DNA of 64,000 nt, from the NCBI RefSeq assembly GCF_026151205.1, contig NC_087076.1:11818902-11882901 (forward strand), written 5' to 3'. The position numbers and the translations under genes were made by a program. This DNA comes from Bolinopsis microptera. Taxonomy: Eukaryota; Ctenophora; Tentaculata; Lobata; Bolinopsidae. Shown in pieces: positions 1-64,000 of the stretch (the first letter of the stretch is position 1; each line of letters opens with the position of its first letter). The notes beneath the pieces are model-generated. The model had not been told where the DNA came from. It searched no databases and saw only the letters and a program-made list of their open reading frames with translations.

Positions 1-189
1 GCATAACCGTTGCCCTTATATTCACAACACTATTTACAATTACCCCCTATACTATTATATCCCCTTTATTGTTTTCCAGGCATTAAGACTCATCGAAAGT
101 AGTTCAGCAGGTATATTTAAGTTCAAAACATTCTAATTCAATGTTAAAGATGACAGGAATAAGAAATAGTTATGTGGAGGTTTTTAAGA

Positions 190-500
190 AATTTGCGCAA
201 AATACGCGCTCCTACTAAATCGCTCGCCCAAATTTTAAGAAAATTCTTGTGAAAAGGCCCTTTAGGCATGAAAGTGATCTAGATAGGTGTATTTTTGGAC
301 GCTGATTCCGAATCACCCCCCCATGACGTAGGGTTAAAATGCTTCCCTGGAGAGTTATGGGCAAAAAACGTTTTGGTCACGTGACAGGCTAGTAAAACGT
401 GAATTCGATTATTTAGGGCTCGGGTTAGGGTTAGGGTTGTGGTTAAGATTATGGATAGCTTCGGGGTTATGGTTAGGGTTAGGGTTGGGATAGGGTTTAT
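190..500. repeat. MITE fragment carrying degenerate TTAGGG telomere-like repeats
   Basis: From about 208 the sequence matches the element at 60799-61170: the same left end (CTACTAAATCGCTCGCCC), the same body and the same internal block of TTAGGG, TTATGG and TTGTGG variants at about 415-495. The second copy has a matching inverted right end; this one diverges after about 500 and so appears 3'-truncated. The block is short, degenerate and inside a repeat family, so it is not a chromosome end. The first 189 bases show nothing recognisable. Confidence 0.7.
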
Positions 501-689
501 GTAAAACATGTTAAAATTGAGTTAGAGATCTGAAACTTTGCAGGGCGTCTAGACCTTGTCCAAAATCCAAATCGACTGTAAACAAAATTTCATGTTTCAG
601 CAATATCGGAAGTGGGTTTTCTGGGAACCCCTGTTTTACAACAGATTGTCCTGAAGTATATCTATCTATGTATAGACGCTTTGGCAGTC

Positions 690-2425
690 AATTGGCAGTC
701 AATTGTAGCCTAGATTCAAGTGTCAGTAGATTCAAGAGTACCTATAAAAGATACAGACATTTGAACCACAGGTCTTGAAGATAATTGTTTATTACTTCAG
801 TTTTCATTGTATTAAAAAATAATTTAACGTCATCATCATCACTTGATGACGTCATCAAATTAAGTGTTTTTAAAACTTGATTTTTGACAAAGTAACAACG
901 TTTCAAATCAATTTTACACCATTAAGGAGTAATTTTATTCAAATCTGAGGGACATTTTCACCTTAGATAATTTGTTCAAGGCACTCCAAAAATCTACCGG
1001 AAAAGTTTCCTACCTTGCTCCTTCATAAAGATATTTGCTATTGAAGTTAGTGCTTTTTGAAGAAAAATTTTATAAAAACACAAAAGTTGTGAATTAGTAT
1101 TCTCTGGTGTTGGGCCATCCCTTGGGTTGTGGAGCTCAATTTTGCTTCTTAAATGTTAAATTGTGTTATAGGCTAGTTTTAAAAAGTTAAAAATCGAAAA
1201 GTTGCACACGTGGGGACTCGCCCCAAATTGATTAAAATAGCTAAAATCACTAAAAATTTTTGATTTTCACGATTTTTATCAACTTTGGAGTCCCGTTGTG
1301 ATCCAAGCACTATTTGAAATCTTCTGAAACTTTGCATGCTTATTAAACTATATATTAAATACCACCATGCAAAAATTTACGGTGATTCAATATTGTATAC
1401 GCACGCAACGTCCGCTCAAAGTTTGCACGTGCGAAAGGTGAGAATTTTGCTCATTCATGATTTTGAATATATTCTGCTTTCCGCGATATTTAAATGGCAT
1501 TATATATGAATTTAATGCCAACTTGAATGAGTAAAAAGTGCCAAATTCAGTCGGTTATCGACAGATATACCTACCTAAACACAAGGAAACGTTTTCAAAG
1601 GCAGAATTTCGAAATCGTTGAAATTATCTCCTTATTAATGAAGTTTCGACTGTGTAAATTATCCTGACATTATAATCAAAAAGAGATGATATTTGACCAA
1701 AATCCATAATCATGGGTAGAGTGAACCGCTGCCAGTGTCTCTCTTTTCCAAACAAAAGGAAATGATATTAATTTGAGGAACCGTCCGCAAATGCAATTTG
1801 ATACGAGAATGAAATCGGTCGCTCCGCTTTTCCCAATTAATAGCTTTATTACAATTCGTTAGCCGTGAATGAAGGGGAAAAGCGAGCGACCGATTTCATT
1901 CTCGGTATCAAATTGCATTTGCGGACGGTTCCTCAAATTAATGATTACTTCCTTTTGTTTGGAAAAGAGAGACACTGGCAGCGGTTCACTCTACCCATGA
2001 TTATGGGTTTTGGTCAATTACTAAAATCGCAAATTTGGCGTTTTTTATAAAATTATTCTTTAAAAAAGCACTAACTTCAATAGCAAATATCTTATAAAGA
2101 AGCAAGGTAGGAAAATGATCCGATAAATTTTCAGAATGCTTCAACAATTATTTAACTTCTGTATGCCCTCAAATGTTGAATAAAATTACTCCTTAATGGT
2201 GTAAAATCGATTTTAAAAGTTGTTACTATCTCAAAAATCAAGTTACAAAAACGATTAACTTGATGACGTCATCAAGGGGTGTTTACGCCGTTGCATTTAT
2301 TTTTCATATAATGTAAACTAAAGTATAAACAATTATTTTTAAGACTTGTGGTCAAAATGGCTATATCTTATATACTTTAGAATCTACGACACCTAAATAC
2401 AGGCTACAATTATTGACTGGTAAAG
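690..2425. repeat. Fold-back (inverted-repeat) element
   Basis: A long hairpin. The left arm (690-1078 and 1690-1838) pairs with the right arm (about 1873-2425). Outer ends read CAGTCAATTGTAGCCT on the left and its near-complement at about 2390-2423. The innermost arms carry the same roughly 150-bp block (1690-1838 versus 1873-2020). The left arm has an extra 600-bp segment at 1079-1690. Both arms contain a palindromic CRE-type site (TGATGACGTCATCA). No transposase is present, so it is non-autonomous. A partial third copy lies at 6645-6895. Confidence 0.75.
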
Positions 2426-3022
2426 TGTCTATCCCTGAATAGTACATCACGACAATCTGTCGTAAAACAGGGGGTCTTTTTGGCGATGTTGTAGCAGGGA
2501 CTTCACTTCTTGTTTTCTCTTGCTAACCAGATTGCATAGGAACATTTGAGAGCAACCAAAGCCGCCTCTTGGAACACTGCTTTTTTTACTCTCTTTGTAA
2601 CACCAAAGTACATAGTTTAATATGTATATGCCAGAAGCCTTTACACCCAACCTCCGTTCAAAATGATGTCCGTTCACGTAATGTCCGGTGACCGGTCCAA
2701 ATAAGGTCCGATAGGCGATAAGGTATACCGAGGTAGTTTCTTTGGACATGCCTTTTCATTCTCAAAAAATGACACACAGGATAAACCGACGGTGAGAGTG
2801 ACAGCCCTATAACATCGGATTAGGACTAAACTATATCATTGGATTCAATGAAAAACGAGTTATTATACAATTTAAATATTCTAAGTATCACATTATGGCA
2901 TGATCACTTTCTTGATCTTCGGCTTCCCTCGTTCACTTTTTCGGAGTTATTTATATATTGTAAAAGTTTAACACTGAAATGAAGACTTTTGTCGTGAAGT
3001 AGTACAACAAAAGTAGTGTCGA
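2426..3022 (+). promoter_or_regulatory. Upstream region of the SVOP-like gene (duplicated)
   Basis: Non-coding DNA 5' of the transporter start at 3023. From about 2640 onward it is closely matched at 9870-10237, and a shorter stretch with the repeated words ATGTCCGTTCA and AAGGTCCGATA recurs at 9478-9560. The presumed promoter was therefore copied together with exon 1. No TATA box is confidently placed. Confidence 0.4.
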
Positions 3023-6000
3023 TTGAACAAACAGTATATCATTGTGTTTCATTTGATATTTGCTATATCTCACTTGGTAACTTATACGTCCTTAAACAAG
3101 ATGAAGCATGAGTATGAAGCCATAATTGGTGGAGATGATATATTGGATGATACAGGAGGACAGAAGGAACGGAAATCTTGGACGAGAATCGATAAGCTCT
3201 TGTTGATATTTTGTGCCCTGTGCGATTTTGCAGATGGAACAGAAATTGATCTACCTGGTTTGTACAACGTTTAAAGTTTTAATTTACAATTGAGGCAAAC
3301 AACCGAAGAACTAATAGCATGATCCCTCACTCCTAGCCTGTTTAATACAAGTGTAGACAGTAGAAGCCTGATAAACATCCGTCGTCTCCTCAGGAATGAT
3401 TACACAACAAGTTTCGTGTGACATTGAACTGTCTTCATGGAAGGAAGGATTACTGAAATGTAGTTTATACATCGCATTAGTAATTTCAACTTTCTTTGCC
3501 GTAGCACTGTCAATAAGGTAAGCATCGCAAATTGCTGTGTATAGGCTATACTGTGATACTAATATTGATTCCAGGGATAATATCCGGTAGTAGAGACTAG
3601 GTACGACAAGTGAAACTACTGTTTAGGAGGAAACGCGAGCTTTCAATGTGCTACACTTTCATCAGGCTATAATTAAAATCATTGTTAGGATAAAATTACA
3701 ATCACTAAATTGTAAACATACTACATAGGATATGCAAGTATCTACATGATATCTATATAATATAGTAACACGTAAAATGGTAAAGTTACATTGTTAGACA
3801 GTTATATTATATACAAGTTAACAAATAGACGTTTACACTGAAACACATACACTGAGTCGGGTGTTATGTCGCTGCAGTGCAGTGCAGTGCCCGTTCATAT
3901 TTGTACTTGCTCGTTTAAATTTGTTGAACTAAAATTCCCTTGAGTTGCTCGCACTCTTCCCTATTGTTAATCTTTGGATTAAATAAGTTAATAAAGTAGG
4001 CCTCTATATGTGACCTTTCGTTTAACAGTATTATGTAGATTTACTTCTAAAATATCAAATGAAATATCCCCTGACATATCGTTATAGTGAGCAGCTAACG
4101 CATTATTTGGATAAGTAGTCGGCCTGTTAGTGTTAACTGCTCTACGATGCTCTGAAAATCTATCGTGTGATGTTCTACTCGTTCCCCCGATATAAATTTC
4201 TTAACAAAAATTACACGTTACTTTGTAAACTATAGATTTACGCTTACAATCGTGGTTGTCTGAACTGATTAACGGGCATATGACGCAGTTGGTAGTTGTG
4301 CAGTGTGGTTTGTCGTGAGGTCGTGATGAACAACGAAACGAGTAGAACAGCACACGATAGATTTTCAGAGCATCGTAGAGCAGTTAACAGGCCGACTACT
4401 TATCCAAATAATGTGTTAGCTGCTCACTATTAAGAGTTTCATAACAATATGACAGGGGATATTTCATTTGATATCTTAGAAATAGAAGTAAATCTACATA
4501 ATACTGTTGAACGAAAGGTCGCAGAGGTCTACTTTATTTACTTATTTAATCCTAAGATTAACAATAGGGAAGAGTGCGAGCAACTCAAGGGATTTTTAGT
4601 TCAACAAATTTAAACGAGCAAGTACAAATATGAACGGGCAATGCACTACACTGCAGCGACGTAACACCCGACTCAGTGTATGTGTTTCAGTGTAAACGTC
4701 TATTAGTTAACTTGTTTATAACAATGTAACTTTACCATTTTACGTGTTACTATATTATATAGATATCATGTAGATACTTGCATATCCTATGTTTACAATT
4801 TAGTGATTGTAATTTTATCCTAACAATGATTTTAATTATAGCCTGATATGATGAAAGTGTAGCACACTGAAAGCTCGCGTTTCCTCCTAAACAGTATTTT
4901 CACTTGTCCTATTTAGTCTCTACTACCGGATATTATCCCTGGAATCATTAACTTATCATGAAACTTATAAACAGCTAACCTCTCCAGAATCTTATATAAT
5001 ACTAATAGCCCGATGATTCTGATTGTAACTGTTTATCTGCTAATAGGTACAGAAATTCAAAATTTGTAGGTTATAAAGTTTCATCTCAGGTTTGGAAGAC
5101 GAAAGTTGATTATAATCTCGCTCTACCTGAGTGCAATAAGTACAATAGCATGTGCTATAGTTGCAGACTTTAACACTCTCCTTCTTTCCCGAATACTCCT
5201 TGGCTTTTGTCTTGGACTGAGACACACACTGCTTTATGTTTGGGTCGCTGAGATGGTTTCCAGTCAAGAGATTCTAGCTAAGATTTTAATGGTACAGTCC
5301 ATAGTGTACTATGCGGGGGAAATGTGGTCGTCGGTGTTGGGGTTCCTCCTACTTGAGCAAATTGGATGGAGAATGTTCTTTCTTTGTGCGTCATTACCCA
5401 TGATCATTCCACCAATCATCATGCTTCACTGCTGTTTCACAGAGGAAGTAGGCCCACAGATAGAATACAGTGATGAGAAAGAAATAGTGACCGTCCCTAA
5501 CTTTGTTGGCCGAACCACCAAACTAGGGTTGCTCTTTGCTTGTATAACTTTCAATGGCTGGCTTACCACCCTCCTCGTTCCAGCCCTGATCAAAATGTTC
5601 AATATCAAGGAAGCAGGATCTAACAGTAATTGCTCTGTGACCATGACTCGAGGGCCGGAACTCTTGTTACTGGGACTCGTTAACTTCGCAGCCATACCCT
5701 CTACACTGCTCACCCACTGTATTAAAGGAAAGATAGGATTTCGCAAACTACAGGGTGTAATTGCCATGATATGCATAGGAAATTTTGCACTTATGCTCAC
5801 ACAAGAAAGCCTCGAGGTAGCGATTTTAACCAACTTCATAGCTAAGTTCGTGTACGGGATCACTGCCTTGAACATATGTTACGTACTCTACGACGTGAAC
5901 TACTTTGGAACAAAAGACTTTGCTCTAGGTAGTAGCACGGCCTGCTCATTAGGTATGATAGGAGGGATGGCCGGGTCGGCAATGGTCTCTTTTGCTCCCA

Positions 6001-6140
6001 CATCGTCCGTTATATTCACTGCTTTGGTGCTCTCTGCTGTTCAGATAATGGTCCTTTTCTCTATGCCAGAGGTGCAAGAAGGGGAGATGGAAAAGTTGCA
6101 AGAAGAGGAGATGGAAAAGGGGGCACAAACTTTAAAGTGA
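3023..6140 (+). CDS. SVOP/SV2-like major facilitator transporter (3 exons)
   Basis: Exons are 3023-3257, 3394-3517 and 5090-6140. Their lengths sum to 1410 nt, and the joins keep frame (phases 1 and 2) at GT/AG borders, giving 469 residues. Exon 1 carries the first membrane segment (IFCALCDFADGTEIDLPG), which resembles the SVOP pattern 'GLAWMADAMEM'. Exon 2 has SCDIELSSWKEGLL, matching the conserved CxxxLxxWQ segment. The exon 2/3 join rebuilds FGRRK, the end of the MFS loop 2-3 motif. Exon 3 holds about ten further hydrophobic segments and ends in a charged, Glu-rich imperfect repeat. Family members are 12-TM carriers; substrate cannot be inferred. Intron 2 contains an inverted Penelope-like remnant. 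The exon 1 donor GTTTGT is weak but fits the phase. A truncated copy of exon 1 lies at 10.2 kb. Confidence 0.75.
3577..4949. mobile_element. Inverted pair of Penelope-like (GIY-YIG) retroelement remnants
   Basis: Two arms (about 3577-4185 and 4335-4949) are inverted copies of each other within the transporter's intron 2. Read on the minus strand (about 4260 to 3915), the left arm encodes VYKVTCNFC-stop-EIYIGGTSR followed by HDRFSEHRRAVN. This is the cysteine-pair plus GIY-YIG nuclease signature found at the C-terminus of Penelope-like elements. The right arm encodes the same region on the plus strand (SRTAHDRFSEHRRAVN, then NPKINNREECEQLKGF). In-frame stops and the missing reverse transcriptase show both copies are dead. 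Inverted or partial-tandem arrangements are typical of this class. Confidence 0.6.
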
Positions 6141-6640
6141 TCAGAACATTTCAAAATTTATTTGTTTTATTTTTTTAAAGCTTCAGATTTAATTTTTTTA
6201 AATGGAAACAAGTTCGAATTTTACGAGTTAAGTCAAAGTTAGAATACTGCATAAAGAAACTCGATTGTAGATTATACAGTATGAACAGAAACGGCGAATT
6301 CCAGACTTTGTAATAAGTAATTCTCTAATTGGCATTCGGGACAAAATACTGATTCCTACTGAATACCATATATTCGATGATTCGGTAACCCTAGGTAGTA
6401 GGTCATATCTTTTATCTTACCAAACTATTATACTGCTAAATATATGTCCGCCTGATGCCGTTGTTAGTGTTACAATTCGAACTTAAATAATTTGCTCAAT
6501 TCAGATTTATTTCATGGCTGCCTTTTTGGGATTTCCTAGTGTCATGATTTTTTTCTTGTTCTATACCTGCAACGAATTGTTGATTGTTTTACTTCTTATC
6601 AGTTCTGAAGGATCGCTAAACAGTCTAGTTTAGCGATTTT
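6141..6640. other. Intergenic, nothing recognised
   Basis: AT-rich sequence 3' of the transporter. It should contain the 3' UTR, but no poly(A) signal is placed with confidence and no repeat or coding signal is seen. Confidence 0.4.
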
Positions 6641-6644
6641 CAGA

Positions 6645-6895
6645 ATGCTTGAACAATTATCTAACTTAACTATGCCCTCAAATTTTGAATAAAATTACTC
6701 CTTAATCATGGTGTTAAATCGATTTGAAAAGTTGTTACTTTGTCAAAAATCAAGTCATCAAGTGGTAATGATGAAGTTAAATTATTTTTTGATATAATGT
6801 AAAGTCTAGACAATTATCTTCAAGATCTGTGGTCTGAAATGGCTGTATCTTTAAAGCTTCTGATTCTACGGACACTTGAATGTAGGCAATAATTG
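6645..6895. repeat. Partial copy of the 690-2425 fold-back element
   Basis: Matches the right arm of the fold-back element (about 2130-2400): the same order of AATAAAATTACTCCTTAAT, the TCAAAAATCAAGT segment and the GTCT(C)AAATGGCT segment, ending in ATAATTG. It lacks the inner arm. Confidence 0.65.
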
Positions 6896-7230
6896 CTTCT
6901 AACTGCTGCTGACTGCTGCTGACAGTGACTGCTGCTAACTGCTGCTAACTGCTTCTCACTGCTGCTCACTGCTTCTCACTGCTGCTAACTACTGGCACTG
7001 CTCACTGCTGCTAACTGCTTCTCACTGCTGCTAACTACTGCTCACTACTGCTGTCGCGCCCATAGCAGTTAGCAGTTGACCATTGTTAATGATCTGGCCC
7101 GGCGCGCGCTACTTCGTAGCACTTGCCTTTCGAGAAGAAAGCGGCGCGCGCTACTTCGAAGAAATTTAGACGAGTAACATCCGTCAAAGTTAGCAGCAGT
7201 TTCTTTGTACTATAGTCCTCCTAGCTGTGT
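6896..7230. repeat. ACTGCTGCTA minisatellite and GC-rich tail of a fold-back element
   Basis: About 170 bp of imperfect 10-bp repeats (variants of AACTGCTGCT and CACTGCTTCT), then the inverse phrase AGCAGTTAGCAGTTG and two copies of GGCGCGCGCTACTTCG. It is related to the tandem-repeat arms at 61570-62250. Its distal flank (TTTCTTTGTACTATAGTCCT) is the inverted counterpart of the flank at about 61560. Parts of the GC-rich tail recur at 10750-10870. Confidence 0.55.
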
Positions 7231-7575
7231 GCATACATTTTAGGTTATTAGAATATATATATCATATATTCGCATATATCCACACTATATTTACATTACA
7301 CGTTCAACGTGATATCATTATCAGTGCAGTGTGTACAACACCAACTACACCGATCAGTTGCCAATCTGCGAAACATTTAATTATTATTATCACTTCGAGA
7401 TGGCAGAGCTTACTCTAATGCTGTCTATAAGTATAGGTGATGATTAATTCTGAAAAATATGTATTCTTATAAGTCTCATGGATTTGTATGGGATTTGACC
7501 TGGATTTCAGCTATTTTGGGTTGGGCGTGGCCCCTGGGAGCGGAGTGGCCTGAGTGGTTTGAGAGGTCGAAACTT

Positions 7576-7853
7576 ACCTGAGGACCCCAGGCTATTATGT
7601 TCATTAACATATAATAAAGATTTGGCGGAATGACAGGCTGAGCGCGGCCCAGTAAGGTCGAAACTTGGTTTCTATAATGGTTTGGGATAGGTAGTACCCA
7701 TTTTTATACTATTACTAAAAGATGGGCCACCTACCCCGGAACATAAATCGCACACGGGGTTACTGGGCCGCGCTCAGCCTGTCATTCCGCCAAATCTTTA
7801 TTCGGGGTTTTATTTTTTATGTTAATGAACATAATAGCCTGGGGTCCTCAGGT
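7576..7853. mobile_element. MITE with long terminal inverted repeats
   Basis: Outer inverted repeats start ACCTGAGGACCCCAGGCTAT on the left (from 7576) and end with the complement at 7853. A roughly 40-bp inner inverted repeat (7617-7655 versus 7763-7803), which includes GGCGGAATGACAGGCTGAGC, adjoins them. There is no coding capacity. Part of the inner repeat recurs at 10675-10695, so the family is present more than once. Confidence 0.65.
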
Positions 7854-7924
7854 AAACACGGGGGTAAAGCTAGCTGAGCCATTTCGGCCTCCGAGCCATT
7901 TCGGCCACGGCAAAAAAATCATTT

Positions 7925-8325
7925 TCAAAATCAAAATTGCATGGTTTTCAAAATCAAAATCAATATCGTTTTTGAAATCAAAATCAATATCGTTTTCAAA
8001 ATCAAAATCAATATCGTTTTAAAAATCAAAATCAATATCGTTTTAAAAATCAAAACCAATATCGTTTTCAAAATCAAAATCAATCTCGTTTTCAAAGTCA
8101 AAATCAATATCGTTTTAAAAATCAAAATCAAAATTGAAATCAAAATCAAAATTGAAATCAAAATTGAAATCAAAATTGAAATCAAAATTGAAATCAAAAT
8201 TGAAATCAAAATCAAACTCAAAATAAGAATCGTTTTCAATTTCAATATGAAAATCGTTTTTTATTTAAATTTTAAAATCATTTTACAAATCAAAGTCAAA
8301 ATCGTTTTTATTTTGTGATTAATTG
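7925..8325. repeat. Short tandem array (ATCAAAATCAATATCGTTTT type)
   Basis: About 400 bp of 6-bp (TCAAAA) and roughly 24-bp higher-order repeats. It translates to low-complexity Lys/Ile or Ile/Leu strings in several frames. These are repeat translations, not genes. The flanks to 8928 show nothing else recognisable. Confidence 0.8.
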
Positions 8326-8936
8326 TATAATTAAATTTTTAATTCAAAATTTTCAGTGAAAATTTTGGTGAGCCATCTCGGCCGCCATACAGGTCGTCCG
8401 CAAAGGCTTGAACAAAACTTGTGTGGAATCCTAGTGAACTAAGGAAAGTGTCCAGCGTTGTGTTCCATAGAAGTCTAGTGGGGACATAACTCCTCGACCA
8501 CAGTACGTGACTGTGATCATTTTGTTACTTGCCATGTACAGGGTGAGTTGAAAATAGCGTGTGGAATGTAAATAGCTCTAATTTTTTTGACAGATGAAAT
8601 TTTGTAGTACATAGTAGATCCAGTTGATGATTGTTTTCATTGTTTATACTTGCCCCTGTTAAATAACTGCATTCCAGAGGAGACTTGAGGAATCTAGGGA
8701 CAGCAGCCTTCACGCCAAAGCACAAAGGTCTTCACGTCAAACAATAAGCTGAAAAATTCCAGAGATACCAACAGTGGAACTATAAGAAAAATAGACACTG
8801 ATCTACAGATATATTGACATCTTTTGCTGCTGAACGACTGCCTTTCTTGCTCAATGTATGAAAAATTAATTTAAAAATTATCTGCTAAAATTTTTAAAGC
8901 ACAAAAAAAAAGGTGAACAAATTTGGATCTTTGGTG

Positions 8937-9453
8937 CAAGGTTGTTAAATACGTCAAATTTTCGTGAAAGAATACGACGTATTCGGTTCTAATAAAGAAA
9001 ACGTCGTAATACGGTAATTTCTATGGATTGTTAAATACGTCCAGTGGACGTATTTAACAATCCATAGACGGTCCACGAATACGCCATAATACGCTGATTT
9101 GTCAAAATTAAAAATTACCGCTGCGCGCCACCCTCATCATTGATCATGCATTAAATAAAAAGAGTGCATTAAATAAAGTGCATTAAATAAAATGCATTAA
9201 ATAAAAGGAGTGCAGTTATACATGATAACTTAAATTTGTAATCAAATTTCATGGATAATCCGATAAGCTAACATTTTTTGCGAAATTATCAATTACATAT
9301 TGATACATATTTAATGATTTTGATGTTCAGAATTTAAGGACCGTCCGCAAATCAATTTCAACTTCAAGTTCAAGCCACACCTTTTCGTATACTAATACGT
9401 CAATTTTCGAGGATTAATACGTATTCCCTCCTAATACGTATTTAACAACCTTG
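8937..9453. mobile_element. hAT-like MITE with 8-bp target-site duplication
   Basis: Perfect 18-bp terminal inverted repeats: CAAGGTTGTTAAATACGT at 8937-8954 and its complement at 9436-9453. The flanking 8-bp direct repeats CTTTGGTG (8929-8936 and 9454-9461) are the hAT hallmark. Inside is a second perfect hairpin at 9021-9067 (22-bp arms, 3-bp loop). No transposase is present. Confidence 0.85.
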
Positions 9454-9869
9454 CTTTGGTGGTTTTGAATGCCTTCGAGCGTTCATTTTAATGTCCGTTC
9501 ATAATTATGTCCGTTCATTTAATATCCTGTGAATAAGGTCCGATAAGGTAAGTAGTTTTATGAGGTCTTTTGTGTGTATAGTAGTCTTTTGTGGGTAGTC
9601 TTTTGTGTGTAGTAACCATTTTATCTTCATATCACTAATCTTAATCTGATTGAACATGTTTTGTATTAGGATGCTGGTAGTTCATCATTGCTGGCAAATA
9701 CTAATCTTTTGTACTTTAAGTCACTGCTATAGACGAACTTTATAGCAAAAAGATAGTTTTACAAATCTTTACTTTAAACTTGTACGTCATCACCTGGCTT
9801 GAGTAGCCTCAAAACGTATTAATTTCATTCAAAAGTAGTGTGGATTGTTAATCGTTTTGAATGCATTCG

Positions 9870-10520
9870 AGCCTTCAATTTCATTTTTATGTCCGTTCAC
9901 GTAATGTCCGGTCAAATAAGGTCCGATAGGCGATATATCGAAGGCGAAAGTAGTTCTTTGGACATGCCTTTTCATACTCAAAAATGACACACAGGATAAA
10001 CCGAGAGTGGCAGCCCTATATCATCGGATTCGGACTAAACCATATCATTGGATCAATGAAAAAAAGTTATTATACAATTTAAATATTCTAAATATCACAT
10101 TATATTATGGCATGATCACTTTCTTGATCTTCGGCTTCCTCGTTCACTTCTTCGGAGTTATTATTTACCTCCACATATTGTAAAAGTTTACACTGAAATA
10201 AATACTTTTGATATGAAGACTACAAAAGTAGTGTCGATTGAACAGACAGTATATCATTGTGTTTCATTTGATATTTGCTATATTTCACTCGGTAACGTAT
10301 ACGTCCTTAAACAAGATGAAGGATGAGTATGAAGTCATACTTGGTGCGGAGATGATATATTGGATTTGGACGGTACAGGAGGACAGAAGGAACAGAAATC
10401 TTGGACGAGAATGGATAAGCTCTTGTTGATGTTTTGTGCCCTGTGTGATTTTGCAGATGGAACAGAAATTGATCTACCTGATTTTTACAATGTTTTAAGT
10501 TTTAACTTACAATTGAGGCA
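9870..10520 (+). pseudogene. Broken duplicate of the SVOP-like promoter and exon 1
   Basis: It matches 2640-3290. The coding part starts at 10238 and reads like exon 1 for about 30 residues. Indels near 10345-10365 then shift the frame, and the similar DKLLLMFCALCDFADGTEI segment continues in another frame. Exons 2 and 3 are absent, so no transporter can be made. The exon-end splice site is lost: CCTGGT has become CCTGAT. Similarity fades after about 10520. Confidence 0.75.
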
Positions 10521-10668
10521 ATTGAAGAAATTTAAGTTACATTTTCCTCCTGGGGAGGTAACGTTATTTTTACAAGACGAACATGTTTACAAAAAACCGG
10601 AAGTCTCTAACTCTTTTACTTTCAAAGTTAGGCCCCATCCAGTAAGGGTTTCTGGGATAAACTAATAG

Positions 10669-10870
10669 AGTTTCGGCGGAATAACAGGCTGAGCGCCCAT
10701 GGGCGTGGATTAGTTTACTGCAGTAAACTAATCCACGCCGGGTTAGTCCATTAACAATGGACAATCCGCGGTGCTCTTTCGCCACTTCTTGCATATCCGT
10801 GAGGGAAGCGAGCAATAGCAAATGGACTAGCAAGTTAGGTAATTACTAACTTCGAAGAAATTTAGAAGGG
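10669..10870. repeat. MITE remnant with a perfect 38-bp palindrome
   Basis: It begins with GGCGGAATAACAGGCTGAGC, related to the inner repeat of the 7576-7853 element. A perfect 38-bp palindrome follows at 10702-10739 (19-bp arms, no loop). It ends with CTTCGAAGAAATTTAGA, shared with 7155-7175. Nothing recognisable is seen from 10871 to 11857 apart from AT-rich sequence. Confidence 0.5.
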
Positions 10871-11857
10871 TATCATCGGCTGTAAAACTTATGTGTTATG
10901 GTTATCGACAATATCGGACAACAGATAAGTATAACAAAATAATCGAAAATAAGTTGCCTATTTTGTATTTATTACAGAGCAATAAAATAGCATTTGAACA
11001 TTTAAAGCAAATTGTGAAGTAAATACAAATTCGTTACAATTATAATTTTTACGTATAAACTAATTTTACCGAGTGGAGTGTACATGTTATGTTGTTGAAC
11101 TACCGTGAAGTTGAACCACAGAGATTATTGATATTATCAGTACCACTTTGCAGTAAACAAATTTTCAAAAAAAGATTAATTTCAAATAAATACAAAATAC
11201 GTGGCTTGCCCAACTTCTGTGCAAGTTATTCCCGCAATCTTAATCAATACCCATGTGCACACCACTCACAACTCAATTATAAGTACGACAACCTGGTGAA
11301 ATTGCGGTCTATTTAGTATTTGCCTAAATTTAGACTGCTGGTTTTTATCATCCTTGCTAGAGAGAATCCAGGCTGCCATTTAGTTTTACCAGTTAATGAC
11401 CATCTGCAAAATCTTGTCATTTAAAGCACACAAATATGCGCAATACATAACAGTCCAACCAACTTGTAGCAGCGAAAAATAAAACGCCCAAATCGCTGTC
11501 ACGAGTTTAGAGAGATGCCCTTTACAGATCTAAAGGAAAGACTAAAACATTTAAAAATATAAATATATATTAAAATACTTATAACTTACCCATAACAATA
11601 AAATATAGTCTCATTCTGAAAATAAGCTGATAATAAAACAAGTTTAAAAATCACATAAAGTGAACTAATTCGTGGTTTTAAACACTTTTTATGACGATTT
11701 TCCCGCAGATACTACACATTAACATTAAAACATGAAGAGTCGGCGTATAGTTCAAGAGTTTGAACAACTTAAACGCTAAATTTAACTCTAAACACATAAA
11801 ACACGTACACGATAATAATAATATAACATTAACTAAAGAAGCAACATTTGTACATTA

Positions 11858-14800
11858 TTATCTGTTAGAGAATATATTGGTGATATTCTCGATCAGTTGA
11901 TCAGTAGATGGTCTTTCAGAAGGCTCCACGACCAAACAGGACTTTATTAACTCTATGAATTTGTTCGAGTAGATACTGAAATTATTTAGTGAGTTGATAT
12001 ATAAGGAGGTTGAATTTTGAGTGTTTTACAGTTTGAGATTCAACATTTAAAAATTACTTAGAATTAAATACCGTGCCCATGAATTAAATATAAATTGCCA
12101 CATTATATCGAGGATTCCTGTCTCGAGGTCAGAAGAACTTTTATTCTCCAAGTATAATATAATTATATAATACATAATATATATATAATATATTTTTAAT
12201 ATATAATATGTATATAATATATATATTATATAGTACATATTATATATTATAAATATATTATATATATATATATATATATATTATGATTGGCTACTGGGAC
12301 ACGTCATACACACGGTTGGATTGTTAATTCGGTTGAAGTACCTTTACATCCATTATCACCATAATCTGAACATGATTTATTAAAAATTTGCAATATTGAA
12401 AACGAAAAATCTGAATAAACTAAATATATATATATATATAATATAAGTATAATATATAATATACAAATGTATAATATATGTATAATGACATTGTTTTACT
12501 CACTGTTCTTTTGGTACTCGTATTCTGCCACTCACTGCTGCAGTGGCGCTGCCGTCAAATGGACTCTCGCCTAACGAATTGGAGAGTTAATATGTCAAGG
12601 CAAAACAAAGTGATGTTAGTGAATCCTCATGATTCATCAGAGGGATGAATATTTTTATCTCCACCAACGATGACTAAAACTTGAAAAAATACGGCCAAGT
12701 ACTTGTAGTAAGGAGTTAAATGATTCTAAAAGGTAAAGTTAGCGCCGAATTAAATTTAATTGTGAGTATAAATAGAAAATTATACTTATTATTTTAGGAA
12801 ACTCACCAAAAGCGACAGCGAACATTGTACAACCGACACTCCAAATATCCACAGCCTCTGTAATAGTGCAATCCGAGGGCACCTGAAATTAGGAGTTTAT
12901 TACTACTGGCCCTTCGTTATAGAAGCGTATTATCTTAATCATATCTTAATTATGCTAATTATTCCTTTTTATTAAGTTACACTTTAAAATGATCAATTCT
13001 CAAACAAAAAATCGTTTGTTCTTGTCGATATACAATTCATTTAGATTCTTTACAGATTGACCTTGTAACAAATAAAACAAGCTGATGGCTGTAAAAATCG
13101 GCACATTATAAAACGGTAAAACTTAATCAACATTCAAATAACGACACAATAACTACTGTACCCAATTTAAACGATTTGCTCAGCAAGTTTTGCTAAAATC
13201 TTAATTATTATTGGACACGCATGAAATGAAGATTTTGAGAGAGAACATTATTTTCAGTGGTATTTCTAGTCTTAACTACCGAGTTGTCCTGAAGTGTGCC
13301 AGAAGCTTCCACAATCCACATCAAACCTGACGACTTAGATTAAATCAGACGTTTCCCTAAACATTTACAAATAACCTTCAATAGAATCATCCCAAGATAA
13401 TAATTAATAAACCAAAGAGGACAATTAAAAAACAATAAGAAGTTAGTATCTGTTTAAATATAAATCATCTTTTTTAATCAAAAATAAAAACGATTACGTA
13501 CACCTAAATAATATTACGTTATTATATCTATATTTTTATATATTATAAGACTATCAAATAAAAGTAGGAAGAAAGATATAACATTAAATACTAAACATTA
13601 TTTCGTTTAACCCCCGAAAGAACAGCGAGGAATTAGAGTAGAAAAATAAATAATTATGGAACTTTAATAATAATATTTAACAGCTTATTCGACTAAACAA
13701 CCATTAAGTTTTCACCACAACATTTATCGAGCGTCAATAATAACGGGACAAACAATTTGATGGCAAACGTTCCCTCTCGCGCGTTTCAGTACGGCTATCA
13801 GAGTATACAGCACCGTCTACTGAACATGCCAATTATCAACACAATTCAAGACCTTTTCAAGACAGGTAATCACCAAGAAAAACCCACCCAAACATCTCAA
13901 GAATAACAAAGCAGGCCCCAATTACTATTAATTACTCGCTAATTGGGCCAATTAGTAACCTCAATCCTCTTCATCTTCATCGTATTCCTGAGAAAACTCA
14001 GTTGCTTGGTTTTTAACGATCTCGTGATACTCCTCTATGTCGGCAGTATAAATTGCGTAAGCTTCACTATTAGCCGGTTTATCGAGATTAGGATCATCCA
14101 GCAGTCTCTGAGCTCCTAACAAAATGTCCCTAACTGTTATCTGGGGGTACCAGCCTTTATCTTCCTCTAGAAAAGACAGGGCAATAGTTCCTGATGGGAA
14201 CACGTTAGGGTGAAATATCTCAGGAACAAACCGGGCTCTAGGCGGACTATCAGGGTAGTTCATGCTGAACTCTAGGATTATATAATACTGACCCCCTTCC
14301 CAGGAGGTCCCCTCCACACCCGGTATGGAGCACTCCCAAAACAGATAGTTCATTGTACCGTCTAGGTTACTGACGGGTTTGGCTGCAAAGTCACGAGGGT
14401 GATTGTGTTTCCATTGCTGGTATTCTTCTGTAAGTCTGGATACAGCTATAGACATTTCCCTATCAAGAAGAGAGTTATTTTTAATAGTGTTATCATGAAC
14501 AGTGTAATTATTAATTCTAATGGCAAATAACAATTATTTCATGTGGCAAAATGGAGAGACACGTATAATTGCGATTCTCTTGTGAACAAACAATAGACTC
14601 GTCGTAGGATGGTTGCTCGAGTGTTGTACGAGATGTCAGGTTTCAACAGCAAGTGTATGTACATTATCTGTCTCACTGTCATCACAGTTGGGAATGTACA
14701 CATTAAAATATAATATCTATCAACATTAAGTATGAAATACGTAAACGATTAACACAGCAAACAGTTCTGATCAAGTGACATCTCAATCTAACAGATTCCA

Positions 14801-17165
14801 GACTAAAAAGATGCACAGTAGTTTTATCAACGCAACAACCGATAATAAATCGCACCGGGAAAATTCCCAAAATTAGGTGTCAGTTATTAGGACAAACCGG
14901 GATCCAGAGGTGACATATGACACCGGACAAGGTGCGGATAGGAAACCTCGCTAAGGCTGTAATTAGTACGTGGAACAGTTTATAATAATTTCATTATTAT
15001 CAAAAATTGTACATAACTCAGCGGTAATTAACACTCGTTTAGCAAATGATACAGATCGTGGTTTGCTGACGCTACAGTGTTTGGTTAACAAATCATGGTA
15101 TCCAGGATTACACACAACTCATCGGCCGTCACCACATATGGAGAAATGCTGGCTAAGTTGGGCTGGGGTCGCCAGGGGTCCCCATCTTAAAACCTGCCCC
15201 ATCATCCAAACATCTATCTAAAACATACCCAAATCAAATACACCCCCCCCCCCCCCCCCCCCCATTAAAAAAGTTGTAACAAGTAAGTTAACCTCAAAGA
15301 GTTCAGGAGCCCGGTAGGAGGAGGTGGAGTTAACAGCAGCAAGTTCCTGGAGAGCAACCGCCTCCTTTCTGCTGGAGATAGTGACCTGAGCCTCAGATAC
15401 ACTGCCCAAATCAGCTAACAACACCAGGTCACTGTCTGTCAGCATCATGTTTCCTGGCTGTAAGGGGTTCTGTCACAATCTTATCTCACGGACAACGCAT
15501 CAAGATACAATCCATTTTTCGCGCGCTGGTGAGTTTTGAAACTTAGGCAGATTGTGAGAGAAGATAAGGATAAGATAAGGAGATAAGGATATAATGTCTA
15601 TCAGAGTCTGATGTCCTTCACTTCCAGGCTACCTGACTTAGCTACCTCATATAATGTGAACTCATGCAGATATAATACTTATACCGTAGTTTCAGACTGA
15701 CCTTGATGTCCCTGTGAGCAAGTCCCCTGTTGTGGAAGGAAGCAGCAGCTTTACACAGCTGCACTGTCCAATCCAGGATCTGTTTCTCTGTCACGTGTCC
15801 CTTAGTTGTGAAGTTCCTCGTTAGAATGTCTTGAACACTTCCTTTCTGACAAATAGGTCTCATTCAAAGATCTGGGAATTAGTAGAAATTGTATCGCAAC
15901 AGCACATCACAAACAAGAAAATTGTTCTATCAGAACATTTTACAACTGTTCAACCAAAACTACCACCGCGCCTACTCCATCCAGTATTAACTCCTACACC
16001 AGCGTACGTACTTAGATCCGAACAGGTACACATAAAAAGTAGATATAACTAATTATATATAATTAGTTATACAATTAAAACCTTCATAAGAGGAAAGAGG
16101 AGGTAAGCCATCTTGTCTTGTCCGGCCTTGATCACATAGCAGTGATCCAATAGCTCCATAACGTGACTGCTGGTGACCTTCTTGTACGCGGACACCTCGC
16201 GTTCGATCGCTTCTTCCTGTTCCCTGCACTGCAACCTCACACATTTCTGTGGAACAAAAGGGTAAGATTATACAGAAATGTATAATATGTGTAATACTAA
16301 AGTAAGTAAGTAATTATACCGAGTTATGTGTACTATGTATATTATATCAGTGATACGGTTAGCTACCATCACAAAGTTGGAATCCAAGTTAAATGGAAAT
16401 AAACTCTGGTTAAAATAAGCTGTAGATGGGTAACGTGACGTCGACTAAGTGCAACTTTGGAATTTATAAAAAAGACCCACCCACCCCCTTCGCGGTACTA
16501 ACTGTTTTTTCGGATAATATTTAGGACACCCACCAGGGACAAAATGAGGGGGTTTTTTTGTTTTCAATGCAATCGAATTAGATAAAAAGTTACAAAAAAA
16601 GGAAAATGTTTTTAAGAAACCCAAAAAAAAGGAAAAAAAGCCTCAAAACCCCAATTAGAGGAAAAATGGGTTTTTTTGGGGTTGGACACCCCCCTTAGTA
16701 CCATGTACTAACTGTTTTTCTGGGAAATGAGCAGCAGATCCACGACTTAGTATACAAGTGCTAACTGCGTTTTGGAAGAAAATATGACCCACCCCCCACG
16801 TCACGTAAGATTCTGACTTTATGATCCCCCCCCCCCCCCCCCCAATATTTAAAAAACGTTTATATATTTCTCACCAATGCATAGCGTTGGTTGGAGCGGT
16901 CTCTTACTTCTACGACAAACGCGTAACCTAAAAATGGTTTAATCGTTATAATATTATAATAAGATAGATTGATAATGCAATCATAATCAAATAGTTGCTG
17001 ATTCAAATTCAAATTCGAGACAAATTGTTAGAACAAATTAACAAAAAACAACCAGGCCTCATCACTAAACGTACCGCCTTCCCCGATAGTTTTTACTTCG
17101 GTAAACTTCTTGCCGTTTATCCTGTACGACTTGCCAGGTCCAAGACAGGAGGAGAGACACTTCAT
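11858..17165 (-). CDS. STK16: STK16-like serine/threonine kinase (8 exons)
   Basis: Exons (5' to 3' on minus): 17165-17075, 16927-16875, 16246-16082, 15845-15702, 15457-15293, 12882-12807, 12570-12504, 11975-11858. All joins keep frame, giving 292 residues against about 305 in human STK16. In order it shows the glycine loop TIGEGGYAFV (split by intron 1), YALK with the ATP-binding lysine, HRDIKPGN in the catalytic loop, ADLGS (the DLG form typical of STK16), SYRAPELFE, AVDIWSVGC and AFGESPFD. The family (NAK kinases) is lipid-anchored at the Golgi and acts in secretion and actin control. The N-terminus MKCLSSCLG keeps cysteines that could be palmitoylated but lacks the Gly2 used for myristoylation in vertebrate STK16. 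Intron 5 hosts the UBC9-like gene. Exon 1 lies inside a tandem duplication, so an orphan copy sits at 21.4 kb. Confidence 0.88.
12130..12480. repeat. AT-dinucleotide-rich tracts in STK16 intron 7
   Basis: Runs of (TA)n and (ATAATAT)n at about 12165-12285 and 12423-12480 within the intron between exons 12504-12570 and 11858-11975. They are low-complexity and have no coding meaning. Confidence 0.75.
13961..14455 (-). CDS. UBC9-like E2-fold protein lacking the catalytic cysteine
   Basis: An intronless 164-residue ORF nested in STK16 intron 5, same strand. It aligns end to end with SUMO E2 UBC9 (158 aa): NLDGTMNYLFWECSIPG, TSWEGGQYY, the FHPN motif, LEEDKGWYPQITVRDILLG and SEAYAIY. The start at 14455 gives MSIAVSRL, like UBC9's MSGIALSRL. 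The active-site segment is PSGTIALSF where UBC9 has PSGTVCLSI: Cys93 is replaced by Ala92. Two other catalytic-pocket residues also change (Tyr87 to Phe86, Asp127 to Lys126). Asn85 of HPN and the backside His20 equivalent remain. The tail is acidic (EYDEDEED). It therefore should not form a SUMO thioester. A retrocopy that took on a non-catalytic, UEV-like role is an inference. A preserved full-length frame argues against simple decay. Confidence 0.85.
   Translation of the reverse strand: MSIAVSRLTEEYQQWKHNHPRDFAAKPVSNLDGTMNYLFWECSIPGVEGTSWEGGQYYIILEFSMNYPDSPPRARFVPEIFHPNVFPSGTIALSFLEEDKGWYPQITVRDILLGAQRLLDDPNLDKPANSEAYAIYTADIEEYHEIVKNQATEFSQEYDEDEED
15242..15263 (+). repeat. Poly(C) tract in STK16 intron
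   Basis: A run of about 22 C just 3' (minus strand) of the exon ending at 15293. Another C run lies at 16826-16843 next to exon 2. Run lengths in such homopolymers are unreliable in assemblies. Confidence 0.8.
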
Positions 17166-17236
17166 GTCATATCAAGAACTGTAGGAGACATTTAGGAAAA
17201 GTTTGACTGCCACATTGAGACATTGACTGCTCATAC

Positions 17237-17398
17237 GGGTCGTCCACATATAACGTAATCAGCCGAGGGGCCGGGGGTTCCCCAAATGATTACGCTAGTG
17301 TAATTTTGACACAATAGATATACGTGTAAAACTGATTACGGAGGAGGGAGGGGGTTACAAATTGTCCAAAAAGTGATTACGTAATATGTGAACGACCC
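17237..17398. mobile_element. Short MITE between STK16 and ARMC8 (unit 1 copy)
   Basis: A 162-bp element with roughly 25-bp terminal inverted repeats beginning GGGTCGTCCACATATAACGT, paired with a right end that differs at two positions. It lies just upstream of STK16 exon 1. It is duplicated with the host segment at 21520-21681. Confidence 0.65.
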
Positions 17399-18331
17399 CT
17401 AATGGTCGGGTCCAATGTAGATTGTGAATTTCCAATTAGAGTTAGAATTTTTCCCCGAGGTATTTGGGCGAGAATGGTGTCGACACTACAGTTTTTGTGG
17501 GTTCAAACATATTTTCAAAAAACCATCATCACAAAACTTCACATAGAAATTCACTAATAAATAAAATGTAAACTCAGAAAAGGCGTCTAAACAAAGAGCT
17601 ACGTAATCATGAAGTTGTTAGGTACATCTGAACATGAAAGCAATTTACGAAATCGAACATCTTTCAATCAATTTGACCATATAATAAGGAATAGGAGGTA
17701 AGAAAAATTGTCTGTTTCAAACAACAGAGTGTTTGAATAAACATAAGGCAGATTTAAAAGTTTCAAGAAAAAGGCTGAATGAAGAAAATCAGATTGTACT
17801 GTATTTGATTAATCATAATCTGTGCGAGACTTCAAAGTCCCTAAATGTCTTATATTAGTGAATTTTGCATAGCATGAGTTACGAGTCCTGTTACATCGTG
17901 TAAGTAACATTGCTTGAGTTACGATTTGTGTAACCATGGAAACAAACCATCATACAAAATGTTTTAAAACAAACCCAGTCTAAAAGCTACTTATCATTAA
18001 ACTGAAGAAAAAAACAACTTAACATTCAAGTTCATTAACTGAAACACTTTCGCGGTACTCCACTCTAAAACCACACAAATCACAGTCTTCAATCTCAATT
18101 GGTTCCGTTTAATGATTATAAACAACCGGTTTAGAGATTATAAACAACCGGTTTAGTGATTATAAACAACAAGTTTCGGACTTATCTTATACAAGTATCA
18201 GTTTTCAATTAATCAAGCCATGTAATGGTATCTGATTGTTGAGTCTGTCTTACTATTCTCCCAACAGCGCAACTCTAAATCTCTGACTCTCCTATCTGAT
18301 TTCTCTCTTTCACAAACTGTGGTTGATCTCA

Positions 18332-18360
18332 GGATGACGTCATCGTGATGACGTCACATC
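18332..18360. promoter_or_regulatory. Paired CRE-type sites plus E-box between ARMC8 and STK16
   Basis: Two full TGACGTCA palindromes 11 bp apart, followed by TCACGTGA, immediately 3' of the ARMC8 stop and about 1.2 kb upstream of the STK16 start. They match CREB/ATF and bHLH consensus sites. Their position could serve the ARMC8 3' UTR or a distal STK16 promoter; function is inferred from sequence only. An identical copy lies at 22615-22643. Confidence 0.4.
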
Positions 18361-18366
18361 ACGTGA

Positions 18367-21346
18367 CTATTGGAAGTACTGCAGAGCTATCTTGGCTCTG
18401 TCTGCTACCTCTGGTCGGGCTCCCAGCAGTGACTGCAGCTCCTTGAAGTGGCCCATTTCCTTGAGCTTGTTCTGCCGGTCCAGACATCCACTGTCTTCGC
18501 TCTTTACTAGATGTGTGATACACGTAGTTGCTGCTATCTAGATTAACATTCGGTCAGCAAATGAAATATTGTTAGAATCAGACCGTGGAGAACAATGTTA
18601 AAACAATAAAAATAATTAGATGTAAAATATTTTAATTAACATAATAATATAGCTATCAGCGTGACAAAGTAAACGATGTTATCGTCCAACTTAAAGTTTC
18701 ATGTGGATGTGTGAACAACAATCTTCAGTTGAGCAATCTTAGTTGAGCACTTTGCTGAAAGGAGAAATAAACACGCTTGTAATAACATTATATCTATATA
18801 GTTCACAGACCTGTAACTGGCTGTTGAGATGAGAAAGGAACCTCAAGAGACAGAGCATAAGATCGTCTCTCTCTGTCAGGAGATCCTTGGCAATGTGCCC
18901 GGTGGCGATGTTGATGAATACACACAGAACTTGTTCCTGCTCCTCATCACTCCACTTGTCACTGTTAGTCAGGATTGGGACAAGTGTCTTCAGAACTTCT
19001 CTCCCGTGCGATGTCATTATCCTGTGGGGTAGTGTCACGTGTAAAAGTGAGGTAGTGTCACGTGTTATAGTGGGGTAGTGTCACGTGTTATAGAGGTAGT
19101 GTCAGCTGTGTCACGTGTTATAGTGAGGTAGTGTCACGTGTTATAGTGAGGTAGTGTCACGTGTTATAGTGGGGTAGTGTCACGTGTTATAGTGAGGTAG
19201 TGTCACGTGTTATAGTGAGGTAGTGTCACGTGTTATAGTGAGGTAGTGTCACGTGTTATAGTGGGGTAGTGTCACGTGTTATAGTGGGGTAGTGTCACGC
19301 GTTATAGTGGGGTATTATCACGTGTTATAGTGAGGTAGTGTCACATGTTATAGTGACTAGTGAGGTAGTGTCACGTGTTATAGTGGGGTAGTGTCACGCG
19401 TTATAGTGGGCTAGTGTCACTGTTATAGTGGGGTAGTGTCACGTGTTATAGTGAGGTAGTGTCACGTGTTATAGTGAGGTAGTGTCACGTGTTATAGTGA
19501 GGTAGTGTCACGTGTTATAGTGAGGTAGTGTCACGTGTTATAGTGGGGTATTATCACGTGTTATAGTGGGTTAGTGTCACGTGTTATAGTGGGTTAGTGT
19601 CACGTGTTATAGTGGGCTAGTGTCACGTGTTATAGTGAGGTAGTGTCACGTGTTATAGTGAGGTAGTGTCACGTGTTATAGTGAGGTAGTGTCACGTGTT
19701 ATAGTGGGGTAGTGTCACGTGTTATAGTGAGGTAGTGTCACATGTTATAGTGAGGTAGTGTCACGTGTTATAGTGAGGTAGTGTCACGTGTTATAGTGAG
19801 GTAGTGTCACGTGGTATAGTGTAGAAGTCGCTTCATAAGTTCGCATGATCAACATATAGGGTTCGATCACCAGATAAAGTTAAAAAATAAAGTGTAGCAA
19901 ATAGAAGTAGAGAAGTAAATTACCTGTCAACTTCATCTGGGTCACAGAGTATATTTCGGAGTAAACCAAGTGCCTTTATCTTTAATTTCGGACAGTCGTC
20001 CTCAACTGTCTCCAGTATTTGGAGAACCCCAAACTAAAGTGGAGGGAATAGTTCAGTGGAATTCCTGGAATCAGTTTTTGGGTATTGAGAATGCGAATGT
20101 TATGCTCAGTGAAACATTATTTGTCTGTAATTTGACTGACGTGCGAGAGGATTTTAGATCGGAGATCAGAGTTAGCTTTGTAAGTGATGTTCATCAGAGC
20201 CCACACCCCGTTCAGTTTAACTTCATCGTCGGAGTTAAGGACCAGCTTTGAGAGCAGCTCCACTGTTCCTTCTTGTTCCAACAGGATCTCCTAAGGAGTT
20301 AAGTATTATGTTGACATATCATAACATTGGAGGAACCAGGAGGAAAATGAGTAGAGGGAAAATGAGTAGAGGGACAGAACAAATTTGCAAATTGTCATAC
20401 TCTGAAAATTTAGGGCTAATAGTAATATGTATAACAGGTTCTATTTAGTCTTACCTTGCTGGGTGAGAAATCAAGTAGGAGGTTACAGAGGGTTCTAGAG
20501 GAAGTCCTGACGAGCTCATCATCGTCAGTCTTAATGAGTTTGAGGAGTGGTTGCCACACTTCTGCGTCCAGTAGGTTGGTCCTCAGCTGTTTTACAGATC
20601 GTGACAAGGAGTGAAGACAGGACAGCGCTGCTACTTGTACCTGAACCATTATATTTATCAGTTAAAGTTGTTAAACTAATATCGTTATTTAAACAATCAT
20701 AACTATATAAGAGCTTAAGAGGTATATATGGTAAAGGGAATCATGGAACAAAAATGTTTTCGGAGCTCGCTTATGCACATTACTAAAATTATAAACAGTT
20801 CACATGATCCTACCTCCAGACTGTCGTCTTGTAAACCAAACTTCAGATGGGATATAATATTCTCCCCCTCAATGATGCTCTTTCTGATGTCCTCCTGCGT
20901 CTCACCCAACGCTGCAAACGCTTTAAAAGCAGCAGCTCTCAGTCGAGGAGAAAACTCAGGATCCTTGCTGGCGATGAAGAACCTGCTGAGTCCCCTCATC
21001 AGATGTTGTGAGTAGGAAGCCCACAGCTGTAACTCAGAATTCTGTTCGATCAGTTCATGAAGGAGATTAGCTCCGATGTGCTTGATGGCGATATCCTCTG
21101 AAAGACAGAGGTACACTATAGTGTCCAGAATCTGAGTTTTAGATCTCTCCTCGTTGATAGCTCCCAATCTGAAGAGGTTGGTAAGACACTTGGCCGCGTT
21201 ATACTGCACCAGAATATACTTATCTCTTCTCATAAGCTTGAACAGTCTCTTCACCAGTTTCTCATTACCTGCTACCTCCTGTGCCACAAAGTGATTGTCA
21301 TAAGACAGCTCTGATAGACAAAACAAGCCAGCCAGGTTAGACTGAG
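18367..21346 (-). pseudogene. 5'-truncated duplicate of ARMC8 (exons 3 partial to 8)
   Basis: Carries copies of ARMC8 exon 3 (only 20814-21346), exon 4 (20455-20640), exon 5 (20141-20290), exon 6 (19924-20033), exon 7 (18811-19021) and exon 8 (18367-18537). All reading frames and splice sites are intact as far as read. It lacks exons 1-2, the first two-fifths of exon 3 and the exon 3 acceptor. Exon 3 is instead joined directly to STK16 intron 1 sequence. It could be spliced only as extra downstream exons of the full gene or from the orphan STK16 promoter. Exon 4 begins in phase 0 whereas STK16 exon 1 ends in phase 1, so a direct splice between them would be out of frame. Confidence 0.88.
19022..19826. 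repeat. 23-bp minisatellite with CACGTG core, array 1
   Basis: Roughly 34 tandem units of GTGAGGTAGTGTCACGTGTT plus ATA, with variants (GGGG for GAGG, CACGCG for CACGTG, TATTATC for TAGTGTC). Nearly every unit contains the palindromic E-box CACGTG. It lies in the intron between ARMC8 exons 6 and 7 of the truncated copy. Confidence 0.92.
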
Positions 21347-21357
21347 AGTAAACGTAC

Positions 21358-21448
21358 CGCCTTCCCCGATAGTTTTTACTTCGGTAAACTTCTTGCCGTT
21401 TATCCTGTACGACTTGCCAGGTCCAAGACAGGAGGAGAGACACTTCAT
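21358..21448 (-). pseudogene. Orphan copy of STK16 exon 1
   Basis: Identical to the first coding exon of STK16 (ATG at 21448, MKCLSSCLG to TIGEG), with the same donor. Its proper downstream exons are absent: the next sequence on the minus strand is the truncated ARMC8 exon 3. Its upstream region (presumed STK16 promoter) is also duplicated, so it may still be transcribed. Read-through from its ATG into ARMC8 exon 3 is not in the ARMC8 frame. Confidence 0.85.
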
Positions 21449-22649
21449 GTCATATCAAGAACTGTAGGAGACATTTAGGAAAAGTTTGACTGCCACATTG
21501 AGACATTGACTGCTCATACGGGTCGTCCACATATAACGTAATCAGCCGAGGGGCCGGGGGTTCCCCAAATGATTACGCTAGTGTAATTTTGACACAATAG
21601 ATATACGTGTAAAACTGATTACGGAGGAGGGAGGGGGTTACAAATTGTCCAAAAAGTGATTACGTAATATGTGAACGACCCCTAATGGTCGGGTCCAATG
21701 TAGATTGTGAATTTCCAATTAGAGTTAGAATTTTTCCCCGAGGTATTTGGGCGAGAATGGTGTCGACACTACAGTTTTTGTGGGTTCAAACATATTTTCA
21801 AAAAACCATCATCACAAAACTTCACATAGAAATTCACTAATAAATAAAATGTAAACTCAGAAAAGGCGTCTAAACAAAGAGCTACGTAATCATGAAGTTG
21901 TTAGGTACATCTGAACATGAAAGCAATTTACGAAATCGAACATCTTTCAATCAATTTGACCATATAATAAGGAATAGGAGGTAAGAAAAATTGTCTGTTT
22001 CAAACAACAGAGTGTTTGAATAAACATAAGGCAGATTTAAAAGTTTCAAGAAAAAGGCTGAATGAAGAAAATCAGATTGTACTGTATTTGATTAATCATA
22101 ATCTGTGCGAGACTTCAAAGTCCCTAAATGTCTTATATTAGTGAATTTTGCATAGCATGAGTTACGAGTCCTGTTACATCGTGTAAGTAACATTGCTTGA
22201 GTTACGATTTGTGTAACCATGGAAACAAACCATCATACAAAATGTTTTAAAACAAACCCAGTCTAAAAGCTACTTATCATTAAACTGAAGAAAAAAACAA
22301 CTTAACATTCAAGTTCATTAACTGAAACACTTTCGCGGTACTCCACTCTAAAACCACACAAATCACAGTCTTCAATCTCAATTGGTTCCGTTTAATGATT
22401 ATAAACAACCGGTTTAGAGATTATAAACAACCGGTTTAGTGATTATAAACAACAAGTTTCGGACTTATCTTATACAAGTATCAGTTTTCAATTAATCAAG
22501 CCATGTAATGGTATCTGATTGTTGAGTCTGTCTTACTATTCTCCCAACAGCGCAACTCTAAATCTCTGACTCTCCTATCTGATTTCTCTCTTTCACAAAC
22601 TGTGGTTGATCTCAGGATGACGTCATCGTGATGACGTCACATCACGTGA

Positions 22650-25600
22650 CTATTGGAAGTACTGCAGAGCTATCTTGGCTCTGTCTGCTACCTCTGGTCG
22701 GGCTCCCAGCAGTGACTGCAGCTCCTTGAAGTGGCCCATTTCCTTGAGCTTGTTCTGCCGGTCCAGACATCCACTGTCTTCGCTCTTTACTAGATGTGTG
22801 ATACACGTAGTTGCTGCTATCTAGATTAACATTCGGTCAGCAAATGAAATATTGTTAGAATCAGACCGTGGAGAACAATGTTAAAACAATAAAAATAATT
22901 AGATGTAAAATATTTTAATTAACATAATAATATAGCTATCAGCGTGACAAAGTAAACGATGTTATCGTCCAACTTAAAGTTTCATGTGGATGTGTGAACA
23001 ACAATCTTCAGTTGAGCAATCTTAGTTGAGCACTTTGCTGAAAGGAGAAATAAACACGCTTGTAATAACATTATATCTATATAGTTCACAGACCTGTAAC
23101 TGGCTGTTGAGATGAGAAAGGAACCTCAAGAGACAGAGCATAAGATCGTCTCTCTCTGTCAGGAGATCCTTGGCAATGTGCCCGGTGGCGATGTTGATGA
23201 ATACACACAGAACTTGTTCCTGCTCCTCATCACTCCACTTGTCACTGTTAGTCAGGATTGGGACAAGTGTCTTCAGAACTTCTCTCCCGTGCGATGTCAT
23301 TATCCTGTGGGGTAGTGTCACGTGTAAAAGTGAGGTAGTGTCACGTGTTATAGTGGGGTAGTGTCACGTGTTATAGAGGTAGTGTCAGCTGTGTCACGTG
23401 TTATAGTGAGGTAGTGTCACGTGTTATAGTGAGGTAGTGTCACGTGTTATAGTGAGGTAGTGTCACGTGTTATAGTGGGGTAGTGTCACGTGTTATAGTG
23501 AGGTAGTGTCACGTGTTATAGTGGGGTAGTGTCACGTGTTATAGTGGGGTAGTGTCACGTGTTATAGTGAGGTAGTGTCACGTGTTATAGTGAGGTAGTG
23601 TCACGTGTTATAGTGGGGTAGTGTCACGTGTTATAGTGGGGTAGTGTCACGCGTTATAGTGGGGTATTATCACGTGTTATAGTGAGGTAGTGTCACATGT
23701 TATAGTGACTAGTGAGGTAGTGTCACGTGTTATAGTGGGGTAGTGTCACGCGTTATAGTGGGCTAGTGTCACTGTTATAGTGGGGTAGTGTCACGTGTTA
23801 TAGTGAGGTAGTGTCACGTGTTATAGTGAGGTAGTGTCACGTGTTATAGTGAGGTAGTGTCACGTGTTATAGTGAGGTAGTGTCACGTGTTATAGTGAGG
23901 TAGTGTCACGTGTTATAGTGAGGTAGTGTCACGTGTTATAGTGAGGTAGTGTCACGTGTTATAGTGGGGTATTATCACGTGTTATAGTGGGTTAGTGTCA
24001 CGTGTTATAGTGAGGTAGTGTCACGTGTTATAGTGAGGTAGTGTCACGTGTTATAGTGAGGTAGTGTCACGTGTTATAGTGAGGTAGTGTCACGTGTTAT
24101 AGTGAGGTAGTGTCACGTGTTATAGTGAGGTAGTGTCACGTGTTATAGTGGGGTATTATCACGTGTTATAGTGGGTTAGTGTCACGTGTTATAGTGAGGT
24201 AGTGTCACGTGTTATAGTGGGGTAGTGTCAAATGTTATAGTGAGGTAGTGTCACGTGTTATAGTGAGGTAGTGTCACGTGTTATAGTGAGGTAGTGTCAC
24301 GTGGTATAGTGTAGAAGTCGCTTCATAAGTTCGCATGATCAACATATAGGGTTCGATCACCAGATAAAGTTAAAAAATAAAGTGTAGCAAATAGAAGTAG
24401 AGAAGTAAATTACCTGTCAACTTCATCTGGGTCACAGAGTATATTTCGGAGTAAACCAAGTGCCTTTATCTTTAATTTCGGACAGTCGTCCTCAACTGTC
24501 TCCAGTATTTGGAGAACCCCAAACTAAAGTGGAGGGAATAGTTCAGTGGAATTCCTGGAATCAGTTTTTGGGTATTGAGAATGCGAATGTTATGCTCAGT
24601 GAAACATTATTTGTCTGTAATTTGACTGACGTGCGAGAGGATTTTAGATCGGAGATCAGAGTTAGCTTTGTAAGTGATGTTCATCAGAGCCCACACCCCG
24701 TTCAGTTTAACTTCATCGTCGGAGTTAAGGACCAGCTTTGAGAGCAGCTCCACTGTTCCTTCTTGTTCCAACAGGATCTCCTAAGGAGTTAAGTATTATG
24801 TTGACATATCATAACATTGGAGGAACCAGGAGGAAAATGAGTAGAGGGAAAATGAGTAGAGGGACAGAACAAATTTGCAAATTGTCATACTCTGAAAATT
24901 TAGGGCTAATAGTAATATGTATAACAGGTTCTATTTAGTCTTACCTTGCTGGGTGAGAAATCAAGTAGGAGGTTACAGAGGGTTCTAGAGGAAGTCCTGA
25001 CGAGCTCATCATCGTCAGTCTTAATGAGTTTGAGGAGTGGTTGCCACACTTCTGCGTCCAGTAGGTTGGTCCTCAGCTGTTTTACAGATCGTGACAAGGA
25101 GTGAAGACAGGACAGCGCTGCTACTTGTACCTGAACCATTATATTTATCAGTTAAAGTTGTTAAACTAATATCGTTATTTAAACAATCATAACTATATAA
25201 GAGCTTAAGAGGTATATATGGTAAAGGGAATCATGGAACAAAAATGTTTTCGGAGCTCGCTTATGCACATTACTAAAATTATAAACAGTTCACATGATCC
25301 TACCTCCAGACTGTCGTCTTGTAAACCAAACTTCAGATGGGATATAATATTCTCCCCCTCAATGATGCTCTTTCTGATGTCCTCCTGCGTCTCACCCAAC
25401 GCTGCAAACGCTTTAAAAGCAGCAGCTCTCAGTCGAGGAGAAAACTCAGGATCCTTGCTGGCGATGAAGAACCTGCTGAGTCCCCTCATCAGATGTTGTG
25501 AGTAGGAAGCCCACAGCTGTAACTCAGAATTCTGTTCGATCAGTTCATGAAGGAGATTAGCTCCGATGTGCTTGATGGCGATATCCTCTGAAAGACAGAG

Positions 25601-28600
25601 GTACACTATAGTGTCCAGAATCTGAGTTTTAGATCTCTCCTCGTTGATAGCTCCCAATCTGAAGAGGTTGGTAAGACACTTGGCCGCGTTATACTGCACC
25701 AGAATATACTTATCTCTTCTCATAAGCTTGAACAGTCTCTTCACCAGTTTCTCATTACCTGCTACCTCCTGTGCCACAAAGTGATTGTCATAAGACAGCT
25801 CTGATAGACAAAACAAGCCAGCCAGGTTAGACTGAGTGGACTCTGTTAAGAGGAGAGAGTTGATGTTGTTGAGGATGGGGGTTGTAAAGAGGATGGCTTG
25901 TTGCTCCCTAGACTTACACACACTCCCAATAATCATAGCACAACACTGGCCCGCTACCTCTGACGTCATCATCAGATCTATCAGCCTGGGAATGAAGTTA
26001 TCTATCTCCCAGAGGTTCTGACATTCTAAGTTGGGGTACTGGTAGATGGTCCTGATGGTTCGGAGACAGGCCTCCACCAACTTCTGTTCCTCCAGGAAGA
26101 TACCATCAATTAGAGTTTCCACCAGACCGGATGAGATGAGGTGCTCAACGTATTGTCTCCCACCATGAGCTAGAGAGTTACAAATGTAGGCTGCTTCCAC
26201 TGAGATTGGTGTAGAGTGCAGCTTTATCACACCTGAGATGACAAGTTTCAAATAATTAAACACTTCTGTTTCTTACGATAGTTCTAAAAATTGAAAATTC
26301 CCCTAAATGCATGTGAATGCTATTTGAATCTTAAACTTCCAAGACTTTCTGCTATTGCCATGGTTACAGGATCAGGATAATTATATGTACAGTAACGAAG
26401 TGCAGAACTTTAACTCCTCTACAGTCTACACGTCTAATAGATAACACAGCTATATATTGAACTACTTCTAACCAATATTCAGATTGTTAGAGCTCGCAAA
26501 CAAGTCCATCTGCACTGTATGCTAAACATGCCAGTTAACACGACCTAACCTTTAGTGGCCTGTGTTAGAGACCACGCTTTGTCTAACGGCCAGAATACAG
26601 GGACTATTTGAGGACACCTGGTTTATAATGTGACATGATGCCGCTCTCCTAGTTCCCTTACAAGTCCAATTGACAGCTTCACTGAACGTATGTACCTTCA
26701 CTAAACGGCACATACTCGAATAACGCTTAGATAAGTTCTTAGTTATTACTTGTTATAATATGTGACTGTTAGATAGTAAACTTTCTTCGCACGTGCATTA
26801 TGAGACAGGGTTTGACGTTGGTTCCACTATTTCCTGCACGAGCACAGTTTTAATATCCGGCCAGGTGTTCTGGATAAATACTAGGGAAGGTTCATGGTAA
26901 TCTGTAGCGGAAGTATTGGTGGACGACCTGGCACATTTCCATTACTGTTAGACGTTTCTCGTTGAGAGAATTGCTGGAGCATTTAAGGTAAAGCCTTTAA
27001 AACCTTACCTTACATCGGTTCCAGTTTGACATATCCAGTTTGTCATATCCCTTAAATTCTCACGTCTTTTCAATTTCTGTCCAGTTATTCAGTCTATAAA
27101 AATTTACGATGTGCTGGGATTGCACTATGACACTCCAATTTTTGATCATGGTAGTTTATATTCATCAGTTTCCCGTCATAAGACTATTTTGTAATCAGTT
27201 TCTTATTTCGCTCAATTACCTCCCAGGAATGACGCCGGAGAGGATAATCTCCCACGTGTGGTGTCACGTGTCTCTAATCCTGGGACTGACTGGAAACAGC
27301 TTCGTCCTCTACTCCACAACTCAACACCGAGCCATCAAGCTGGACAAACTCTCCGTCTGGATCATACAGAACTTGGCGGTCTCAGATCTGGCAAACACTA
27401 TCCTTATCTTGTTGCCAGTGATCATATCTCTGTATTGGAACAACACGTGGGTGCTGGGGGACACGTTTTGTGAGATAATGTTCGTCTACAAGTACATGGG
27501 CTGTGTAGCTAACATGGTTCTGATAAACGCTTTAGCTCTAAACAAGATGTTGAGGTGTCTGTTTCCACTGCGTATCTTAAACAGCTCCAGAACACAGCGA
27601 GTTTCAGTTTCAGTGCTGACCGTTGTTGGATCAATGATTATTCCAGTTTGGTCCTACTACGGAGCTTGTATTGAGAGGTATCTGGTAGTTGAATTCTCGA
27701 CCTCCCAATGTATGTGCTGGTCAATCTTCTCTTCGAAATCTAGAGGCTGGCACCACAGTGTAGGCTACTTCTTATCAGGGTTCCTCAACGCTCTACCATG
27801 TCTTTCACTCTGCGTTGTAAACACATTTCTAGTCGGCTACGCTCTCAAGAAAACAAACACTACAGTCAACAAGATGAACATAGTGATAGTTGTCATGGTA
27901 ACACTATCCTTCCTCCTCCCCATGCTCCCCTACTTTATCTACTACATGGTGCACGGCAACACGTGGGACAGTCACCCCTCTACTGTACGCTTCGTCACCT
28001 TTGTCATGTTCATGTCCTCCTGGGCCAACCCCCCTATCTACTTTCTCACTAATAAGAGTTTTAAGCTGTTTACCGTTAGTTTGGTGAGAAGGAATCGTGT
28101 TCAGCACCAGTCTGACTCCAAAGTGGCGATAAATGCGAGGAAGAATAACATGGGATACTCAGAAGCAAGGGTGGATACGAGAATTGGAAACGCCTCAGTG
28201 CTCGAATACAATGAAGTTCAATGACAAATATCAAATATCACTAAGAGAGGGACGTAGGACACACTCAGAATAGGTATGATAGACTTTCAGTCCTTGAAAC
28301 CGCATCAGGTGTCCTCTATATTAGAGTCCTCTAAATTAGAGTCTAATAACTAGGCTTTACGATCCTAACTATTCGGTGTGAGAAGCAGTATATAGACTGT
28401 TACAAATCATTGGTCAAATTATAACGCAAAACATAACATTTTATAACGTGGCGTCCAGAACTCATGAGGGTGTGCACATGTGAAGTTGCCCCAGTGTGTG
28501 CGATTATAACTAATTCTGATTAGCATTACACATTTGCAACTTGGCAGGTAACGTTCTAGCCACCAGCAGACTTACACCTGTGTACGTTTTGTTGAACAGC

Positions 28601-31218
28601 CGTCATTAATTTACTAACCTGTGTTTATACTTTCTCATGAAATCTCCCTCGTACATTAATAATGCAATCCAACGATTGATGTGATGAATCTTAGTTATTT
28701 GAAATATTTAGCAGCATTCGCAGATCGAGCTTGTTTAGGAATTTATTAAATAGTTTTTGTTGGATAACTTCTATTCTCAAATTTAACCTTAAATAATTAT
28801 TTTCACTTCAATACAAAATCATCGATCAGTGAAAGCATTAAATACAACAAAGTATACCATATTTTAAATGTCTAAATCTAATTCAACTAACCAATAAGTT
28901 CTGGCAGGATGCCATCATCTAGATACTCCTGTTTCCGGGTCCGACTCCCAATAACCCTGTAAAGGTGTAGTTATCATAGGAGAGACATGGCTTTAAAAAA
29001 AGTTTTTTGCCAGAAAAAAACGACATCTGTCCGAAATTGTGATCTAATTTCAATACGACACATTTACGAGACATGATCTGAGCTGTTACTAGCTAATTTG
29101 TATACGTAACATTTCCAATTCGAGATCTGATCTCTACCATAGTTTATTTTCATTTGATGTCGATAATTTGGACAATAGTTTAAATGTTATATAAATTGGT
29201 TCAGGACACGGTCGATGTAGCAACAAATCTACGTCGAGGGGTAAACTGAAGATTTTTTGCCATTGTGGATTGCGATAACTGATCTCCATAACGCTCCCCT
29301 ATTATACAGGGTGGGCCATAAAACACTACCCATCCTTATCTCTTAAAATTGTTACAGCTCGCTGAGATCTTGATAATTATTTTATTTCAGAATGGAAAAG
29401 CGCCATAACTTACGTTCTGATTAATATTTTTGCTTCAAATTTTTAGAGAATGTCAATCATAATTAGACACAACTTCGTGCCAAGTTTTGTGTGAGTCTGA
29501 GCTTGTCTGACAAAGTTAGCTCCTGAGCGTGCTAGCTTTAATTTCTCACCCAGAAATGCTTACATTGGTTAATAGGAACCACCAAAAAAATCCTGGGTAA
29601 AAAAATTAAAAAACCACCGATTTATTTATGTTTTACCAATTCTATTCATATCTATTCATATCATCGCACATTCCATGTGAGAAGAACGATATAAACAAGC
29701 AGGAAGGATCATCTGTGATAGTCCTTATCAGTTAAAATATAGAGAGAATGGGATGTGCGATGGATCGTGGTGAATAGAATTGATAAAACGTGAATAAATC
29801 GCTGGTTTTTTGATTTTTTTACCCAGGATTTTTTTTGTGGTTTCTTTTAACCAATGTAAAAAGTTCTGGGTGAGAAATTCAAGCTAGCTCGCTCAGGGGC
29901 TAAATTGGTCAAATAAGCTCAGTGAAGCTCGCAATCACACAAAACTTGCCACAAAGGTCTAGCTACTTGTTATTAACATTCTGTGAAATTTAGAAGCAAA
30001 AATATTTATTAGAACATAAGTTCATCCTTATCTCTTAAAATTGTTACAGCTCGCTGAGATCTTGATAATTATTTTATTTCAGAATGGAAAAGCGCCATAA
30101 CTTACGTTCTGATTAATATTTTTGCTTCAAATTTTTAGAGAATGTCAATCATAATTAGACACAACTTCGTGCCAAGTTTTGTGTGAGTCTGAGCTTGTCT
30201 GACAAAGTTAGCTCCTGAGCGTGCTAGCTTTAATTTCTCACCCAGAAATGCTTACATTGGTTAATAGGAACCACCAAAAAAATCCTGGGTAAAAAAATTT
30301 AAAAACCACCGATTTATTTATGTTTTACCAATTCTATTCATATCTATTCATATCATCGCACATTCCATGTGAGAAGAACGATATAAACAAGCAGGAAGGA
30401 TCATCTGTGATAGTCCTTATCAGTTAAAATATAGAGAGAATGGGATGTGCGATGGATCGTGGTGAATAGAATTGATAAAACGTGAATAAATCGCTGGTTT
30501 TTTGATTTTTTTACCCAGGATTTTTTGTGGTTTCTTTTAACCAATGTAAAAAGTTCTGGGTGAGAAATTCAAGCTAGCTCGCTCAGGGGCTAAATTGGTC
30601 AAATATGCTCAGTGAAGCTCGCAATCACACAAAACTTGCCACAAAGGTTTAGCTACTTGTTATTAACATTCTGTGAAATTTAGAAGCAAAAATATTTATT
30701 AGAACATAAGTTATGCCACTTTTTGTTTTTAAAATAATTATCAAGATCTCAGCGATCTGTAAAAATTTTAAGAGATAAAGATGGGTAGTGTTTTATGGCC
30801 CACCCTGTATGTACTGTAGGCTGTGATGTGATCGGCAGCTTGTTAGTTTACGGGTAGCACGATCCTGTCCTCAAATAGACTATCACGTATCGATGGATCA
30901 GATCTCAATGGATCAAATCAGCATTAGGACAGTGGGAGAAACGTCACAAGATTACCCGTGAGCTTGTGAAATACACATGTGATCCGAAATTACAAATGTG
31001 ATCCGAAAGTCCGACAGATGTCGACAGACGACTCCTGTCCGACAAACCGCTAATTCGGCTGTCGGACAGATGTCGCCCAATCGACAAACAGTTGCAAAGG
31101 CTATTTAATTTATTAATTACCTGTTCTTGATGTGTCTCACCGCGCCATACAGCTGGTCTGGGTCCTTCTCCTTCAACAACCGCACCGCACTTGCGTCTGA
31201 TTCACACTTGACTGGCAT
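22650..31218 (-). CDS. ARMC8: ARMC8, armadillo-repeat scaffold of the CTLH/GID ubiquitin ligase (8 exons)
   Basis: Exons (5' to 3' on minus): 31218-31121, 28956-28892, 26232-25304, 25130-24945, 24780-24631, 24523-24414, 23304-23094, 22820-22650. Lengths total 1920 nt and all phases match, giving 639 residues against about 670 in human. Diagnostic matches include KDPDQLYGAVRHIKN in exon 1, VEACLRTI and DIRKSIIEGE in exon 3, LSCLHSLSRSVKQLRT and NLLLDFSPSK in exon 4, GVWALMNI in exon 5, LGLLRNIL in exon 6, HIAKDLL in exon 7 and RAKIALQYF at the C-terminus. ARMC8 (yeast Gid5) is an all-helical armadillo scaffold that links the substrate receptor to the catalytic module. Exons 3-8 lie in the right-hand unit of a tandem duplication. 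Intron 1 contains a mariner-like MITE and intron 2 an antisense 7TM receptor gene. Confidence 0.92.
23305..24316. repeat. 23-bp minisatellite with CACGTG core, array 2
   Basis: Same unit as array 1 but about 43 units long, in the exon 6 to exon 7 intron of the complete ARMC8 gene. The last half shows higher-order repetition: a block ending in the TATTATC variant recurs. This suggests growth by duplication of multi-unit blocks. Confidence 0.92.
27109..28224 (+). CDS. Rhodopsin-class 7TM receptor, nested antisense in ARMC8 intron 2
   Basis: A single open frame of 371 codons. It may really begin at the ATG at 27229 (331 aa). The bases before 27229 look like a pyrimidine tract and CAG acceptor, and a TATAAAA lies only 14 bp before the 27109 ATG. 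Features of class A: LTGNSFVLY in TM1 (Asn1.50), NLAVSDLA in TM2 (Asp2.50), NTWVLGDTFCEI with the TM3 disulfide cysteine, FLLPMLPYF in TM6 and SWANPPIYF (NPxxY) in TM7. The DRY motif at the end of TM3 is NKM, so the usual ionic lock is missing. The C-tail is basic then polar. The ligand cannot be inferred. It lies wholly within 26233-28891 and is transcribed opposite to its host gene. Confidence 0.8.
   Translation: MCWDCTMTLQFLIMVVYIHQFPVIRLFCNQFLISLNYLPGMTPERIISHVWCHVSLILGLTGNSFVLYSTTQHRAIKLDKLSVWIIQNLAVSDLANTILILLPVIISLYWNNTWVLGDTFCEIMFVYKYMGCVANMVLINALALNKMLRCLFPLRILNSSRTQRVSVSVLTVVGSMIIPVWSYYGACIERYLVVEFSTSQCMCWSIFSSKSRGWHHSVGYFLSGFLNALPCLSLCVVNTFLVGYALKKTNTTVNKMNIVIVVMVTLSFLLPMLPYFIYYMVHGNTWDSHPSTVRFVTFVMFMSSWANPPIYFLTNKSFKLFTVSLVRRNRVQHQSDSKVAINARKNNMGYSEARVDTRIGNASVLEYNEVQ
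29307..30807. mobile_element. Tc1/mariner-type MITE with TA target duplication and internal duplication
   Basis: Perfect 28-bp terminal inverted repeats starting CAGGGTGGGCCATAAAACAC, flanked on both sides by TA (29305-29306 and 30808-30809). Inside are two nearly identical direct copies of about 690 bp (roughly 29332-30021 and 30024-30715). Each copy is itself a fold-back. There is no transposase. It sits in ARMC8 intron 1. Confidence 0.82.
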
Positions 31219-32312
31219 TTCATTGCTAAACAGGGTCGTTAAAATTATTTCCTGCTCGCAAAATACCTGAAATTTGGCCAACATTTTTATGATTCATTTC
31301 ACAAATTTCATTAATATTAATATTTCAGTGAATTGAACTCTGTTGAGCAACTGTTAAAATCAGTCGGGTGAGCGCCATCGGCCCACTAAAATCTCGTTAA
31401 AAGTAAATATGTCCAAAACAGGTTTTAGGAACAACGTTCATTTATCAAGGGATAGCTCACATATTACGTATGCCATATTTTGACCATTTTAGACCAACTT
31501 CCTGCATTGTAAACTATACTTGATTAAGTTTTTCCAAACCCCCTCTAAGATGTGTCGGTCAACTAAACTACTATGAACTGTTTTATTTGGTCAATCCTTA
31601 TCATCAATGATCAACCTACTCGTGTGTGCAGTGTTAGATATAATATTATATCTGCAGTCGTGCAATTAATGATTAACTCAATGATTAAGGTAACGTCGGC
31701 AATTAAAGTGCCTCATAGAAGCTCAGTGAGTAGGTAATTCGATCACACCTCTCACACGGAGCTTTATCTTGTAAATGTACTTCGTATCATGTGAAGTAGT
31801 AGAATTAGATGGTTAAAATTAAGCAATATATCGTAAATCATTATATTTTTAAAGCTGTTTTTATCACATAGCTAACTATTATTAGTATAGCTAGTATTGG
31901 CTCATTGGACCACTCTTGCGTCGGGGAATGAAACTATATCTCCTCATAAAGCTGCTTTAACCACAACGTACAGACCCTTTGTTTTGACATGTATACATGA
32001 TACATCATGAAATACTGTCTATTTAACATCCACAACTATTTCACACTATTTTCTACACCAACGTTCAATTGAGTCGTTTATAATATAATAGATACTCGTC
32101 ATTGCTATATTGTAACAAACCTTTTGTAAGTTTAAATTTCTTCTATGTTTTAGCTTTTGTCCTTTTTAGTTGGGCTCTTTAAGGAGCCCAGTTGTGATCT
32201 TAACCTGACATTGAAACTATGTGTGACCTATAATAACCCTCCGAAATTAAGGGGCGGAGGGTATTCATGAACATTTTCTCGAAATCGCCTTTTTTAGTCG
32301 TTTCCATTAGAA
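31219..32312. other. Intergenic region upstream of ARMC8
   Basis: The presumed ARMC8 promoter (minus) and about 1 kb of AT-rich DNA. No further exon, RNA gene or repeat was recognised. Confidence 0.4.
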
Positions 32313-32320
32313 CGGAGTAG

Positions 32321-33501
32321 GGGGGGGGGGGGGGGGGGCAACGCCCTAAAAGACCCTGATTTCTAGGGCCCTTTTTAGATTTTCGATGCGTCTAGGGCCT
32401 TTTAGGGCCCTAGAATTAACTTCAGTTTTATCAAGTCTAATATATATGCCAGATACTTTAATGATATTAACGAAACTAATTTTACTGTAAATATCAAATA
32501 TTGCTATGTATTATATAGCAATATATTGTATGGGGGGGGGGGGGGTGTCACGTCCGTCTATGTCCGCCTATGTCCTGTCCTTTTTGGATTTTATGAGACA
32601 ACGGACGTGTTTTGTGGGACATTGGCGGACTCGGACGGACATTGGCGGACTCGGACGGACATTTGCGGACTCGGACGGACATTGGTGGACACATACGGAC
32701 ATTGGTGGACATTAGCGCGGACATTGGTGGCAGAGCTCGTGTTACAAAGGGGAGGCATGCCTTTTGAGATCGCATAACAAAGGGGAACCCTCGAGTCCTA
32801 AATTGTATATCGAACGGTAGGTGCGGACTTTGAAAACCGAAAATATTTTTGGCTCATAATGATCAGGGTAGCTTAAAACATGAATAGAAATAGTTTCCGA
32901 GCTCGTGTTACAAAGGGGAAGCTTGCTTTCCGAGATCGCATAACAAAGGGGAATCGTCGATTCCAAAATTGTATATCGAAGGGCCGGGTAGGTGCGGCCG
33001 GACTTTGAAACCGAAAAAAAAATGTTTGGCTCATAATGATCAGGGTAGCTTAAAACATGAACTGAAATAGTTCCCAGGAAAAGTTTGAAATTTTTGACTT
33101 GGAAAAAGTCCGTATACATGGTATGTCCGTCTATGTCCACCAAAGTCCGTCTATGTCCGTCTATGTCCGCCTATGTCCTGTCCTTGGATTCTATGAGACA
33201 AGCGGACATAGACGGACGTGACACCCCCCTATATATCACTAGATATGGGGGGGGGGGGGGGGGGGGGCTTTTTGGGGCCCTAGAATTAACTTCAATTTCA
33301 TCAAGTTTGATATATGCTAAGTGCTTTAATGATATTATCTGACTACTTGCACAGTACTTTTATGTTTATTTGAGTGTATTTACATGGAGATTATGGTCCA
33401 TAAACACTATCAAATAGTGGTCAGGGTCAAAAGGCCCCAAAAAGACCCGATTTCTAGGGCCCTTTTCGGATTTTCGATGCGTCTAGGGCCTTTTAGGGCG
33501 T

Positions 33502-33535
<34 letters not shown>
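32321..33535. mobile_element. hAT-like element with poly(G)/poly(C) termini and a nested MITE
   Basis: Flanked by 8-bp direct repeats CGGAGTAG (32313-32320 and 33536-33543). The ends are a G-run followed by CAACGCCCTAAAAG and the inverted counterpart ending in a long C-run, so the homopolymers are part of the terminal repeats. A second inverted-repeat element is nested within (about 32531-33227), with G-run plus TGTCACGTCCGTCTATGTCC ends. It contains repeats of a 17-bp unit (GGACATTGGCGGACTCG) and a roughly 165-bp tandem pair (32735-32890 and 32905-33075). No coding capacity. Confidence 0.75.
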
Positions 33536-33538
<3 letters not shown>

Positions 33539-33543
33539 AGTAG

Positions 33544-33911
33544 TATCTTTCAGCTGCTTTTTGATCCCATTGAAAAATATTGTTGCTAGCCGAATTTATC
33601 GCTGGTTAAAGGTCAGCGAATATGAATAATAAATAATTGTATTACGCGGACGATTTTTAATCGTGTACTGAAATCGATTTTCAGTTTACAATATAAAATT
33701 CCAACACATTGTGTGTATATGAGAGTAGCGACCAACGTGACTAAATCAACTGGACTAAACTAAAGTGACTCAATCTCAATCTGTTGAGGTATTGCGATCA
33801 AGCTTGACAAGTTATTAATTTGCCAAGGTTCACTGCAGACTGTTTTCTAATCCTTCTTATTATCTATTATTACAGCGAAGATAGGCCCGAGAAAAGCTAA
33901 AGTATCATATA
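33544..33911 (+). promoter_or_regulatory. Upstream region of the sulfotransferase gene
   Basis: Sequence between the hAT-like element and the ATG at 33912. A pyrimidine-rich stretch ending TTACAG at about 33875 could be a splice acceptor for an untranslated 5' exon. No TATA box is convincing. Confidence 0.3.
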
Positions 33912-35087
33912 ATGGATACACATGGTGCGGACAATAAGAAGACTAGAATAATTCTCAAATGTGCACTGATCCTAACGATACTTCTTCTTGTTTACACTGT
34001 AGTCGATTATAAAGGAATTGGGTTTGGGCCGGTGTATGTAGAGTCCAGGATATCAATTACTGAGGAAAACTCCTCGCAGAGTCCCGAATCAGATTTAGAT
34101 TTTGATGAAACTAGTTACTCCTCCAGCAAAGATAACACTGTGAATAGCGTTGATTCTGAAGTGTCTGAAGACTCGAAATCAGAGGATTATCTTTTAACGC
34201 CACCCTCTCCACAATGGGTACAGAAGCAAGTTTTGAAATCATTAGAAATAAGGGGTTTGGAATACAATTCCACAAACCGTTGGAACACCTGTGGATTCCG
34301 TAGTTATTACTTCCCTAAGATAAATACAATATTCACGGGAGTGCCTAAAACGGGGTGCTCCAACTGGATAGAAGCTCTTCTGAGGGCCGAGGGGGACATA
34401 AAAAACCAAACAGATCCAACAAAGGTCAGGAAAGTGCATGGTTCGTTGTCCAGTCGATACAGGATGGCCATGGGTAAAAGAATCAATACTATTTACAATA
34501 ATACTGTCTTTGAAAAAGCGTATAGTTTTGCAGTTGTTCGCAATCCATGGACCAGAATGGTTTCGGGTTTTCGAGATAAAGTATCAAGTGAGATAACTCA
34601 AGGAGGATCCTTTCGTGGAATTGGCATGCAAATTGTCGCAACAATGCGAGGTATAACTGACCCCGATCTGACCAAGGACTTGTATCCGACGTTCCCTGAG
34701 TTTGTTAGGTGGCTGGTCCTTCGACAACATCGAGGAGGATCTCTTGACGCTCATTTCGCACCGCAGTGGAATACGTTATGTATACCTAGAGTAAAATATG
34801 ACGACATTATTCCACTTGAGTTTTCTGGAGCTCTCATTAAAAATATTTGGGGCAAAATCAACACCCCAGATATATCACTCTTGGGATCGTATGATAAAGC
34901 ATCAGACCCACGTCTTCAAAGTTCTTCCCTTCTTGCAAAGGAATGGTTTTCAGAGATCGAACAAGAGACCATCGACAAACTATACACTATTTATAGAGCA
35001 GACTTTGCTCTTATGAACTATAGTAACTTCACTAATCCCAATTTCCCCTTACCCTTGCGAGATGAACAAGAGACAAGGTTAACTTAA
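33912..35087 (+). CDS. Golgi carbohydrate sulfotransferase (sulfotransferase family 2), intronless
   Basis: 391 residues, type II membrane topology: a short basic cytoplasmic tail, a hydrophobic segment at about 13-31, then an acidic Ser-rich stem to about 100. The catalytic domain has the PAPS 5'-phosphosulfate loop VPKTGCSNW (144-152) and the 3'-phosphate site VVRNPWTRMVSGFRDK (208-223). The family segment HFAPQWNTLC and a late YSNF block follow. These match the CHST8-14/HNK-1/dermatan sulfotransferase group, which transfers sulfate from PAPS to glycan hydroxyls in the Golgi lumen. The acceptor sugar cannot be assigned. Several Asn-X-Ser/Thr sites are present. The uninterrupted frame suggests a single-exon gene or retrocopy. 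Confidence 0.85.
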   Translation: MDTHGADNKKTRIILKCALILTILLLVYTVVDYKGIGFGPVYVESRISITEENSSQSPESDLDFDETSYSSSKDNTVNSVDSEVSEDSKSEDYLLTPPSPQWVQKQVLKSLEIRGLEYNSTNRWNTCGFRSYYFPKINTIFTGVPKTGCSNWIEALLRAEGDIKNQTDPTKVRKVHGSLSSRYRMAMGKRINTIYNNTVFEKAYSFAVVRNPWTRMVSGFRDKVSSEITQGGSFRGIGMQIVATMRGITDPDLTKDLYPTFPEFVRWLVLRQHRGGSLDAHFAPQWNTLCIPRVKYDDIIPLEFSGALIKNIWGKINTPDISLLGSYDKASDPRLQSSSLLAKEWFSEIEQETIDKLYTIYRADFALMNYSNFTNPNFPLPLRDEQETRLT

Positions 35088-36405
35088 TATCTTTAAATTA
35101 GCAGAAATTAATATGCATGGTCGAATAAGCACATACTCACTTCTTGTACGTTTCTGAATAATATTAAAGTGTTTTCTTTTAACATGAAAGTCGTGCAATA
35201 TTAGTGCGACAATTTAGCAACGAAATTTAGTTTTACGAGAGACTACTATACTGATTTTCAATTAGGCAAGTTTCTACCTACCAAATTAATATTGGGCACA
35301 CTTGCATTTCCTTTTTCGATTTTTATTTTATTCCATTGAATAATAATGTTAATGACCTATACAGACGTGATAATTAGGTATAAGAGACAACATTTCTAAA
35401 CTCGAGGTTATAATCGTACTAGTTATCTACGAATATTTTGGTTTATTTTAATAACTATTTGTTGGAAAAATGCTGTTTCTTAGATTTAGTTCACAAAAAT
35501 AAACAAGAGAACCTGCACCATCTGTTAAGCTGAAAACCAAAAGAGATAAGTTAAAAACTTACCTGCCCCTGTTACAAGGTTGCAATCGACATGACACTTG
35601 CATACCTGCAAGTTTAATCTGTCTTTGTATTGCGCTGCTTGCACTTTAGAGCAAGATCCGCCTATTTGAGCTGGCGCTGTGTATAGTTGTAGCACATCAT
35701 GGCTAAACGAGAGAGTAAAGTTACAAGTTGAGCTTATGATCAGTTTCATAGAGGGGCAAATAAAAGCGTGGGCGAAAAGAGCGGTCAAATATTTTGGTTT
35801 CGAAACGCTTCTACATTCTACACCATACCTTACAAAAAGAAGAGTATCGTCAAATATAGACAAATATTTAACGTGACTGACGTGGCACCTTGTGTGGTGC
35901 GAATAATAATCGATCGACGAGATCGAAGCCAACACATAATTTCCTCTTTTCGCCACAATACTTTAAAATTAAGCTGAATAAAAGTCTTTAAAAAGTTTGA
36001 CACTCTGTGATGTGCAGTAAAAGACAGACGTTGGTATTATAAACTTATACAAATACAATTTAATTCCACTTTCAACTTCAAAGATGAGAACCGCAAACTA
36101 AGTGATATTTTCACCAGCTGACCCCCCTTATTAATGGAATTTTGACGAATTACTGCCAGCAGTAGTAACTTGAACATGATAGTTGTACAGATCGGGTCAT
36201 TATCTAAGAAGCTGTAAATTTCACCTATTGTGAAGGAATTCCACCTTGTAAAAGTTCTGAGCTGAAGCCTCAAGGTTGCACTCTAATGAACAGTAGGCCA
36301 GCAATACAAAGTACGAAGTAAGTAAGAACCAACATATTTTGTATCTCAGCCAAAAACTGGCTCTTACAACTATAAGTTTCTATATACAAATATCCAACAC
36401 ATCAA
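35088..36405. other. Intergenic, no clear gene
   Basis: Convergent 3' flanks of the sulfotransferase (plus) and PSMC1 (minus). A Cys-containing minus-strand frame (about 35570-35710, ending at a good GTAAGT donor, with CSKVQAAQ and CKCHVDCN) could be an isolated exon. No partner exon was found, so no gene is called. Confidence 0.35.
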
Positions 36406-42494
<6,089 letters not shown>

Positions 42495-42800
42495 CTTTAT
42501 TGCCTATCAACAGAAGGATTTAATAGCGATAAGAAGAAAATAAATACATTTTTGAGTGAAATTTGATGTTAAAAATCACAAATGATTACAATTACTGTGA
42601 AGTGTGAACCACCGAGTTTTTGAAACGAACATAGAAGTATTAATGAACGGAATCAACTAATTTTAGGTAAGTCTAGATAAGTTCTTTCAATAAATCTTGA
42701 TAAATGAAACAATTAGCCATTTCGAAAAACTAAGTGACCCGATTCTATTTGAAATTCCCAACAGTAATGAATTGTGGATGAGTTTGAGAATCACATAAAT

Positions 42801-43425
42801 TCAATTTTTAACCATTAGATCTACTGGATATCGCAAAATCTCATATTCATCATCTTCAACTGGTACATAATCTTTTCTTTGAGGTAGAACCTTGTGAAAC
42901 GCATCTTTCCACCGTACATAAACTAAAATAAGAATTTAAAAAACTTGATTGATAGTTAGAACTTGTTGCTTTCTAATTGGGTTAACAAAGTGACTAGCAA
43001 TTGACAAACAAGAAGTGCACTTCTTGTTTGTCAATTGCTAGTCACTTTGTTAACCCAATTAGAAAGCAACAAGTTCTAACTATCAATCACTTAAGTGACG
43101 ATACCATTTGTCTCACAGAAGTTCAAGGAAGTGTTTAAACGCTTGATGTTATTGTCTAAAAATGCTCCAATAAGTCAGGAGTTAAGTAGACAAGATCTTT
43201 TCTATCAAACTTTTAGCGAACTGGCTCCGCAAACTTTGTGATACACAAGGATTCAAAGTTAGGCGTTTTCTCTTTGAACAATTTGTTTAGCATCTTAATA
43301 TCTGCATTCGCGATTTGTTGATTTCCTTCTCTGACATTAATGTTTCATAAGAGCAGTCTACAACAACTTTGGGGAAGCAGTTCTGACTGAGTCTCAATCT
43401 TCCTTTTTCTCACCGAAAATATTGC
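42801..43425 (-). pseudogene. TRMT10-like tRNA methyltransferase pseudogene
   Basis: Minus-strand fragments match TRMT10 (m1G9/m1R9P methyltransferase, SPOUT fold) in order. First FPKVVVDCSYETLMSEKEIN (about 43385-43320), where the family has VIDCSFDDLM, followed by an IQRC-like ILRC with a stop where Tyr is expected. Then KDLVYLTPD (about 43195-43165) in a shifted frame, RKQQVLTINQVF with a stop where Glu is expected (about 42985-42940), and WKDAFHKVLPQRK (about 42917-42880), where the family has WQEAFFTILPQRK. The frameshift, at least three stops and the inserted palindrome show it is non-functional. The conserved middle is mostly missing. Confidence 0.6.
42946..43089. repeat. Perfect 144-bp palindrome
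   Basis: Arms of 72 bp with no spacer (centre 43017/43018, GAAGTG|CACTTC). The left arm carries TRMT10-like sequence on the minus strand, so the right arm is an inverted copy of it. Confidence 0.9.
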
Positions 43426-43486
43426 AAGTCTGCAAAGATCACATCAAGAAAAAAGGTTACAATCATATAGTCCGAGACGAAACGGA

Positions 43487-46400
43487 ATCTCGTTAGCTTT
43501 TCGTGTTAAAAGCGATTTCTCGACGGTTATCACCTCTCTAGATGATTCTTAAAACATATGGACTTCATGGCAAGGTTGAAATACATGCAATGAGGGCGTT
43601 TTCGGCCACACCCTTTTTCAGGGTTTCGCGGTCACTCGAATTATTGTATTTCAGCCCAGGAAGGTCTTAAAGACTATTCCGATACACCAAAATGTGCCTA
43701 ATAGCCACATTTATATACAACTTATGAAGCAACATATACCCTAAAAGGCTTATTTTCGGAAATGTGGCTGAAAAACGGATTTTTGTCGAGCAAACAATGA
43801 CAATATTCACAAATGGGCTATTGGACTGTTAACTAGAAAGGTCTTAAAGACTCATGAGCAACACAGCATTTGTCACAAGATAGCAAGATGTAAGATGACT
43901 CACTTTGTGTCCAGAAACACCTACAAAAATTGGAGAATGATCTACTTTATTGGGCATCTCTTTTAATGGGCCAGGCCAGCAGCATATTTTGTGTCTTACG
44001 AAATGGCAATTTTTCAAAATTACGGTTTCTTTAGTAAAGGTCAATGGGTCAGTTGCAAACAGCAAATTGTTCGCAATTGCCGACTTATGCACAGCATATA
44101 CTCAAAAACGCTCACTTTAGGAGTCATTAGTAAATAACTAATACATGAGTTGTGAAAACTCCAACAATTTTTCCTTGGTACCAATTTAAATAAAATGTGT
44201 GACGTGCCAGACCAAAATTCAACTTCAAACTTTTTATTTATTCATGCCATGAAACCATGATATATGTTCCATGAATACCGGACCTAAAATAAATCGGCAC
44301 TGGATCCGGGCCAGATTGACGCTTGACCACTGACCAGTATAAGTACCCCACTTTATAATCATAATTGACTTCACTGCCTCGACCAATATTGGTCTGTAAT
44401 CCCTGGATTGAGATCTGTTGGCTGCAGTTTAATTTAGCTCATTTACCATAATAGTAATACCGCAGTGGTTTGGTTCGCATAGATTTTCCCATCGTATGAT
44501 AATGTGTGTCATTCCCTCGTTTTTTAATCAAGTGGTTACTGGCTAGCTCTTTTTTATTACAGCTGCCTCGAGATCTTATCTAGGGCACTAATACATTAGT
44601 ACTAGAACATTAGAACTGTAATTCTAGAACTTCAGATTAAGATTACTTGGCCGAATGGCAGGGTTCGAGATTCGACTCTAAAACGCTCAGTTTAGGAGTG
44701 ATTAGTAGATAACTACTGCATGATATGCGAAAACTCCAACTAGACAAGGATCATGCTTAATCAAAGTGTTCCTCGAATTGAACTTAAGTCTTGTAACCTA
44801 CTGGAGTTTGGGCCACTGAATTGATCTAGGTAAACTATAGGTAAAAATATAATATTAATCATAAGCTAAAATGTACTAATCTTTGTATTCTAAATGGGGA
44901 AAAGAAGAAACATTGTCAGTCAGTCGAGAAAATTGTCAGTCAGGCTATATATATATATATGAATACGAACTGATATTAATTTTAGAATGTCGGGAAATTC
45001 ATTAAGATTTTTATTCTTTGGTTTTTTAATTGTGCTACGAATCCGAGTTTGAGTTGATAACCCCGAATTTCCTGTTTGACTCTCAAAAAAAGGAACCAAG
45101 GCTTACGTTCCTCTTTTTGGCTCTGAGATCCAACTTTAAGATCGGACTTCGGAGATCCTCGCGTCGGAGATTATGTAAGTGTAACATCAGTACATGACAT
45201 CAGACTTTTTTGCTTGATATTGGACCTATAAATCTAATTATATATTCGAAACAGCACGAGATGTAACCAAGGTTAATTTAGATAAGATATACCAGCTTTA
45301 GGGGTTACAAGACCCCACGAAAGGCAGGCAGAGCATCCTAAATCCTCATGCTATCCTCACGTTGACCATCTAGGTCCAAACTCCAGCCTCTCATTAAAAA
45401 ACAGCTATTAGGCCCGAGATCCGTCCCTTGTCCCGTAGTGTCCCGTAAGTAAGAGATCGTTCAGATTTTGGTCATTTAGACCCCCTCCCCGCTCTAAAAT
45501 CCACTTTACCCAAAGCTGGAAAAATGTCACATGTGAAACCTAAATAGCTAAATCAGCATCTCGAGACCTTCTATTATAAAAACCCCGTGATCCTACTATA
45601 AGATTATAACTTATAAGGCATAAAGGCATTGCATGCCGAAATTAAGATTCACTTCAACTGGTGATGTGAACCTGGTATGTTACCTGAATGCCCTCAGTCA
45701 AATCTCGAACCCTGCTAATGCTATTCTGCCAAGTAACCTTAATCTGAAGTTCTAGAATTACAGTTCTAATCTTCTAATGTTCTAGTATTTTGCCCATGCC
45801 CCAGATAAGATCTCGAGGCAGCTCACAGCTGTAATAACAGAAGAAATAGCCAGTCACCACTTGATTAAAAAACGAGGGAATGACAGTTGACACACATTAT
45901 CAAACGATGGGAAAATCTATGCGACTGAAAAAAAGAATATGGGGTCATTCTGAAGTGGGAACCAGACCACTGCGGTATTATAAGAAATTAGCTAAATTAA
46001 ATTGCGGCCAACAAATCTCAATCCAGGGATTACAGACCAACATTGGTCGAAGCAGCGAAATCGATCATAATTAAAAAGTGGGGTACTGGTCAGCGGTCAA
46101 GCAACAATCTGATCCGGATCCAGTGCCGATTTATTTTAGGTCTGGTATTCTTGGTACATATATTAAAGTCACTATTGTGACGGTACATTAGAACTAGACA
46201 GAAACAAAGTGTGAAGGGCCTGAACGGAACCCCTCGGTTTCAATTCCTTGTTTAACACTGCCGTACAGCAAGGACATTCGCCGGGTTCTCCAAGGATGGG
46301 CACATAACTCATTATGGTTTCATGGCATGAATAAATAAAAGTTTGAAGTTGAATTTTGGTCTGGCACGTCACACATTTTGTTTAAATTTGTACCAAGGAA

Positions 46401-47256
46401 AAATTGTTGGAGTTTTCACAAATCATGTATTAGTTATTTACTAATGACTCCTAATGTGAGCGTTTTTGAGTATATGATGTGCATGAGTCGGCAATTGCGA
46501 ACAATTTGCTGTTTGTAACTGACCCATTGACCTTTACTAAAGAAACCGTAATTTTGAAAAATTGCCATTTCGTAAGACACAAATATGCTGCTGGCCTGGC
46601 CTATTAAAAGAGATGCCCAATAAAGTAGATCATTCTCCAATTTTTGTAGGTGTTTCTGGACACAAAGTGAGTCATCTTACATCTTGCTATCTTGTGACAA
46701 ATGCTGTGTTGCTCATGAGTCTTTAAGACCTTTCTAGTTAACAGTCCAATAGCCCATTTGTGAATATTGTCATTGTTTGCTCGACAAAAATCCGTTTTTC
46801 AGCCACATTTCCGAAAATAAGCCTTTTAGGGTATATGTTGCTTCATAAGTTGTATATAAATGTGGCTATTAGGCACATTTTGGTGTATCAGAATAGTCTC
46901 TACGACCTTCCTAGGCGGAAATGCCAAAAATCACGGAAATTTCGAACTGCGTCAAGCCAAAAACCGTTTTTCGGCCATATTTCCGAAACAAAGCATTTTA
47001 AGGTATATGTTGCTTCATAAGTTGTATATAAATGTGGCTATTAGGCACATTTTGGTGTATCGGAATAGTCTTTAAGACCTTCCTGGGCTGAAATACAATA
47101 ATTCGAGTGACCGCGAAACCCTGAAAAAGGGTGTGGCCGAAAACGCCCTCATTGCATGTATTTCAAACTTGCCATGAAGTCCAAATGTTTTAAGAATCAT
47201 CTAGAGAGGTGATAACCGTCGAGAAATCGCTTTTAACACGAAAAGCTAACGAGATA
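43487..47256. repeat. Giant fold-back element (about 1.2-1.5 kb inverted arms)
   Basis: The left arm (43487 to about 44690) is the reverse complement of the right arm (about 45690 to 47256), around a roughly 1-kb unique centre. Outer ends read ATCTCGTTAGCTTTTCGTGT and its complement. The right arm contains an extra roughly 170-bp tandem duplication (46790-46900 and 46955-47080, sharing TATGTTGCTTCATAAGTTGT). No transposase or RT motif was seen in arms or centre. Arms are slightly diverged by point changes and indels, so the structure is not a simple assembly mirror. Confidence 0.82.
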
Positions 47257-47600
47257 GCCTTTTAGAACGGTTGGGATCCGACTAATATACTGTACACTAA
47301 TTAGATATCAGAAAAATCAGAAAATGTTTAAATTTTTGAAGTGGTACCAGGAACAAAAGTACAACACAAAAGCATCAAGTACACGTGTGTCAAAACAGAA
47401 ACCAGCTGTCAACATTAAAAATTTACAAAAAACGACAAAAAGCACAATAATTGATAACTACAGTGAAATAGAGTGAATTTCTTGACTTCCTAATGCACTA
47501 CAATGCAAAGAAAACAAGCACTTTGTCTCTTATAGAATCACATCAATCAATCTTAAAACTGGCCAGATGGAGCAACAAAAATTCAGCTAAAGCTACTTCA

Positions 47601-49268
47601 TTAATTTCCAACTTCTGCTTCGGACAATTTCTCAGTGACCACTTTCAAATCATTAGAAGTTTCTACGTCAATATCCATGGCAGTTTTAGCCTCACAGCAC
47701 AGATCATATCTACAGTACATTTTGGTCCACAGCAGTAAATCTCTATCATCAGTGGAAGGATGGAGGACCTGGCTATTATCTGAGTTTATATCTGCTCCAT
47801 GCTCAAAATATGGGTTAATGAACTTGTTGATATTCTCCCATAAGTATCCCCAGATAGAAAATGTTCTTTCCGAGAGCCTTTGGCGATTTCTATCTTTTTC
47901 ATTGTTGCCTAGGAATGTTCCAAACTTACCAGCCGTAAGCATGTCATACAGCTCAATAAGATAGTTTTCATTGAACTCAAAGTGGGTAGGAAACTGATTT
48001 TGCAGCTGGAATACACAATCGAGAAATTGTAGAAATATTGGCGAAGCTTCATCAGGGTTTCTACACAGCAGGGAACATCGGTCAACAAACTTATGTCCAA
48101 AGGCCAGCCATTCTTTTTCGATTAAAACTTGAAACCCATTGAGTGATCTGTAGTAAGGATCAAGCAAGATCTGTGACAGGGATGAAGTTTGTGCTGTTCT
48201 GTCCCATCCATCAGAACAGTGAATAAGAACTGAGTAACCTTCCACTGACACAGCTCGAGCAATAAATTTTGCTGTGTTTAAAACCACCTTTGCATGGGAG
48301 AGCCAACCAGATTCTTCAACTCCTGACAAATGTGCAGATGGACTGATTGCCATCTCGAGCGTATTTCTCAACTTTGCCATACTTTCTCTCATCACATGGA
48401 TATTTTGGATTGGAAAGTTTTTGTACAGAACATCGGTGTAATTTTTAACATCCTCATATCCCTTTCCCCCTGCTTTGTTGACCATTGCGTTTACTTTAGG
48501 ACGAGTATCAACGATGTAAATCTTGTTTTTGCTCTTCTTATTTGCCATTCTGATGCAACTCACCATTTTCTCATCAAATTCAGATCTATTATTAGTAATG
48601 CCTACACAAGGTTGACTGCAGCGGCAAATAGCAGCACCAGTTGGTTGATAGATAAAAGACAGACCTGGAAGTCGTCCTTGACTTCGAAACTTAGCACTAC
48701 CTGTCACAATCTCTGATGTTGCCTCAGAAGGGACAAACAACCACTTAGGATAAGTAGGACAGAGTTTGTAATCTTTGTTCAGCCAGCATTGTATCCAATC
48801 ATTATTTGGAACTCCAAACCGGGCATACTCTATGTTTATATCGAATACATGCCAGCCAGACCGTTGTGATGCAAGGCAGTGAACAGAGTTGGGGCGGTAG
48901 TTGAGTACAGATATCTCTTCTATTGAAACTGGTCGGGAAAGTCTGTTTAATGTCCTCTCAACATCATTTGCATCAGGTTCTCTTCTAAATATAAACTTCA
49001 ATACCAGGAATGTTTTACATCTTATGTAAAGGGGAGTTCCAGAAGGTGTCAGGTTAAGCCTTTCAATCGATTCTATTTGACAATGTGGTACTTGGATCTC
49101 CCCACCAGGAATACTCAGTAGACCTTTAGAAGTAGCATCTGATTCGTTACATTTGAACAAAAACGAGGTGGGAAATGTGTATAATGTTCCAGTTATGTAG
49201 TTTTTACTTATCCTCAAGTTTCTCTGCAGCAACACATTCTCCACATTAGGTTTGGTGATGTAGTCCAT
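47601..49268 (-). CDS. Myotubularin-related phosphatase (MTMR6/7/8 group), intronless
   Basis: 555 residues. The N-terminus MDYITKPNVENVLL matches the start of MTMR6-8. A PH-GRAM domain covers about 1-115. The phosphatase domain (about 125-490) has CPTYPKWLFVP, AICRCSQP, DTRPKVNAM, IHVMRES and the catalytic CSDGWDRT at 351-358, with nucleophile Cys351 and Arg357 intact. It is therefore predicted active on PI3P and PI(3,5)P2 in endosomal membranes. Vertebrate MTMR6-8 continue into a coiled coil used to bind MTMR9; here the protein ends soon after the catalytic domain (LSEAEVGN), about 65 residues short. The lack of introns may mean a retrogene, or an ancestrally single-exon gene. Confidence 0.9.
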   Translation of the reverse strand: MDYITKPNVENVLLQRNLRISKNYITGTLYTFPTSFLFKCNESDATSKGLLSIPGGEIQVPHCQIESIERLNLTPSGTPLYIRCKTFLVLKFIFRREPDANDVERTLNRLSRPVSIEEISVLNYRPNSVHCLASQRSGWHVFDINIEYARFGVPNNDWIQCWLNKDYKLCPTYPKWLFVPSEATSEIVTGSAKFRSQGRLPGLSFIYQPTGAAICRCSQPCVGITNNRSEFDEKMVSCIRMANKKSKNKIYIVDTRPKVNAMVNKAGGKGYEDVKNYTDVLYKNFPIQNIHVMRESMAKLRNTLEMAISPSAHLSGVEESGWLSHAKVVLNTAKFIARAVSVEGYSVLIHCSDGWDRTAQTSSLSQILLDPYYRSLNGFQVLIEKEWLAFGHKFVDRCSLLCRNPDEASPIFLQFLDCVFQLQNQFPTHFEFNENYLIELYDMLTAGKFGTFLGNNEKDRNRQRLSERTFSIWGYLWENINKFINPYFEHGADINSDNSQVLHPSTDDRDLLLWTKMYCRYDLCCEAKTAMDIDVETSNDLKVVTEKLSEAEVGN

Positions 49269-49504
49269 CCTTTCAACATGTCATACCACCATTCTGATGA
49301 ATTTAAAAAATTAGCATTTAGGGCATGGTCTGATTGAATAGAAAATTTCACCTGCCAGAAGAAACATTAACACTTTTAACTACAGTATATTTGATAGCAG
49401 TTAAAATTGAATCTATCATTTAATGATATGAATTCTTCAAATAGATGGAAGGAAAAAAGATTTTATATCTTAAAATATGCCATTATGTAAAACATACTTC
49501 TATT

Positions 49505-49861
49505 CAGTAATCGACCGTGATTCCCGGCGCCGTGAAATCCCGGCACCGGGGGAGCTATTTCTTCCCGGCCCCGGCCCCGGCCGATTTTCAATTTTTGCCG
49601 GGAATTTGGCCGGGAATTTTTGATCGAAATCGGCCTAAAACTTTCATATAAATCTTAAAATGGATTTTCAATTTTGAAAGGATGATGTCTAGAGTGCCAA
49701 CTTTTCAATAAGTTCAGATCCTAAGTCCTGAAAAGTTCTAACTTGGCCGTGGATTTATTAAATTCACTGCCCCGGCCCCGGCCAAATTCCAGAACGGCCA
49801 ATTCCCGGCCCCGGCAAAATTTGGACATTCCCGGCCAAATCCTACCCCCGGTCGTTTACTG
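49505..49861. mobile_element. GC-rich hAT-like MITE with 8-bp target duplication
   Basis: Flanked by CTTCTATT on both sides (49497-49504 and 49862-49869). The ends are CAGTAATCGACCG and its near-perfect inverse. The interior is rich in CCCGGCCCCGG words that pair as inverted repeats. It lies between the MTMR start and the NPRL2 stop. Confidence 0.8.
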
Positions 49862-50104
49862 CTTCTATTTTCTAATAAATTGGTTCATTTATTTGAATTG
49901 CAGATATTAAAATGGAATCGTCTAAAAGATGCAGTTCTCTGCGTCTGTTGGGTGATTTGAATTAAATAATAAAGTAGTAAAATCTGAAATAATTACAAAA
50001 ACGTAGATTTCACAGCACAAAAATAATTAGATCACATTAATTATTTTATAAGTTTTTATTTTAAAAAATGGCAGACATCATGTTCTGATGTAAAACAATA
50101 AAAA

Positions 50105-51477
50105 CTAAACATCAAGTTTCTGAACAATAGTTATATTCTTGCAAAAGTCAAGGTCGTTTTCAACTTTATCTAATTTGCAACCTAATTTAACACAAATATC
50201 ATCATAAGAATGCTGACCATCCAACACTCCATGCTGAATATATTCAAGAACTTCTGGTAAAAAGTCATCTTCATCAGCTGACCCACAAGCAATAGGGTAT
50301 CTATGAAGTCTTTTTAAAATTCCTTTCAGCAGACCAAATTCAACTAATCTTCTTTCATTTATATTCCTAAGAAATGGCTTCTCATACAGAAAGACCTGTT
50401 TAAGTTTTATTCCTGACTGAAAAGTTTCGTAAAGATTAAAGATTACCTCCCAAGATGGGCAGGGATATCGATCATCCATTTTCACATAGTCAATGCATTC
50501 CTCTTGCAGGGCAGTACTTTGCATGATAGACTGGATTGCGCTTGTCACATAATATGTGTTTGAGTATCTTATAGGTGAGACAACAAACGCAAGGTTATAA
50601 TAGATGAGGCTCTGGATGCACTTCTTGACCAGCATGATATCAAGTAGACTTAAGTCAGCCAACAATCTGAAACAATTATGTGATATATAAAATTTCACCA
50701 TAACAATTATTTCATTAGTGCAAAATTGATCACATTTAAAATTTTAATTACATACCATGAAGCGAAATAAAAGAATGATTTGATTACATTAAAATGAAAA
50801 ACATGAAATTTACTAGCGTTATCTTACCTCATTGGTTTTTGATTATCCAGAAAAGGGTATAATTCTCTTAAAGTAAGATCCCAAGCAACACATTCCTCCA
50901 AGTTTGATATTATGATGGGAACATCACTGTCTTTGATTTGAGGTGGGTTTACACAGTGGTCCTTATTAACATAAGATAGTTTTATAACATTCAGTTCATC
51001 AATTACATTTACACTGCAATACCCATGATCATTGATACCACGAAAAATATTGTTTATAATGTCTCGAATTCTTGAATTTTTACCCTCTGAAGATAAAAAT
51101 CGCTTTTCTTGTTCAAAGATAGTAAAGTAGCTGATGAGTTTTTTCAAAATTTTTTCATAAGGATCAGTATTTGCACCCACTTTTGTTATGAGAACAATGT
51201 TGAAAATGGAGACCTTTCGTCCGTTTTGGACAGCGTTAGAATGAGGTATTTCAGTAGGTATCCCGATAGTCTGAAAATCAAATGTTTGAGTCACTATGAG
51301 CTTTCCATGCAGCTGCTTGCTCTTAGTTACAAAATAGTTTTCAAGGATTTTGAATGTTGTCTCATCAATAAAGTTGTCTGGTACTTGATAGGATAGCTTG
51401 ATTCCATAGTTGTTGTCAAACTCAACAAATAGAACTGCCAATATCTTGTCGTTGTCTGATGGGATTGATCCTTTCAT
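50105..51477 (-). CDS. NPRL2: NPRL2, GATOR1 complex subunit (2 exons)
   Basis: Exons 51477-50828 and 50666-50105; the join keeps frame (phase 2), giving 403 residues (human 380). The N-terminal longin-type domain has VEFDNNYGIKLSYQVPDNFI, like human [20 protein letters not shown]. The middle has WDLTLRELYPFLD. After the intron come SLIYYNLAFVVSPIRYSN and RLVEFGLLKGILKRLHRYPI. The C-terminus has HSYDDICVKLG, the conserved end-domain signature. With NPRL3 and DEPDC5 it forms GATOR1, the RagA/B GTPase-activating complex that inhibits mTORC1 at lysosomes when amino acids are low. The extra length is mainly in N-terminal loops. Confidence 0.92.
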
Positions 51478-52231
51478 AGTGCTGAAAATTTAATGGAATA
51501 TTCAGCTTCTTACTTCCGCTATCTAACCCTGACTTAAATGCTTGTCAACTATAACATCTGATTGGGAACTAGTGTTATGTAGAGAATTATAACGACTTTA
51601 CTTTACACCCTTATTTACCATACTATTTTTCAGTTCCCAAACTGTACAGTAAATTTGGGTTTCTCTTTGTCTTCTCTAGACTAGTGGCAAGATGTAAATT
51701 ATGAGAGCCAAATGATGGGAGCTTGTGTGTCCACAAAAAAAGATTAAGAAGTAAAACTGTATTAATGGTAAAACGGGTCATTAAATTTCAGTCTTCAGCA
51801 AACTAAAAGCAACAGGCAACGTTACACCACTGGCTGCAACCCCATCTATGCCACTGACCTCAACCAATATCTGATCCTTATTCCATGCAATGGCAGGGGG
51901 AATAGTCTCCAATGGCCAATAAAAATAGAAAATTAGCCACAACAATCGTGAGGTTAGCTTAAGAATGCCATGGACTGCCAACTTTAGAATACTAAGAAGT
52001 AAAAACCCATATCATATTTAGCTTAATGAAGCTTAATATAAGCATTATGCAACGTTAAACCTTTTTCTTTCAATAGGGAAAAAAAGGATTCTAAACACAG
52101 TACAATATACCTCATACAACAGAAAATACAGAAACTGATGTAATAATCAAGCTAGCCAGAGTAGTAGTTACTATTTTAAATTATAAGGTTAATGGTATAG
52201 AACTTGAAGTATCTGCACAGAAAAAGGTTTG
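51478..52231. other. Intergenic, NPRL2 upstream region
   Basis: Presumed NPRL2 promoter (minus) and AT-rich flank. No TATA box, exon or repeat was confidently recognised. Confidence 0.4.
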
Positions 52232-55200
52232 AGGATTATTGATTGAAATAAATTTTCGTGCACATACAGAATGAATGGTTAATGATTTAATATATATGTA
52301 GACCAAGCTCTGTGCACGGGATGCTTCCTGGAAGAATCCAGTTCTTTTAGCGGGGCACCCTACCTAAAGCCAAATTGAGATATAATAATCATATTCCTAG
52401 GGAAATAATCAGAAATCGAATAAATCAAATAATATGATATATAGGAGTAGTAACCATATTTACTATGCAAAATGCCCCAACCTCATAGTGTAAATTTATA
52501 TAAAATTCAAATTCCATACCTCCACTAAACCCCAACAGTCAACACAACAGCCCAAGCAAAATTAAATAACTTCTTATATACTGTCATACTACAAATTAAT
52601 TAAACATTTGAAATCTGTTAACCAGAGAATAAATTTCTAAACCTAATGCAAGTGAAATAATTTAGATGCAATAATGAATGCCTAATATGAGTATCATCTG
52701 TCAATGTCCTTGTAGAACAGTCTGTACAAGAGATATGAGTAACTAATATAGAAGGAAAAAAAACAGGAAGTTGTCGTCTGTTGGAAAATAAATAAAATAT
52801 CTAGTATATAAATTAGAATATAAAATAACATTCGGTCAATGTGTCGTCAATAAACTGTACAATTATCAAATGTTAAAACTGTACTGGGTGATACAGTCAC
52901 CAAAAATAAATACTAAGTATAATAAGTTAATAAATTAAATGTGGTCTGTAAAACTACCACTAGGTATAATAATAATTATTACCCATAGCTGCTTCGCAAC
53001 GAACAGATCAAAACATGTATCTCTAAGGCAAATCCTATGATTTGTTGTATTGTAAGGAATTTGGTTATCAGAGAAAAAGTTGTTATGATTACTATTATAT
53101 ATAAAGCTTTAATATGACCTCATCTTGAGTATTGTGTCCAATTGTGGAATCCACCTGCGGCTTATGGAAGTTGGGGGACTGTTTTGGAGCTGGAGAGCGT
53201 CCAGAGGCGGTTTACCCATCTGATTGATGATGTGGACACTCTTCCTTGCAGGCTACAGCATTAGACTGGAAATCTAAGTCTTATAAACCAGGAATCATCT
53301 TTCTTGTTCTTAAGAAGGCCTTTGACACAGTGAATCATGAAATATTGCTTCAAAAATTGGCATATTATGGAATTGGTGGCATTGCTTTAACCTGGTTTAA
53401 GAACTTCTTATCTTGTAGATATCAATGCACAAGGATCAATGGCAAAATAAGCTCATTTTTAGAAGTTCTGAGTGGTGTACCACAAGGAAGCATCATTGGG
53501 CCTATATTATTTAGTATCTTCATAAATGACATCATTTATGCCTGTAACCTATCTAAGCCCTTTCTATTTGCAGATGATGGTGCACTATTCTTTGATCAAA
53601 CCTGCAGAAGCACATTTATAAACATGAAAATAGAACTTATGACAATCTTTAAATGGCTCAGTGTTAATAAATTATCACTCAATGAAAAGAAGACTGAATT
53701 CCTATTGTTTGATTCTGTTGATCAACATGATGAATTAACCATTGAATGTAATGAGGTAACTTTCACAATCAAGGAGTGCAAAGAGACAAAATATCTTGGC
53801 CTCATTCTAGATAGTAAATTAAACTTCAAAAGCCATGTAGATTATATTATTAGGAAGGTCATGAAGAGAATTGGTGCCATGTATAGAAGCAAAGCACTGC
53901 TACCCATTAAATATAGGAAAATGTTTGCCAATGCACTCATGTTGCCACAATTCGATTATTTAGACACGATCTATTGTAGAGCTGGCAAGACAAAACTTGC
54001 TGAACTTGACACTCTGTACAAAAAGGTAGCCAAAATAGCTCTCAACGTTCCACAAACAGAGAGCAGCCTTAATGTTTATAGAGACATGAAATGGTTACCA
54101 CTCCATCTTAGACGACAACTCCATCTGTCTAATTATATGTTTAGAATCATCCATGACAATTGTCCTACAAACTTTATGAACAAATTTAGTTACATATCAG
54201 GAGGTAGTAGGAGCGGCGAAAGCTGCAACCTATATGTTAATAGATCAACATCACATAAAAACTTTCAATACTTGGGGGCAAAATGTTGGAATAATGTTCT
54301 ACGAAATCTGCCCGATGTTAAAAGCTTAAGTGATTAGTATAAGAAACAGCTACTCTCATCTATAACAACAGACCCTAATTACACCATCGACAATTCATAT
54401 GACAAATTTTACACTGCAATCATAGTCGACGATAACTAAGTATCTTCTTATTCTTTTAAATCTGAGGCATATATAATTTATGTCGAAAGGATATTCCCTT
54501 TTTGACCACCTTACCATTCTGATTGATTTTGCACATGACTGACATGTTTTAACTGGAGAAGGGATTCGCACAGTGGTAGTTTTATAAACCACTTTTAATT
54601 TATTGACCTATTATACCTAGTGGTAGTTTTATAGACCACATTTAATTTATTAACTTATCATACTTAGTATTTATTTTTGGTGACTGTATCACCCAGTTTT
54701 AACATTTGATAATTGTACAGTTCATTGACGACACATTGACTGAATGTTATTTTATATTCTAATTTATATTCTAGATATTTTATTTATTTTTCAACAGACG
54801 ACAACTTCCTGTTTTTTCTTCTATTTTAGTTACTCATATCTCTTGTACAGACTGTTTTACAAGGACATTGACAGATGATACTCACATTAGGCATTCATTA
54901 TTGCATCTAAATTATTTCACTTGCATTAGGTTTAGAAATTTATTCTCTGGTTAACAGATTTCAAATGTTTAATCAATTTGTAGTATGACAGTAAGGTATA
55001 TAAGAAGTTATTTAATTTTGCTTGGGCTATTATATTGACTATTGAGGTTTAATGATGATATGGAATTTGGATTCTATATAAATTTACACTATGTGGTTGG
55101 GGCATTTTGCATAGTAAATATGGTTACCACTCCTATACGTATATCATATTATTTGATTGGTATTCGATTTCTGATTATTTCTTAGGAATATGATTATTAT

Positions 55201-55352
55201 ATCTCAATTTGGTTTTAGGTAGGGTGCCCCGCTAAAAGAACTGGATTCTTCCAGGAAGCATCCCGTGCACAGACCTTGGTCTACATATATATTAAATTAT
55301 TAACCATTCATTCTGTATGTGCACGAAAATTTATTTCAATCAATCAATCCTC
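52232..55352 (+). mobile_element. Degenerate non-LTR retrotransposon with head-to-head 3' UTR copies
   Basis: A reverse-transcriptase frame at 53246-54337 is followed by a 1-kb 3' UTR ending in a (TCAA)n tail at about 55330-55345. An inverted copy of that UTR lies on the left (52232-52982), so a second element copy points the other way. Between them (about 53060-53245) is a stop-containing fragment of a different RT tail (PHLEYCVQLWNPPA). The whole is a composite of old insertions. Confidence 0.75.
53246..54337 (+). pseudogene. Truncated reverse transcriptase, motif A aspartate lost
   Basis: About 363 residues with RT motifs: KKAFDTVNHEILLQKL, LSGVPQGSIIGPILFSIFIN, FADDGALFF and TKYLGLILDSKLNF. 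The endonuclease and the RT fingers upstream are missing. Motif A reads FLVLKKAFD where non-LTR RTs have FxDLKKAFD, so one of the metal-binding aspartates is valine and the enzyme would be inactive. No ATG is convincing as a genuine start. The clade looks Jockey/CR1-like but is not resolved. Confidence 0.8.
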
Positions 55353-56152
55353 AATTTGACAAGGCTGACAGAGCGGCGAATACATGGGGACCTCATAGTA
55401 AAACAAAAATATAATGACGGCGCTGAGCCTAAACTAATGAATTCAAAATAAAATAAAAATTCCGTAGCAGAAGTAAAAGTTATTCTAAAAATATTTTTAT
55501 TTACTAAGTACTTGTATTCTCAATGTTTAAATTTAATAAATCGATAGTCCACAACGCTTTGTTTCTCATTGTAGCCCTGCCGCGCACTCGTGCGCAACAA
55601 CTTGAGTTACAATATTTTGCAAAAAATTATGTTTATAATTATGCTGAAAACCAAAGTTTTGTTTTAAATATGTTTTCATAATTTGGTAAAGATTGTTTTA
55701 AATAACTTGTACAAATTTCTTCGAAGTAATATTTGCTAATTCAGGGCAATACTTAAATTCAGTTATATTAATATTATATACAATCGGTGTGTTTATGGTT
55801 TATAAACACATAGCCTTCATGGATTCCCAAGTAAAATAAAAAAGTGAGAAGAATAGAAGTAAATCTGAAAATTCATGGAAAATAAATACAAGGGATTAAA
55901 TCTAACTAGTTGTTTATGTGTTATGTGCCGCTTTATTTTACAGTGCGATATAATATTTAAATCAGTTAAAATACAAAATAAACGCGCGGCATGTTAATTT
56001 AATTATGCGCGGTGTACCAATTTTTTATTTACATTTTTGATTTTACATTTTATGCATATCATTTAAACCGAAAAACATTAATCACGCAGAATGAATAATA
56101 TAATATTGTTTCTTGCCCCATAGGAGTTTGTTTCTTGCCCCATAGGAGTTTT
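55353..56152. other. AT-rich spacer with a 22-bp tandem pair
   Basis: Nothing is recognised except two adjacent copies of TTTCTTGCCCCATAGGAGTT at about 56109-56150, just before the LINE insertion point. Confidence 0.4.
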
Positions 56153-56163
56153 CTTTATTCGCT

Positions 56164-56770
56164 GATCAAACATTGTAGGTTAACGGCATCGGGTTCCATC
56201 ACATTTGAATTTGAGGATGAAAACACAGCTAAAACTGTGCAGTCTAACTGGAAAACCAGTCATTTTGGTGGTAATAAAGGTATGAAAATACCAGGTGACT
56301 ATAACACTGTTGCCATGGTTAAGCATGTGTATGATGATCACAACGAGGATGATATGAAAAGGGATATTATGCAGAATTACCCTGGTATAGTCACTAAGTG
56401 TGAATTTCAACAGAAGAGGTCTGATAAATCATTCAATGGAATGATCAAACTAGAATTTTCATCACGAGAAGCAATGACAAAAGTTATAACAGACAAGATA
56501 AAGTTTTGCCATCAACGCTACATAGTTGAAGAGTACAAAAGAAAGTCTAGGGTAATCAAGTGCAACAAGTGCCAAGGTTGGGGACATATTCACCGATATT
56601 GTACCAAACCAGCTAAGTGCGGTAAATGTGCAGAAAACCATGAAAGCAATAGCTGTCCAATAACTAGTGGCTTCAAATGTGCACATTGCAAGGAAGATCA
56701 TCAAGCAGGTTCTTTTGACTGTGCAGTGTACAAAGAGAAATTGGCTAAGTTCTCCCATGATGCATTATGA
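56164..56770 (+). pseudogene. LINE ORF1 (5'-truncated), Gag-like with three zinc knuckles
   Basis: Open to 56770 with no usable ATG because the element is truncated. It has an RRM-like N-terminal part, then three knuckles: CNKCQGWGHIHRYC, CGKCAENHESNSC (CCHC type) and CAHCKEDHQAGSFDC. In Jockey- and I-type elements such ORF1 proteins bind the RNA template. The stop overlaps the ORF2 start as ATGA. Confidence 0.82.
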
Positions 56771-59700
56771 TCAAAAATCATAACTCAATCGGAAATGCTG
56801 AAAATAACACTGTGCTTGGAAAATTCTGCACAATAAACATCTGTGGTCTATCTCAAAGAAGCAACATGATGCTAAGCAAGTATGCGTCTGATAACGACAT
56901 TCTTCTTTTTGGTGTGCAGGAGACTGGTAGTAGCAGCCAGTGGAAATCACTAACCAACATGAAAACCTTTGAAGATACAAATAAGAATAGCAACAAAGGA
57001 TGTGCAATTATTGTCAAACAAGAAGTCATGTTCACACAGCTTCCTGTTATCTCACATATTTCATCCAATATTGACTCGGTTTGGGGAATATTATCTTGGA
57101 ACGGCAAGAGGTACATAATTGGGAACCTTTACCTGAAACTAGACTATCTATCAGGTGTCAAAGAGATGCTGGTAATGCTTGATAAGGCAAATGAACTTAG
57201 TAGGTTTTACAAATGTGCAGGTGTGATTGCTATGGGGGATTTTAATGCTCGCCATTATATTTGGAATGATACTGTGGTAAATAAGTACGGAAAATATATT
57301 GAAGAACATCTAGACTGGTCTAAGTTCTGTGTGCATGCATCTTCCTCAAGTACATTTTTGGCAAGGAATGGTAGCAGTCATATCGACTTTTTTATCACAT
57401 CCACTCAACTTGATAAATATCTAGATCATCCAATTGCAGATCATTTTGCTAATTTGTACAGTGGTGCTCCCCTGAGAGGTCATGTCCCAATCTCAATCAA
57501 TATCCAAGTACAACCTGTGGCAATCAGGTCAGAGAATGTTAAGAAGTATAACCTTCAATCAATGGACTGGTTCAACTGGACTAGAGACATAGAGCTTGAC
57601 CTGAAAATTGAAAAAATTGACATCTTAGCTACTGATGGGACTATCAAGGAACTGCTGGAGGCCATTAACACAGCTATTGATGTTTCCACAAAAGAAAACT
57701 GCCAAATGAAATGTGTCTCCAAACACAGCAAACCGTACTGGACCCCCAAGCTATCGCTACTCTCTGACAGACTCATATTGGATCTCAAATCATATCTATC
57801 CAGAAATACTGACTCAGCCTTTGAAGCTCTGCAGGCTTCCAAGAAAGAATTTGAGGAAGCAAGAAAGCAGGCATGTCAGCAGTTTATTCTTCGAAAGACA
57901 AATGACCTTAACACTTCTCAGGCAAAAAAGTTCTGGAAGGAGTTTAATAAGCTTTTCAAACCCCCATCAGATCAGATGGTTGAAGCTCTTATATCGGAGG
58001 ATGGAACTATTCTTACAGAAAATGCTGACATTGAGAAAGAAATGTTTGAAACATTTTTCCAGGCTAAACACATCGAAAATAATATCGATAAATTCGATGA
58101 TGCTTTCTTTCAGGATATAAACAAACTGTATGATGACATAAAATATAAAAACTTTCAACCCAGTGCAACTGAGGCAATGGCAGATAGGTTTACTAACAGC
58201 TCCACCCTTTATTGCCCTGTTACACCATGGGAGGTCTCTGCTACTCTGAAAGGCATTCAATCAACAGCCGCTAGTTTTGATAACCACGAAGTGCATCAGT
58301 CTATGCTAAAGAAACTAGGTCCGATTGCAATTCATGCACTAAGCAAGCTTTTTACGCTCTGCCTGCGAAATGGGCTCTGGCTGTGGAACGATTCTAAGAT
58401 TGTGTTTCTCAAAAAAGACGGAAAGTCATCATATTCCCAAGCAGGTGCATACAGGCCCATTTCAATATCTTCATATGTAGGGAAACTGTTTGAACGAATC
58501 CTGGCACGACGACTTGATATATATCTTATGAAAGTGGGACTTACGGATGTAAATCAGGAAGGATTCTCAAAAGGCAAGAATACTATTAGATACCTCAATC
58601 GACTGACTGTTGGTATTAAAGGTGATATTATAAAGAAGCTTACGGTACTTTGCTTGTTTATCGACTTCGAAAAGGCATTTGATTCCGTCTGGAAGAAAGG
58701 TCTAATTGTTAAGCTCTGGAGAGCTGGTGTTCATGGCTGTTACCTAAAAACTATAGACAGTTTTCTATTTGGTCGCACAGTGTGCCTATTAATAAATGGA
58801 TTCCTTGGCCCTGTTAGGGACTGCTTGGACTATGGGTTACCACAAGGATCTGTGCTGTCTCCTATTTTGTTTAAATTCTTCATTATGGATATTGAGGCAG
58901 TCTGTTCAGTGTACCAACAAATAAGTGTGTTAAAATTCGCTGATGATGGTACTGTGAAAGTGGTTGGTAGAGACTTGGAAGAGTGCCTTTTCTATCTCAA
59001 CCTGGCTATGGACAGCATTGAATATTGGACCTCCTGTTGGCGCATGGTTATTAACTGCAACAAAAATAAGACTGAAATTATATGCTTCAACTGCTATGAT
59101 CATGCTGGAGTCCCGACTTCATTCAACCTTGGAGGGAAAACAATTCAGTTAACGGATCAGACAAGGGTTCTTGGTGTCATTTTGGACAGTAAGCTAACCT
59201 TCAAACAGCATAGCAAGTATGTATACAACAATCTAGTATACCGCTGGGTTTGTATGAGCCGTTATGCAAACAGAAACTGGGGCATGAACCAAGCAGTTAT
59301 AGTGAGAGTGACCAAAACAATTCTGTTCTCGACCTTGTTTTATGGTTCTACCATATGGATGAACAATTCAAATATGTCAGACATAAACAAACTATGGTAC
59401 AGAGTGTCTAAAGCTGCAGTTGGAGCTGTTTTCAACGTCCATGGGGCCATTCTTGAAGTCATTCTGGGTGTGCCACCACTCCAAACTTTGGGAAGAATAA
59501 TCTCGATCAAACACTACCTCAAGGTTCTCCATGACTCAAATGACATTCACTACGACTTTGTGAAAACTCAGCTAAATGAAAAGAACCCAACAGTGCTCTG
59601 TCATCTCCGAGAGGTGCAGAAGTTCCTACAATGGAAAGCAGAACATTTTAACACAGAAGTTCAGGCCTGTGACCTCGGTGAAATCAGCCACAGAAACCTG

Positions 59701-60225
59701 GACCACATTCTGCTACTATCCCCAAAGACTTACAAGTACACCAAGGGAATGATACAGCAATTCACAGAGCTACTTTGGCAAGAAAGTCTACAAAACCTAC
59801 TACTTATGGAAGGATGGTCTGATATTCCAAGAGTCTCCTGCAACCCCCTTCCCATCCCCTTTGGAGTGAGCCGCGAAGTGGAAGTATTGGTTATGAGTCT
59901 CATGTACAAGAACAATCTGCTGAACTCGTTTCTCTTCAGAGTTGACAGAGCAGCGGCCTCTCCGCTGTGCATCTGTGGCTCGGATGAGCAAACAGCACTG
60001 CACCTACTATCAAGTTGTGAGCTTGTGGACACAAATCTACAATGTCAAGCGGAACGAATCATCACCCTGTGCAACAGCGGTAGGCCCATAGTCGATCTAG
60101 CAACTGAGCAGGGCTCCATCATATTGAACTGTTCAAGGGACGATATATTTATAAGTGTGTGTGTTAAAATTGTAGAAAGCGAGGGGTTAAATCTTAAGCG
60201 GAAGATAAATCTTTCGAAAAGATAA
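56767..60225 (+). CDS. LINE ORF2: AP-type endonuclease and reverse transcriptase
   Basis: 1152 residues, uninterrupted. The endonuclease (about 19-240) keeps FGVQETG (Glu52), GNLYLK, MGDFNARH, SHIDFFITS and RGHVPI, the catalytic set of AP-type nucleases. The RT (about 540-800) has FLKKDG, AYRPISI, FIDFEKAFDSV (motif A Asp present), LPQGSVLSPILF and KFADDGTVKV (about 724). The tail has a CxCx7HxxxxC zinc motif (CICGSDEQTALHLLSSC, about 1068). No RNase H domain was seen. It starts in a 4-base ATGA overlap with ORF1, suggesting termination-reinitiation. The protein looks catalytically competent; the Jockey/I-like clade assignment is tentative. Confidence 0.9.
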   Translation: MIKNHNSIGNAENNTVLGKFCTINICGLSQRSNMMLSKYASDNDILLFGVQETGSSSQWKSLTNMKTFEDTNKNSNKGCAIIVKQEVMFTQLPVISHISSNIDSVWGILSWNGKRYIIGNLYLKLDYLSGVKEMLVMLDKANELSRFYKCAGVIAMGDFNARHYIWNDTVVNKYGKYIEEHLDWSKFCVHASSSSTFLARNGSSHIDFFITSTQLDKYLDHPIADHFANLYSGAPLRGHVPISINIQVQPVAIRSENVKKYNLQSMDWFNWTRDIELDLKIEKIDILATDGTIKELLEAINTAIDVSTKENCQMKCVSKHSKPYWTPKLSLLSDRLILDLKSYLSRNTDSAFEALQASKKEFEEARKQACQQFILRKTNDLNTSQAKKFWKEFNKLFKPPSDQMVEALISEDGTILTENADIEKEMFETFFQAKHIENNIDKFDDAFFQDINKLYDDIKYKNFQPSATEAMADRFTNSSTLYCPVTPWEVSATLKGIQSTAASFDNHEVHQSMLKKLGPIAIHALSKLFTLCLRNGLWLWNDSKIVFLKKDGKSSYSQAGAYRPISISSYVGKLFERILARRLDIYLMKVGLTDVNQEGFSKGKNTIRYLNRLTVGIKGDIIKKLTVLCLFIDFEKAFDSVWKKGLIVKLWRAGVHGCYLKTIDSFLFGRTVCLLINGFLGPVRDCLDYGLPQGSVLSPILFKFFIMDIEAVCSVYQQISVLKFADDGTVKVVGRDLEECLFYLNLAMDSIEYWTSCWRMVINCNKNKTEIICFNCYDHAGVPTSFNLGGKTIQLTDQTRVLGVILDSKLTFKQHSKYVYNNLVYRWVCMSRYANRNWGMNQAVIVRVTKTILFSTLFYGSTIWMNNSNMSDINKLWYRVSKAAVGAVFNVHGAILEVILGVPPLQTLGRIISIKHYLKVLHDSNDIHYDFVKTQLNEKNPTVLCHLREVQKFLQWKAEHFNTEVQACDLGEISHRNLDHILLLSPKTYKYTKGMIQQFTELLWQESLQNLLLMEGWSDIPRVSCNPLPIPFGVSREVEVLVMSLMYKNNLLNSFLFRVDRAAASPLCICGSDEQTALHLLSSCELVDTNLQCQAERIITLCNSGRPIVDLATEQGSIILNCSRDDIFISVCVKIVESEGLNLKRKINLSKR

Positions 60226-60798
60226 GGGTTTATTATAGCATTTAATTTTGCTAATTTTGCTACTATTATGATAAAGGATTAAATACCAAGCATATTGAAG
60301 TGTAGTATAGTGTTATTGGGCTATGTTTATTTGAAAACAATCACCTTTAAACTAAATATTGTTGTAATAACAAGGGAATGAGTTTTTCTATTTGAGCTGT
60401 TCAGTTCACAGGAAAGCAGATATGGACTGCTTTAAAACTTTTATTTTGGATAACGTTTGTTTCAGTAACCATTAAGAACCAGTGGCCTTTTGTACCTGCA
60501 TCTTCAACCTCAGTTTCATTTTGAAACGTCAAGAGACTGGTAAAGTCAAATATTTTGTTACATAAACATTTTTATAAATTTTTGAAGGGTAGTAATTGTT
60601 TAGATCATAATTTTTATACAAAACTATTAATGTTTTTTTTTTAATAGCTATTAGCAGGGTAAAATTTGTTAGGTGTGTTTCTATAAATTTCTCTATTGGA
60701 AATTAAAGTTTTTGATCTCTACTATTTATTGTTATTAAAATGCTCATTGTAGCCAGTTATTTTTAAAAGATTTTCATCATCATCATCTTTATTCGCTC

Positions 60799-61170
60799 CT
60801 ACTAAATCGCTCGCCCAAATTTTAAGAAAATTCTTGTGAAAAGGCCCTTTAGGCATGAAAGTGATCTAGATCAGTGTATTTTTGGACGCTGATTCCGAAT
60901 CACCCGGCACCCCCGTGGCATAGGGTTAAAATGCTTCTCTGGAGAGTTATGGGAAAAAAACCGTTTTGGTCACGTGACAGGCTAGTAAAACGTGAATTCG
61001 ATTATTAAAGGTTCGGGTTAGGGTTAGGGTTGTGGTTAAGATTATGGATAGCTTTGGGGTTATGGTTAGGGTTAGGGTTGGGATTAGGGTTTATATAAAA
61101 CCGTTTTTTACGGCTGCAAAACCAAAAAAAACCAAAGTCTCGTGAAATTTTTGGGCGAGCGATTTAGTAG
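60799..61170. mobile_element. 372-bp MITE containing TTAGGG-like repeats
   Basis: Terminal inverted repeats CTACTAAATCGCTCGCCCAA (left) and the complement ending GGGCGAGCGATTTAGTAG (right). Inside is a block of TTAGGG with TTATGG/TTGTGG variants (about 61013-61092). It is the fuller copy of the family also seen at 190-500. No target duplication was identified with confidence. Confidence 0.78.
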
Positions 61171-61569
61171 TAAAACAAAATTTTAGTAAAACAAAATTTT
61201 TATTTACCACAAAACAATCAATACATATTTAATATTTTTATACATTTACAAATAAATCTAAATTTAAATTCAGCTATATACACAATACACAGCCCGCCGC
61301 GCAAACAGCCACACATTGCTGAGAGATTCTCAGGTGCAGATGTAAGCGCCGCGCGCGCGAGGTTTGTTATCTTACAATTACATGTCAGTGTCACGATATA
61401 TTATTAATTATCAGAGAATTTTAGAAGCAAAATAATAATTGCATATTGGGAAAATTTCGGTCGTTAACGCAGTATAGGGCGTGGACACTGCAATGCTAAT
61501 AACGGAAAATTTTGAGGCACGAGTTTCATTCAGCTACCCAATTTATATGTGACATGCACAGGAGGAGCT

Positions 61570-62250
61570 AAGTACAAAGAAACTGTCACTAACTGCTACA
61601 AACTGCTACTAACTGCCACTAACTGCCACTAACTGCCACAAACTGCTACTAACTGCCACTAACTGCTACTAACTGCCACTGTGGCAGGTTGTAAGCTGAC
61701 ATTGATATATGTTTTAATTGTATAGGAGCTCTCGTCTCTTACGTTGGAAGAGAGCTGCCTGCGAGCCTGTGAGTGCCTTGTAACATCACGTGATCTCAGA
61801 TCACATCACGTGATTCCGTGGCGTTACTTGACACGCGCGGCGCAGTCCTTTTCGGGGGTAAGAGAAGAGGGAGTCCTGTTCTCTCGTGAGTTTTTCGAAG
61901 TCCTTTCTTAAAAAGTTTTGTAGATCTATATTTTTATCAGTTCATCTATTATCAGTCCAATCGTATTCGTTGTTCCCTGTTCTCAAGAAATATAGAAGCT
62001 ACACTCTATATCCTAATTTAACTAGATTGACCTACTGTTAATCTAGTTCCATAACGTCATACAAGAAGTCGCCTCTGTGACCGTTCGACCAGTGTGACCA
62101 CTAATTTATTTCCACTTAAAGACCCTTTTTCAACTCTACAACACCACTAACTGCTACAATCGCGCCCACGCATTTGCGCGCGACAGTAGCAGTTAGTGGC
62201 AGTTAGTGGCAGTTAGTGTCAGTTTGTAGCAGTTAGTGGCAGTTTTATGC
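61570..62250. mobile_element. Fold-back element with tandem-repeat arms (ACTAACTGCCACT units)
   Basis: The left arm (about 61585-61690) consists of 10-bp repeats of AACTGC(T/C)ACT or ACAAACTGCT. The right arm (about 62145-62245) is the inverse (GTGGCAGTTA repeats). The middle (about 61690-62140) is unique and GC-rich in part, with two TCACGTGAT sites at about 61788-61812. Inverted arms made of short tandem repeats are characteristic of Foldback-type transposons. A relative lies at 6896-7230. Confidence 0.6.
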
Positions 62251-64000
62251 GCGTCGGGATTTCAAATCGAGCGCTCATCATTTTTATAATAGCTGCAAGT
62301 CTGCAGCGTTTAGAGCTGCATTGTTGACTAAACCAGACTGTGCATGATGTACTTGTATTAAATTCAGATAAATGTTAGTAACAATCGACGCCAACATTGT
62401 GCAACTGTAAACTGCAAAATGTTAACGTCGATTATCACTTAATCACATCTCGCAAGTTACTAATTCTTTGCACTAAATATGTTACGTCACTATAGCATAT
62501 GTCATTCATATTGTACGTTATTGGTTATATAAGATAAAAATAAACATTTTATAATTGTTTCAATGTTCAACACTGCTAAAAAACAAATACCTACTTGCCC
62601 ATCGATTAAGCAGTCGCCAAAACAAGGCTCAAAGTTAATTTACCTTCACACCTCGTTTTGGAGACTGAAGGATGTCAATAAATAAATAATGGATAACATT
62701 AATACTGAATATGATGGATAATCAGTAATATCAATAAAATCCACAATCACTAATCATGATTTCGATGGGCAAGCACTCGCAACTGGATGCTGAAACAAAC
62801 GGCGCAAGTCTTGCACCGTTCATGCAGCATACGTCGCGAGATATCATGAGTGATGAGCTCCGCTCACTCTGCGATTCTAACGGATGAATTAGGCTACCCC
62901 GACAGAAACACAGGTAACAGGGGGTTGTGGAAGGACACGAACACTGTTCGTTAACTCGTACCCCGGGTACCCCCCTATATAGATCTATGTCCCGCCGGAG
63001 ACAGCCCACCACCAGTCATATCGAAAGCAGCTTTTAATTCTGCATTATAAATATCGCGTCGCCATAATAAATAATATACATTACCACTACACACTTGTCA
63101 CTACACACTTTTATGCACAGTACAACTAAAATATTAACAAGAGACAGAAGAGTTTTACATCGGCTCAGCACCGCAAGGACGTTGGCTATACACGTGGTTC
63201 ATAAATTAGTTTGATTTGGGTACGGTTCGACCGGGAAAGTGGTCGGGGTTAGTTCTCATAATGAGTGATCACTGTCGTCAGATTGCTCTATCCAGAGCCC
63301 TTGCGCTTGCAGTAGTGCGCGCCCGCCTCACTTGTGAAACAAGCGCGCCCGCAGTGGCGCGAAAGCACATGGTTAGGTGAAGTCGTCAGATATATTAGAG
63401 CGGGAACTCCCCCAGGTTCCGGACGAAACGCGCACAGTATTTAGAGTATCAGCGCGCAATGCTGTGCGCGCTCCCATAATGTTTTATCATTCGGCGATCG
63501 CGTTCAACGTGACTGGTTAGGAAGTGCTCTGTTGTTTACCTAATTTCAAGCATGGTATCCATAGATAAGATTATCAGTCAGTAAGTGGGAATAACAGGCA
63601 AGTATCACTTCTCACTCAGAGTTCAGTGAAATTTTTGTCACACCAATCAGTTCCATACCTGTTTTGAGCTCTTAGAAGTGACTGTTTAAGCAAATTCTTG
63701 ACAGAGCTGCAAGGGGAGGTGAAATTCATCGGCCCAACTTTACGAAATTCGTTCCACAGCCATGCAGATTTGTACATAAATTGATTAGTTGGAGAGGGCG
63801 TGATATTAACAAATTATCTTTCCTATTTGATAAGCCGAATAGGTAGTATAACGAAATTGGTACTCGTGACTTAATGATCTTAAACAATTCCATTAACCCA
63901 GGAAAAGTTACCGGCTGGTGGTGGTACTAGAGTTGGTTTAATTTAAACAGACGGCTTGACCTCGCGCGCGACAACAAGCATGATTTGCACGCGTGGCGTA
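62251..64000. other. No gene recognised at the right edge
   Basis: Mixed AT-rich and CG-containing DNA with CGCGCG-rich patches (63300-63480, 63960-64000). No frame here resembles a known protein and no repeat pair within the window was noticed. Confidence 0.4.

Follow-up and report, generated by a model that had tools for sequence, protein, structure and literature searches.

An intronless UBC9-like frame without the catalytic cysteine in an STK16 intron of the ctenophore Bolinopsis microptera, possibly kept for a non-catalytic role

Background

Schemes of SUMO conjugation generally show just one E2. Proteins with an E2 fold and no catalytic Cys include UBE2V/Mms2 (a UEV), TSG101 and AKTIP/FTS, and a UEV forms a pair with a catalytic E2, in which it sets the orientation of the modifier. 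An open frame in a stretch of 64,000 nucleotides from Bolinopsis microptera (hereafter, the window) raises a key question: can the SUMO E2 itself give rise to a protein of this kind that is then kept, or is the frame a dead copy, a part of its host gene or an error? The initial annotation proposed a non-catalytic, UEV-like role in SUMO binding or E2 regulation rather than decay, with only the catalytic pocket altered.

Identity and genomic setting of the frame

The frame, which we refer to as UBC9L, reads from ATG to TGA on the minus strand (Table 1) and encodes 164 residues with 0 internal stops; the plus strand of the same interval contains 5 stops. It is intronless and carries no frameshift, and its start, stop and full-length frame are all present. 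The Pfam UQ_con domain was matched by residues 7-149 with 127 bits. In the PDB, 280 sequences were matched; among the best 60 of these, SUMO E2s made up all of the top 28 (152.6-188.8 bits), and the next E2 scored 94.5 bits. The homology with UBC9 E2s is co-linear over the full length, with HPN, PSGT and WEC in common, in agreement with the full-length SUMO-E2-like frame that had been annotated. NCBIfam, a prokaryote library, gave no match. In the assembly (264.65 Mb, 232 contigs, with the window on contig C5), the DNA search found this locus once.

Table 1 Features of the UBC9L locus, in window positions
Feature	Position	Strand	Basis
UBC9L ORF, 164 aa plus stop, intronless	13961..14455	minus	
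Ala92 codon GCC, aligned with catalytic Cys93	14180..14182	minus	alignment to UBC9
Acidic C-terminal tail EYDEDEED	13964..13987	minus	sequence
AG of putative 3' splice acceptor (CTCTCTTCTTGATAG/GGAAATG), ATG 4 nt downstream	14460..14461	minus	inferred from sequence
ATTAAA, candidate poly(A) signal ~290 nt past the stop; weak, AT-rich surroundings	13663..13668	minus	
STK16 host intron, GT...AG, 2410 nt, holding UBC9L on the same strand	12883..15292	minus	
Downstream STK16 exon (VPSDCTITEAVDIWSVGCTMFAVAFG)	12807..12882	minus	edges from splice sites
Upstream STK16 exon (PGNMMLTDSDLVLLADLGS...SSYRAPELFE), 165 nt	15293..15457	minus	edges from splice sites

The location within an STK16 intron, also part of the initial annotation, was confirmed when the three flanking exons were joined by splice-site reading: the best PDB match was human STK16 (2buj, E 1.5e-29), and the next kinases followed at 3e-13. 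Such a location raises the possibility that UBC9L is an alternative last exon of STK16 and no gene of its own. It lies on the same strand, within the intron, and a candidate acceptor precedes its ATG, as this possibility would have it. However, the upstream exon terminates on a codon boundary, and its splicing to the candidate acceptor would therefore, by our reading, be out of frame with UBC9L. Moreover, according to the excerpt of PMC8527503, the ctenophore Hormiphora has 2357 nested intronic genes in 1654 hosts, many of them parallel to the host, and a spliced leader on 56% of Iso-Seq reads, which is called a lower bound there. Since parallel nested genes and leader use are this common in Hormiphora, the setting of UBC9L is ordinary for a ctenophore, although the setting is all that UBC9L shares with those genes as described. 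We consider an alternative last exon highly improbable.

A search of this genome for the ctenophore leader motif excerpted from PMC8527503 (22 bases, up to 3 mismatches), followed by GT, gave 31 forward and 12 reverse matches, and the reversed control gave 7 and 13, respectively; 12 of the 31 forward matches come from one tandem array, so the motif is a weak mark of a ctenophore genome. Half of the ligand domain of the Mnemiopsis leidyi iGluR ML032222a, used as a query, has a relative here with 77% identity over 127 residues. At C8:7889746-7895419, the leader-like motif GTTAAACAAACTAATTTGATGT is repeated 12 times, one per ~513 bases, and this array possibly represents tandem spliced-leader genes.

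A 2106-base repeat with zero mismatches occupies window positions 17066-19171 and 21349-23454, with the copies 4283 bases apart; both run into arrays of 23-base units, and by our reading the repeat takes in the STK16 first-exon region. On its sequence, it looks like a recent tandem duplication. Two open frames on the minus strand (20715-21443 and 25205-26263) have an armadillo-like C-terminal part in common. The shorter one starts with sequence also present at 17065-17166 in another frame on the STK16 strand, as if that duplication had joined them.

Parent gene and origin of the copy

A separate catalytic UBC9, which the initial annotation had suggested looking for in related genomes, was found in this genome at C8:12.977 Mb, with the active-site motif TVCLS, four coding exons of 139, 135, 77 and 126 nt and three coding introns. 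A second copy lies on a small contig (C34, 54 kb) and differs at 2/477 bases, both silent, so that the protein is identical; it is probably an unpurged allele. UBC9L is identical to this own UBC9 at 49.0% of positions (77/157), to human UBC9 at 51.9% (80/154) and to Brugia UBC9 at 52.2% (82/157), while own and human UBC9 share 79.2% (122/154). An exon near C1:8.235 Mb (DHINLRVIGQNNSEVHFRIKK) is SUMO-like, and we name it SUMO by our reading of its sequence. Other E2-like frames were also encountered: by our reading, those at C7:1.852 Mb (L027) and C5:17.237 Mb (L028) are AKTIP/FTS-like and lack the catalytic Cys, and a diverged open frame at C11:1.969 Mb (L031), behind a simple repeat, has IYHYLVGF around the HPN position.

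UBC9L is intronless and its parent has four coding exons on both C8 and C34, as expected of a retrogene. No poly(A) tail was seen in the sequence after the UBC9L stop, and the only candidates for a target-site duplication around the frame were short repeats indistinguishable from chance, so it is the missing introns that argue for retroposition. At the age of UBC9L, both a poly(A) remnant and a target-site duplication would be erased. Within the window, open frames which we read as being of the non-LTR retrotransposon type lie on the plus strand at 53246-54337 and 56135-60225; such elements could have supplied the reverse transcriptase behind retrocopies in this genome.

Relatives outside the genome were sought by pattern matching followed by tblastn. 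In the viral collection, UBC9L alone gave 5 pattern matches, the four-row UBC9 alignment 59 and another E2 exon of this genome 19, with 0 relatives by tblastn in each case. In the genome-contig collection, the four-row alignment gave 44 pattern matches and 4 bacterial E2-like loci, which are remote (25-36%).

Catalytic pocket and interaction surfaces

In the column of the catalytic Cys93, UBC9L has Ala92, encoded by GCC, and own UBC9 has TGT. With a difference at every base of this codon, Ala92 is beyond what one miscalled base could produce, and the change lies amid scores of other differences at a locus that the assembly holds once. We found no point in favor of UBC9L, or its Ala codon, being an assembly or base-calling error, and the chance of such an artefact is negligible. 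The sole Cys of UBC9L is Cys42, in the WEC motif. As UBC9L has no catalytic Cys, it cannot act as a SUMO E2, and we hold it to be almost certainly non-catalytic.

The catalytic residue set N85, Y87, C93 and D127 was taken from the excerpt of PMC4604453, and UBC9L keeps 1/4 of it: N85 is present, together with the changes Y87F, C93A and D127K. As excerpted, the same source states that mutations of N85, Y87 or D127 can equal the loss of Cys in severity, that Ube2I activity is unaltered by Y87F and that the D127 site is not strictly conserved among UEVs. Since Ube2I tolerates it, Y87F is no sign of catalytic loss, and D127K fits the state of UEVs at that site. HPN, PSGT and P128-A129 are retained (10/10 positions checked). 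The residues singled out by the initial annotation, namely, Ala for the catalytic Cys, Phe for Tyr87, Lys for Asp127, the retained Asn of HPN and backside His (His20), and the added acidic tail, were all found as described.

The accompanying view of changes confined to the catalytic pocket did not stand. UBC9L differs at 37/104 columns that are invariant among three catalytic UBC9s (own UBC9, human 2uyz and Brugia 4l83 only; residue 93, a Ser in the 2uyz chain, was scored as Cys), and many of these changes are radical. Its pI is 4.32 versus 9.13 for own UBC9, with 11 versus 24 K+R and 30 versus 19 D+E, and 15/22 basic residues of the human UBC9 fragment are no longer basic in UBC9L.

The backside SUMO contacts named in the excerpt of PMC8636563 are R13, R17, H20 and G23, the last being a main-chain contact; only H20 is kept (1/4), with R13Y, R17K and G23D at the others. 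The SP-RING-facing contacts come from the same excerpt, with yeast residues mapped onto the human column. Here, 6/8 are kept (I4, S7, R8, P69, E99 and P105) and two are strongly changed (S70D and R104Y), a retention not far above the 49% overall identity, with contact counts that are small. The third surface, which meets the SUMO motif of targets, includes ten positions in our count. One of them is K76, which we take to be a further UBC9 contact of that motif. The excerpt of PMC2928739 lists K74, Y87, S89, T91, C93 and D127-A131; with K76 added and C93 removed, 4/10 are kept. On the sequence, UBC9L is best retained in HPN, PSGT, P128-A129 and the E3 face; lost are its chemistry and the basic surface toward SUMO. 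An AlphaFold model built on the single sequence had a mean pLDDT of 40.3 and was discarded as unusable, so the UBC fold of UBC9L is deduced from sequence.

Selection and age

Another important question is whether UBC9L has been maintained by selection. Over 157 codons, UBC9L and own UBC9 differ at 63/47/104 first, second and third positions, respectively, and the same codon is used at 28/77 residues in common. The GY94 model gave an omega of 0.11 with a dS of 4.4 (saturated), and omega = 1 was rejected (2dlnL 56.3), which answers the dN/dS check proposed at the outset. Because the pairwise omega takes in the strongly constrained branch of the parent, the two branches were also simulated apart, with parent evolution added (30 cells of 60 runs each). 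A neutral UBC9L branch (omega 1, T=0.3) had 53% identity and 3.5 stops, with differences of ~39/39/56. The cells that came close to the observed values were omega 0.3 with T=1.2 (46% identity, 50/47/97), omega 0.2 with T=2.0 (43%, 56/51/105) and omega 0.1 with T=3.0 (49%, 49/44/105); omega 0.5 with T=0.8 was a poorer fit (44%, 50/51/89). None of the 30 cells fully reproduced the degree to which first-position differences outnumber second-position ones in the real pair. The simulations suggest an omega of ~0.1-0.3 on the UBC9L branch itself.

A simpler null without parent evolution, in which the frame decayed neutrally to 49% identity, remained stop-free in 0.98% of 5000 runs, and the third-position share of differences reached a maximum of 0.452 across 5000 neutral runs versus an observed 0.486. 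Retention in invariant columns (67/104) did not differ significantly from that in variable columns scored leniently (26/50; Fisher p 0.16). A count of derived and ancestral residues, which asked whether the copy predates ctenophores, yielded 2 derived residues common only to own UBC9 (A44S and C138T), 4 retained ancestral ones and 7 fitting neither.

A neutral processed pseudogene was considered as well and rejected, given an omega far from 1 and no disabling changes. Under these models, long decay of UBC9L is excluded, and it is very probably a gene that has been under long constraint. A different possibility is that UBC9L was long functional and recently died, losing its use so lately that stops have yet to accumulate. 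The many radical changes at otherwise invariant residues would suit this, and a recent loss of constraint is invisible with one genome; on the other hand, the start, stop and full-length frame are intact with no frameshift, and the GC content of the frame is 0.453 versus 0.307 and 0.391 in the two flanking parts of the intron. We regard recent death as unlikely and consider that UBC9L is probably functional still today. Thus, of the proposed role rather than decay, long purifying selection over long decay stands, and the exclusion of a recent death does not.

Discussion

In our preferred reading, an old retroposition of UBC9 gave rise to the paralogue UBC9L, which became a nested gene and was kept for a non-catalytic, binding-only role, and we hold this reading tentatively, at somewhat less than an even chance. 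Under this reading, UBC9 would have been copied via its spliced mRNA, and the copy became a nested gene in the STK16 intron. It would be transcribed on its own, with the candidate acceptor 4 nt ahead of the ATG possibly serving a trans-spliced leader. The product presumably retains the UBC fold without the capacity for a SUMO thioester, and its backside SUMO binding would be poor or nil. It may work via its best-kept face, that toward SP-RING E3s, as an adaptor or competitor modulating the real UBC9. This E3-side mechanism, suggested by the pattern of retained residues, is a possibility that we put forward as speculative. Slightly less likely still is the broader proposal that a ctenophore pseudo-E2 born from UBC9 tunes SUMO conjugation without catalysis, its charge-reversed UBC fold taking up SP-RING E3s or the surface of UBC9.

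Other binding roles have to be considered. UBC9L could bind SUMO or UBC9 non-covalently and tune conjugation as a UEV does. His20 and HPN are retained, an acidic UBC9L (pI 4.3) and a basic UBC9 (pI 9.1) could attract each other, and a mode of this kind exists in RSUME/RWDD3, which binds Ubc9 and raises its activity (excerpt of PMC9068994). Against such a role stand the substitutions R13Y, R17K and G23D among the four backside contacts excerpted from PMC8636563 and the loss of most basic residues of the human fragment. The first of these also argues against SUMO binding by the backside route of UBC9, as in the initial annotation, and direct SUMO binding appears less likely than was proposed there. 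We consider the UEV-like role unlikely. Somewhat less unlikely, though still improbable, is the recruitment of the UBC fold outside SUMO, for example, for binding a basic partner via the acidic surface and tail. The charge reversal and acidic tail suit this alternative, AKTIP/FTS-like Cys-less proteins are by our reading also present in the genome, and AKTIP works with ESCRT I (excerpt of PMC8428793). However, no given partner has positive support, and the SP-RING face, as mapped from the excerpted contacts, is rather well kept.

How does UBC9L compare with known proteins? It is of the E2 family by its UQ_con match and has Ala92 in place of the catalytic Cys, as UEVs lack theirs. It differs from UEVs in being derived from UBC9 itself and in retaining HPN, and any cognate E2 partner is putative. 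From UBC9/UBE2I, with 49-52% identity to three of them, it is set apart by the missing Cys, D127K, reversed charge, acidic tail and lack of introns. Human UBE2NL, which we take to be a young copy of UBE2N that has neither introns nor the active Cys, is a likeness in both respects, but it has a different parent, and UBC9L is saturated at synonymous sites. UEVs and other Cys-less E2-fold proteins share with UBC9L the E2 fold by sequence, the missing catalytic Cys and, as excerpted from PMC4604453, an unconstrained D127 site. RSUME/RWDD3 is likewise non-catalytic and E2-like: in the excerpt of PMC9068994, its RWD domain resembles UEVs and Ubc9, and it promotes SUMO conjugation and binds both Ubc9 and SUMO-1. 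UBC9L may work similarly, although RSUME has an RWD domain and is no UBC9 copy, and the two are compared here by their described properties. A conserved Cys-less UBC9 copy is named in none of the excerpts among the open-access literature matches listed. Cys-less E2-fold proteins and RSUME are already known, and a protein of this kind that stems from UBC9 itself and has long been constrained appears to be new in the open-access literature so excerpted.

If long kept, UBC9L would show that the SUMO E2 can itself give rise to a pseudo-E2, and the surfaces for E3, SUMO and catalysis are told apart in its sequence by their evolutionary retention. If the broader proposal above is true, UBC9L would be a counterpart of the UEVs born within the SUMO pathway.
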